A stretch of DNA of 64,000 nucleotides from Vigna angularis. Lineage: Eukaryota; Streptophyta; Magnoliopsida; Fabales; Fabaceae. The notes under the pieces are model-generated. The model was not told the DNA's origin and searched no databases. It worked only from the letters and a program-made list of their open reading frames with translations. Shown here piece by piece: positions 1 to 64,000 of this stretch (within the stretch, counting starts at the first letter, position 1; each line of letters opens with the position of its first letter). Made by a program: the position numbers and the translations under genes. The stretch is taken from assembly GCF_016808095.1 (NCBI RefSeq), contig NC_068973.1:10102501-10166500 (forward strand), written 5' to 3'.

Positions 1-659
1 ACTGATGTTTTGTCAGCAGACTTGAATTCATGATACGGTTCTTCGAAAATTTTGGAGTGTTAAATTTTGTTAGTAAATCTGTTGTGAATATTGATATGTT
101 TTGTTTTTAATATAATAAAAAATTATAATTAATACTATTTGGTAATTTAATAGCTTCAACGATAATCTATAAAAAATTTAATTTTATTTAAATTTTATTA
201 ATATTTAAGGTATAATTAAATATGTATCAATTTTCAATTTTTATCGTATAGATTTATTAAACATCGTTGATATTAGAGTTTAATTTTTTCAAAAAATTGA
301 GCACTTTACCGTGTATATAGAGGAAAATATCTAATATGATGACAAGTATGAACAACTTCTCAATGTTGAAGAAGTTATTCTTTTCAATCCTGGAGAAGGT
401 TTTCCATATTACGTGTAGACGCAACATCCCATTCAGGATATAATATGTACGTTCTAACATATTATTATCTAAGAAAATATAACTTTGATATCATCGTAAA
501 TTAGAAAATAGAAAAAACCTTCATTTACTTAACTTCTCGAAATTAAAACAGAAATAAACATTATTTCAATTACAAATCGTTGATAAAAATTACAAACTAA
601 ATTAATCATTGTTTCGAAACATTTTGAAAAGTCTCATGATTTTTTCATGCATCTCCTCG
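1..659. other. AT-rich intergenic DNA
   Basis: No gene, RNA or clear repeat is seen here. The only long reading frame (minus strand, about 257-460) has a biased F/I/L/N composition and no recognisable motif, so it is treated as chance. Confidence 0.5.
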
Positions 660-929
660 CTCTAGGTCTTAGTAACTTCATCTATAATATCTTTTGTTCT
701 CATATAACAACACGAGTTATATAATCATCGTACAAACACAAACAAATAAGAGTGAGCTAACCAAAGAATACAAGATAATAACCAACAATCATACTCACTC
801 ACACAACTCAAAACATCATATCCAATCTAAACAGTCAACCACATTCTCATTACATAAAAACACATTACCACCAAGCAATATCAACAATATGTACTTCTCC
901 CTTAACCTACCAATACACCAAGTATCCAT

Positions 930-1215
930 TTCCCATGTCTCACAAGGCGAAGTAGCAACATCATAACATCCCCTTTTCCATTGTATCACACAGGCAAAAA
1001 ATGACCCATTTTCCACTATCTCACATAGGCGAAAGGAACAACACCATAATTTCCCTTTTCCACTACCCTCACACAAGTAAAAATGACCCTTGTTCATTGC
1101 CTCACACAAGCGAAAGGAACAAAACCATATTCTCCCTTCTCCACTACCTCACATAGGCGAAAATGACTCATTTTCACTGTCTCACACAAGTGAGAGGAAC
1201 AAAACTCCACTTTAC
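930..1215. repeat. degenerate tandem repeats, CTCACA(C/T)A(A/G)GCGAAA type
   Basis: The phrase CTCACACAAGCGAAAGGAAC and variants recur at short intervals, alternating with CCTTTTCCACTA and AATGACCCATTTTC phrases. This gives a diverged array across about 285 bp. Reading frames on both strands here (for example 694-966 and 816-1109) only follow the repeats and are not genes. Confidence 0.65.
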
Positions 1216-1599
1216 AAGTTTCGGAGAGAAGACATAGCAACCACACACATCTTCCAGCCTCACACTAGACAAACATCTGCCACACAACAACAAGCATAAC
1301 ACGCAACTCCGCCTTCCAACACCAACCAGACTGATGAGTCGTCACATCACTAAGCAACCAGTAAGAAGCAACCCACCCATGTCTAAACATAACACAATAA
1401 TCAACCACACAACTCAACAATGAAACAACATAACATGACCAACATCACAAATAACTCGACCAACAATACAAACAACTCGATCAACATCACTAATAGCGTA
1501 ACCAGTATAAAAAAATCCCTAGGCTGACCAATAAAACCCATAGACCTAGTTCCAAAATCACAAAACCAAGGTCCCTAAACATCTCAGTCAAAAAGCCTG

Positions 1600-1800
1600 G
1601 CCAGCCTAACCAAACAACACAACTCGGCCACACAACCTAGCTCGGTCAGCTCGACCCAACAACCAAACTCGGCCAAACAACCTAGCTCTAACTGCCCGAC
1701 CAACACATCTCAACCAGCCCAACCAACACAGCTCGGACAACCCAACCCGACCAACATAGCTCGGCCAACCAGCAACCCTAGCCAGCCAAGCACCACAACA
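1600..1800. repeat. CTCGGCCAAC-rich short repeats
   Basis: Short phrases such as AACTCGGCCA, AGCTCGG(C/T)C and CAACCTAGCTC recur many times in about 200 bp. This is a local repeat inside the suspected LTR. No gene is supported. Confidence 0.6.
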
Positions 1801-2480
1801 TGTCTAAACCACCTAGAATCAAGTAAAACAACTCGACATAGTCTTAAAACATCATAGTTACACGTAAAAAACTCGACACATGCTTTCAACATCATAATAG
1901 CAATTTTAAATACATTACTCATGCTTCAAACATTATAATAGAAATTAAAACCAATACAGAACAACCCAAGAACAACATGGCAAACAAAAACAATCCATAA
2001 TCCTATTATAGCAACTCGGTAACATTAAGATAGAATCATTAACAAAGTTAAATAGTCCAGAATCATGTAAAATAACTTGATAGTGCATAAAAACCTCTTG
2101 ACAACAAGTTAAAAAACTTAGCACATGAACAAATCATCATGACAACATGTTAAACCACTCAACACAAAACCAAAAACAACATGGAAAAATATTAAAGCAG
2201 TATGACAACACTACCAAATAGTCTATAATCATGTGGAACAACACGATGCAGTACTAAGGCAACACATCCAATGAAATAACCTCATAATTTTAATGTAAAA
2301 CATCATGACCAAGTGAAACTCAATGTAGTTCAATGAAAATAGTTTGGTTCCTAGTGAAAAAAAAAGCCCAGTTTAAGCATACAACACAACTAAATCATCT
2401 TATCACTCAATGCATGAATACTTTGTATAAAAAAGATGAAAAATAACTTAGTACTTACCTAGACCTCTTTCCATAACCTG

Positions 2481-3385
2481 CATAGTATCTTAGCATGACA
2501 ATATATAAAAATAATAAGCCAACAAACATTGCATACCATCGAACAACATGAAACATACAAATAATATTAAATAACATTATATTAATTTTTACTAACGACA
2601 AAAAAAGAAATATATTTTCTTTTTTCAAGACTTGAACTCACTACCCCAAGTTTCAAACATACATCTCAAACCAAACAGACTATCACATTTATCTTGTCAA
2701 CCCCATTCACAACAATTATTACAAACATAAATACACATTACATGTAGGGATGGAAAAAACATTCGCGAGTACGAGTATCCGAGGATAAAATAATAATGAA
2801 CTAGAACATGTATTATGCACATAGCAAGAAACGAAATATGACCACCAACCTATAACAATAAGATTTAATCATCTGTGTCACCCTTCACTTTTGTATAACT
2901 CATCCTTTCTTATTTTAATCAATGACCTCCATGTCTCTACCATCTTTCTAGATATTTATTTTTCCTCTTACAATGGAGATATATATAAATCCCATGCATT
3001 ATTAGTTGTGACAAATCATCACTCGTGGTGATATAAAAATCTCATCCCCTGAAGAGGATTGTGATGAGGAAAAGCTCAACCAGATGCATAAAGTAATATG
3101 CACTCTTATTTTTTACTTATAAAAAATGAGTATAAAAAAGGTTTGTAATTTGAAGACTACTAAAATGATATAGGACTCTCTGATTATCAACTATCATAGT
3201 AATGATGATGTGCAACTTTGAAAAGTTACCATTTTCACATGTTAATATATGTTTGCACAATTTTCAAAATTGTTTGTGAAACAAACCTTTAATGGTATTG
3301 TTACTTAAAGCTTTACGTATCCTAAGTTGAACAAAAACATTCTTTATGTTTATTTTAACAAAAACTAGAAGAATGTATAAACCTT
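2481..3385. other. intergenic DNA, nothing recognised
   Basis: AT-rich sequence with no supported reading frame, RNA or repeat. Confidence 0.45.
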
Positions 3386-3560
3386 CACTAGTGCAGAAAA
3401 ATCTTTCTATATCTGTTAAAAAAGATTTTTTATACCAGTTCTAGAACCAGTATAGAAGTAACAGATATAGAAAGTATTGACTTTTTATACTAGTTTCAGA
3501 ATTGGTATAAAAAGTGTCACTTTTTATACTGATTGAAGATAGAACTAGTATAGAAAAATC
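3386..3560. mobile_element. CACTA-like transposon terminus
   Basis: The block begins CACTAGTGCAGAAAAATC, the form expected of a CACTA terminal inverted repeat. It is followed by short inverted pairs (CCAGTTCTAGAACCAG near 3435-3455; TATACTAGTTTCAGAATTGGTATA near 3485-3510), typical of CACTA subterminal regions. The matching TAGTG end and target duplication were not found within the next kilobase, so the element is either truncated or its right end has decayed. The 155-residue minus-strand frame at 3563-4030 resembles no transposase. Confidence 0.5.
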
Positions 3561-4016
3561 TCTCACCAGCCAAAATTATCAGACCTCCATCTTGCCTCGT
3601 CGAAGAAGGAATTTTTTAAGGTCCGCCACAACGAAACACCACTACTGAACATGCATCGCACACCAACAAACATGAGCATCTCTATCGCAACACAGATTGA
3701 ACTTATAAGATGCAAAACCACACATAATTGTAAATTGTGTCTCTCTTCATTAAAGATCTGAAACTGCGAGCAATCATGAACACCACTGCGTGTGTCACCT
3801 AAAAAAGTAAAATTAGACCAGAAAAGCTCCTCACGATCCAAGCGAACGACGCTAGAAAACCAGTCGAAGTAGCACTTGAGCATCGCCATCACCACCATAG
3901 AAGAGAGAGACCTCTGCGACACTATCGCAAAGCACGGTGCTGTCATGAACCACCACGAACCAACACACCAACACCACAACTCCTTACACTTTTTCTTTGT
4001 AAAACTTCTTTTATCT

Positions 4017-4215
4017 AGAAGTGGTTTCATTCTAAAAAATATTAAAGTGTTAGTTAAGAATGATTGTTTCTCAAATATTGTTTGAGTTGTTTACTCAGAA
4101 GTAGTTGTATTCCCAAAAATATTATAGATTGTTAGTCGACAGTGATTGATTATTCATACAATACTTGAGTTATTTAACAAAAGAATAATTATGTTTCAAA
4201 TAATATTGTGTTATA
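4017..4215. repeat. about 80-bp degenerate tandem repeat, 2-3 copies
   Basis: The block from AGAAGTGGTTTCATTC through GTTTGAGTTGTTTACTC recurs next to itself as AGAAGTAGTTGTATTCC through CTTGAGTTATTTAAC. A third, weaker copy follows. No coding potential is seen. Confidence 0.6.
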
Positions 4216-7200
4216 ACTTCGTAGTGATAGCGTAAATTTTAGAAAATTTAATCCAAATGCAGTCCAAATCCAAATATTTGTATTCTATTTTAAATCCATA
4301 TATTTGTATCATATTTTAAGTCCAAATTCTTTTTTTATATATAAAAATAATTAATATTTAGATTATATTTTAAATCCAAATCCATTTTCTTAAAAAAAAT
4401 GTTCTGAATTGGATTTCAAAATCCATATTTTCTGAAAACAAATAGATTTGATATAAAGCTAATTTTAAACTTAAATCTATATTTTTTTCAAAAAGAAATA
4501 AAGTAGGTATTTCATCAAATATATAAAATATTAAAAATATATACTAATATTGCAATTTAATAATATGAAAGATTAAAAGATGAGACACTGTCCTCAGCAT
4601 TTAGATGTAAAAACTAGTAATAACATGTAATTAAAGTCCCTCGCTGAAGTAGCACATCATTCATTAATTCCTTGTAAAATCGAAGACGCAAATGGATCTT
4701 AGCATCAAAGTGTGAAATGAGTGCCTTCGGCTTATTTAGTATAACACAATAGTTGGCTTGACGAGTCTTTTTCTTTTGACACAAAAAAGATAGTAGCTGG
4801 ACATTAATTATACATTCATGTCTTCTTTAATAATGAACAAACATAATGGTTTTGGAATTACCTGAAAAGTATTAAAGAAATTTTTGAATCATATGACCTT
4901 GTGGCATGTTGAATCAAATAAATTTCTATATTGTAATTGATCCAAACAAATTTTTTATCCACCCCAAGCTAAGTGGAACTAAAAATATACAAGATATTTT
5001 TTATCCAAACAAATAAACCAATATAAAAATATCTTGTATAAGTACTTCTCTCCTAAGACTACCTAGAATTGCATCTTATTTAAACTACACTAACAATAGA
5101 ATGAGAGATTTTAAAAACTTTTTAGACTGATGTTTTGACGTATCGTCTATCATATTGAAAACTTTTTATATTAGTGTTTTGACGTATCGGCTATCACATT
5201 GAAAATTTGTGTTCCTCTTCACTTCATTAAACACAATTTTCTAAAAATTTCAAAAGTTTTTAATATATAATTTTTGTGAGTTGACTTATTATTTACAGAT
5301 TCAATTTGACGCTAAAAAACAATGAAGAAATATAGGAATAGGTTGAAATAACTTGAAAAAAGTGGGTCATCACTTGAAAAAACTTTCCTAAGAAATAACC
5401 ACAATAATAATAAAACACTTTTAAGACTTTAAATTGTGTCACAAATGTGGTTTCATTCAATCTTCAAAAGTAATTTTTACAAGAGGTTTAAAATTTATTT
5501 TTTACAAGGAATGTCATAACCTAAGAGCATGAAGAGCCATCAACCATGTGTTTAAAAGAAAGAAATACTAAGTGTGGACATAAGACTAATTAAAACAACA
5601 ATTACACTTCACTAATCCTATGTTTAACACTAATTCCAAAGATAAATTAGCACATGGTTCCTTCCTTGATTTTAGGTGAAATAAATGGATAGTTTCTTGA
5701 TTTTGGGAGAATCGAACAGAGATAATTACATAAGTCATATAGATGTTTCATAAAGAAAAAAAAAAGACATGTGAAGTAATTACAAATTTTATATACACTT
5801 GAAAATGACATGTGAAAGTTATAAAAGCTTCACATATCTTCTGACCATCTAAATTTTGTTTAAACATATAAAAGAAATATGTGAAATAGTTATAACCATC
5901 GAATCTATATAATTAAAAGGGATATGTAAAAATAAATACAACCAATACATTTGCTTAAAAATAACATATAAAAGTAGGGAATTTGTTTCTTCATGTTTCT
6001 AATAATTCATTCTTGTAATTTTAGGTTATTATAGAATTATTTTTAATTTTCTTAAAATATTCTTTAATATATAAAATTTAGAGATTATCTTGCTTTTTTG
6101 AATGTCTTTCAACTCTTTTTAGCTTTTCTTTTGTAGATTTTCCTTTAGATATTTTTATTTATTTTTTTATCAGTTGCTTGTATTTATTTTTTCAATGTTC
6201 ATCTTTTCTATAGATTCCTCTTGACTTTTACACCCTACATAATTGATTTAATGACTGATTCAAAGACCAAAATCAGTGGTTGATCCAGAAACCAAAACTA
6301 TTGACTAATTTAAAGACCCATATTAAGAACTAATTAAATGATCAATTTTAATTACTAATTATTATAATGAATTTGATGACGTATTTTTTATTACTAAAAT
6401 TTCGTAAAAACCAGTCATGGATAGAGACAACACTTTTCCGTTACCAAATTGAATCATTATTTATCATTTTTCAGTTATTGACTAAGGTTTCTATTATTAT
6501 CACTATTGTTTGGTTTTTTCTTCAAATTTTACACAAGTCACTGTATAGAACAAATTGGTACTAATATAGATAGTAACGCACCATTCTTTTAGGATGTTGG
6601 TAAAACCTACTATTATTAATTTTGTAGTTTGTTATTCTCAATGTTTTACTCCATAGCCAACAAGGTATAATCATTTCATATATATATATATATATATATA
6701 TTTTTTAATTATTTGATGGCCGATCACACTATTAATATAACAGTTATTCTATTTCCATTGAAGGTGATGGATGTCCCAATTCTCATTTATAATTGAATAT
6801 ATTGAAGGATAGATCTTCTACAGAAATTTTTACAAGTAGGATGAGACAATTCTAGTCTTTCTATTTTCAGTTATTTTATTTAAAGTGTCTTAAAGTGATT
6901 TTGCTAAAGGTTTTATTAGTATTTTTTTCCATTTATTATTTAAACATATTATCTTTTTAGGTCTATTATCTTTTGAGGAAAAAAATTGTGTATGTATCTC
7001 TATCTCGACAATTTTTTTTGTTATTCTATATAAACTTTTTTTTTTCAAAGCTGAATAAAGAACATCCTTTCTAACAAAATTCATTATCTTCTCTTTTTTT
7101 TCTCATTTTTATTCTTATATTTTATCATCATAAAATGAAGAAATTTAAATTTTATTTTTTCTTTTGTTTACTCTCTTTTCCAATTTTTCCACTATATGAT

Positions 7201-7264
7201 AATCAAACACATAAAAAGGTTATCTTTTATCATTAACATTAATACTTTAAATTAAAATCAATCT
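4216..7264. other. AT-rich intergenic DNA
   Basis: No gene found. It holds a short direct duplication at about 5127-5210 (a GTTTTGACGTATCG(T/G)CTATCA(T/C)ATTGAAAA phrase twice, about 45 bp apart) and a TA microsatellite at about 6679-6701. Confidence 0.55.
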
Positions 7265-7480
7265 TGTTGACGTTGGCGGACGCAGGGCATGCGAGATGAA
7301 AATGGTGCAGAGGATGTGAGAGAGAGAGCGAGCAGAAAGCAATATTAGAATGAAAGGTAAATTGTATTATTCAAAAACTAACTGAAAGATGAAATAGTAA
7401 AAGAGTATATAAGCGGTCCAACGAGCGCACAATAACTAACGCTCGTCAGTTGGGGCGGTTGCTTTTAGTTTACAATAACA
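7265..7480 (-). repeat. 3' LTR of the 7-12 kb copia element
   Basis: It begins TGTTGACG and ends AATAACA on the plus strand. It matches 12016-12240 apart from scattered substitutions and a shorter GAGA run. Confidence 0.95.
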
Positions 7481-7492
7481 CGCCCCCCTAAA
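7481..7492 (-). other. polypurine tract of the 7-12 kb copia element
   Basis: On the minus strand TTTAGGGGGGCG directly abuts the 3' LTR. This is the expected place for plus-strand DNA priming. Confidence 0.8.
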
Positions 7493-9812
7493 CTAAACTA
7501 CTGAGAGACTTAACATTTAACATTTCTCTAAGTTTCTCGAATCTAGTTTGCCTAAGGGCCTTTGTAAAGATATCAACAGTTTGTGCTTCAGTCGAGCAGT
7601 GCACCAGTTCAATTTTTCCTTGGTTCACTAAATCTCTCAGAAAGTGGAACTTTGTGCTGATATGTTTGCTCCTTCCGTGGAACACTGGGTTCTTCGACAG
7701 ACTGATTGCGGACTTGTTGTCCACCGTCAACTGAACCGGTTGCCTGTAATCAAGCTTTAAGTCCATGAGAAGTTCTTCCAACCATACGCACTGGCATGTC
7801 GTTTCTGCCGCGGCTATGTACTCTGCTTCACACGAAGAGAGTGCTACCACGTTCTGCTTTTTCGAACACCATGAGATGGGTGCTCCCGCATATTTGAAGA
7901 TGTATCCGAAGGTGCTTCTTCTATCATCCTGATCTCCACTTCAGTCAGAATCACTCCAGACTTCCAGAGTACTCTCCAAGTTGCTCTTTGCTTTTGAAAA
8001 TAGAATACCATAATCGATCGTTCCTTTTAGGTACCTTAGAACATGTTTCGCTGCTGACATATGAGATTTTCTAGGTTCATTCATGAACCTGCTCAGTAAT
8101 CCAACCCCATAACTTATATCCGGTCTGCTGTTGCAGATATATCTCAAAGATCCAATGATCTGTTTGTATAGCGAAGCATCCAAACTTTTCTCCTCAAGTT
8201 GTTTTGTCAACTTCAGGTTAGCAGTAACTGGGATAGTAGTGCTGTTACACTCGGTCATGTTGAAACGCTTCAGGACTTCACTAATGAACTTCTTCTGGTG
8301 TAGGAAGACTCCACTTGTAGTTTCAGTAAACTCCAGACCCAGAAAGTAGTTAAGTTTTCCAAGATCACTCATATCATATTCTGCTCTCATCCTTCTTTTG
8401 AATTCTTCAATATCTGTCTTAGAGTTTCCAGTTACGAGCATATCATCAACGTATAAACACACTACCAGAACATGTTGCTGTGCTGCAGATTTTATGTAAA
8501 CTCTAGATTCCACCGAACACTTCACACAACCAATTTTCAGAAGCAACTTGTTAATGTGATCATTCCAGGCTCGTGGTGCTTGCCTTAATCCATACAATGC
8601 TTTGTTCAGCCTGTAGACCTTGTGTTCTTCACCTGTCCTTTCGAAACCAGGTGGTTGTCTGACATAACCTTCTTCCTTCAGAGGACCGTTCAAAAAGGCT
8701 GATTTAACATCTAGTTGATGTATTTCCCAGCTTCTAAGGTTTGCAAGAGCTACTATCAGTCTCACTGTTTCCAACCTTGCGACTGGAGCAAACACTTCAG
8801 TGAAATCTATTCCCGGCTTCTGTAGAAATCCCTTCGCAACGAGTCTCGCTTTGTGTTTAGCAATTTCACCATTTGGCTTATACTTGGTCTTGAAAACCCA
8901 CTTGATGTCAATTGCCTGTTTATGTTGAGGTAACTCTACTAATTCCCAAGTTCGATTTTTCTCAATAGCCTTTAGCTCATCAATCATGGCTTCTCTCCAT
9001 TCTTTTACAACAAGTGCTTGCTTCCAGGAGATTATTTCTGCATCAGCAAGAAACACAAGGTGTGCTTGATCTCCAGGGTCAGCTACATCGTTGTCAACAA
9101 ACACTTCATAATAAGCTAATCTGGATGAAGGAAATCTCGTCCTCTGAGATCTTCTGTTATCAGTATCATCACATAACTCAGCTTGTTTATCAGCAGAGGT
9201 TCTATGTTCCAGCCAGCTTGAAGTAGTTACAGACTTCTCATGCATTCCAATCTCACATTTCTGATTTACTTCAGCTTTCTTCCAATCAAATGTGGCTCTC
9301 TCATCCACGATAACATCTCTACTTATCACAATTTGTCTACTCTCCAGACTGTATAACCTGTATGCACCCGTAGAATGATATCCTATGAAGATAAAAGTCT
9401 CGCTTCTATCATCTAATTTCTTCCTCTTCGCGTCTGGGATGTGCCTGTAACATACTGAGCCACAAATCTTTAGATGTTTAACAGTAGGTTTAATACCTGA
9501 CCAAGCCTCCTCTGGTGTGCAATTCTCCAAAGCTTTTGTTGGACTTCTGTTCAAAAGATACGTTGCTGTGGAGACAGCTTCTCCCCATAAGCAGTCTGGT
9601 AATTTCTTGTATTTTAACATACACCAAGTCATGTCGAGCAGCACTCTATTTCTCCATTCAGCCAGCCCGTTGTGTTGTGGAGTGTAGGGAGATACTACTT
9701 CATGTATTATGCCTCTGTCACTGCAGTACTTGTTCATTTCATGAGAATTGAACTCTCCTCCACCGTCAGTTCTGAGTAGTTTAAGATGAAGTCTGGATTG
9801 TCTCTCCACCAT
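7488..9812 (-). pseudogene. copia integrase C-part, reverse transcriptase and RNase H (broken)
   Basis: The minus-strand frame 9812-7941 carries the integrase core ([10 protein letters not shown] near its start; [13 protein letters not shown]), the reverse transcriptase entry block ([20 protein letters not shown]) and the catalytic [10 protein letters not shown]. It then runs into RNase H and stops just after SDSD. The next codon, normally Trp in this block, reads TGA, consistent with a G-to-A change. The same frame resumes and 7850-7488 gives the rest of RNase H (ALSSCEAEYIAAAETTC; TVDIFTKAL). The N-terminal part of integrase between 10107 and 9812 is interrupted. The product could not be made without stop readthrough, so it is called a pseudogene. 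Confidence 0.93.
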
Positions 9813-10106
9813 GACACAAAATTTGACAAAGCATGAGTAAACGTTTTTCTTTTCCTTGATCAGATAAGTTCAGATTTTTCTGGTCCATTCATCAACAAAA
9901 ATAAGAAAATACTTATTACCTCCAATGGATTCTTGCTCGAAGGGTCCACACACGTCTGAGTAAACAACTTCAAGAGATTGCTTTGCCCTCTTGTGTGATG
10001 TCTTCTATAACTGTTTCCTGGTCTTCTTTCCAATCACACAGCCTTCACACACCTTCTCTGGTGGATGAATCTCAGGAACTCCTATCACCATGTCTTTATC
10101 CTTCAA

Positions 10107-10598
10107 CTATCTCAGACTTCTAAAATTTAGATGTCCATAACGGTAATGCCACAACCACTCTTCTTCCTCGATATTGATAGATGATAAACACTGAATAGTG
10201 GTAGCACTAAGCTTCACCTTGAAAGTTTTGTTCTTTGCTAATGGAGCTTTGAGCACAAGACGTTTTCTATCATCAAATATCTCTATATGCTTTTGATGCA
10301 TGTTCATAGTGTATCCTTTTTCAAGTAAATGCCCAAGACTGAGCAGATTGCTCTTCATCTTTGGTACGTATAGCACGTTGTTCATGTACGCGGGTTGTCC
10401 GTTCTTGCTTCTGATCATAATCCTTCCGGCACCTTCGGCCATTATTACATTGTTATCAGCAAACCTCACTCTGCTTTTAACACTAGAATCCAGATCTATT
10501 AGCCACTCCTTCTTGCCTGTCATGTGATTAGAATAACCTGTATCTAAGTACCAGTAGTTGTCATTTTCTGCATGCTTCGTATTGATAGACATCAACAC
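10107..10598 (-). pseudogene. copia protease and pre-integrase segment (broken)
   Basis: This frame contains the aspartic protease motif YLDTGYSNHMTG, in which the usual Cys after DTG is Tyr. Next come LYVPKMKSNLLSLGHLL and the start of the integrase zinc region (WLWHYRYGHLNFRSL). It stops before the CxxC half of the zinc finger. It is one segment of the decayed polyprotein whose gag lies at higher coordinates. Confidence 0.9.
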
Positions 10599-10617
10599 AT
10601 GTTCAAATTCTTGACCC

Positions 10618-10985
10618 TTGTGTAACGCTCATTCACACTCGTGTGACGCTCGTTCAGTTTCGTTGTTGACGACCGTTTGGTTATACGACCGTTCGATTTC
10701 TTCATCAATATCCATTGACGTTCGTCCAGCTTCTTTGTTGATTAATGTTTGTTCATTTTCATTGTTGATGACCGTTCGGTTTCTCCATCAATATCCATTG
10801 ACGTTCGTCCAGCTTCTTTGTTGATTTCTCCATCATCTCCCGTTCGGTGAAACGAAAATATCCTTCCGGTCTCTTCAACACCCGCTCGGTTTTAGGCTTG
10901 ATTCATTCAATAGTAGAGACTGTTCGGAAGACAACCATTCTGTCTCATCACACGTCTGCACCCGTTCGGTAATGGACATCAACAA
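10618..10985. repeat. CGTTCG-rich repeat between gag and protease
   Basis: Phrases such as GACGTTCGTCCAGC, GACCGTTCGGTTT and CCCGTTCGGT recur. A block ATATCCATTGACGTTCGTCC is repeated 83 bp apart (near 10708 and 10791). It sits where copia polyproteins have a variable linker between the zinc knuckle and protease. Several stops on the sense strand show that it is no longer coding. Confidence 0.7.
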
Positions 10986-11072
10986 TATATGATCTGAATC
11001 AGAGTCACCTGTATCTTGAAAAAGATTTGCCTCATCACTCTTGTTCTTCTTTATGGCCTCATTGTGCCAGCA

Positions 11073-11891
11073 TTAAGACGAATAATGACCGAACTTACTA
11101 CATGTATAAAATTGGATATTCCTCTTATCAACATTCTTTCTTCCTCTTCCTCTCATTTGCTTTCCGCCTCTTTTGCTTCCATCTTTGTGTTCACTGTGTT
11201 CCTCTTCAGCATTCTGATCAGAGACATTCAGATTTCTACCTCTGGTTCGACCTCCCCGTGCTCGACCTCTGCTTCTTCCAGCGCTTTGTCCTCTAGGTTT
11301 AAAGCTGCTTCTTGCTTGTAAAGCTTGATTCAAACTCGTTTCATTTTCGGTTTTCTTTCTTTCAAGCAGGCGTTGTTCATGAGCTTCCAGCGAGTTCTGC
11401 AACTCTTCCACTTTCATGTCTTCCATGTTTTTGCTTTCTTCAATTGCTACAGCAATATGATCGTATTGCAGAGTTAGCGTTCTAAGAATCTTCTCCACGA
11501 TTTTCTTGTCCTTTACCACCTTGTCGCATGCTCTCATGGCGTTCACCACCATTTGTATCCTGCTTATATACTCAACAATCGATTCTTGTTCTCTCATGCC
11601 TAAGAATTTGTATTGTCGTTAGAGCGATTGTAGTTTGATCTTCTTGACCTTGCCTGTGTTGTCGTAGCCTTCTTGAAGAATGTCCCAGATTTCTTTCGCC
11701 GTGCCTGCCTTTGATACCTTCTGGAATATGGTGGCCGACACGCATTGGTGTAGCAGCATTCGGGCTTTACAATCTAATTTCTTGTTCTCTTTACGCTGTC
11801 GCTTTGTTTCTTCAGAATCCCCCTTCAATGGCTCTTTAAAACCCTTCTTGACCACTTCATCTACTTCTTGAAATCCAAGAATGACATCCAT
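11073..11891 (-). pseudogene. copia gag (two segments split by a stop)
   Basis: Segment 11891-11619 and segment 11597-11073 are in the same frame, divided by one TAA. They read as copia gag: AKEIWDILQEGYDNTGKVKK, then MREQESIVEYISRIQMVVNA, then an R/G-rich tail. The nucleocapsid knuckle survives only in part, since FYTCSKFGHYSS lacks the first Cys and runs into a stop just before the last one. Gag would normally package the element RNA, and this copy is defective. Confidence 0.9.
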
Positions 11892-12001
11892 CTTTACACA
11901 TCAGTCGTCGAATCCTTTTCTGTCGAACACCGAAAGATTACTGTATATCACGCCAGCCATTTCTTCTTGATCGGTTACTAATCCACCAGGTTTTCGAACC
12001 T

Positions 12002-12015
12002 GGCTCTGATACCAC
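12002..12015 (-). other. primer-binding site of the 7-12 kb copia element
   Basis: On the minus strand GTGGTATCAGAGCC follows the 5' LTR directly. This is the form complementary to the 3' end of initiator tRNA-Met. Confidence 0.9.
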
Positions 12016-12240
12016 TGTTGACGTTGGCAGACGTAGGGTATGCGAGATGAAAATGGTGCAAAGGATGTGAGAGAGAGAGAGAAAGAGCGAGCGGAAAGCA
12101 GATATTAGAATGAAAGGTAAATTGTATTATTCAAAAACTAACTAAAAGAAGAAATAGTAAAAGAGTATATAAGCGGTCCAACGAGCGCACAATAACTAAC
12201 ACTCGTCAGTTGGGGCGGTTGCTTTTAGTTTACAATAACA
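12016..12240 (-). repeat. 5' LTR of the 7-12 kb copia element
   Basis: A 225-bp direct copy of 7265-7480 with the same TG...CA ends. A TATATAAGC sequence near 12166-12174 lies in the LTR on the plus strand. The promoter must act on the minus strand, so this is not claimed as the TATA box. Confidence 0.95.
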
Positions 12241-12429
12241 AACCCTAAAAATAATTTAATAGTTTAAAACTTAATATGTCTATAAAAATATAAATAATAG
12301 ACTTTGTAAACATATGGATAAATCATGTGCAAAAATAGAATAGACTATCTAAAAGTATAAAGGATATCAAGAAATATGTTGAGTTGACTTGCACTTGTAA
12401 AAAAAGCGTATTTTAACTTGCACATGACG

Positions 12430-13370
12430 CTTCGGTTTCAGAAAAACCGAAGCCTATAGACCGAACGACTTCGGTTATTAACGAAATGATACCTAAAGAC
12501 CGAACGACCTCGTTTTTTTGAGTGACCGAAGCAGTAGTTTACCGAAGGGTCTCGGTGAACGCCTAACCGAGGCATTTAGTCCTGTCTAAGAGATCGAACG
12601 ACTTCGGCTTTTTTGTAGAACCGAAGCAATAGTTGACCGAACGGCTTCGATTGAGTGCCTAACCGAAACATTTAGTCCTGTACAGACCGAACGACCTCGC
12701 TTGTTTGTAGAACCGAGGTCTTTAGTCCTGTCATCTCTGCCACTAACATACATACTGAAAGGACTGAACGACCTCTCTGCCACTAACGTACAGACTGAAC
12801 AGACCGAACGACCTCGTTTGTTTGCAGAACCGAGGCAGTAGTTGACCGAACGGCCTCGGTTGGGCGCCTAACCGAGACATTTAGTCTTGTCATCCCTGCA
12901 AATCCCTCTACTGCCACTGTGACTGAAGAGACCGAACGACCTCTCTGCCACTAACGTACGGACTGAACAAATCGAACGGCCTCGCTTGTTTGCAGAACCA
13001 AGACGATAGTTGACCGAACGACCTCGGTTGGGCGCCTAGCCGAGGCATTTAGTTCTGTCATCCCTATAAATCCCTTTGCTGCCACTCTAACTAAAGAGAC
13101 CGAACGGCCTCTCTGCCACTAACGTACAGACTGAACAGACCGAACGACCTCGCTTGTTTGCAGAACCGATACAGTAGTTGACCGAACAGCCTCAGTTGGG
13201 CGCCTAACCGAGGCATTTAGTCCTGTTATCCCAGTAAATCCCTCTGCTACCACTGTCATGTACAGACTAAAGAGACCAAAAAACCTCGCTTTTTTGCATA
13301 ATCGAGACAGTAGTTGACCGAACAGCTTCGGTTGAACGCCTAACCGAGGCGTATAGGTTTAAATTATTTT
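12430..13370. repeat. 168-bp tandem array rich in ACCGAACG(A/G)CCTCG
   Basis: The phrase TTTGCAGAACC recurs at about 12821, 12989 and 13157, exactly 168 bp apart. Shorter or diverged units lie before it (about 12612, 12704) and after it (about 13293). Each unit contains ACCGAACGACCTCG, TTGACCGAACGGCCTCGGTT and GCCTAACCGAGGCATTTAGT. The array forms most of the left half of the CACTA element. Confidence 0.85.
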
Positions 13371-13429
13371 GAAAAATGCCATTCACTGAAACTATTACGC
13401 ATCGGTTGACCGAACGGCCGAGGTAGTAG

Positions 13430-14110
13430 AGCATTTATGGCACTACACCTCCACTTTCGCGAACAATTTTCTTCACGCGATCTTTCTTCTTCCACTAAGC
13501 AAACACTATTCTCCAGCACTGCCCACTGCTTGCGCCTCCCCCTGCGCGTTCGTCGCACCTGCTTCGTCGTTCTCGCCCCACCTCCGTGGCCGTTGTCGGA
13601 CCGCCTCCTTCGCTCCTCCCTCGCGAGGACTCGCTCATATCTCGTTACCATGGGTCGTCGCCACTAGCGTTCATTGCTACCACCTTCGTTGTTATCGCGT
13701 CATTGGTGTCGTTGTTGTTGCCTTCGTCGATGCTTCCATCTCACTGCCTGCATTTCGTGAACAAAGCATCCACCTCCATTTCTTTTTAGGTTGCCTGCAT
13801 TGCTCTCTAGGTTGCACCAATGCCGTCGTCACCACTGTTAGGTGCACCACTGTCACTCTCTAGGGTTTTGAGTTTGGGGAATTTCTTTTTGGGGATCCGT
13901 TCCAGCTGTTTTGGTCCGTGAGGGTTGTTGATGGTTGCGTCAGTTGGAGAAGAAGACCTCCTGTGGTGGCCTGTGGTGGTCCGGTAAAGTTGGCACGGTT
14001 GTTGGGTGGTGGTCTGGTAAAGGTGGCACGGCAAAGGTCTCGCGAGAGGCGGAAAAGGAGGACGCAGGTCACAACCGATCGGTCTCACGAGAGGCGAAAA
14101 AGCTGGCGAA
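13430..14110. other. GC-rich core of the CACTA element, possible captured host DNA
   Basis: Base composition jumps to GC-rich, against about 30 percent GC around the element. Overlapping frames occur on both strands (13364-13651 minus, 13437-13667 plus, 13807-14088 minus and others), with Arg/Ser/Pro-rich products typical of GC-rich DNA read at random. No known domain is recognised. It may be a host fragment picked up by the transposon, but the source is unknown. Confidence 0.4.
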
Positions 14111-14119
14111 ACCGATCGG

Positions 14120-14335
14120 TTAAAAAAATAAAATAAAAAATACTCTACTGCCTCGGTTAATATCCCAACAGAGGCATTTTAATTTGAGATACTGCCTCGG
14201 TTCAGAAGGAACTGAGGCGAAAACCGATCCCTTTTTGACTCGGTTTAGAACCGAGACATTAAGCTTATCCCTTTTTACCTCGCCTGTATATGTCTCGGTT
14301 GCAGAACCGGTGCCTATAAGCAAAAATAATCGGTG
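14120..14335. repeat. right subterminal inverted motifs of the CACTA element
   Basis: Successive short hairpins are seen: CTCGGTTTAGAACCGAG near 14240-14256, CCTCGGTTCAGAAGGAACTGAGG near 14194-14216, and CTCGGTTGCAGAACCGG near 14294-14310. They are related to the array motifs at the left end. Confidence 0.75.
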
Positions 14336-14359
14336 TCATTTTCCTTGATTACACTAGTG

Positions 14360-15125
14360 TTGCTAAAAATATAAATTAGAGTATGAGTATACTCACATAA
14401 TGATTTTTGCTATATTTTTCTAGTTTGTGTTGTCGACTCCAATTACATATGGTGCTCTACTTTCTGATTTCTATCTAATACGGGACTTAGACTTACATTT
14501 GGATTTTTAATAATAAATACATTAGTGGTATATTTAAAAACAATTAATTTGTTAGTTTTTACTTTTTGTTATGATCTTATTAAAGTCTTAAACTTTACAT
14601 CTTCAAGTTAAAAGTAGTAAAAAGTGAATTTAAAGAATATAAAGCAAAATTTATGATATTATGAAGTATGATTTTGTTATTAAACGTATTTAATTTAAAA
14701 TTTAAAATGAACAGTACACTATTTTAATTTATTTTGTTATAAATATAATTATTTATAACGTTTCTATGTACATAATAAAAATATGAAATTTTTTCAAAAA
14801 TAAGAATATTTATACTATGAATTAAAATAAAAAAAATAAATACAATCTGTTTAAGAAAAAATTTATTACATTAAAATTTATTTTATATTATAGTGTAAAC
14901 AATTTTGAATTATCAATTTAAGAAATAAAAGTAAAATATATTTTTCTAATTTTTATTTTATTAAATGACCAAATAATTATAAATCATAAAATGATAAAAT
15001 TAAAAATGTAAAAGAAAAGTATAAAATATGTTTAATATTTTAAATATAAGTTATTTATATATATTTTTATTATATTTGTCTCTATTTATTAGACTTGTCA
15101 AATCAATATACATATTATTATTTTA

Positions 15126-15157
<32 letters not shown>

Positions 15158-16300
15158 TAATGACAATATAAATACATTAATAATTTATTTAAAGACAATT
15201 AATTTGTTATATTTTTGTTTTAGACTTATTAAAGTCATAAACTTACAAACTTTAACCATTTCAAGTTAGAATAAAAAGTGAATATAAAACACAATTTATA
15301 ATATTACGAAGAGTGAGTTCTTTTTATTACTAAATATTTTAATTTATTTTGTGACAAACATAATTATTTAAAGCGTTAAATATGTTTTTTTATCTTTAAA
15401 CTTTAACGTAAAATTAGAATTAATTCTTTTTTAAACTTTGATAAAATTTGATTCTCAAATTTTTAAAATGAGTGGATATACTCATTCTAATGAAATTACA
15501 TCAATTTTTTTACGCGTTAAGTGGTTGAATTGATATTCAAATTACATCAATTTTTTTACTTAAAATGTTAGTCCAGAAAACAAAATAAATATAAATAAAA
15601 AAAATTAGAAATGTCAAACATTAAAAAGTTAGCTTTTTGAAATACTTGTCAACAAAATAAAATAGATAATAAAGTAGATTTGCTAGTATTTTTTTTCTTA
15701 TATCAAAATAAATACAATTCAAAAAAATTAAAAATATCAAATGACTAAAAACTAATTTTTGAGACATTTCTTAATAAAATAAAATAAATAGTAAAAGTAT
15801 CATACAATAATAACTTGGGTATACGAGAACATAAGAATATACATTTAGGACAAATTATCTTTAAATCAGGTTCGATGAACAAGATTACTTATATGTTATA
15901 TGGATCTCTTTAACTTTCTCCTTTTAATTTGAATGTTTCAAAATTTCTTTCTTTTCATTAAACGAGTATACATATACATATATCTATATATTATTTAAAA
16001 AAAAATTACTTTGAGTGTTTAGTAATAATAAAAAAGAAATTCTTTAATTTAAAAATAATAGTATGAACGACATTTGCGTGTGATGATTATTAATATTAAA
16101 AGAATTATTTTTTGAGTTAATTCAGAAATATATACTACTTTAGACGTTAAATGTTAGAAATGATTAAAGATAGTGAATCTGAAGCTGAAAATTAGATATA
16201 AATAACCATGGTATAAGAATTCCCTTTTTACTTAAATAAAAGGGAAGAGGTCTCTTCGAAACAACAAATATTCAACCTATCTTGCCAACTTTTAGCCAAA
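14360..16300. other. AT-rich intergenic DNA
   Basis: No supported gene. A TA microsatellite lies at about 15130-15156. Two stretches near 14480-14790 and 15150-15400 share phrases (AATTTGTTA, TTATTAAAGTC, ATAACTTTAC-like), suggesting an old local duplication. Confidence 0.5.
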
Positions 16301-16637
16301 GGACGCAATAGTCAAATTTCTGCGAAATAATTATTGGTATAACTCAGTTTCCAAACTCCGACCCAAACGGTTCTCTCTTGCTTTTCTAAAACGTAACGAA
16401 AGCTTAATTTTGAAATTTGAATTTCGAATAACGGAGGGAGCCTCTCATGTTGAAGAAAACAAACCCTGCATTGCTAGCAAATGGGTCCACCAATGTCATT
16501 TTTCATCTCTCTGTTTCCACCTTCATAACCGTTCATCAACAGAGCCTCTGTTTTCCATGTCAGCATGGTCAACATCAACCTCCCAAATTTTGAGTTTTTC
16601 CCGCCCCAAGCCCAAACCGGACGCCACAACCTTCTAC

Positions 16638-16645
16638 TATAAATA
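16638..16645 (+). promoter_or_regulatory. TATA box of the 360-residue protein gene
   Basis: TATAAATA lies about 100 bp before the ATG at 16743. It fits a core promoter with a leader of about 70 nt rich in C, T and A. Confidence 0.65.
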
Positions 16646-16742
16646 ATTCCAAACGCCGTAACATCATCAACTCGTAATCACTCAACGCATCTAATCTAAT
16701 CACAACTTCTTTGCTTCCCATTCTCGCAATTCAGATTCAGAT

Positions 16743-18717
16743 ATGGAAGAACCCGTCATCGAACAGTCCTCCTCTGCTGCTGCTACTGCTTCCTCTGGTA
16801 CACTCTCTCTCAATCTTACACCTTTCTTTCTACTTTTTCACCCTACAATAACAATTGAAATGGGTAGAGTTCTGTTTTGGTTTATGGTTCAGGGAACACT
16901 GCCAGACCCAGGCTTCAAAAGTATGCGCTTCGCTCTGGCAATAAATCCAAGGAAGACAAGTCAGATAATACACCCAATTTCTCCAATCCTTGTGAATCAA
17001 AGAGGTAATTGCTTTGCTTTTAGTTTAATTTTCAGACTCACTGAAAAGAGAAAGTAATTTATTCATCTGCAGTTTAGAGGAGTTGTACAATATCATCTTG
17101 GGCATGAATTCTTATTTATGACATTAATGATAGCTACCTTAATTTTTTGAGAAAAAGTATGATGATTTACTTACAAGTTACATGGACAGTTTAAATGTTT
17201 CTATAACTACTGCAACTAACAAGCAGTTTTTAAAGAACTTTGTCTAATCACTAATACTTAATTATGGGTTTCGGTTCTGTTAAAAATTGAGGTCAAGGCA
17301 AATAATTTTCACATTTTAAACTAAAATTTATGTTCTTTGTCGCTTAGAAATGTGAGGAATATAAGAAATTATGATTGGAGGAGTCAATTTTTATATATAT
17401 GTATGTCTTTAAAAGAGTTACAGTTTTCTCTTCAGGGGCAGAAGTTTGGGTGCTTCAAGTGTTAGTAAAAGTGTGAGTGTTCTAGATTTTTCTGGCAAGG
17501 AGAAGTCTGGTAGTGCCAAGCCACCCAGAAGACTCTCAATTCCTGCCAAAGCACCAGCCACTTCGAGACCGAAGCTGGGTGGCAACATTACCCCAATCTC
17601 CGAGACTAGAACTTTGAGGAGTGCTTTAGGTCAAGGCAGAAGCAAAACACCCGTTTCTGACATTTCCAAGACAACAAAGTTAAATCTTCTAACTTCGGCT
17701 TCATATTGGTTGAACCAGATTAAGCTCTCTGAAACTGCTTCCAAGCACTCAATTTCACTTGCCTTCTTCAAACTAGCTTTGGAGGCAGGATGTGAGGTAC
17801 TGCCTAAATCAAATAATCAATACACACAAATACACAATTGTTTATGGATCTGATATGGCATATTGGCTAACTTGTGTGCAAATACAGCACCTTGTATGTT
17901 TGCAATATCTGAGCCAATTTTTCTAATGATTTATTTTTCTTTGAATATGAATCACAGCCTCTCGGGCCAATGCAAGAAGAGCTAAAATCTTATGTGAGAA
18001 GACATCAACTTGACGATGGCATTGGTGAAACTGTGAAATCATTGTTTGAGAGGTATGGCATCTCAGAAAGCATGGAGCAGTTGCAGTTGTCTGAAACTAT
18101 TTCAAATGTGCCCGAAGAGGGAACTCGGTCTTCTGATGATGATGTCCATAGCTCGTCTTCTACCACTGAGAGTAGAAAACTGAAGCCCAGGAGCTTAAAT
18201 TCTACCAAACTCACACCTTCAACGGAGTCAACAAAGAATCAAAAGAGTAATCTTGGATCCAGTTTGAGAGGGAATTTCAGCACCAGCACCAACAACACAA
18301 CTCCAAGGACTTCTCTAGACAAAAGGAATAATAGGTTGGTTAAAAAATCTGAGAAGCCAAGCAAGCAAGAATCAAACAAAGAAAAGGGCATGGTAAAGAA
18401 GCAGGAAAAGAAATCTGATGTCAAAGAAGGCAAGTTCCCAAATGTGCAAAGCAATATTTGTGTTATGCTATATCTATGATACAATGTAGCAATTCTTTTA
18501 GTCTATCACTTACCATAATTCTTTTTCTGCTCACAGCTGCAGCTAGCGCACCAAAGAGCAACAAAGAAAATATGGTATATATGTCTTGCTAAGTAACAAT
18601 TCTAGTTTTCTTTTAAATTGTTGATGTAGTAAAATATATAGCTTATGGTTTTTTTTTTCTCCAATCTTGTAGCAAACTCTAAGCACTGAAGAGATCAGCG
18701 TGGCAGAAGTCGTGTAA
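16743..18717 (+). CDS. plant-specific protein of unknown function, 360 residues, six exons
   Basis: Proposed exons: 16743-16797, 16893-17004, 17436-17796, 17958-18429, 18537-18574 and 18673-18717. They sum to 1083 nt and stay in frame to a TAA. Introns 1, 2, 3 and 5 are GT-AG. Intron 4 fits only as GC-AG (AAG|GCAAGT at 18430). Otherwise translation would read on to a stop at 18477. The product is basic and Ser/Thr/Lys-rich, with one conserved-looking helical block at about residues 143-215 (TSASYWLNQIKLSE, ISLAFFKLALEAGCE, MQEELKSYVRRH). It has no signal peptide or membrane segment. The exon 3/4 junction falls in the GCE|PLGPM part of this block. Similar plant proteins often carry uninformative unc-89-like names, recalled rather than checked. 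No function is claimed. A TATA box precedes it. Confidence 0.85.
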
Positions 18718-19428
18718 ACAATCTGCAGTTTGCATTTCTGAATTTTTGTGATTCTGAGTGGAGCGTGCTTTTGTATAGGCTGCATTTCTCTTCGCTTGGT
18801 CACTTGACATATTTTTGTGTTTGTGTCATGTTACTATTATCATACACTTGTTAATCAAACCATACTGCATCGAATGTTGTTGTTTGTGTATATAAATGTT
18901 TCTATACTGTATGTGAAGAGTGGAGATTTATTCCACAGAAACAGTATTTTTCTTCTGTATTAATTATTTTAATCTTGCAAATCATTGTTGAAGTGAGTAT
19001 ATTTTCTGATCCTTTTTGTGAATTAATGTCAAATGTTAAATGATATATGCTCATTACCCAGGTTTGGTCTTGAACCAGGTTAGGTGACATTTACATGCTA
19101 TAATAACAGCCAGCGCCGGGAAAATCATTGTAATTTATGCTAAATATTTGTAACGTGAATAAAGATTCCTAAAACATAATTTCGAAATTTAGAATACTTA
19201 ACCCTTTTTCAGTTTGAATTTGAATTATTGCACCTTACGAAATTGGGATGCGTTAATTGGACCCTTCTTCCTCCTTATGCGGCACCGTCAATATCTACTG
19301 TGAAAATGAAAATGATTTATGAACACCTAAAATATTGATCATTTCCTTATGTATATATATAGAATAAAAGTTATATATTTATAGAATATATAATGTGATG
19401 AAATAAAACAGATAAGAAAAGTAAGTAC

Positions 19429-19501
<73 letters not shown>

Positions 19502-20150
19502 TATGTATTATATAACACGGCGTCATACATATTGAAAGTGAGACAACTCATTTCTTTGATGGGTTAGAAGTGACGTTGTTTAATTCCAAAATGAAACTAT
19601 TATTGTTTTTCTAAAATTATAAATAAAAATGGAAATTAAGAAAAATTAATATAATAAAAGATAGAAAAATATTCTTTAACACCAAATTAGTGTATAATCA
19701 TTTAATATACACTTAGAAAAAGAAGAAAAATGACAAGTATCATATTTTTGGCCAATTATGGACGAATGGTCTACGATCAATGTGTTATGATAATTGTTTG
19801 GCTAGATTTCGAGAATGTTCGAACGGTTACAAATTCTTAAAAACATTAAGTATTACTCATAATCAAGTTTATAAGTAAAATGTGCTTACTAGATATTGAG
19901 TCATAATTATATTTATGCTAATTACAAGTTCATTTCAAAAACTATAAATATAATTTTAGGTAAGAAGGTAGGTGATTATAATTATTGTGAATTTAAGATT
20001 TTACTATGATAACTGATCAACAATATAATTGACTTGAGCGTCAGAATAAAGACAAAGGAGATCAAAGACGACGTTGAGAGAGTTGGAGAAAAAGTGTGAA
20101 GGAGTGTTTTGATTGTGATCTCCGACCCCACACCTAAAACAAACATTTTT
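18718..20150. other. 3' flank and AT-rich intergenic DNA with a (TA)n tract
   Basis: The 3' untranslated region of the preceding gene probably covers the first few hundred bases, but no single poly(A) signal stands out. A TA microsatellite of about 68 bp lies at 19432-19499. No gene is seen. Confidence 0.5.
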
Positions 20151-21470
20151 GTAGCGAATCTTGTTTGACTTATTAATATGTTAGATTATGATGTCATTTC
20201 ATTCCTATCTAACTTTGTATTCTTTATTTGATTTTCTTGTTCATATTTCGAAAGAGATTCAAAGTTAGAAGTAACCATAATCTTTCTTAGATAGAATCGT
20301 ATCGCTCAATATGACATGTTGTCTTTCTTATCAATTGCAATGTACACCTTTGCTAAATAATGATTCACCTTATGAGCTTTTGCATGGTTCGCTTTGTGAT
20401 CTTTTTTTACTCAAAAGTTGTCTTAGGCGTCATTTTAGTCTTCAAACCTCATACCAAAGGCTACTTCATTCTTAATCCTACCAATCACAGAATTAAAATT
20501 TCTTGTGATGTTATTTTTTATGAAAATCACTTTCCATATCAATGCATAAGCACTAATCCTGGTGCTTTTAAAAATAACTATTTTTCTCTCCTTATACCTA
20601 ATAACTATGCTCATGACTATATTTTTCTTGATATTTCTACTCTTATGCTCAATATTGATGAACAAACTGATGCTAACATACCTAATAATTCTATCACTAA
20701 TGTTACCTCTGACTATGTTTCACATGATTTAGTTTTTCCCGATTCTAAGTCTAATATCTTTGATCATGTCACTAACATACAACATGCTTCTTATCTTCTT
20801 GATTTTAAACCAATAATGTTGTGAGATATCCTATTGAGAATTATTTAGATTACAATCGTCTTTCTTCCTATTTTAAACATATTATCATGACCATTTTTTA
20901 TTCTAATGAACCCAAAAGTTGCACACATGCTTCAAAATATCCCCAATGGGTTTAAGCCATTCAGGATGAATTAACATCCTTAGAAGCTAATCAAACTAGG
21001 GTCGTCACTAACTTACATCCTGGAAAAATCGTCATCGGTTGTCGTTGGGTATACAAGATTAAACACAAATTTGATGAATTTGTTGATCGCTTCAAGACAA
21101 GACTAGTTGCAAAGGACTACATTCAACTTGAGGGTCTTGACTTCTTAGACATATTTGCTCATATTGCCAAGCTCACAACCTTCTGGTTATTGCTTGTTAT
21201 TGCCATATCTCATAATTGGATTATCAAACAACTCAATGTCAATAATGCATTCCTCCATGGTGATTTCCATGAGAAAGTTTACATGAAGCTCCCAACCATA
21301 TTTCATTGTACAGAACCAAATAAATTGTGCAAATTACAACGTTCACTATATGGTCTAAAACAGGTTGGGCGAAAATGGTACGCTAAGCTTTCTCAGTTCC
21401 TTATCTCTAATAACTACACATGGTCTTTTGCAAATCATTTAAAGCACACAAACATCATCCCCAATACATG
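20150..21470 (+). pseudogene. decayed Ty1/copia fragment (integrase tail and reverse transcriptase)
   Basis: About 20430-20560 reads like the integrase C-terminal region (KPHTKGYFILNPTNHRIKIS, then DVIFYENHFPY). About 20960-21440 reads like reverse transcriptase (CRWVYKIKHKFDEF, RLVAKDYIQLEGLDF, LNVNNAFLHGDFHEKVYMKL, LCKLQRSLYGLKQVGRKWYAKL). Frameshifts and stops separate the pieces. The YVDD block and RNase H are missing after about 21450. Positions 20155-20300 share a block with 31070-31280 (TTGACTTAT.AATATG and GATAGAATCGTATC), which may be matching LTR or leader remnants. It is unrelated in detail to the young element at 24 kb. Confidence 0.85.
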
Positions 21471-23330
21471 AGGAATAATACCTAACGAATCATACATGCA
21501 TTCAAGTCTCACATACCCTTGTAAACAAATCCAAATACATACATTACATCATTTGAATCATCCAAAACCCATCATTATGCATATTATACCCCAACAAACA
21601 CAATATACTACATATGATTATCATACCATCTTTATAACATATATTTGCATGGTAAAACCCCCAAACATCATAACTTTATTTTCCCTTAACATCAATACTT
21701 ATTTTTATGGGATAACCTAACAAAGCCATGCATACTTTCATAGGGAAAACACAACACAAATATTACATAAACCCTATCCTCATGCATACACAAACCCTTA
21801 CCCAACAATAACCATAGATAATCATAATCAAAATCATGTACACATGCATCAAAACAAGGATTGTCAATCAAAATAATCAAGAACATATAACATACAACAA
21901 TAAGCAAACAAAGATAAACTTCCTTATACATTCGCCAATACCAGGGCTTTATCTACACTCCAAAAACACCACAAATCTTCCCTTGCACTAATGTTTTCTA
22001 CAACTTCTTTGCCTCCCTTCCCAGAAAACATATTTCTTTCATTTTCTCTTTATTTCTCTCTTTGATGCAGGGTTTCTAAGGTTTCTAAAAAAATGTACCC
22101 ACCTCCCTGTATCTTAGTTTTTATAAATTACCTCCACCCTATCTCTAATATTCCCAACATAATAATATATTTTTAAATCTAAATCTATCTAAATCTCTAT
22201 CTTTTTCTGTATTCCACATTCATTCCTCTATCTCTTTATTTTGTTTAATTTATTTTGCATGCTTTTACTTCCTACATCCCCTTATTTAATTTCTACACCA
22301 ATTATTAAAGGTGAAAGACCATTAATAATTGAACCCACAATTAACCTAAAGGTTTCCTTTAACTCTCTTTCTACTTAGAATTGAACCCACAACCATTTAA
22401 TCCTATACCACCCTTCTATCAACAAGTCAACCCATCACATTGGTACTATCAAACACACACATATCACAATCCAACAAACATACCAAAACATGTTTTAAAC
22501 TTTATTAAAATAACTACAAAGAAATAACATAATTATGTTTTGACAAAGATATACACACACAACACCTTATTAGACATATCAACTCTTAAAAGAAAACATA
22601 CTCAAGTCAATATAAAACTTTATTCCTAAACCCCTTATTTTCCACAAGTCTTACGTTGTGAGGCTCAATTGTCTTCACGAATCAACATCTGGTAAGTTTA
22701 GCGGGGATGTAGTTGAGACTGAGGAGGTGGTTCTCCATTCTCCAGACCGATCAGCTTCTACTGACTTTTGTAGGTAGATATCATATTTCATGTGTTGCTT
22801 GTCATGTCGTTGTTCTATTGGATTTGCGTGGTTACCATTACGTTGGACTTCATCTTGTGGGAAAGTTGTGTGTGGTGACCATAAGAAGGTGAGGCTAGGG
22901 AAACATTTTACCGGAATGTTCTTACCCGAACCTTGAGCATAGGCTTATGGGCAGGTGGCAAGATCCTAATGGTGGGTTGATTGCACTTTTTGTATGGGAA
23001 GGATCATTGTTGAGAGAGGGGAATTTCACCTACAAAAGACTCTCCCTCGTTCAAGTCAATAAGATAATTAAGATATTTTAAAATAAGGTGAGAATGAGTG
23101 GTTATGAAGTGAGTATTTCTTGGGGGATGCTAGTTGTATTTCTAGGATTGACATGAATTGTGAGCCTATGTTCCTATTGTAATAGTACTTACCTAAGGAG
23201 TATAATAATAATATAATAAATAATAACATAATGATAAATAATAATCAACATACTAAATTGTCAATATGTAATTATAATATGTGAATATTATTCAAATAGA
23301 TGTAACTTTGAACTACTCCATGAAAAAAGA
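21471..23330. other. intergenic DNA, possibly retroelement-derived, nothing firmly recognised
   Basis: 21470-22070 is C/A-rich on the plus strand without a supported frame. 22640-23160 has higher GC and a few short frames, but no known motif, LTR pair or primer site was identified. Confidence 0.4.
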
Positions 23331-23983
23331 CTTAAACTATTTTATTAGATTTCACTTTTTATCATGTTTATTGTGTCAAGTAAAAATATATTTATTTATT
23401 ATAAACATGAAAGATAATATGATATCATATTTCTATTATATATTAAAGTAAATAAATATCAAATAAATCTAAACAAATGTACGATGGATAAAGATTTTTT
23501 TTTAAAACAACAAAACATAAAACAAGAGAACGAAAGAGAGTGACAAAAACCTTAAAATGAATATAAAAGTTATTATAATTTTAAAATATTTGTTGTTTTG
23601 TATTATTTGAAATATTACAAATATGAAATATTGTATTATAATTTTAATTTTTGTCACCGATAAATTCAATTTTAATAGGGGTAATGTTTAATATTATAAG
23701 TAGCTACCTCTCAATTTATTTAATTAGATAGAGAATAAGTTAAAATGATACTATGCAACTTACCTTCTCATGCTACAATGCCATTTTCCTTGATTTTTTT
23801 AAGATGTTAGGTCAAAATATAACGAATTGTTCCATTTTATCACTCTTATTAAAAAAAATCATGTTCTTGAAAGAAAAGTCATAAAAGTTAAATTTTAAAA
23901 ATCCATGAATAATGTTATGAAGACAAATTTTGCAAATTTCGTTTTTGTTTTTTAAGAAAACTTATTAAATGAAAGAAGAGATG

Positions 23984-23988
23984 AAAAA
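23984..23988 (-). terminator. Pol III T-run after tRNA-Ala copy A
   Basis: On the minus strand five T residues lie a few bases beyond the tRNA 3' end, the usual RNA polymerase III stop signal. Confidence 0.6.
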
Positions 23989-23992
23989 GAAA

Positions 23993-24065
23993 TGGAGATG
24001 CAAGGGATCGAACCCTGTACCTCCCGCATGCAAAGTGGGCGCTCTACCATTTGAGCTACATCCCC
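23993..24065 (-). tRNA. tRNA-Ala(TGC): tRNA-Ala, anticodon TGC (copy A, weakened stem)
   Basis: The minus strand folds as a 73-nt cloverleaf: acceptor GGGGATG/CATCTCC with the G3:U70 pair that defines tRNA-Ala, D stem GCTC/GAGC, anticodon loop TTTGCAT, T stem CAGGG/CCTTG with loop TTCGATC, and discriminator A. There is no intron and CCA is not encoded, as in nuclear genes. Two blemishes distinguish it from the copy at 32620: an A30.C40 mismatch inside the anticodon stem (CCCAC/GCGGG) and a G51:U63 wobble in the T stem. It may be a decaying duplicate. The internal A and B promoter boxes look intact. Confidence 0.93.
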
Positions 24066-24168
24066 AGTTGTTCTAATACTATGTAATAATGTATCTAATC
24101 AAGCTACAACAAATAAAGATAATATCATATGCATGAATGAAACATATAGAAACGTCTTTGATAAAATA

Positions 24169-24173
24169 GATTT
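24169..24173. other. target-site duplication GATTT, left of the young copia element
   Basis: GATTT at 24169-24173 equals 29534-29538 on the other side. The 5-bp length is typical of copia integrase. Confidence 0.8.
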
Positions 24174-24640
24174 TTTTACAAACGGCCCAACACTGTGCAC
24201 TTAATCCAGTGTGTGGCCCAGTCCAATGCGGCTTGGTATTTGCCAAGCATTGTGACTTCCAGCGTGGCAGAAACAGACCACGAGAAACCTGAGGGAGAAG
24301 CGAGATTAGGGCGTCGAGAAGCTTCGCCTTGGGAGCTGCTTTAGGAGCGATCCGGCGACGAAGGAGGCCACTGTTCGAGGTGATGATGAAGACAAAAATG
24401 GAGAGGATAAAGACAGAGGTAAGAAAAACTCTTCCTTGTATTATTTTGGTGTATCTGAAAATATTACATGCTCTGTCAAATTGTATATTGAAACTGCAAC
24501 AGAGAAGCTCTATTTATAGAGCTTCTGTAAACCCAAAACTGTAAACAAACAAAACTGCAAAACAACCGTAACAAACTAACTAACTGTAAATTACAAGACT
24601 ACTGTCTCTTGTTGACAGTAGTGAATATTTATTCCCAATA
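24174..24640 (-). repeat. 3' LTR of the young copia element
   Basis: It is 467 bp and nearly identical to 29065-29533. It contains the same TATA-bearing palindrome at 24504-24525. The 71-residue plus-strand frame inside it is repeated in the other LTR and is not regarded as a gene. Confidence 0.95.
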
Positions 24641-24652
24641 GCCTCCCCTCAA
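24641..24652 (-). other. polypurine tract of the young copia element
   Basis: On the minus strand TTGAGGGGAGGC abuts the 3' LTR. The polyprotein stop codon (TGA, 24649-24651) lies within it. Confidence 0.8.
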
Positions 24653-27600
24653 GCTGGACGATGTATTGTCATCAGTCCAAGCTTGGGAACAATAGTCTTG
24701 AATCTGACGCGGTGAGGAAACTTGGTGAAGATATCGGCCAGTTGCTCGTCAGATCGCACGGGAAGAAGATTTAGAAGGCCCTCCTGGATTTTCTCACGGA
24801 CGACATGGCAGTCAAGTTCAATATGTTTAGTCCGTTCGTGAAAGCTCTGGTTATGAGCTATGTGCCTTGCAGACTTGTTGTCGCAGTACAAGGCTGGGAT
24901 TCCTGTCTCTTCAATCTGAAGGTCCTTTAGGAGATAACTCAGCCACTGTATCTCACATACAGTGGCTGCAAGGGCTCTATATTCAGCTTCAGTGGAGGAT
25001 CTAGAAACGGTCCTCTGCTTCTTAGATTTCCAGGAGATAAGGGAAGATCCAAAGAAGATACAGAAACCAGTTGTGGATCTTCTCGTGTCAGGGCATGTTG
25101 CCCAGTCTGAATCGCTAAAGGCTTTTAGCTGCATAGGAGAATCAACTGCAAAGAACAATCCCTCAGATGGTTTGGACTTTATATACCTGAGAATGTGCTG
25201 TATAGCACGATAGTGGTGATCAGTAGGTGAATGTACAAATTGACTAAGCAGATTAATTGAAAAACACAAGTCGGGTCTGGTATTTGTGAGATACAACAAC
25301 TTCCCTATTAGCCTTCTGTAAGGTCCTGGGTCATCTAGGTAGTTGTTGGGCTTGTATAGTGAACTTGTATCACTTAGGAAGGGAGTAGATGAAGGTTTGC
25401 ATCCCAACATTCCTGTTTCCTCCAGTATGTCCAAAGCATATTTTCTTTGACATAGGTGGATGCCCTTTTTAGATCTGGCCACTTCCATTCCTAGGAAGTA
25501 TTTGAGCTCTCCAAGATTCTTTATTCGAAACTTGTTGTGTAGAAGCCTCTTTATGCGATTGATTTCCACCATGGAGTTTCCTGCTAGCACAATATCATCA
25601 ACATATACAAGCAGAGCAGTGAAACTTGTAGGTGTTTTTCTAATGAACAATGAATGATCAGATTTGGATTGGGTGTAATTAGCATTTATAAGGAAAGTAG
25701 AAAGTTTCTCAAACCATTGTCTGCTGGCCTGCTTTAAACCATATAATGACTTAATTAGTTTGCAAACTTGTCCCTTATTTGAGACATTCAAACCTGGGGG
25801 TGTCTCCATATAGACTTCCTCATTAAGATCTCCATGTAGAAAAGCATTGTCAACGTCTAGTTGGTGTAGGAACCAATTGTTTGAGGCAGCTAGAGCAATA
25901 AGTAGCCGTACTGTGGTAAGTTTAGCCACAGGGGAGAAAGTGTCAAGGTAGTCTATGCCCTCCTGCTGTGTGTATCCTTTTGCCACCAAACGGGCTTTAT
26001 ACCTTTCAATGCTTCCATCACTTTTGTATTTTGTTTTGTACACCCATTTACATCCTATAGCGGTTTTTCCTGGAGGTAGTGAAGTCAAAACCCAAGTGTC
26101 ATTGTCTTGCAGGGCTTTGATTTCTCTCTGCATTGCCTCTACCCATTCATTCATGCCTTTGGCCTCACTGTAGGATTTGGGTTCCTTATTTCCAGTTACA
26201 GCCATAGTGTATCTTAAATGTTTGTCTGAAAAATTGTCACAGCACAAGAGATCAGAGATTGGATATGGAGTTTTAAAGGAATTCTTTTCAGTCAAGGAAT
26301 GGTTAACCTGGTGAACATAATCCTTCAAATACTCAGGGGTCTTTCTGGGTCTGTCAGATCTTCTACATCTCTGACTTTCTTGGTTGTTTTCTGTATTGTT
26401 GCTGATGTCTTCATCATCAGAGGGCAGTTGGACCTCTTCTGGATCAGTGACATCTGACCCTGTATGTCTGTCAGCATCAGTGGTATAGGGATCCTTTAGA
26501 AGATCAATGAGAGTATTAGCCCTGTCCTTTTCAGTATGACAGTCTTCCCTGCTCACCTGCAGATTTCTGTAGGGAAAAACATCTTCATGGAAGATGACAT
26601 TTCTGCTTATGATGAGTTCCTTTGTATTGATGTCAAGCACAATATAGCCTTTGACACCATTTTTGTACCCTAGAAATACACCTTTTCTAGCTCTAGGGTC
26701 AAGTTTGCTTCTGTTGTTGGTAAGAGTAGATGCAAAACATAAACAGCCAAACGTTTTGAGGTTTAAATATGTGGGGGGCAGATTGTAGAGAAGGTCATGT
26801 GGAGTTTTGTTGTTAAGAGTGGTGGTAGGCAGCCTATTTATGAGATAAACAGCATGACCAATAGCATAAGACCAGTAGGCATTAGGGATATTAGCTTGGA
26901 AAATGAGACCACGGGTGACATTTAGTATGTGTTGGTGTTTTCTTTCAACAACAGAATTTTGTTCAGGTGTTTCAACACAACTCTTCTGATGATTGATTCC
27001 ATGCAAGTTATAAAAATCTACACAACTAAATTCAGGACCATTATCAGATCTGATGGTTTTGATTGTCTTGTTAAACTGATTTTTAATTTTAACAACAAAA
27101 TTTTGTAATAAATCTCTAGTTTGCCCTTTATTGTTCATTAGGAAAACCCATGTGTGCCTACTATAGTCATCTACTATGGTAAGAAAATACCTATGACCAT
27201 GAACCGAAATGGTACTAAGAGGGCCCCATATATCACAGTGCACAATTTCAAAAGATTCAACAGTGACAGTAACACTCTTAGAAAAGGGTAATTTTCGTTG
27301 CTTAGCAAAGTGGCAGGTATCACAAACAATGTTAGTGTCAATTTTAACATAAGGAAAATTCTCACAAATCTGTTTTGTAACCCTTTCTCCAGGGTGACCT
27401 AGCCTACAATGCCACAAATTTACATCAGTGTTCTTAAAAGAGAAAGCAGTATTAGCAATGTATCTCTGGTCAGGTTCAGGCGAAGCTTGTAGGTAATAGA
27501 GTCCCTTCCAAGAGTTAGCACATCCAATCATCTTCAAAGTATGGTTCTCCTTTATCTGACAAGTCTTAGAGGTAAAAGTTAGGCTGCAGTCCAAATCTTT

Positions 27601-28956
27601 AATAAGACTTTGGACAGAAATCAAGTTGAAACAGAATTCAGGTATGTAAAGAACATTAAAAATGATAAAATCTTTTGAGAACTGTACTGTTCCTGCATGC
27701 TCAGCAGTGAGAGCAGTGTTGTTTGGTAATTTAACAGAGATAGGTTTAATTTTAAAGAAAGTGATAAAGTTTGTCCTATCATGGGTCACATGGTCTGTGG
27801 CCCCAGTGTCTATTATCCAGGAAAGATTACCTTCTCTATTTTCAGTGTCATTCCTTTGAACTTGATTGACTTTGTGGGTAGGCTCATCAATTTTATCCAT
27901 GATTCGGAGAAGTTTCTGCATCTGTTCTGCTGTAAAGGAGTTGAAAATATTGCTATTAGCAGTACCATTAGCAGTCTGTTGTGTGCTTGGAGTCCCCTCT
28001 GTTTCAGTGTTGTTTTGGCAAGCATTTACAGAATTCCAGTCAGCCTTTTTATCTTGATTGTTGTCACCCTTTTTGTACCAAGGAGGGTATCCGTGCTTAG
28101 AGTAGCACTCATCTATAGTGTGGTTCATTTTGTTACAGTATGAGCACTGTTTACCATAGTTAGGATTTCTACCTCTTCCCCTTCCTTGGCCACGAAATCC
28201 AGAACCCCTTCCTTGGCCTTTCCACTGACTGTTTTTGTCAGTCACATTTGCCAGGATTTTTGTATCTGCAGAGTTGTGTTTTTCCTGTCTCTCTTGTTGC
28301 ATAATGAGTGAGAAAACCCGGTTGATATTTGGGAGGGGTTCCATGAGAAGAATCTGTGTTTTAACAGTACTGTAAGAATCATTTAACCCTTTTAAAAAGC
28401 ACATCACATGCTCCATTTCTCTATATTTCAAGGAGACTCGTGACAGATCACAGCTGCATGGAATTTTGCATGTACAAGTGGGTATGGGTCTTAAAGACTC
28501 CAACTCTTCCCATAGAATCTTTAGATCAGTAAAGAACTGGCTAACTCCTCTCTCTCCTTGCCTAATGGAATGTATTTCTTGAAGTAAATCAGAAATCTTG
28601 AAGTAGTCACCTTTGGAAAATCTTTCTTTCAGTTCATCCCACAATTCTTTGGCTTCTTCAATGTATATGACACTTTCTGCAATCTGTGGTGATAGAGTCT
28701 TTGTTATCCAAGACAAAATCATCACATTGCATCTCTCCCATACGTCAAACAATGGGTCATTCTTCTGGGGTTTCTTTATAGACCCATCAATGAACTTTAT
28801 CTTGTTTTTAGAGAGCAAGGCTCTCCTCATACTTCTGCTCCAAGAGGAGTAGTTGCTGTCATTCAACGTCTGAGTAACCAGTGTGAGGCCTGGATTCTCA
28901 CCTGGATGTAGATAATAGGGGCTGGATGGATTGGAAAATTGATCCATCTGATCCAT
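24649..28956 (-). CDS. copia gag-pol polyprotein, intact, 1435 residues
   Basis: The ATG at 28956 (MDQMDQFSNP) is chosen. The open frame extends upstream to 29091, but that part crosses the primer site and LTR. Domains in order: gag with the block LTLVTQTLNDSNYSSWSRSM; CCHC knuckle CSYCNKMNHTIDEC near residue 270; aspartic protease WIIDTGATDHV near 380; integrase zinc region (LWHCRLGHPG ... CDTCHFAKQRK) near 515 and catalytic HCDIWGP, RSDNGPEF and VVERKH near 600-660; reverse transcriptase with GCKWVYKTKY and YVDDIVLAGN near 1118; RNase H with SDSDWATC and SSTEAEYRALA. All catalytic motifs are present and there is no internal stop. The products would be processed into virus-like particle proteins that copy the RNA and integrate it. 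Expression was not tested. Confidence 0.95.
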   Translation of the reverse strand: MDQMDQFSNPSSPYYLHPGENPGLTLVTQTLNDSNYSSWSRSMRRALLSKNKIKFIDGSIKKPQKNDPLFDVWERCNVMILSWITKTLSPQIAESVIYIEEAKELWDELKERFSKGDYFKISDLLQEIHSIRQGERGVSQFFTDLKILWEELESLRPIPTCTCKIPCSCDLSRVSLKYREMEHVMCFLKGLNDSYSTVKTQILLMEPLPNINRVFSLIMQQERQEKHNSADTKILANVTDKNSQWKGQGRGSGFRGQGRGRGRNPNYGKQCSYCNKMNHTIDECYSKHGYPPWYKKGDNNQDKKADWNSVNACQNNTETEGTPSTQQTANGTANSNIFNSFTAEQMQKLLRIMDKIDEPTHKVNQVQRNDTENREGNLSWIIDTGATDHVTHDRTNFITFFKIKPISVKLPNNTALTAEHAGTVQFSKDFIIFNVLYIPEFCFNLISVQSLIKDLDCSLTFTSKTCQIKENHTLKMIGCANSWKGLYYLQASPEPDQRYIANTAFSFKNTDVNLWHCRLGHPGERVTKQICENFPYVKIDTNIVCDTCHFAKQRKLPFSKSVTVTVESFEIVHCDIWGPLSTISVHGHRYFLTIVDDYSRHTWVFLMNNKGQTRDLLQNFVVKIKNQFNKTIKTIRSDNGPEFSCVDFYNLHGINHQKSCVETPEQNSVVERKHQHILNVTRGLIFQANIPNAYWSYAIGHAVYLINRLPTTTLNNKTPHDLLYNLPPTYLNLKTFGCLCFASTLTNNRSKLDPRARKGVFLGYKNGVKGYIVLDINTKELIISRNVIFHEDVFPYRNLQVSREDCHTEKDRANTLIDLLKDPYTTDADRHTGSDVTDPEEVQLPSDDEDISNNTENNQESQRCRRSDRPRKTPEYLKDYVHQVNHSLTEKNSFKTPYPISDLLCCDNFSDKHLRYTMAVTGNKEPKSYSEAKGMNEWVEAMQREIKALQDNDTWVLTSLPPGKTAIGCKWVYKTKYKSDGSIERYKARLVAKGYTQQEGIDYLDTFSPVAKLTTVRLLIALAASNNWFLHQLDVDNAFLHGDLNEEVYMETPPGLNVSNKGQVCKLIKSLYGLKQASRQWFEKLSTFLINANYTQSKSDHSLFIRKTPTSFTALLVYVDDIVLAGNSMVEINRIKRLLHNKFRIKNLGELKYFLGMEVARSKKGIHLCQRKYALDILEETGMLGCKPSSTPFLSDTSSLYKPNNYLDDPGPYRRLIGKLLYLTNTRPDLCFSINLLSQFVHSPTDHHYRAIQHILRYIKSKPSEGLFFAVDSPMQLKAFSDSDWATCPDTRRSTTGFCIFFGSSLISWKSKKQRTVSRSSTEAEYRALAATVCEIQWLSYLLKDLQIEETGIPALYCDNKSARHIAHNQSFHERTKHIELDCHVVREKIQEGLLNLLPVRSDEQLADIFTKFPHRVRFKTIVPKLGLMTIHRPA

Positions 28957-29050
28957 GGTGGAAGAACCAGTCCAAGAAGATACCAAGAAGATACCAAGAA
29001 GAGTAAGGATGCCAAGATCAGAGCCAACGGAAGCAGAGCAGGTACTAGAC

Positions 29051-29064
29051 CTGCTCTGATACCA
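29051..29064 (-). other. primer-binding site of the young copia element
   Basis: On the minus strand TGGTATCAGAGCAG follows the 5' LTR with no spacer. It is complementary to initiator tRNA-Met. Confidence 0.92.
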
Positions 29065-29533
29065 TTTTACAAACGGCCCAACACTGTGCACTTAATCCAG
29101 TGTGTGTGGCCCAGTCCAATGCGGCTTGGTATTTGCCAAGCATTGTGACTTCCAGCGTGGCAGAAACAGACCACGAGAAACCTGAGGGAGAAGCGAGATT
29201 AGGGCGTCGAGAAGCTTCGCCTTGGGAGCTGCTTTAGGAGCGATCTGGCGACGAAGGAGGCCACTGTTCGAGGTGATGATGAAGACAAAAATGGAGAGGA
29301 TAAAGACAGAGGTAAGAAAAACTCTTCCTTGTATTATTTTGGTGTATCTGAAAATATTACATGCTCTGTCAAATTGTATATTGAAACTGCAACAGAGAAG
29401 CTCTATTTATAGAGCTTCTGTAAACCCAAAACTGTAAACAAACAAAACTGCAAAACAACCGTAACAAACTAACTAACTGTAAATTACAAGACTACTGTCT
29501 CTTGTTGACAGTAGTGAATATTTATTCCCAATA
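29065..29533 (-). repeat. 5' LTR of the young copia element
   Basis: The 469-bp promoter LTR. It differs from the 3' LTR by C/T near 29246 and by one extra GT in the GTGTGTGTGG run near 29101. Transcription should begin here toward lower coordinates. Confidence 0.95.
29397..29418 (-). promoter_or_regulatory. TATA box inside a perfect palindrome, 5' LTR
   Basis: On the minus strand the TATA-like CTATAAATAG lies at the centre of a 22-bp inverted repeat with 10-bp arms (GAAGCTCTAT/ATAGAGCTTC, 2-nt centre). The same structure is at 24504-24525. Confidence 0.7.
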
Positions 29534-29539
29534 GATTTT

Positions 29540-32375
29540 ATAAAGCTTTCCCTTCAATATACTTTTCTAAAATCAACTTTATAGTGACGTGATATATTTC
29601 AATGTTTTTACTCTAAAATTAAGTTAATATGTAAAGTATAGCGTTAAAATTCCTCTTTTTCAAAATTAGTTTCTCTAAATGGAAGAGACATTTAAGTATT
29701 TATCTTTTCGAGTCTGAAAAAACCATTTCCCAATGTTAATAAATAGAAAAATGTGATAAAAAACTATGATATTTATATTTTTGTTATTTTTTTTTGTCTC
29801 TTGATTTACTTATATGCTCATATTTCATTTTTTATATGTTCTTTTTATTTATGAAAAAAAATAATCACCAATTTATTATTTCTATTATTATTTTTCATAT
29901 GTTTTGTTTCATTACGAAGAAAAAAGTGTAACTCTACTTTGTCCAATTTGATATTAAAACATTAGTTTTATATGTTTTTTTATCTCATTAGTCTTTTATA
30001 TAGTAGTTTTTCATTAACATAAAAAATAGTTATTTATTATGTATTTTTTATTAACTTAATTTTAATTTTAGTTTCATGATTAAAAATTTTTGCTTAATAA
30101 TTATACCTCAATATTTAATTATATTTTCGTATTTTATTTTTTAATTTTGAAGGGAAACTAAAGGTGAAGATCAAAACAATATAAATTCAACTTCTCCACT
30201 TATTTTAAAGCATGATACTGGTGATCTAATTATTTATTTTTGTTTTATAAGTGACAATAACTAAATATATAAATTTTGAGTGTATTATTTTGATTCTTTC
30301 AAAATTATTGGTGAAGATTAGAATTGTTTATTTAATTTGTGTATTAGTTTAATCATGTTTCAAATTCCTCATAAATTTAAGAATTTTAATTAAATTTTTA
30401 TTGAAATATACTTTTTATTAAATATTTAAATTTTTTATACTTTCAATTGATCTTTGTTGTTTAATTAGTATATAAACTATTTAACGAAAAAATTAGGAAA
30501 TCACTTTATACTAAAAAAACATAATAATAGGGACTTAATTAAAAATACTTTAATTATAATTATAAGTATATTGAATCTAAATTAAGCCTTATATAATCAT
30601 TTGACTTTGAATACTCTTATCTAATAATAGGGGTGACCAAGTGAGTTATGGTTATCCTATTAATATGTCTAATAGAAGACTATCTCCTAATGCAATATAA
30701 TTTATGAAGTTTGAAATTCAAAGGAATTATAAAATAGATTTATGCAATTAAAAGTATTTTTAATTTTGTACTAATTTTAACAATTTGTAACTATTGCTAA
30801 CCGAGTAAATTTGCAAAATGAGTTTGAATCTTTTTTCAATTTTCAAGTTATTTTAAGCTCGATGTTTTTGGGTTTTCTTTTAGGGTTTTCTTTTAAGGTT
30901 TCTTAGGTTGTTTAAATATTTGTGCCTATATAGACACCAAATACATTTGTAGCACCTTGGATGGTCATTATATGAAAAATGATTTTTCATCGAGAGATTA
31001 TTCTCTTGGTTCTTGGATTAGAACTCTAAGTCTTATCCAAGATTGAATTCTTTGTGGCGTATCTTCTTTGACCCATCAAACTATTAGATTTTAGCATTTC
31101 CAACTCTATTCTTATCAAAGATGGAAATCTTTGTGACGAATCTTCATTGACTTATCAATATGTCAGATTGTGACGTCTCTATCCATGTCTTATTTTTATA
31201 TTTTTGTTTTTGCCTATTAAGAATTCAAATTCAGAAATATCATATTATTTTTTTTCTGGATAGAATCGTATCATTTGGTGAGTCGACTTTCAATCTATCT
31301 TTTTTAAATTAAAAATTAAATTTGAAAAATAAATAATTTTTTTATATTATATTAATTCCTAGTTAAACAACACATTTTAAGAATTGTTGGATGAAGCAAA
31401 TGATGTTGTTATTGCACGACATGCACAAATCATATTTTAACACTCATTGGAAGTGTATTTATGTCTGCTACGTTAGTCACAAAGGTACATTTGATGTACC
31501 TATTACTATTATCTAACTTAAACTGTGTCCAATTTTAGTTGTGTTTGCGGTATTAGCAACTCTGTTTCATGTACTAGATCACAATATTGATGTGAGCCAA
31601 GACAATATCGGAGGATGCATGGTGTTATTACAATGTTTGGGAAAGAATTACATGTACTTCTTCCCAAATTATGCATTTATTCTCAAATTCACCTATTAAG
31701 AAACAAAGATATTGGTGCAAGGCTTAGTGTAATCTTCAAAAAGAATAGTGAAATTCCATAAGAGTTTTTAAAAGAAAACTGGACGTAATTCAAGTTGAGT
31801 GAACTTGTACAAAATATGTGTTTAACTATCATTCTCTTTAAAACCTTTTTCATATACATTATTTATAAAAACTAGCGACTGAACATCTTGTTTAGAGTAT
31901 ATATAATTTCAAATTCATTAGACGTTGTTTTGCAAAAGAACTTTAAAAACACTATTGACTCCTCTTATAAGCCAACTTATAGTCTCTCTAGTAAAATTAA
32001 TATATAAAATAATTATATTATTAAACAAAAATATATAATTAATTTATAAATTAATGTCAGTTATTTACTTTTATTGATTCTAAATTAATCTCTATTTTAA
32101 ATTGAGACTAATTTGAAATTAGTAATAATGTTAAACATCAATTTACATTCTAATACAAAAGTAAATTATACTTTTTTATTAATAATATAAATTCTTTTAG
32201 ATATCAATATTTTTTAATTTATAATGATCGGTCTAGCTTACTCAATATAATACTTAATTATTTTTTAATCTTTGGTTGTTCTTTCACAAATTTCTTATAA
32301 TATATACCTTACTATTGTTTGTTAGAAAAATTATTTTTTGTGATCAATTTTATCTATTTTTTCCTAACATTCTTA
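29540..32375. other. AT-rich intergenic DNA; first 150 bp belong to duplication copy A
   Basis: 29540-29690 continues duplication copy A. 31070-31280 resembles 20155-20300 beside the dead copia fragment. 31370-31800 has scattered coding-like phrases in broken frames, but nothing identifiable. No gene is supported. Confidence 0.5.
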
Positions 32376-32608
32376 AAGAGAAAAAGTATTATTATATTTA
32401 TTTATTATAAAAGTCAAAGATAATGTTATATTAAATTTTTATTATATATTTAAGTAAATATAAAGTAAGTCTAAAAAATATATGGAGACATAATAATTTA
32501 TTCATTTATATTATGTATAAAATTTTAAAAATTCATGAACAATGTTACTAAGATAAATTTTGAAAAAAAGATACATATAGCATACAAACTTATTAAATGA
32601 GAGCAATG

Positions 32609-32614
32609 AAAAAA
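32609..32614 (-). terminator. Pol III T-run after tRNA-Ala copy B
   Basis: Six T residues on the minus strand shortly past the tRNA 3' end. Confidence 0.6.
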
Positions 32615-32619
32615 GAAGT

Positions 32620-32692
32620 TGGAGATGCAGGGGATCGAACCCTGTACCTCCCGCATGCAAAGCGGGCACTCTACCATTTGAGCTACATCCCC
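32620..32692 (-). tRNA. tRNA-Ala(TGC): tRNA-Ala, anticodon TGC (copy B)
   Basis: A 73-nt cloverleaf on the minus strand: acceptor GGGGATG/CATCTCC with G3:U70, D stem GCTC/GAGT (one G:U pair at 10:25), a perfect anticodon stem CCCGC/GCGGG around TTTGCAT, a perfect T stem CAGGG/CCCTG, and discriminator A. There is no intron and no encoded CCA. It is the better-paired copy of the duplicated pair and is the likelier functional gene, reading GCA and other Ala codons depending on modification of the first anticodon base. Confidence 0.96.
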
Positions 32693-33681
32693 AACTTTTG
32701 AAGAATTATGAAAGTTTTAATATATTAAACCTTCATACGAAACATACAAAGCATTAACTGTGCGAGTAAGACATAGAAACCTTTTCTGTCGAACATATTT
32801 TCCTGAAAATAGTGACGTGATATATTTGAATGTTTTTATTCTAAAATCAAGTTAATATTAACGTAAAGTATAACATTAAAATTTCTGTTTTTCAAAAATT
32901 AGTCTATCATTTCAGTAAACTTAGGTATTTTAATTTATATAAAATTATTTTGTTTGATTAAATAATTAAAATTTTTATATTATTAATTGATATTTGTTGT
33001 TAATTGTATATTAACTATTTAAATAAAAAAATAGGAAACCGTTTGAGTATTCAATTAAACAGAAAAATTATTTGGGCTCAATGAAAAATAGTCAAATTTT
33101 TATCTTAATTAAACTTTATTATAATTATTTCACTTTGCACACCCTTATTTGACAAATTGAGTCTCGTTAATCAATCTGACAGTCTATCAAAATTTTATGT
33201 GTTGGGTAGATTCTCAAACCTGCAGCTCACTTTGTCTTAATCCGTCTAATATTTGTCTTAATCTGTCAAATGAGAGATAAAGTGAGTTTGATTGACTTGT
33301 CAATTTTTTCTAAATTAAAATTTTAAATTGAAAAATAATTTAAAAAATTAATTTTCCTGTATTATATTATTTGAGATACACGTATAATATAATATTATAA
33401 CTTAGGTTCATAATACTTAAAAATTAAATTTAATTATTAATAGTAACAAAATAATTTACCATATAAACCTAATTAAAAGCAATAATTAATTATTTAAATT
33501 TTTTATATAATTAAATGTGTAAATTACGTAATCTCTTAAAATATATCAAATTTTAATTAATAAAAAAAAATTATTCATATAAAAAAGGCAAATTTTAATT
33601 ACATAAATATTTTAATAATTTTTATTTTTAATTTAAAATAAAAAAATAAAAAAATAGAAATTATTCAAATATTTTAGTACA

Positions 33682-33762
<81 letters not shown>

Positions 33763-34095
33763 GAGTAGATTATTAAATCTTATCTTTTACAATGATTTTT
33801 TGTTATATTCATGAAAGATGAACTGAAATATCTTATATAATGTACCTTCGAAAAATATTTTTCTTAACTTGAAATATTTATTTTTGTACATTTTCTAAAT
33901 TATTTTTCATATTAATTATACAATTGCAAGGCAACCTGCAAGCTAGCTAGTAAAGTTTTAACGAAATGACGTGTCTATGACATCCTAAAAGTTTAAATAA
34001 ACTAACACACGGTTTAAACACAAGCTTTTGAATCTTGCTTTCAACATGGCCTTCCCACGTAGGCTAGAGGCTTCATTCTTCAAACGTCTCAATCA
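32693..34095. other. AT-rich intergenic DNA with (TA)n tract
   Basis: It includes the end of duplication copy B and a TA microsatellite of about 76 bp at 33684-33759. The last few hundred bases may hold the 3' untranslated region of the WRKY gene. No other feature is seen. Confidence 0.5.
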
Positions 34096-37000
34096 CTAAT
34101 TTTTCTTGTCTCTGTGATCTCCGGGGGACCCAGAAGCGCTTTTGGGGCTAGAAAGTGGCAAAGGTGGTTGAAGAAACATCAAACTTCCTGGTTGTGAATT
34201 AGCCGGTGATTTGTTCAAGAAGCTTGAAGCACACCCATTGACTTTTGGAGATGAAGGTGAGGCAAAAGATGTTGGAAGCATTTCACCCCATTTTATTTTC
34301 TGAATCAGATTTTCTAATGTACCTTGGTTTCCCTGAATGCTTCCTGAACCAATAACTGAAGAAAGTGCCGCTGCCAAAGCTGACTGAAAATTAGGGTCTG
34401 CTGTGATTACTTTCGTTGCTGCAGCTATGGTGTCCGGCAGAGGAGAGATTGGATTGTTGTTCCTTTGCATGAAGGAACTGTAGATGTTCTCCATGGGTTG
34501 TTGTTTACCAAGGTTTATGTTGCCAAGGACATTGACATTGGCATTGGTATTCCTGTTGTTATTATATGGTTGAGTGTTATAGCTGAAAAAGCCGTTGGTC
34601 CAAGAAGTTGTGTTAGATTGGGAGGAAGTGAAGCTGAGGCTTGTGGAAGGAGGGTACCTGTGAGGGTTGTTGTAGTTTGAATTTGAAGTGAATTTGACAA
34701 AAGGAGGAGAAGAGGAGGATGGATTGGAAGTGAGGTCGAGAGTGATGGTGGGGTGTGAAGGTGAAGATGAGAGTGAAGGATGGGAAAGGTAGTATTGATT
34801 TGGTTGGGAAGAATCTGGGAGGGAAAAGTTTATTCCATGAAGATCTGCGGCAGTGGTGGTGATGTTTGGGGAAATTCTTGATCCAGAGAGTGAGGTTGAT
34901 GATCCAGACAATAGCATGGAAGCAGCTGCGGAAGTGGTGGAAGCCATGGCTGTTGCTGAAAGAGGAAGAGGGTGGTTGTGGATTCCTTCGTAGGTGGTGA
35001 TTAATATCGACATGTCTTGAGCACATCTTTGTACCTTAAAGTGTTGCATATATAGTAACAGTTAGGCTAATATATAATTTTGTTCTATGCTAATACAAAT
35101 GATTGAAAACAACTTACATTCAAACATTGTTTGATAGGTAAAACAATTTAAAAATTAAATTAAGAAAACTATATATTTACTTTTAAAATATAGAGAATAT
35201 CAAATGATAGAATAGAAATAAAAAATAAATTCCAATTAAACAAGTTTATACCTTATAAATATATTTAACCAAAAAAAATGAAATATTGTTATATGCATTA
35301 AAATAGTGTTAATAAGATAATATAATATATGTTGAAATATCATTGACGTACGTGTCGACCTTGGTAAGATATCATGATACCTGTGAAAATAAAAATTCTA
35401 TCTTCTATTTTTTTTTCTCTTTTTATCCTCTATCTTTCCATTTTCAAATTTTTAATATTATGTACAAGTTAAAATACAAAAATATTCACATACATTAAAA
35501 AATTAAATATAATCACTGCAATAAATTAATAATAATATTTATAGTAAAATTAAAATTAAAAATACTATTATGATTAGTTACAATTATTGTAATTAACATA
35601 TTTTGTAAAAATATTTTTTATATAATATTAATATAAAAAATACAATAATATTACATATTATAATAATTTTTATAATTATAATTAGTTGTAAACTATTGTT
35701 ATCATAGAAAAATAAATAATACTAATTATAAATTATAAGAATACTAATATTGTTAATATTGATTTTATCATCTTAATTATTATATATTTAACTCTTTTAA
35801 ATAATTATTGAAATTTTTTTAATATTTAATTTGTAAGGAATATTAAAAATAAATAAATAAAATTACTAAACGAGACAATTACAAGAGAGAGAAAAGAATT
35901 TGACATGTGATCATAACTCACTATATATACACCATTAATTATTTTAACATTAATCTATTGACATATAATAGAATATAATATATACAGCATACTTCTATAA
36001 AGTATTAGATGTTAGGGTTTGGTATACAATTAAAGTACGTGTATGGTATATAATTAAAGTACGTGTATAGTATACAATTAAAGTACGTGTATGTATCATC
36101 ACTCAAAAATTATATTTAAAATAAAACTATTTTCTGTAAAATTATGCTACGTACAATAAAAAGAAACTATTTCTTTCCTAATTTTTATTATCTTTTTGTT
36201 TTCTTAGAGGAAGATAGAATGTTTTGACATCACTTCTTCTTTCACATCCATATAATAACAGTAAATAATAATATATTAAGTTACTTAATTAAAATATAAA
36301 TTAAATTATTGAAGTTAAAATCAATAGAGTGAGTTGTAGATATATGAGATGTGAAAGAATCACTCTCCTTTCTCAAACCAAACAAAAACATAACTATTGG
36401 GTCTCCACGAATAGTATTTCTTAAAAGTAAAAGAAAAGAGGTGAAAAAAAGTCAAATGAATTGGAATGTGAACATATTATCATTCATTGCAAAGTTATAA
36501 TTGATAGAATAATTGTAGTTGGATACATATTTATATTTATTTGACAAATATTATAAAAATAAAATAATTATAATAGAGTAAATATTTGTATTTTATAAAA
36601 AAAAAATATTTTGATATAGATTTTTATATTTTGACATAGAACATATGTTAATTTTTTACTAATTTATTATTTATTTGTTATTGTGTTAATATATTCTAAA
36701 TTTAATGAGAAAATATCATGTGTTTGTATCAAAATATTGTCAAAATTTTCATGTTAACGTATCATTATCTTTTTAGAAAGAAAAAAAGAATAACAATTAA
36801 AGAAATGTAGTTTGAAATTAATATAAAAAATTTGTGTGTGTGTGTGACAGTATTATAAAGTATTAAATGTAATTGATAAGTGATAGAAAATAAAGAGAGT
36901 CTGAAGAGTGGTAAATACCTGCTTTCTCACTGGGCATGATGGTGCAACTGTGCAACGATAATAAGCTCGAGGACAAGGATTTCCCTTTGAAATCTTCTGG

Positions 37001-39070
37001 CCATATTTCCTCCATTGACATCCATCGTTCAACTGTTTCAACCAAACCAAACAATAACATTTTTCCATTATCCAACGTTTACAACAAAAGTAAAAACAAA
37101 AGGTTGCATTAGAGGTATTTACAGTTGGGGTGTCACATCTTGCTCTCACACAAACTCTTGCTTTCTTCGCAGGGTTTTGCTCAGCAATCTCATCTCTATT
37201 TGTCTTCTGTCCCTTGCTTTCTCCACCACCTTCTTCTTTTACCACTTCTTCAACACTATTGCTAGGGCTTGGATTCCCCACATGTTCACTTGCACTTCCA
37301 GATTTTGATGTTTCGAACTTGCACTCCAATCCAAGGGACAACCCTTCTTTATCTTCTTCTTTCAATGTTTTAGGGACTTTCCCTTTCTCGTTGCTTCTTA
37401 TAATTGGAATTCTTCCAAGACTCAGGGAAACTAGTTCTGATTCCTCCATCGCTCCTTCATCTTCGCCATCGTTGTTCGGTTTCTCAGAACAATCTTTTGT
37501 CTCTTGTTCAACTATACTGTGGAATTGCATTTGCAGTGTTCGGTAATCATTTAGTATTCTGTTCAAACGCATCTTTAATCTTTGATTTTCTTCTATCACT
37601 TCACCCATTTCGGCTTTCGCATTTTCAAGTTCATCAGCCTGCAACCATGTATATATAGATCAGACCAATCATACTATAATTTAATCATCAATATTATAAT
37701 TATTGAACAATCTAATTAACCTCTTCCATTTTGGATAGGCAAGAAACATTTGGCCCAACCTCGACGGTGGATCTTTCAGGAGTAGCCAGTGGTGGCTCCT
37801 GTAAACGCATTAAAAAGTCAATATATGCATACACAAATGCAATTTAATTTTTTCCTTCGTTCTTTATCTAACTAGGGTTACCAAGCCTTATACGTTGAAA
37901 GTGTACATGTAATGATGCTCGACAATTTTTCCCCTTCTTTTGATATAAGAAGAACTGAGAATCTTTCGGGTTTGCATGTGCAATGAATTGTCACATTTTA
38001 GACATCGATAACATGATTGCTAGCTTTCCGGCACATGCATGAGTCAACTTTAAAAACGCAGATAAACTATTCAAATTCTTTTCAAAAGCTATGAAAAAGG
38101 TGTGTGCTGAATTATATACGTGCATATGGACATGTTTTTACTTTCAACCGAGTTCAATTTTCATCAAACCAAACAATTATCACATATTAGTGTTAAGAAT
38201 GAGCACTGTGCTGCACCAGATCGATCGAGTATTATGATAAATATATGTAGAAACTCATTCTATGCATATCTTTAGTAAATTAAAATCACTATAGATCTCA
38301 TGCAAGTCTATCAAATTATTGGAACCTCTTATAAGCTAATTAAGCTGCTTTAATGCAACCTAAAACGCTTATTTTATGTTTCTAATAATTTGATAAACCG
38401 TGTTTTAGTGTATTAAAATGTTATGGTCAATATATAATTTGGATACCCCATAAGATAGACCCATCAAAGAGAAATAATGAGAAATACCAACGAAATATCT
38501 AAGCATATATAGAGGAATATAAGATGCGGTCTTTATTTAGTATATTAAGTCATTAAATAACAACAAGGATTCATAATCTTCCATCAAAATTTCTTTTTTC
38601 TTTTTCGTTCTACTTCACACATACCCAATTCAATAATTTCAACAATTAACAAGGTTTTATTTGTAGACCTCATAATTGAACATGAACACACAGTTAAAAC
38701 TGGATTAATTTTAACTAAATATTGCATAAATAAAAAGGTTTGAACCGTAAGTTTAATCAGAAAATCGATTATCGAAGTGCTAACAAGATGAAATATTAAT
38801 TGTAGACGTTGAGAAAGAAAAAGAATTTCGAGATCAGAACAGTTTGGTTGTTCTTTTAAACCTTTTGACTGAATTAACAAATCGAAAACCACACACAGAA
38901 ACATATTTTGTGAAGGTTACAACATAAATATCAGAACAGTAACAGCATAGAATTATTTTCACCTGCATAACAATCTCTTGTTGACGACGGTGTTGTTCAT
39001 CTCGAGGACTTGATTCAGTTCTGTTCTCTTCCTTGACCTGGTGACCGGATGTTTGAGAAGGAAACTCCAT
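34096..39070 (-). CDS. WRKY72-like: group IIb WRKY transcription factor (WRKY72/61/9-like), five exons, 584 residues
   Basis: Exons on the minus strand: 39070-38963, 37798-37721, 37638-37123, 37032-36919 and 35034-34096. All introns are GT-AG in phase 0, with lengths 1164, 82, 90 and 1884 bp. Residues 63-105 form the Leu-rich coiled coil typical of subgroup IIb. LSLGL at 162-166 fits an EAR-type repressor motif. KKAR near 220 is a likely nuclear signal. The single WRKY domain has WRKYGQK at 241-247 and a zinc finger of C261, C267, H291 and H293 (C-X5-C-X23-H-X-H). The intron falls just before VQRC, the intron position specific to groups IIa and IIb. A conserved [13 protein letters not shown] block follows the domain. 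The protein should bind W-boxes (TTGAC) in the nucleus. Relatives act in defence and development, which is family knowledge. Membership of the WRKY72/61/9 branch is judged by eye. Confidence 0.95.
36017..36095. repeat. 25-27 bp tandem repeat, three copies, in WRKY intron 4
   Basis: TATACAATTAAAGTACGTGT and two close variants follow one another. Intron 4 is otherwise plain AT-rich sequence. Confidence 0.75.
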
Positions 39071-39540
39071 ATTGAGGAAAGAAGTTTTGTTTGTGTGTTT
39101 CTGCGTTGGGTCAGCAAAGATGGTCCCTTTGGGGTGTTAATATATAGAGAGAGAGAAGGTGCATGAAGTATTTGACTAATGAAAATTATAGGAAAGAAAA
39201 AGAAAAAGAAAAAAGAAATAGAAATGGGAGCTGGGTAGCCAACACGGATACAGACGTAGAACTAAAATGTCAAACATAGGGCAATCCAGTTGCACTAAAA
39301 GAAAAGAAGAAAAGGAAGACGTTGGAAGAGTAAAGTATTGTTTGTTTCAATGTGGAGAATATGTATATATAATAAGTGGAAGAATTCAACTTCAACGTTT
39401 GAGAAAAGATGTCCGAGAAAGTGAAAGAGGGGTTGAAGCCGCAATGGTCGGACACCGCCTACTATACAAGTGGCATCGTTGAACTTTCGAACATTGCATG
39501 GGTCACATGGGGCCGAATTCCCTTTCACATGGTCAAACTT
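39071..39540 (-). promoter_or_regulatory. WRKY gene promoter with W-box cores
   Basis: On the minus strand CTATATATT at 39147-39139 can serve as TATA box, about 70 bp before the ATG. TTGACC (complement at 39531-39536) is a W-box core in sense orientation, and TTGACT at 39172-39177 is one on the plus strand. WRKY genes are often controlled by WRKY proteins, so self-regulation is plausible but unproven. Confidence 0.5.
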
Positions 39541-40085
39541 TTGCCACTCCTCATCACCAAATTAACCTTTTCTTTACACAAACATTTTCCCCCCTCCCAA
39601 TCTTTCTAACCAGGATCCTATTATTTTTTTAATTACAATTTATCTTAATTTGTGGGGACAACTTTGCATTCTTAATTATTTTTTCTATTTCACATCTAAA
39701 TAACTTCAAATTTGCTTTCAAAATCTCATTAATTAGAAATTAGGTTAAATTCTAATATAAATTTTATTTTAGAGATTTTGTAAAACTGACTTAAGACATT
39801 TATATTACCACTCGTATAAAAAAAATTTATTTAGACTCTCATTTTTTTTAAGTTAAATGAAATTAAACATAAATTTAGATAAAGTCACCATAATCAAATG
39901 TTTGTCTTTATCATAAATTTAGTAATTGTTTACTAAGTCACTTATATCCTAAAGGTTCAAATGTTTGTCTTTATCATTGTTCGTCTTATAATTTTATTTG
40001 GTCATGCTGGGTTAACCGTAGAAGATTTGTAAAAATCAGTAAAGATTTTGGAGTTCTAACAATTAATACATATTAAACATTAGTG
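39541..40085. other. intergenic DNA, nothing recognised
   Basis: AT-rich sequence upstream of the WRKY promoter. No supported frame or repeat. Confidence 0.45.
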
Positions 40086-41636
40086 CACTGAAAGGATATG
40101 ACAATGATTGTTTTGGGTTTATGACAACGATTATAGAACCGAGATATATTCAGACGAGGTAAAAAGTAGGCGAGGTAAAAAATAAGGACTTTTGGCCTCG
40201 GTTCAAAAACTGAAGCAAAAAAAGTGATTATTTTGCCCTGTTCAAAAATCCCGAAACAGTAAACCAAAAAAAAATTGGGTTTGTTGCATCAGTTCTAGTT
40301 CCAACCGAGACCGTAGACCCTTAAAATTAATTAATTAAAGGGTCTATGGCCTAGCTTCAATCAAGAACCGAGACAATAAACCTTTTTTATCCTCTATTTT
40401 TACCAAAACCGCTATCTAAAGTATGCTTTGTTTTTAAATATGGTCGTTTCTATAACCATTCCATATCACATAAACCATACCCAGAAACAAACTTGCACAT
40501 AAGAACAAGTATCACAGTCCAGAAATACATTTATCCATATTACTATTTAATATGATTTTTTGTTTTAATAGCTATGGTTACTATTTTTGAATGAAATTTT
40601 TTTACCACTCTTTTAAACTAAGGAGAAAAATCCCATGAGCCCTTAATTTGGATGAATCTGAATTTTAAATTTTTTTTGGATTGCAGATCTTAAAATGATT
40701 CTAACTTTCACTCTAGTTAATCGTGCTTCTATTATTATATATGGATTTGGGGTAGAAAAAAAAATTTTGATACCGTGGTTGCTCGCATAGTTAGCTAATC
40801 CTTCCAGATCTCCTAGAAAACGTTGTTTTCTATTTTTCAGAAATTTATTGTTTTTTTTCTAACTTTGCAAAAATATTTAAAATAGTTAGACTTTGAATTT
40901 TGAGCTGAAATGTTTTGTGAGGGGTTTTCTAGAATTTTTGGTCATTCATACAAATTTTCAAGTCATTTGGAGTTCATTTGTGCATACTCCCAGTTTTACC
41001 AACCAAATGAAAACATGAAAAACCTAAAATGAAATTAACATTGAAAGTGAGTTTGGTGCTAAAACGAAACGAACCACCTATCCAAAGATTACATATACAC
41101 AAAACCAATTGGTCAAAATGAAAGAAAATCACAACTAAGTATATAATCAACGTAAAAAAATGGAAGGAATGTTGAGGATGATTGCGAAAATGGAAGTTGA
41201 AGAGGAGAGTGAGGCGACGAAAAGAGGAGAGCGGCGCAAAAACCAGAGAAAACAAAAATGAAATGTGGAAGAGGCTTTGTCTATTCGCGAAATTTAACCC
41301 TAGAAACACATGTTATTACCTTAGTTATTTTATTAACCGAAGCAATGTATGACCTCGATTCTATTAGTAATCGTTGCCTAAAGCTTCTCAAAAAAATAAA
41401 ATCAAATATTTAAAGTTATTTTATGCATTGATTCGCCGCATATTGAGACATAAGTATTCTATGGCCCCGATTCTCTAAACAATCGAGGCCATAGACTCTT
41501 TTAGGCTTCGATCCTTTGTGAACTGAGACATATATGCTAGCGATAATTGCAAAAATGTTACCGCGTCATTTTATGCTTCGATTGCAACAAAACTGATGTC
41601 AAATACCCTAGTTAAAATCTATATTTTTTACTAGTG
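40086..41636. mobile_element. CACTA-like non-autonomous element
   Basis: The right end reads TTTTTTACTAGTG, which is CACTAGTAAAAAA on the other strand, a standard CACTA terminus. Near both ends are CCTCGGTTCAAAAAC, AACCGAGAC, CCTCGATT and related motifs, clearly related to those of the element at 12392-14359. The left end is placed at CACTGAAAGG (40086) but is weak, and the adjoining 3-mers (GTG and AAA) do not match. No transposase frame is present. The 111-residue minus frame at 40974-41309 has no recognised domain. Confidence 0.6.
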
Positions 41637-44135
41637 AAATGTATCACCTACCTCTTTACTTTAAATTTGTTATAAATTTCAAAATAAACTTTGCATAACT
41701 CACATACTAATCATAGCCTAATTGGTACTAATCATGTTTTACCATAAATTAATGAGTATTAGGTTTTAATCATTCTAAATTGGATCCTTTTGGTTTGTAG
41801 GTTACCGTCATTCAATCTTGAAATAACCATCATGGTCGTGTTTGTGGAGAGATTGACCGTTTGGACCATCCGGTATGAGGTTGATTAAACGGTAATAGAG
41901 TAGACTTTAAATTAAAGATTGAAACTAAAAATATTTAAAAAGGAAATAAAAGGTGAGTAAATGGGTTACGGATTATACATCAGTTTACTTGTTAAAATTT
42001 TGACGAGTTGGGTGTTCACTTGCTTGGGTCTGTTTAGGTGTTAAACTGACGGACCATGAAATGAAATGAATTAGTTAACACATTGTTTTAAATTAAAAAT
42101 TAAAATAATCCGTTTTGATGCCCTAATTTAAGTTGATATGGTAGCAGTGACGTTGTGATTAGTAAATATCTGGAATACATGAAAGAAATCATCTATGAGA
42201 GTCTGACTTTAAAACTAATTAAATAATAGCAACTATCAAAGTTTTCTACTACCAAGACCACGCTATCCCCTTTTACTTTTCTGTTTTTGGGATATTATAT
42301 ATATATATTTGTGTTCCTTTTGTTTTTCTTTGTCTTTTCTGGCAAAGAGTGCAATACACGTCCACATATACAGAGAGCATTGGGTCAATAGTAGGATGTA
42401 CCAGAATAACGCTTCCTCGTTGGTGTATGTTAAGGATAGATATCTAGGGTTTCAAACCACTGCCTTTATAGTACCGGGATAAAGTCAAATGAAAAATTAA
42501 ACAAAGTTCATTTAATTATTGTTTTTCTTCTATCTATTTTTATTTTTATGTTAATTATCATGCTTTTATAAAATAAAATGTAAATTATGTTATAAATCCA
42601 CTATCAATGGAGACAATTATCATTATTCTAAAAGTGATTTTTAACATACCTGCATATATTCCTAACGAAAAAAATAGTATATTAGGTAAAGATAATATTA
42701 GTTCGTAATTATCATTAAAGTTTAAGAAGTAAATTTTAATTTTAACTCAATCTCACAAAATTGCTTTGAGTACAAACATTATCTTATAAATCAGTTTTGT
42801 AAAGTTAAATTAAATTTTAAATTTATTTTCAACAATTACAAATGTATAACCTCTATAAAATTATTACTCTTGTTGAAATTAGGATAACATTAGTTTATTG
42901 TTGAGAGTCTAATCTTTATTTTGATTAGCAATTCGAAGATGTCACTATTTAGCTATTATAATTTTTAGTCGTTATGGTTAATTTATTATCCACTGGAATA
43001 TTGATCCCTTCTTAAGCAATCGGAAAATGTCATTCCAGTTTTGGTCGCTTTTTTCTTTTTAAATAAATCGCAAAGTTTGCTACGACATTATAAAATTAAT
43101 ATAAATTTCAATTACATCTTATTTGTTTAGTGTTTTTAAATTTATTTAATTTCAATATTTAAAAAAAATGTAAATTAAAGTGGCTAATTGGACGGCTTAA
43201 TCAATCACAACTCATCATGTGAATACTGTTAGAGATAATTTCGGTAACTATTGTTACTAATTGTTTAATTTTGAAAAATATATAATTTTATGCATGTTAA
43301 TGATTTTTAATTAACATAATATTTTTACATATAATAACTAAGTTAAACATTTTATAAGAAGATGATCCATCAACTCATTATCTTAATATTTTAATTTAAA
43401 AATTATATAAATTCTTTATATGTATTTAACTAAAAATTATATTTATGTGATTTCTCTCTACCAAATATATTTCTAAAAAATAGACCCATAATTTATATTA
43501 ATGTGACATTTGAGAAATAAAATCCCATTAAAATTGAATAATGTTTTGTATTATTATTACATAATTTTCAAACTTTATCGTTGATCCCATTCTTCTATCT
43601 TTGACTTGGTGTTTTCCATCAATTCCCAAACACTAGAAGGTCTATGAAACTATTTAGTTTATATAAACTTAATTTAAGTTAAAAATACAATTAAACCAAT
43701 CAACTATATTAAATTTAATCCAATTAAATACGAATGAATATGAAGTAAACCAACCAACCTCTCAAACTTAGCTCCAATAGGTGTTGAGTCACCCTTATTA
43801 ATATATATTACACCATTTTCTACATTATATTTATTATGTTGCTCAAAAGCCCAATTTTCATTTAAAAAATTCCCAAGTTGTCATGGATCCAAATTCTCCT
43901 ATGTTATTTTTTTTTAATTATGTAAAAAATTATTACAATTTTGTGTTACAAAATATTACTTTTTTAATTTACCATATTAAAAAATACAACATGTTTATAA
44001 TTAACTTACTTGTATATATCGCTTAATTGATTAATAGTTAATATCATTAGCTCAAAACACTAGAACATCCAAATCAAGCAAATCAATAAAGTTACACAAG
44101 AAAATTAACCCTAGCCGTTCGATACTGACAATACT
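41637..44135. other. AT-rich intergenic DNA
   Basis: No gene, RNA or repeat is supported. 42240-42480 is slightly less AT-rich, with a TATATATATA tract near 42297, but no following reading frame. Confidence 0.5.
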
Positions 44136-44257
44136 GACAACTACACGACATAAAACTTCAAGAATTGGAAGCTGAGTAATGGTCTGGTCATAAAATTATA
44201 AATAAATTTTTTAATTTAACTTTTGAGTTTGAGGTGATAAAACTAACGCAAAATTAG
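44136..44257 (+). repeat. 122-bp direct repeat of flanking DNA, left of the gypsy-type element
   Basis: GACAACTACACGACATAAAA through CGCAAAATTAG is repeated at 52598-52719, directly after the 3' LTR. No mismatch was noticed on reading. It behaves like an abnormally long target-site duplication. Confidence 0.9.
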
Positions 44258-46625
44258 GAGGTGGGCCTCATGTGGGTGGCTACACGTTTCTGGAAGAGGG
44301 AGGGGCGGTTACCTAACAGCAGATGGTGCAACTGTAAGTGGTGGGGGCTCCATTCTTTCGGCAGCATCAAAATGGGTAGTGGGTCTTCCCACTTTGGAGT
44401 GCTTCAGCCACTAAGGGAGACACCATCATCTCCTTCGTTAATGGACACTGCACCAAGGAGTAGAAGGGTTCTTCCAGCAGTGGAGGGTCCAATTTATTTG
44501 TTTTCCCTTAAAAGTAAGAAGCCATGGATTCATGGGGGGTTGGTTCTGAACTTCGGGAAGAGTAGAATTCTTGCTGCCATATCTCTGAGAGGGGTGTTCG
44601 GTGCTGCATCTGGAGGAGCAATAGGCTTGCTGCAAAATCTGGAAAGGGAGAGCTGGCATTATAGCAGAGGACTGGAACAACAAAGGGAGGAGGAACACAG
44701 TGCAAAGATTGGTTCAAGATTTGCTAGGAGGTCTTCAAGAGGTAAGGGGAGCTAGATCCTTTTCTTTGGATTGTATGAACCATGTATGTGTGTACTGAGA
44801 TTTATGATATAGTGTTGTTGATGAACAAATTTCGTACTTAGAATGACTTTATTATGCATGAATCTGTATGCCTGGTAGTACAATTATGTTGTTGAAGAAA
44901 ATCTGGGTAGAAGGGGATGAAAATTGGGATTTTTCTGGTTTCTGGAAAAACCTGCAAATCTGCATGATTCTGCAGATTTACGCGTACGTCCAAATTGTTG
45001 GAGTGAAAATGGGACGTTCGTCCCATTATTAAGAGCGTTCGGTTTTGTGTTCAGCATTGGCGTTCGTCCTTCAATCATAGTGTAGCGTTCGTCTAAACAG
45101 TATTGGCAGTAATCTAATAGTGTTCGTCTTAGTGAGCGTTCGGCCAAACAGGGTTTATGCTCTATTGTACGTTCGTCCTTCCCAGTGAGCGTTCGCCAGT
45201 GAGCGTTCGCCAGTGAGCGTTCGTCCTTCCAAGTGAGCGTTCGGCAGTGAGCGTTCGTCCCAGTGAAGCGTTCGTACAAATAGTGGAGCGCTCGTCCAAA
45301 TAGTGAGCGTTCGTCCAAATTGTTGAGCGTTCGTCCAAATAGTGAAGCGTTCGTCCAAATAGTGAGCGTTCGTCCTTAACACATTGGTTTGAGCGTTCGT
45401 CCGCGTTCGTCCAAATAGTGAAGCGTTCGTCCAAACAGTGAATGAGCGTTCGTCCGAATAGTTGGCGTTCGTCCAAACAGTGAGTGAGCGTTCGTCCAAT
45501 AGTGTCCAGTGAATAGTGCTCGTCCAAATAGTATTTTGCAAATATGTTGAATTTTAAGTTCCTTTGCTTTTAGATTGAATTATGTGTACCAATGTTTGGA
45601 ATATTATGTATGACATGAATTATGTGAATGTATGAAATATGTTGGAATTGTTGGGATAATATGGTAGTATCTGATTATTCATAATTGGGGTTAAGGTGCA
45701 ATGTAACAGTAAGTTATGTTATTTAAATATTTCGGTTACAATTTATGAATATTGGATCAAAAGTGAATGATGAACTATATATGAGACGAAATGAAAGTAT
45801 GAATGATTAAATGAGCGTTCCAAGGAGGAACGACTCAGAATTTGATTATTGAGATTTGTAAAGAATGAATGTGGGAAGCTTAGCCGGTTGTTCATCCTGA
45901 TGTTCCGTGAGTACTCGTCCTCACGTAGAGGGGGTACGTCATGTGTGGGAACGGCAGGAGGTCCTAGTCCTAGGGTATCTGGACAGATAGGACTAACCTC
46001 GGGTGGCAGCTGATGAGAGTTCCAGTTACTACATCACCCGGGTGCACGAACATCGAAGCTACACAGAATTCATTCTAGTCCGGACGAGTCTGTCTATGAA
46101 GTAACAAGTCGGGGTATAAAGTAACAAGTATTGTAATGTTGGTTTACCACGTTTGGATGACTTTTGCATGTTGTATGAGTGGGTGGAATTATGGTTTAAT
46201 GAATATGCTCTAATTGTTCTTTTATACGAATTTAAGTATGATATCATTGAATTTAATTGTTCTATCTGTATAACATGTTTTTATATCTAGCTCACCCTTG
46301 CATTGTTTTTGTTATGTACTGTTTGGGTATGTTTCTTTGGCGATGATCATCCACTTGGATGGGAGCAGATGTTGTCGCGGAGTTTCCCTTGGATCAAGAG
46401 CTAGAAGTTGCTGATTTTGCAGAATAGTCTTCTTAGAATTTATTGATTGAACACTTGTAGTGTTTAATCCTTTCAATTGTTTAAGTTTAAATTTTCAGTT
46501 TCTTTTATTTGGATGACTGTAATTTATTACATTTAATTACACGTCAAAATTCCGACTGTTCTCTATATTTGAATGTTAACGTCCTCATTATATAATATTG
46601 ATTATTATATAATTGGGATGTTACA
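44257..46625 (+). repeat. 5' LTR, lacking its first 37 bp
   Basis: It starts GAGGTGGGCCTCATG, which corresponds to position 38 of the 3' LTR, and ends GATGTTACA. It contains a 164-residue frame (44261-44755) that exists in both LTRs only because they are recent copies. Confidence 0.93.
45020..45535. repeat. GAGCGTTCGTCCAAATAGT array in the 5' LTR
   Basis: About 25 irregularly spaced copies of GCGTTCG(T/G)CC occur, usually in the phrase GTGAGCGTTCGTCC(A/T). Minus-strand frames here (44884-45541) encode repetitive DERS/GRTL/WTNA peptides and are repeat artefacts. The array is copied at 50992-51507 in the 3' LTR. Confidence 0.9.
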
Positions 46626-46629
46626 TTAA

Positions 46630-46643
46630 TGGTATCAGAGCAG
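46630..46643 (+). other. primer-binding site of the gypsy-type element
   Basis: TGGTATCAGAGCAG lies four bases (TTAA) after the 5' LTR and is complementary to initiator tRNA-Met. Confidence 0.92.
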
Positions 46644-46767
46644 TTCTTCCTTAGAAACCTGTAGGTTGTGGGTGCGCTTCGTTTGTGATTGTGTACTTTG
46701 GTCCCGGATTGGAAGTTGTGTTGGTTTGTGTCAGGCTAATGGTATTTCTTTCTGTATGAACAGAAAA

Positions 46768-47290
46768 TGGTACCTACTTTTTCTCCTCCTTCGTCTTAGG
46801 GAGTTGATCCGTCTGACTCTAATCAGATGCTGAATGCGGTGTTCCAAGCGTTGCAACAACAGAATGCTGCATTGGTGGAGTAAAATACCATAACCCTGCA
46901 TAATCTAGAAGCCGCAAGGGTATTTACCGAGAACGCGAGAGTAACATCTGAGAACACTTAAAGACAATCCATTAAAGTGTTTGACTAGTGGCAGGACCGT
47001 TCAGGGTGTTTTCTCTTCTGTTATTCCGGTCCAAGAATGGAACTTGGTAAGCTTTCTGCAACACCATTCAGCCTGGTTTGATGGGAAGTGCAGTTCGAAT
47101 GAAGCTGATCAGTGGTTTAAGGACATTGAGAGAATTCGTAGTGTTAAGAGATGTCCAGATGAGGACGAGGTATCATATGATGAGTACTTCCGTACAGTGT
47201 AAGGTATGACCTGGAGATTGAATTCCTTCAGTTAATACCGAGAAATATGTCATGACTGAGTATGCCGACAGGTTCGAGCATTTACTCTGA
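46768..47290 (+). pseudogene. gypsy gag remnant
   Basis: It reads MVPTFSPPSS, a stop, then DSNQMLNAVFQALQQQNAAL with further stops. After a frameshift it reads HSAWFDGKCSSNEADQWFKD and IERIRSVKRCPDEDEV, the start of the chromovirus gag core. Stops and shifts make it non-functional although the LTRs are nearly identical. No knuckle, protease or polymerase follows. The trace ends near 47290. Confidence 0.85.
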
Positions 47291-48366
<1,076 letters not shown>

Positions 48367-48919
48367 TTAATGGAAAAATTCTCGGACGGGTTGTGGTGGT
48401 CTAAGGGAGAGCTCCGTCGAGGGAGCTCTGGTTCGGAATGTGAGAAGCATGGGTGGAGGGATTTGTCGTTCGTCCCTGTCATCTTCGATGATGATCGGAA
48501 CGGGGAACAAATTCAGCAGCCTCGGCGCCCTCATAATTACCCAACCGTATTCTTCAAAAAAAAAAAAAAAAATTGTGTCAATAATAGAAGGGAAGAATAA
48601 TATAATTTAAATAAAAATAAAAATAGTGGTAATTAGGGTTCTTACCATACATGTACAGCGGCAGCTGAGAAAATACGGTGCCAGTGGGGTCTAATTCCGC
48701 TTGCCAGCGCCTGACCCGGTTACCATGATTGTTGAACCAGCAGTGTACATTATATTCACTGACTTCTCCAAAGGCCCTGAGTCGAGATGCAATCTCGACG
48801 ACTTGGGCTCTGCTGGGATGTGTGACCCCGTAGTTGAAGATATTGGTCATCATTCTGACCTGATCATCAGTAGGTTTCCACCGCTGACCGGTGTACCTCT
48901 CCATCTCCATCTCACTCAT
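48367..48919 (-). CDS. WUSCHEL-related homeobox (WOX)-like protein, 152 residues, cargo of a retrotransposon
   Basis: Coding exons 48919-48646 and 48551-48367 join across a 94-bp GT-AG intron with a T-rich end before the acceptor. The frame continues in phase to a TAA. Residues about 12-73 form a WOX-type homeodomain: RWKPTDDQVRMMTNIF, then NPS-like THPSRAQ, then helix 3 NVHCWFNNHGNRVRR. Most WOX proteins have WFQN there, so Gln-to-Asn and the loss of the basic KARER run are unusual. LLNLFPV at 103-109 resembles the WUS box, and ELSLR near 138-142 resembles a short EAR motif. A leader intron and TATA box lie upstream. Family members are nuclear regulators of stem cells and organ growth. This copy is divergent, antisense to the element, and may be a captured gene or a young pseudogene. 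Confidence 0.75.
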
Positions 48920-48938
48920 CCTTTCTTTCAAAGTGTTT

Positions 48939-49780
48939 CTAAAGCATAAAAATAATGAAATAAAATAAAAAGAACAAAACAAAAATCGTCAGTGTTTTCT
49001 TGATTTGTTTTGGTTCCTTTTAAGTTTACTTCGTCCAGGCGGTCTTTGTTGTTTCGGTGTCTAGTCTCTGGTCTGTTTCACGGTCCTCGCAAAGGTTACT
49101 AAACGGATCTATGTCCATTTGTCTTGGTCCATTATTGTCCATGTTCGGTTCATACAAATAAAATTCCTCTTTTTAAGTTTTCTGTTTTTATGGGGTACGT
49201 GGCGTTGTTCTACCCGATTGTCTCTGCCATACCCTCAATCGAGGGGAGATTAACGTCTGGTTTCCAGCCGATATACCCCTTATCTTTGTTAAGGCAGTGT
49301 GTTCTTAGATTTTTGTTAATAAAAGGAAGATAGAAGAAGAAGAAGAAAGTAAATGTAGGAGCAGAAGTGAAAATAACAAAACGGAAAGTAAAGAGGAAAG
49401 CAGAATGTAAGTGCGAGAAATAAAAGCTCAGAAAAGAAATAGTGTGTGAAAGGAAGCAGAAAGAAGAAAGGAAAGAAAAGAAGCGAGAAGTAAAGAAGAA
49501 GGAAGAAGTAAGGTAAAGGAGAGATGGGTAAAGAAAGAAAGAAATAAGAGAAGAGAAGTACTTACTCGAAGCGGAGCAAAACCTTGGAACGGGAAGATTG
49601 AAGTTTGGCTAGAAAGGGCTCCCGATCTCGCGTTCAAGATCTCCGATCTCCAACACTCAGGCGTTCAGATCTCGCAAGCTCCCACACTCAGAACTCTCAG
49701 TGCTCAGATCGCTCTCTCAGATGCTCTTAGATCTCAACGTTTCGAAATGTCGCCCAACGCGACTAGCACCTCGTTTTATA
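48939..49780 (-). promoter_or_regulatory. promoter, leader exon and leader intron of the WOX-like gene
   Basis: On the minus strand TATAAAA lies at 49780-49774. The predicted leader from about 49745 to 49566 contains no ATG and has many GATCT phrases. CGA|GTAAGTAC at 49565 is a strong donor. TTTATGCTTTAG ending at 48939 is a good acceptor 20 bp before the ATG at 48919. The intervening intron begins with a CT-rich stretch (49330-49555), as is common in plant leader introns. The gene thus appears to have kept its own start signals. No transcript evidence is available. Confidence 0.55.
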
Positions 49781-50176
49781 GCCAAGGAACCTCACTGTGT
49801 CCACAGTTCCGGTCACGCATACCGGAACCTTCAATAGTATCGGTTAATAATAATAAAAAAAAAAAAAATTTAGTATGCGGTTTTTGCCACATTTTGGGAG
49901 TAAGAAACATTCAATTAGAGAGGATCTCTTGCTATGTGAGTAAGTGTAGTTTTGACCTGATTTTGGTGTGAGATGTGTTATGTATGTTGATATAGAATTG
50001 TCTCTTTGTATGTGGTGGGAGTTGTCCTATTGAGCTCTTTGAACGGTGGGAACTGCCCGGATAAGTTTGTTATATGAGTTGTGGGATGGCAACTCTACCT
50101 AAGAGATAGGGGACAAGATGAGAGAGACGTATCTCAATTTATGTTGGTAAGCTTAATTTTCGAGGACGAAAATTTT
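49781..50176 (+). other. internal 3' region of the gypsy-type element
   Basis: The segment near 50150-50176 (TTAATTTTCGAGGACGAAAA) is the typical end of gypsy pol/leader sequences just before the polypurine tract. The rest upstream shows no pol motifs. The left part may belong to the upstream DNA of the WOX-like gene, and the join is not evident. Confidence 0.45.
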
Positions 50177-50181
50177 TGTTG

Positions 50182-50190
50182 TTGGGGAGA
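50182..50190 (+). other. polypurine tract of the gypsy-type element
   Basis: TTGGGGAGA directly before the TGTAAGGACC start of the 3' LTR. Confidence 0.8.
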
Positions 50191-50191
50191 A

Positions 50192-52597
50192 TGTAAGGAC
50201 CGTATATTCTTTGGAAAAGAATTGTGGTGGAGGTGGGCCTCATGTGGGTGGTTACACGTTTCTGGAAGAGGGAGGGGCGGTTACCTAACAGCAGATGGTG
50301 CAACTGTAAGTGGTGGGGGCTCCATTCTTTCGGCAGCATCAAAATGGGTAGTGGGTCTTCCCACTTTGGAGTGCTTCAGCCACTAAGGGAGACACCATCA
50401 TCTCCTTCGTTAATGGACACTGCACCAAGGAGTAGAAGGGTTCTTCCAGCAGTGGAGGGTCCAATTTATTTGTTTTCCCTTAAAAGTAAGAAGCCATGGA
50501 TTCATGGGGGGTTGGTTCTGAACTTCGGGAAGAGTAGAATTCTTGCTGCCATATCTCTGAGAGGGGTGTTCGGTGCTGCATCTGGAGGAGCAATAGGCTT
50601 GCTGCAAAATCTGGAAAGGGAGAGCTGGCATTGTAGCAGAGGACTGGAACAGCAAAGGGAGGAGGAACACAGTGCAAAGATTGGTTCAAGATTTGCTAGG
50701 AGGTCTTCAAGAGGTAAGGGGAGCTAGATCCTTTTCTTTGGATTGTATGAACCATGTATGTGTGTACTGAGATTTATGATATAGTGTTGTTGATGAACAA
50801 ATTTCGTACTTAGAATGACTTTATTATGCATGAATCTGTATGCCTGGTAGTACAATTATGTTGTTGAAGAAAATCTGGGTAGAAGGGGATGAAAATTGGG
50901 ATTTTTCTGGTTTCTGGAAAAACCTGCAAATCTGCATGATTCTGCAGATTTACGCGTACGTCCAAATTGTTGGAGTGAAAATGGGACGTTCGTCCCATTA
51001 TTAAGAGCGTTCGGTTTTGTGTTCAGCATTGGCGTTCGTCCTTCAATCATAGTGTAGCGTTCGTCTAAACAGTATTGGCAGTAATCTAATAGTGTTCGTC
51101 TTAGTGAGCGTTCGGCCAAACAGGGTTTATGCTCTATTGTACGTTCGTCCTTCCCAGTGAGCGTTCGCCAGTGAGCGTTCGCCAGTGAGCGTTCGTCCTT
51201 CCAAGTGAGCGTTCGGCAGTGAGCGTTCGTCCCAGTGAAGCGTTCGTACAAATAGTGGAGCGCTCGTCCAAATAGTGAGCGTTCGTTCAAATTGTTGAGC
51301 GTTCGTCCAAATAGTGAAGCGTTCGTCCAAATAGTGAGCGTTCGTCCTTAACACATTGGTTTGAGCGTTCGTCCGCGTTCGTCCAAATAGTGAAGCGTTC
51401 GTCCAAACAGTGAATGAGCGTTCGTCCGAATAGTTGGCGTTCGTCCAAACAGTGAGTGAGCGTTCGTCCAATAGTGTCCAGTGAATAGTGCTCGTCCAAA
51501 TAGTATTTTGCAAATATGTTGAATTTTAAGTTCCTTTGCTTTTAGATTGAATTATGTGTACCAATGTTTGGAATATTATGTATGACATGAATTATGTGAA
51601 TGTATGAAATATGTTGGAATTGTTGGGATAATATGGTAGTATCTGATTATTCATAATTGGGGTTAAGGTGCAATGTAACAGTAAGTTATGTTATTTAAAT
51701 ATTTCGGTTACAATTTATGAATATTGGATCAAAAGTGAATGATGAACTATATATGAGACGAAATGAAAGTATGAATGATTAAATGAGCGTTCCAAGGAGG
51801 ACCGACTCAGAAATTGATTATTGAGATTTGTAAAGAATGAATGTGGGAAGCTTAGCCGGTTGTTCATCCTGATGTTCCGTGAGTACTCGTCCTCACGTAG
51901 AGGGGGTACGTCATGTGTGGGAACGGCAGGAGGTCCTAGTCCTAGGGTATCTGGACAGATAGGACTAACCTCGGGTGGCAGCTGATGAGAGTTCCAGTTA
52001 CTACATCACCCGGGTGCACGAACATCGAAGCTACACAAAATTCATTCTAGTCCGGACGAGTCTGTCTATGAAGTAACAAGTCGGGGTATAAAGTAACAAG
52101 TATTGTAATGTTGGTTTACCACGTTTGGATGACTTTTGCATGTTGTATGAGTGGGTGGAATTATGGTTTAATGAATATGCTCTAATTGTTCTTTTATACG
52201 AATTTAAGTATGATATCATTGAATTTAATTGTTCTATCTGTATAACATGTTTTTATATCTAGCTCACCCTTGCATTGTTTTTGTTATGTACTGTTTGGGT
52301 ATGTTTCTTTGGCGATGATCATCCACTTGGATGGGAGCAGATGTTGTCGCGGAGTTTCCCTTGGATCAAGAGCTAGAAGTTGCTGATTTTGCAGAATAGT
52401 CTTCTTAGAATTTATTGATTGAACACTTGTAGTGTTTAATCCTTTCAATTGTTTAAGTTTAAATTTCCAGTTTCTTTTATTTGGATGACTGTAATTTATT
52501 ACATTTAATTACACGTCAAAATTCCGACTGTTCTCTATATTTGAATGTTAACGTCCTCATTATATAATATTGATTATTATATAATTGAGATGTTACA
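50192..52597 (+). repeat. 3' LTR, complete, 2406 bp
   Basis: It begins TGTAAGGACCGTATATTC and ends GATGTTACA. From 50229 on it matches 44257-46625 without net length change. It includes the GCGTTCGTCC array at about 50992-51507. Confidence 0.93.
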
Positions 52598-52719
52598 GAC
52601 AACTACACGACATAAAACTTCAAGAATTGGAAGCTGAGTAATGGTCTGGTCATAAAATTATAAATAAATTTTTTAATTTAACTTTTGAGTTTGAGGTGAT
52701 AAAACTAACGCAAAATTAG
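52598..52719 (+). repeat. 122-bp direct repeat of flanking DNA, right of the gypsy-type element
   Basis: Second copy of 44136-44257. It is followed by TGATCAAAATC, the presumed continuation of the original chromosome. Confidence 0.9.
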
Positions 52720-55700
52720 TGATCAAAATCAAACTATGTAACAAAAAGCAGATTCAGAATATACTTGGAAATTATATTAAAATACAATGTCCTAGAACAG
52801 GACAAATACTTTTACACATTCTGTTCTCCACACCTGCGATTAAACAAACATTAAAACAAAAATAAAACCAAAAACATAAGCAAGGGAAGGGATTTGCAAG
52901 AACATATTACCCTAATATTACTTATACTGTACTTAACAAAAAAAAATACTAAGATTTCATTTATATCTATACTTAAATATATAAATGATATATCTCTTTT
53001 GGTGTACACATTTATTTTTCTCGTTTTACTCCTGATTAATTTAAAGATAATATTTATTGATTTTTTATAAAATTATCTTCAGTTTCAATTTTCTCTTTCT
53101 TTTTTACCTATTGATTCAACTTATTTTATTTTCTTTGTCTTATCATAACTTACATATATTCTTACTTCTCACTTTGCATTTGTAGATTTTTTTTTTCTTT
53201 CTTTTTCTAAATTCTATTGTTCACATAAGTAAAATACATGGAAAGAATATCCATAGGTAGAGAATGATATAAAGTCAAATCTACAGTTAAGATACACCGT
53301 AATTTAGAGAAAATTTGAAAACTATACATCTTCGTATTAAATAACAGTGAAATACATGTCAAATAATATCTTCAATGTGATGCTCTCTTCTGACTTACAT
53401 ACCAAACACTAGCCCACTCACAAAATAAATATTTAAAATTTTAAAACCCAAAACAATCAAACAATGTTTACCAAACTTCCAAAAATAAGACTTGCAAGCG
53501 AAGGTTTAACAATACAAATGATAGGTTAAAAATTCATTATGAAAGAACTACGATAGGATGCATAGTCAAAAGCTAAAAGGCAGATAAAATAACTTAATTG
53601 GAGAAAAAATGCTGTTGAAATTTAAAATTCAAATTAAAATTAATGATATTTAGCTTGAATTTCAAATATTTTATTATATAGAATACTTTTTTTTTACTTA
53701 TATTAAATCTGTTATACTATATTTTGGTGGAATATCACAATGTTATAAACTAATTGTTTCCCTTAGTTGACTCTTTCACATCTTTATTACTATTACTGTA
53801 TCGACATGCATTTTTTATTTCTCCAACTAGATACTTCTACCAGTTGACACAAGTTTTTTATTTTTTATTTAGAAAAATATGTTGTTTTATTCTAAAAAAT
53901 AAAAATTGAATATTTAAAACTATAGAAATATATAGAAATTTTGTTTAGAAAAAAGTTTTAATTAGAAAATGTATAAAAGTAGAAATTTAAAAATACAATA
54001 TATATATATATATATATATTAATATTTTAATTGAAATGTATAAAATTTACAAAATAGAAAAATATTAAAATTTACTGAATTTTTTATTTGGAAAAAATAT
54101 AAAAAAAGTTGGAATTTTTCTATGCAATTTTTTCTTAAATTTTAAAAAGTTTTAGTATTATAAAAAATATTTTCTTCAAAACCATATATTTCGACTAGTA
54201 TGATCACATGAAAGGTAAGAGTTCGACTCTCAAAAGACTGAATTTTTACTTAGAAACAAAGTCATAATACTGTGCACAATGTGTTATATTAAAAAAAAAA
54301 ACTCATCTATTTTATGTAAAAAAAAAATTGAAAAAACTAGAAAAATTCAAAGGAAAAACATCTTCACATTTAAATAATTAAATGTAGAAGTGACAGAACA
54401 GATCCGGAAATTAAATATAGAAGTGACAAAACGGATCCGGTCCACGCATTTTGCCACTTTTTTTTTCTTTTTATTATTTCTTTCAATTTTTTTAATTTGT
54501 TTTCAATTTAAATTTTTTATTTTTAGAATTAGTTTATATATACATATAAATAAATATTAAAAACATATTTAATTATATAAAATATTTTCTAAATAGTTAT
54601 TGCATTGTGTAACTAATAATTAAAAATTAATTTGGAAGTGTTAATAATTTAAATTACCATATTATTATATACTTATATTTTTTAAAAATACAATATAAAA
54701 AAAATTAATTTTATAAATTACTTTTTATTCAAAATTTTAATTTAAAAAAAATATAAATTAACTAACTAGGTTGAGGAGGCCTACTTTTTGACTCATCAAA
54801 TTAACAAAATAGACGTATCAAACCAAAATAGGTTGACAAGTTGAAATCCTCAACTCGATTCGTTCCTCTTTGAATTGGTTCACGGATTGACCCGTTAGTT
54901 TCAATTTTGTTATTTCTATACAAATATAAAAATATTAAATTCTTAAAAATATTTATTTACATTTATTTCAAATATATTAAATTGTTATATGTTTTAATTT
55001 ATATATTTATATTTGTTCTAAAATAAAAATTTTTAAATAAATTTCTATATTTTTTTCTATTTTCAAAATTTCATGAATTTCAATTATAAAATTTATATTT
55101 TTAAATATCTATTTTTTCTAAATGTTTAATAAAATTTAATACTTTTCTATTTTAAAAATGTTATAAATTTCAATTTATATTTTTGATATTTTTAATTTTC
55201 TATTTTATATTTTTTTTCTAAATAAAACTTTTTTTCTAAAAAAATTATAATTTTAAATTTTTTTTTTCAAATATAAATGTATATTTTTAAAAAAATAATT
55301 AAACTGCATCTACGGTAAAAGATTTAGTTGAGAAAATAAAATGCAATGTGTAGTGGTGATAGTAAAAATGTGAAAAAGTCTACTACAAAAAAAAATATAG
55401 TTATAAACACATTTTCCATGAGTCCAATAAATCTTAATACATTAGCATAAAATTTAACTATTATTATATTAAAAGAAAAAAAAGATAATTTAAAAATTAT
55501 GGATAATGTTTTCTTTACAAAATTAAAGATACAACTTCAAAGGTAAATTATGCACTTTTTACCAAAACTAATATATTTTTCTTTATTGTTATAGTTTAAT
55601 ACCTAGATTCAATACACAAAATTATTAATATTCTTATGAATTAAACTAAAGTTCATCCTAAACATAAATTTTATTTGAGAAGAATTAATTATAGCACAAT

Positions 55701-56501
55701 TAGGAGTATGTATTTTAATTGTGCCCAATTTATATTATATTTTGTTCATAATCAAATTATAATATTATCACATATAAATATAATATTATAGATATTTAAA
55801 AAATACATAATTGAGATAGGTATGTGTTTACGCTAGTTTCAACAATCTAAATAATTAAATTTTATTAATTAGGATTGTGAATAGTAACTCCCAATTGGGA
55901 ATCATCAATTAGGCTCAAGGATAGAAATGGTCTTGTTCACCTATTTCCTTTAAAAAAATTTGTTTATTACCCATTCCGGTCCACAAACTTTTTTATAACT
56001 GTAGGTATTCATGGATATGCTAAAATATTTTTTAACAATTTTTAAATAAAATTATTTAAAAACAATCTTTAAAATATAAATACAAATAAAAATATTAATT
56101 TTTAAGTTAATTTAAATCAAATTACTCAATAAAATATTAATACAAAACAATTTAATCTTTTAACAAAATAATTTTAATGAATTGTATAAACTTGAAAAAA
56201 TTAATCTTTTATAAAATAGCTTCAATTTCATTTGTCTAAATAAAAAAATAGAAACACATGATGTCAAATTTTAAAGGATTATTCTATGAATAAATTTCAT
56301 TAATAATTTTATTTAGTTGTTAAAAGTTACTAACTAAATTTTATTATTAGCAAGTGAGTAATTAAATATTTGTACCCAATACCACAAATATCTAATAAGA
56401 ATATTCGTTTAGTATTTGTCATAAATTGTATTTATGGATATATATCTACAAATATTTTTGTCATTACAATTAACTAGAAATAATTAAAAATAAGATCAAT
56501 T

Positions 56502-56544
<43 letters not shown>

Positions 56545-57172
56545 GAGAATGCACACTTCACTTCATAATTTGGTTGATTTTAAATTAGACTTAACATTCA
56601 TTTTACAACATATTTATCGATTGATGTTAAAAATCTTAAATTCGTCAATAATTAAAATTTTAAAATATATTGCTAAATTATGTTTTACTAACGGATTTTT
56701 TTTCATTAAAAAAAATATGTCCATAACTTAATATTTATTGTAATGATTAAACATACAAATTACAATTCAAATTGACCAAACACAATATATATGCATATCT
56801 TCCACAATTGCATAATTATCAAGATAATATATTATAGTTAGAAGAAACATTAAATCTTTAAATTTCAAGCTTCTATATCATCATTTTGTAATTGATATTT
56901 AAAAAAGAAATCAATAGAGGGATTTAATAATAGTGATTCGAATCCAACCCATATAAATAATTAAAATTATTCAAACCCAAAATTTTAAGATAATAAATCT
57001 TCTATTATATAAAGTGTTTAATTTTCATATTTTTATCTAATCTAATGTATAACTTAATTTAGATTCTTAATATTTACTAATACCAACAAGTGAACCTAAA
57101 AAACAACTCTAACACTTAAATTACAAAAGTCTATAAAAACACTCTAAAATTTAAATTAAACGAGTTATTAAT

Positions 57173-57222
<50 letters not shown>

Positions 57223-58633
57223 TAAAATTCCAAAATCTTTACACATTTATAACGTGTAACTTTTACCATTGATATTTACTTCTTACCTTATACATTAGAA
57301 ATTTGTAACTAAATTTCTTAAAGTATTTAGTTTTGTTATTGACAAGCAAGATTAGTTTATAGTTATTTAAGTATTTTATCTATTTGGGCATGCATCTATA
57401 TACTTTGATTGCGAAATTTCAAAAGTTATGCGTCAACAATAGCCAACTTTACATACCAAACAAAAAATAAACCAAAATTCAAAGTTAATTAATGTATTTT
57501 TTACAATTAGACGAGTTAGGTACCGTTTATGTTTTGGCTAACGTATTTAGCTTATAAAATTGTTACCCCAAAAATTTGGTATGAACGATTAAACAAATTA
57601 AATAAACTCAGTATGAAGCTTTACATAATTAATGTATTAATTATATTACGCACAAAATTAAATAATATTATGTGGGGATATTTGTTGAAGATAAAAAAAA
57701 GTCATATGCAATGTTGTAGAATTATTAATGGCGTAGAAAAAAAGAAAGGCACGATTATATAGGTTTGAATTACACTTTCGTCTAAATTTATCTAACATAC
57801 AAGGTTACCCACTTGTAAGCTTTGGACTTCATATGAACACTGTATATAGAAATAGACCACTTTGTTAAATTAAATTATAATAAGGTAAGGATCAACTCCG
57901 TTGACGTATAATAAATTTCCTTCGTCAACTTTGTTAAAAATATCACTTCACATCATTTAAGTAAATAACGACAACAATGTCATAGATATGCTACAGAAAA
58001 GATAAATTAAATAAAATGTTTACATATAACATGTTTGTGTAAGTACATTAAATATATAAATAAATAAATAATTTTAATAGCTTAACTTTTCTCAAACATT
58101 GTTTCAAATAGCATTTGCCTAATAATCATAATATTAACTTATCAATTATTTAGTAAAACTCGTCATTTGATGTTGTATTTTTTTTTCATAAATTTCTTCC
58201 TTTCGTATATTACTCTATTTACTTTAATTGTTATACTACTTACACTATCTATTTTTTGGTTTCAGTAAAATAGTTACCATATTTATCGTTGCATAAAAAT
58301 ACTTTTTTGTACAACTAAAAAATAAATAAAAGTATGTTATTTTATGTTCGTGTAAATTTACTTATTAATTCAATGACTATATTCTGAAAACACTTTTAAT
58401 TCAGTAAAGTATTTTAATAATTTTTAATTGATATTTTTAACTAAAAATTATTTTTTTTTATCAATTTCTCATCCAGAAAGAAAATGAAAGAAAAACGTTT
58501 TTTTTTTATTTGGTTAAGTTTTTGCAGGATAAGGAGGATAGTTTTTTTTTAAGTATTATTTTATTCAAATTTCTAGAAAACAGGAAAATAAGGAGAAATT
58601 CTCTTTATTCAATATTTTTTCTTTAAAAATTTT
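52720..58633. other. long AT-rich intergenic DNA
   Basis: No gene is supported. Frames at 56549-56731 and 57529-57762 are short, AT-driven and without motifs. TA microsatellites lie at about 53998-54020, 56507-56537 and 57180-57217. A 31-bp duplication (AGAAGTGACA(G/A)AAC(A/G)GATCCGG) lies at about 54385-54440. 54210-54235 contains GAGTTCGACTCTC, similar to a tRNA-type B box, but no cloverleaf forms. Confidence 0.55.
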
Positions 58634-58945
58634 ATAGTAATTTTGTATGAGTTTATTTTTTTATTTTGGGTTTAAAATATTAGTTTGATTTTTATAAAGA
58701 TAAGATAGAGATGGTTTTAATTTTTTATTATTTATTTGCAATATTATTTTATTTTGTTGATATAAGATAGAGATATATTAAATAATTTTTTTATTTTGAA
58801 TCAGTTGATATTTTGTTTTTAGTTTTTATTCTTTGTACTTCATTCAAGATCTTATTTGCATCTATTTAAATATTGTCATGATTTAATGAAAATAACCATA
58901 ATGAATTACACTTGCAAATTATTTAAGTGTGTGTCACGTTTTTTT
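58634..58945 (+). repeat. 5' LTR of the small retroelement (approximate)
   Basis: Pairs with 60102-60333. The divergence is considerable and the ends are approximate. Confidence 0.55.
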
Positions 58946-58984
58946 TTTAACAAAGTGGTATTAAAGCTTTATGTTCTTAGTACC

Positions 58985-59152
58985 GAGTAAGAGAAAAAAA
59001 GAGAGAGTGTGAAACTGTGTGAATGAAAATGTGAGTGTTGGAATGTTTGAAAAAAAATAGGGATAACAAAAGTTGTTAATGGAATGACTCTACTACAATT
59101 GATGAAGAAGACCAATTATGATAATTTGTGCCTACAGATGAAGGAGACCAAG
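58985..59152 (+). repeat. inverted repeat, left arm (leader and gag start)
   Basis: It reads GAGAAAAAAAGAGAGAGTGT through TTGTTAATGGAATGA, CCAATTATGATAATT and AGATGAAGGA. The reverse complement of 59218-59374 repeats the same order of phrases. The loop is about 65 bp (59153-59217). Confidence 0.8.
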
Positions 59153-59217
59153 TGGCCCGACTAAACTTGAGAACAATCCAGAAGCATGGTTCTCCATGTT
59201 GAAATTCTTCACTTTTT

Positions 59218-59374
59218 CTTGTTTTCCTTCATCTATATGCATTAATTATCATAATTGGACTTTTTCGTCAACTCTGACATAATCATTCCATTAACAATTT
59301 TTGTCATCTCTCTCACTTTTTTTTTCAAACAAGCACTCATTGTTTCACTCTTTCTCTTTTTTTTTCTCGCACTC
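59218..59374 (-). repeat. inverted repeat, right arm
   Basis: On the minus strand it reads as the same leader and gag start. It retains ELTKKSNYDN, closer to a normal copia gag start than the left arm. Confidence 0.8.
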
Positions 59375-59539
59375 GACACTTATAGCATAAAACCCTTATA
59401 CTAATTGTTAGGTTTATCAAAGAAGGAGGTCATTGAGAAGACACAATATCAATGAGATAAAGAATTGACACCATTCTCAACCTAAAACCTTAAGACAATG
59501 TATTAATGAGTCTTCACTTTTATATGTTGTTCCACTTTC

Positions 59540-59840
59540 TTGTTTTTACCCAATATGACTCAACAGAGTGCAAGGAAAGCACAACCATTATGATACAAAT
59601 CTCAGCAAAGATATTGGAGGTCGTGGAGAAGAAACTTAAAGAGAAAGATGAGGAGATACAGTGTCTAGGAAAACTAAATTGGATGCTTCAAGAAAAAGTG
59701 AAGAATTTTGGCATGGAGAACCACCACCATAGTGAAGTAGTCAATAACAAATCAAATTTCGAAAACAATAATGTTGATGTTGTAATAGACTGTAGTGACA
59801 ACAAGGTTATAAGAAGACAACCAAAGCATAAAAACAAATA
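59540..59840 (+). pseudogene. fragment of a BOI-like RING E3 ubiquitin ligase gene
   Basis: The frame 59506-59841 contains KKLKEKDEEIQCLGKLNW followed by MLQEKVKNFGMEN. This matches the signature helix of plant BOI/SBP-type RING ligases, in which a KEKDEEI..GKLNW..LQERVK..ENQ run precedes a C-terminal RING. The similarity stops soon after MEN, where a Trp-Arg-Asp-Leu-Ala-like stretch would be expected. No RING Cys/His pairs follow. Downstream text up to 60000 is Lys/Asn-rich in broken frames. It lies between the two LTRs of a small retroelement, so it is read as captured host sequence without function. Confidence 0.65.
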
Positions 59841-60101
59841 AGCAAATGTTATAGATAAGTCAGTCAAGGTAAAAAAGAGGATGACCACGATGAAAATAAA
59901 GTTAGCAAAGGTTATTGAAAAGTCGTTTAAAACAATAGAGAAGTCAACCATGAATAAAATGAAGAATCCAAGTCTGGTTGAAAGAAATAAGTTTGATGTG
60001 AGATGATGCACATGAAAAGTTGGGGTGTAGAGATGAACGATGGACAAATTTAAGTTTATGAAAAGTTTTATTAGATAAATTTAAATCTAAAGGATTTAAC
60101 A

Positions 60102-60333
60102 GTAATTTGGTAGGAGTCTTATTTTATTATTTTGGATCTAATAAAATTAGTTTGATTTTTATAGATAAGATAAAGATAAGAGAGATGGATAATTTTAATT
60201 TTCCATTATTTATTTATGTGTAGTATTATTTTATTTTATTAATATAAGATAGAAATAAATTAAGTAATTTTGTTATTTTAAATGAGTTGGTATTTTGTTT
60301 TTATTCTTTATATTTAGTCCAATGTGTTATTTA
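60102..60333 (+). repeat. 3' LTR of the small retroelement, truncated
   Basis: It matches 58634-58870 and is cut where TGTAAGGTCC begins at 60334. Confidence 0.55.
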
Positions 60334-62100
60334 TGTAAGGTCCTGGAAACTATATGGGCTAGGGGGCCCTATTTTCTGAGGCAACCAGGCTCAAGGGCCA
60401 AAGGCACCATGAACTTAGAAGGGGTTCCTTCATTTTCCCAACTCTGAACCTATTTCCAGTTCTCTTTTCTCTCTCTAAACTCAGCCAACTTCTTTCTTCT
60501 CTGCCTTCTCTCTACCCTTACACTCATTTGAACCGTTGCATTTCCAATTAGGTGGTGTTCTTTCGCTCATGGAGTTGAGAGCTTCCCTTCTATCCGATTA
60601 GATTTCCACTTAGACGGGTAAGTCAATTTCTCCACTCTTCTTGACCTTAGGGCATGCAACTTTACTGGTTGCATGGTGCTCCTTTTGATTCTCTGTCTAT
60701 TCTAGCTCTAAGAGTTGTTTTCATCACCATTTAGGTGGTTGTAGGGCATTGTTTGAGTTTTCGCTGTGAAGGCACGGTTAGGGCACTCTAGTTGGCTGTA
60801 CTGCTCAACTTCAAGGTAAGGGGAGCTAGTTATTTCTCTTTGAATGAAATGCTTGAATCTGTTTGATAAATGTAGGTATGTTGTACTCTGAAATGTTGTA
60901 CTGCTGTGTGTTTGATTTTAAGTTGATTGGATGGCATGAACTGAAATGTGCAATTGGTGAGATTGAAATGTGGAATTTATGAATGTGACTGGTGTGGAAT
61001 TAGTTGTTGTACATTTAACGTTTTTGAAGTGGTTGGGAGTGAGGTTCTATTGTAGTATTAATCAGATAAGTAGTTTAACAATTAGGTAGCCTCTAAGGGT
61101 TAATTTAAGAGAAGTGGTATAGAGATTTTGAGTAACTAAGGTCTAGGATGTGTTTACAGTGTTGAAACAATTTAGAGGGATCATTTGTGATTTGTTGAGA
61201 GCACTTTGTTGGTAGGATAGAGGAACCTTAAAAACTTGAGTTGGCACATCCCTGATCATAGAGCAGCCCTGGCCTGGTCCAGTCAGTTGTGACTAGTTAT
61301 ATGTGCTGGCGTCGAAGGTGAGTTTGATGCGTTCAGACGTTGGGTTCTTCTCCAGTGACCAATTGGGCAGTTGGGTTAGTTTAGATGAGTTAATGGAACT
61401 GGTTAGGAGCCTAAAACTGAGTAAAATCATGTTCAATATGGTAGAATCAGAATTGGGTTCTTGGGCTAATGAAATTGGAGTTTTAAGTTAAATCTGAGTG
61501 TTATTCACCTTAGAACCATGTTAATAAAGTATTGTAATCAGCTAGACAAGTTCAATTAGGTACACAACTTGAATTAGGAGCCTTAGAAGTTAGCCAAGAG
61601 TCCTAGAAATGGTAAAGGGTTAGTGTGAGTGTGTGATTCTGCAGAATTCGCGTTCTGCAGATTATGCAGTGTCGCTATGCGAGTTGTCTCGTATAGCGAG
61701 ACCCTGTAGAGGGTGCTCACTGTCTTGAAAATTCGCTATGCGAGCTGGTGCGCTGTGCGAATTACCAGAGGGTGATGCTCACTGTTTATGGACTCGCCAT
61801 GGCGAATCCTGTCGCTGTGCGACTGGTGGTGGTCTGGGATCACTACCCATTTAATTCGAAGGGCGAGTGAGGCGCACAGCGAGAACTTTGGGAAGGTGGG
61901 TCTCTGTCTGGATCCCCGCATAACGACCTGAGTGCGCTATGCAAGAGGTTTGGAGTCTCATGTAGGCTGCAACTTAATTCGATATGCGAATTAAGGTGTA
62001 CGTTGTGCGACTCCTGTTGGGTCAAGTCTCTTCTTTTGATATCTTTGATTGGATCAATTGCTTGGAATGCATAATATGACGTGATTTATGTGGACTCCTG
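60334..62100 (+). mobile_element. Ty3/gypsy-type LTR, right end missing
   Basis: It starts TGTAAGGTCCTGG, like the 3' LTR start TGTAAGGACC at 50192. It shares GGTAAGGGGAGCTAG (60815-60829) and a GATTCTGCAGA site (about 61634) followed by a repeat cassette. Past the cassette, TTGGAATGCATAATATGACGTGATTTATGTG resembles TTGGAATATTATGTATGACATGAATTATGTG of the 44-kb LTR. The similarity stops near 62100, so the LTR is truncated there. No coding region is present; the frame 61303-61491 has no known motif. Confidence 0.7.
61650..62010. repeat. CGCTATGCGAG repeat cassette inside the gypsy-type LTR
   Basis: TCGCTATGCGAG, CGTATAGCGAG, CGCTGTGCGA and AATTCGATATGCGAA phrases recur across about 350 bp, several as inverted pairs. 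It sits where the LTRs at 44 and 50 kb carry their GCGTTCGTCC array. Confidence 0.8.
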
Positions 62101-62334
62101 TTGAAACTCAGATTCTAGTATTATATCTCCCTATGAAGACTTTAACTAATTCTAATATCTTTCATAAACCTTGAGAATTAAGAAAGGAAAATCATCTCTC
62201 GTAAAAGTCATGAGTAGTTAGACACAATACTCTACTATCTAGACTTGGAGAATATGGTAAGTATACCATTTAGACTCAATTCTTCATAGAGAAGACACAA
62301 CAGACCCACGACACAAAGGTCATCCTAAGGACGA
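62101..62334 (-). other. probable internal 5' leader of a minus-strand gypsy-type element, truncated
   Basis: On the minus strand the primer site is followed by AGTTCGTCCTTAGGATGACC. This is like the region after the primer site at 46643 (AGTTCTTCCTTAG). The remainder is not coding and ends at the neighbouring LTR near 62100. Confidence 0.45.
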
Positions 62335-62349
62335 ACTACTCTGATACCA
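62335..62349 (-). other. primer-binding site of the minus-strand gypsy-type element
   Basis: TGGTATCAGAGTAGT on the minus strand, four bases (TTAA) after the LTR end ATGTTACA. This is the same spacing as at 46625-46630. Confidence 0.85.
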
Positions 62350-62426
62350 TTAATGTAACATCCCAAATTCTCACATTAATGTAACATCCCAACTTTTCAC
62401 ATTAATGTAACATCCCAAATTTTCAC
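62349..62426 (-). repeat. 26-bp triplication of the LTR end
   Basis: Three successive 26-bp copies of ATTAATGTAACATCCCAAA(T).TTCAC occur at 62349-62374, 62375-62400 and 62401-62426. Each includes the LTR terminus TGTAACATCCC plus the spacer TTAA. Confidence 0.9.
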
Positions 62427-62754
62427 ACTTGATAATTAACATTACATTTACGGTAACATTCCGTAATCTCACCCTTTAAAATTTCCTAGTTGATATAAGT
62501 CTATACATGTAAAAAGATTCTAATTATAGTTCTTCGACTCCTCTTTCCTTGGTACTATGTGAGGCGACATTCCTTCATCTGCTCCCGTATAACGAATTAT
62601 ACGATCATCGCACATACCCAAACACAAAACAAACACAAACAAGTAGGGTGAGCTAACATGCAACAAATCATTTATAAGACATGTATAATTACTTTGATAC
62701 AAACATCATATAATAATTATGTCAGACACCCTCATACCATCGTACCCCAATTCC

Positions 62755-63002
62755 TATTAGACACTCGTCCCACAATACCCAATAAATACTATAATACTCA
62801 ATAGACATTCATTCCATAATACCCAATAAACACTCATCCCACAATACCCAATAAACACTCATTCCACAATACCCAATAAACACTCATCCCACAATACCCA
62901 AATAAACACTCATTCCACAATACCCAATAGGCACTTATCCCCACGATATTCAATAGGCACTTATCCCAACGATATTCAATAGGCACTTATCCCAACGATA
63001 TG
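62755..63002. repeat. about 25-bp tandem array in the minus-strand LTR
   Basis: CCCAATAAACACTCATCCC and close variants (ATTCCACAATA; later TTCAATAGGCACTTATCCC) repeat about nine or ten times. Confidence 0.9.
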
Positions 63003-63044
63003 TTGATGAGCGATCACGGAAGGTTTTTCACTTGTGATGTCATT

Positions 63045-63240
63045 CTTAGTCCCCTCACTATGTCCAAAACCGGCACATAGACCAGGACATTCTGCCCTCC
63101 ATACCATTCATAATGTTAGTCCCCTCACTATGTCCTAAACCGGCACATAGACCAGGACATTCTGCCCTCCATACCATTCACAAGGTTAGTCCCCTCACTA
63201 TGTCCTAAACCGGCACATAGACCAGGACTTCCTGCCCCTC
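63045..63240. repeat. 70-bp tandem repeat, three copies
   Basis: CCCCTCACTATGTCC starts at 63051, 63121 and 63191. Each copy holds ACCGGCACATAGACCAGGAC and CTGCCC. The third copy is partly diverged at its end. One copy of this module exists in the 44-kb LTR near 45950. Confidence 0.92.
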
Positions 63241-64000
63241 TCACCACATAATTCATCATTCTCTACTTGAGACTGAATCATTATTAGAGTATCAGGATAA
63301 CCTCCAACTACGGGACCCTCAACATCAACATATACATAAATACCATAACTGAATCTCTCCACGAAACTCATACCATGCTCACATTCCTTAACTCATTACG
63401 AAATCTCACCACAATCCTCATACACATACCATGACATTACAGAATCTCTCCGCGAGACTCATACCATACTCACATTCCTCAACTCATATTATACCCCTAC
63501 AAAATCTCCCCATAATACTCATAACATGTTCAGATGCATAAATTCAAATCCAATATAATAAAATGCAATCATCACAATTATAATTCATAATTCCATATCT
63601 ACCACAATAACATGAATTCATCAGACATTTCCATTCCAACCAGATATATTGCACAATAATTTAACAGTACATAATCTGTTCAATAGGATTTAAGTTAAAA
63701 ACTTGTCGAGTAAACTTCCAGGAAAGAGAGGTGCGTCACAATGGACAACTTAAGTACCAAATCTTTCCTTAGCCAAAGCGTTCCTCAACTAGTTTTTAAC
63801 AAATTTCTTATTTACAGATTTAAAACAACAACATATAATACCGAAATTTAATATAGATATATAAAAAAAATAGAAATTAAGCAATATTGAGATCCCTGAG
63901 AAGATACGAAATTAATATCTATAAATCTGTAATTCCGATTTCAAATCTGAATGGTCACAATAATTCACTATTTGTTATAAACTACATATTAAAATTTCAG

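What the first reader, a model, noticed from the sequence alone, without database searches (positions are those of the whole stretch)
44257..52597. A young gypsy-type retrotransposon carries an intron-containing WOX-like homeobox gene in antisense
Seen directly: between two nearly identical 2.4-kb LTRs, with primer site and polypurine tract in place, lies a minus-strand gene model with TATA box, ATG-free leader, leader intron, homeodomain exon, a 94-bp GT-AG intron and a second exon ending in a stop. Inference: because the cargo is antisense, its introns are not recognised in the element's genomic RNA. A gene with introns could therefore pass intact through reverse transcription and be spread with its own promoter. 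The gag is dead while the LTRs are young, so the element probably moved with helper proteins and cargo together. This would make the element a vehicle for copying a developmental regulator.
Basis: partly seen in the sequence, partly recalled or inferred. Interest (0 to 1): 0.9.

Follow-up and report, generated by a model that had tools for sequence, protein, structure and literature searches.

The report
Retrotransposon carrying antisense WOX homeobox gene
In adzuki bean, a family of jumping DNA elements carries, in the backward direction, its own intron-containing copy of a WUSCHEL-type (stem-cell regulator) gene, and natural selection appears to have kept that gene coding in most of the copies examined.

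Summary
Window 44257-52597 is a young non-autonomous Ty3/gypsy element (LTRs: 9 mismatches in 2369 bp). Inside are a gag remnant and an antisense WUS-clade homeobox gene with TATA box, two GT-AG introns and an intact 152-aa ORF. The host is adzuki bean. The cargo lies on all 11 chromosomes: 586 first-look candidates, 40 scored. Among 30 loci read, both introns are kept in 30, TATA in 29, an intact ORF in 27. Coding constraint is strong: omega about 0.3; 2 coding indels against about 38-168 expected from gag-remnant or intron rates. Two further subfamilies (36-49% protein identity) carry the gene antisense in LTR elements, shown in three elements read whole. So this is a long-resident accessory gene of a retrotransposon family, not a fresh capture. 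Antisense orientation explains intron survival. Function is inferred, not shown; no RNA evidence was available. A separate oddity: this copy is flanked by a 122-bp duplication instead of a 5-bp TSD, and its 5' LTR lacks its first 37 bp.

The parts
44136..44257 (.). left copy of the 122-bp flanking duplication (base 44257 shared with the LTR start)
   Evidence: identical to 52598-52719 over 122 bp
44257..46625 (+). 5' LTR, first 37 bp missing
   Evidence: 9 mismatches in 2369 bp to 3' LTR, no indels
44990..45510 (+). tandem GCGTTCGTCC-type array inside the 5' LTR (repeated in the 3' LTR at about 50960-51480; limits approximate)
46630..46641 (+). primer binding site TGGTATCAGAGC (tRNA-iMet type, recalled)
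   Evidence: sequence; the same site in L057, L058 and L070
46767..47163 (+). truncated, frame-broken gag remnant
   Evidence: 71-73% DNA identity over PBS+gag to Ty3/gypsy relatives L065-L068; no open frame above 85 aa; shared by other copies
47300..49870 (-). cargo block standing where most of gag-pol lies in relatives
   Evidence: 586 first-look candidates in own genome, 40 scored
48367..48551 (-). WOX gene second coding exon: WUS-box-like LLNLFP and EAR-like ELSLR, stop
   Evidence: LFP invariant and EL.LR invariant or nearly so in 24 proteins of three subfamilies
48552..48645 (-). 94-bp GT-AG intron
   Evidence: GT and AG kept in 30 of 30 loci
48646..48938 (-). homeodomain exon (CDS 48919-48646)
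   Evidence: Pfam PF00046; the model of the 95%-identical copy P0001 matches STF and WUS homeodomains
48939..49565 (-). leader intron, GT-AG
   Evidence: GT and AG kept in 30 of 30 loci; unproven by RNA
49566..49750 (-). untranslated leader exon (5' end approximate)
   Evidence: transcription start not determined
49774..49780 (-). TATA box of the antisense gene
   Evidence: TATAAA present in 29 of 30 loci
49870..50191 (+). element 3' tail ending in polypurine tract (50184-50191)
   Evidence: found in 28 of 30 loci, in part in gag-pol relatives L065, L067, L068 (3 of 4) and in subfamilies 2 and 3
50192..52597 (+). complete 3' LTR, TGTAAGG...TGTTACA
52598..52719 (.). right copy of the 122-bp flanking duplication

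Best explanation
The window holds a young copy of a non-autonomous Ty3/gypsy LTR retrotransposon family of adzuki bean. Most of gag-pol has been replaced by an antisense gene for a small WUSCHEL-clade transcription factor (homeodomain, WUS-box-like and EAR-like motifs, own TATA promoter, two introns). Because the gene runs against the genomic RNA, its introns cannot be spliced out of that RNA, so reverse transcription copies the gene whole with its promoter (inferred from intron retention). Copies are made with proteins supplied by gag-pol relatives (inferred). The gene is a long-resident accessory gene: it occurs in three diverged subfamilies and has been kept coding by purifying selection (shown statistically for subfamily 1). 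Most likely its protein is made from antisense mRNA and helps the element, by binding DNA to regulate the element or the host cells in which it is expressed (inferred, untested).
For: Shared layout in own-genome loci: PBS/gag remnant, whole or in part, in 28 of 30, tail in 28 of 30, an LTR 3' end on the gag side in 25 of 30 and directly abutting the PBS in 22 (1.5-kb flanks limit some). Canonical 5-bp TSDs in 4 of 6 copies with both outer ends located, out of 10 copies fetched, and, read from printed ends, in 2 of 2 subfamily-2 elements. Introns 30 of 30, ORF 27 of 30. NG86 dN 0.037, dS 0.126 over 351 pairs; codon grid best omega 0.3 at kappa 5, lnL -1632.7, against -1661.3 for the best omega-1 point. 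2 coding indels against 168 at leader-intron rate, or about 38 at gag-remnant rate. On 24 annotated proteins plus the window, helix-3 changes 11 against 32, EAR region 6 against 17, mean BLOSUM 0.22 against -0.47 under neutral simulation. Subfamilies 2 and 3 antisense in LTR elements. Gag-pol relatives.
Against: No transcript or protein evidence; splice sites are predicted. dS exceeds leader-intron divergence 1.8-fold, and the 3' flank (p 0.039) is no more diverged than dN, so noncoding yardsticks disagree; recombination between copies was not modelled. Residues 1-12 show dN/dS 1.5 and residues 114-131 0.75. In the neutral simulation the whole homeodomain (82 changes against 100 and 96) and the WUS-box region (14 against 20 and 24) stayed within the simulated range. 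The 30 loci are the best DNA matches to the window, not a random sample. Helper supply in trans is not tested. The recognition helix differs from WUS (FNNHGNR for FQNHKAR), which could mean changed or lost DNA binding. The second subfamily-3 locus read (L069) showed no full LTR pair, PBS or gag.
Confidence: 0.82

Rival explanations
1. Recent transduction: the element captured a host WOX gene and now spreads a developmental regulator that still serves the host.
For: The gene has a promoter-like TATA box, introns and WUS-clade motifs; ordinary WOX-like loci exist in the genome.
Against: No close donor seen: presumed host WOX loci score 58-78% to a WOX2 query and element copies 49% or less (150 of 614 candidates scored); three diverged subfamilies carry it; older subfamilies have more broken copies, 12 of 41 and 7 of 25 homeodomain rows with stops against 8 of 116 (hand counts; test), as expected if copies decay after insertion.
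Confidence: 0.08
2. Passenger: the gene is not used, and its intactness only reflects young copies.
For: The window copy is young and so is one subfamily-2 copy (LTRs 99.8% identical over 1894 bp). No expression data. dN is no lower than 3'-flank divergence.
Against: omega about 0.3, 2 indels against about 38-168, 26 of 29 other loci intact against 8-15 expected, LFP and EL.LR kept across subfamilies.
Confidence: 0.05
3. The antisense RNA, not the protein, matters: it regulates the element through double-stranded RNA.
For: Proposed for antisense ORFs in other plant elements (PMC7264820, first two of three parts read).
Against: Selection is at codon level and indels accumulate in introns and leader. 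RNA roles could coexist.
Confidence: 0.05
4. For the 122-bp flanking duplication only: the target already held a tandem 122-bp repeat, the element inserted between the units, and a later deletion removed the 5-bp TSD and 37 bp of LTR.
For: Needs no unusual integration; other copies have 5-bp TSDs.
Against: Needs an exact junction insertion plus a second event; both duplicate copies are identical over 122 bp. Repair of a break with long overhangs that took in end-truncated cDNA explains both features at once.
Confidence: 0.2

Closest known systems
Antisense additional ORFs (aORF-3R) of plant LTR retrotransposons: Grande gene23, RIRE2, Retand (TRP28), common-bean pvRetro ORF2 (PMC7264820, PMC11963269, PMC4093653)
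   Same: Antisense accessory gene upstream of the 3' LTR, kept in most copies, own promoter (reported for Grande), nuclear or DNA-binding protein suspected.
   Different: Those reported encode TRP28, SMC, a few other domains or unknown proteins. The word homeodomain does not occur in PMC7264820 or PMC11963269 (listing), nor homeobox in PMC4093653. Here a recognisable WUS-clade factor with conserved introns, in an element without pol.
WUSCHEL-clade WOX genes (WUS, STENOFOLIA/WOX1, WOX2)
   Same: Homeodomain fold, WUS-box-like and EAR-like motifs.
   Different: 35-49% homeodomain identity for the eight element-type proteins compared (37-43% for the window), changed recognition helix, 152 aa, carried and multiplied by LTR elements.
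LTR-retrotransposon gene transduction (for example maize Bs1, as cited in PMC7264820)
   Same: Cellular gene inside an LTR element.
   Different: Such captures are described as usually in sense orientation and in one or a few copies; here antisense, many copies, and old.
Reported WOX family expansion in Vigna reflexo-pilosa (PMC10357499, passages)
   Same: WOX-like gene expansion in a Vigna genome.
   Different: There the passages seen describe a gene-family expansion; the link to retrotransposons is not made in them. That it is the same phenomenon is my inference.

Membership tests
Ty3/gypsy LTR retrotransposon (non-autonomous) | Paired LTRs with TG...CA ends, PBS, polypurine tract | tested here: met
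   other elements. In the window the 5' LTR lacks its TG start.
Ty3/gypsy LTR retrotransposon (non-autonomous) | 5-bp target-site duplication | tested here: not met
   Window copy: 122-bp duplication. For the family it is met: 4 of 6 other subfamily-1 copies with both ends located and 2 of 2 subfamily-2 elements. It is the insertion of this copy, not the family, that departs.
Ty3/gypsy LTR retrotransposon (non-autonomous) | AP-RT-RH-INT order in the pol of relatives | tested here: met
   Pfam order in the one relative of four that was scanned; pol absent from the window element
WUS-clade WOX protein | WOX homeodomain | tested here: met
WUS-clade WOX protein | WUS-box (TLxLFP, recalled) and C-terminal EAR-like motif (recalled) | tested here: met
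   LLNLFP and ELSLR; TLDLFP in most subfamily-3 proteins. The window's box lacks the T.
WUS-clade WOX protein | Regulates stem cells or organ growth | not testable with these tools
   no experiment
Antisense aORF of LTR retrotransposons | Antisense ORF conserved in most copies of a family | tested here: met
   27 of 30 loci intact, loci chosen by similarity to the window
Antisense aORF of LTR retrotransposons | Transcribed from own promoter | tested here: inconclusive
   TATA box in 29 of 30 loci, no RNA data
Recently transduced host gene | Close donor gene in the host genome | tested here: not met
   no close donor (150 of 614 candidates scored), nor among the hits shown (best 120 of 3612)

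The most novel reading that the evidence does not exclude
A retrotransposon family has domesticated a plant stem-cell transcription factor for its own use: its antisense WUSCHEL-like protein acts on shoot or germ-line precursor cells, or on the element's LTRs in those cells, so that transposition happens where new copies are inherited.
Probability: 0.2. Interest if true: 0.95.

Novelty: new variant of a known kind. Interest (0 to 1): 0.78.

Why it matters
It gives a clear case in which antisense orientation lets an intron-containing regulator gene, with its promoter region, be copied many times by reverse transcription, and in which selection maintains it. That makes the open question of what antisense accessory genes do for plant retrotransposons testable, because the protein belongs to a class with known DNA targets and phenotypes. 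It also warns that 'WOX gene family expansions' in Vigna genomes may be retrotransposon copies.

Tried and rejected
Tried without result: enrichment of a WUS-type motif (recalled TTAATSS) in the element was weak and inflated by the two LTRs, not used. Pfam did not recognise the window's gag fragment; the gypsy assignment rests on relatives. A genome-wide count with the window's own homeodomain exon did not complete, so copy numbers come and are lower bounds plus first-look candidates. Nine literature searches showed in their listings no paper on a WOX or homeobox gene inside an LTR element; listings were capped, and subscription journals and preprints are not in that library. The first codon-model comparison mixed a free with a fixed kappa, and the first grid had its best kappa at the edge; both are replaced by the wider grid. 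The protein-only neutral test used 24 of the 59 subfamily-1 proteins (near full length) plus the window. The genomic dN/dS used 27 of 30 loci, the three broken ones dropped; the codon model used the 25 distinct sequences. Considered and rejected: chance ORF, passenger gene, recent capture (see rivals). Motif names, the tRNA type of the PBS, substitution rates and the break-repair idea for the long duplication are recalled; one search was run on the last and no paper of its list was read.
Full report
What is there. The finding's interval is an LTR element on the plus strand. The 3' LTR is 2406 bp (50192-52597). The 5' LTR (44257-46625) matches it with 9 mismatches and no gaps over 2369 bp but lacks the first 37 bp. 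At recalled rates of 6.5e-9 to 1.3e-8 per site per year this is about 0.15-0.29 Myr. A primer binding site follows the 5' LTR and a purine tract precedes the 3' LTR. Between them lie a broken gag remnant and, on the minus strand, a gene model with TATA box, leader intron, homeodomain exon, 94-bp intron and a second coding exon ending in a stop; spliced, it encodes 152 aa. The protein matches the Pfam homeodomain, and the STENOFOLIA and WUSCHEL homeodomains by sequence. For the structural check I used P0001, a 95%-identical copy: its model gives a three-helix homeodomain at block-mean pLDDT 80-93, the rest of the protein being of low confidence; its best PDB matches are the STF and WUS homeodomains. 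The second coding exon carries LLNLFP and ELSLR, resembling the WUS-box and EAR motifs (motif definitions recalled).

It is a large family. The protein finds 58 clusters, each with a Vigna angularis name, with 257 member sequences pooled over assemblies (sum). Profile searches add diverged groups, mainly in V. angularis with one V. radiata and two V. umbellata hits. Eight of the eleven chromosome lengths of the window's assembly equal contig lengths of V. angularis records, so I take the host to be adzuki bean. In that assembly the cargo DNA has 586 first-look candidates, of which 40 were scored, on all of C1-C11. A subfamily-2 protein query gave 1018 first-look candidates, 150 scored, 278 matches. 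Of the 145 homeodomain-exon rows printed there, 129 have no stop (counted by hand; a few could be other WOX loci).

The copies are LTR elements with the same layout. In 30 loci with 1.5-kb flanks (window copy included), the PBS/gag remnant is present, whole or in part, in 28, the tail in 28, an LTR 3' end on the gag side in 25, directly abutting the PBS in 22. Of 10 copies whose expected outer ends were fetched, both ends could be located in 6: four have exact 5-bp target-site duplications, one has none, and one lies in a tandem arrangement. So the family can integrate in the standard way.

The introns survive. All 30 loci keep GT-AG at both introns, 29 keep the TATA box, and 27 have an intact ORF; L005 has a stop, L006 and L007 have frameshifting deletions. 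An intron-bearing gene in sense orientation would be expected to lose introns when genomic RNA is spliced. The antisense orientation explains why this one does not. That step is inference, but complete retention is what it predicts.

The gene is constrained. Over 351 pairs of 27 intact copies mean dN is 0.037 and mean dS 0.126. A codon-model grid over the 25 distinct sequences on a fixed tree peaks at omega 0.3, kappa 5 (lnL -1632.7); the best omega-1 point is -1661.3. Against the window, 29 copies show 2 coding indels in 13.3 kb, where the leader-intron rate predicts 168 and the gag-remnant rate of 2.87 gap openings per kb (27 copies, BLAST) about 38. Under neutral substitution 8-15 of 29 copies would keep ATG and lack stops; 26 are intact. 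On 24 annotated proteins plus the window, changes avoid the recognition helix (11 against 32 simulated) and the EAR region (6 against 17) and are more conservative than neutral. Results that do not fit neatly: in the same simulation the whole homeodomain and the WUS-box region stay within the simulated range; dS exceeds leader-intron divergence 1.8-fold; the 3' flank is no more diverged than dN; residues 1-12 have dN/dS 1.5 and residues 114-131 0.75. The 30 loci are the best matches to the window, and recombination was not modelled.

It is old. Proteins of subfamilies 2 and 3 are 46-49% and 36-38% identical to P0001. All six subfamily-2 loci read contain the gag remnant or the tail in the same arrangement. 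Two subfamily-2 elements read whole have LTR pairs of 94.8% and 99.8% identity, PBS, gag piece, antisense WOX and tail, with TSDs TCCTA and ATAAA read from the printed ends. They also keep a short protease-region piece of gag-pol, which suggests stepwise loss of pol. For subfamily 3, one of two loci read over 9.9 kb shows an LTR pair (92.2%) with PBS, antisense WOX and tail; the other shows WOX, tail, purine tract and LTR start, with its left part unresolved. Neither shows gag-pol. Homeodomain rows with stops are 8 of 116 for the subfamily-1-like rows and 7 of 25 for subfamily 2, and 12 of the 41 best-scoring rows for subfamily 3; hand counts, some rows being segmental duplicates; Fisher p 0.006 (subfamily 2) and 0.0006 (subfamily 3) against subfamily 1. 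Decay in older groups fits selection during the active life of elements rather than host retention of each copy.

Partners and origin. The gag remnant finds relatives without WOX. Four of those were read over 6 kb: they share PBS plus gag at 71-73% identity, three share part of the 3' tail, and none has a WOX match. One was scanned and has the Pfam order gag, protease, RT, RNase H, integrase, that is Ty3/gypsy. The WOX block therefore stands where most of gag-pol was. Presumed ordinary WOX loci in this genome score 58-78% to a WOX2 query (11 homeodomain rows, not checked one by one); the element copies follow at 49% or less, so no close donor was seen. In a homeodomain tree the element proteins form one long-branched group apart from the WUS, WOX2 and STF sequences included (support 100), at 35-49% identity for the eight compared. 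The recognition helix reads WFNNHGNR where WUS has WFQNHKAR, so DNA preference may have changed.

The window's own insertion is unusual. The flanks carry an exact 122-bp duplication instead of 5 bp, and the 5' LTR lacks its first 37 bp with one shared G at the junction. The simplest account is capture of end-truncated cDNA at a break with long overhangs (repair concept recalled). A pre-existing repeat plus a deletion is the alternative.

Comparison with the literature. Antisense accessory ORFs are known in plant LTR elements (PMC7264820, first two of three parts read; PMC11963269 passages; PMC4093653 passages). They encode TRP28, SMC, a few other domains or unknown proteins, not a homeobox. 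WOX family expansion is reported for Vigna reflexo-pilosa (PMC10357499 passages), which I suspect is the same element family. No paper on a WOX gene in an LTR element appeared in the listings.

Verdict. The family is filed as a non-autonomous Ty3/gypsy family with an antisense accessory gene, a new variant of a known kind because the gene is an intron-bearing WUS-clade transcription factor under purifying selection. Function remains inferred.

Noticed in passing
window 44136-44257 and 52598-52719: Exact 122-bp host duplication flanking the element, with 37 bp missing from the 5' LTR, while 4 of 6 other copies tested have 5-bp TSDs: a likely non-canonical insertion.
   Followed up: partly
window 24649-29091 (minus): A single open 1480-aa Ty1/copia gag-pol frame (Pfam gag, integrase, RVT_2), suggesting a young copia element.
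   Followed up: no
window 7488-11618 (minus): Open frames of a second, interrupted Ty1/copia element; the 7941-9869 frame matches RVT_2.
   Followed up: no
window 34096-37659 (minus): WRKY transcription factor gene in exons; the first part of the WRKY domain lies in the 36853-37659 frame, a weak match to its last part in the 34096-35061 frame.
   Followed up: no
window 44990-45510 and about 50960-51480: LTR carries a tandem array of GCGTTCGTCC-type units; the annotated protein P0044 of another adzuki locus reads into similar repeats after its homeodomain (13 motif hits against 0.23 on average in shuffles).
   Followed up: partly
L034-L036 and C3:29995354, 30018250, 30041043 of G000: Some subfamily-2 WOX loci recur at about 23-31 kb spacing, L034-L036 being nearly identical where compared, suggesting segmental duplication of element-bearing DNA.
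   Followed up: no
L010 flanks (L040): An extra LTR and PBS copy near the 3' end, a tandem LTR arrangement enclosed by one 5-bp TSD.
   Followed up: no
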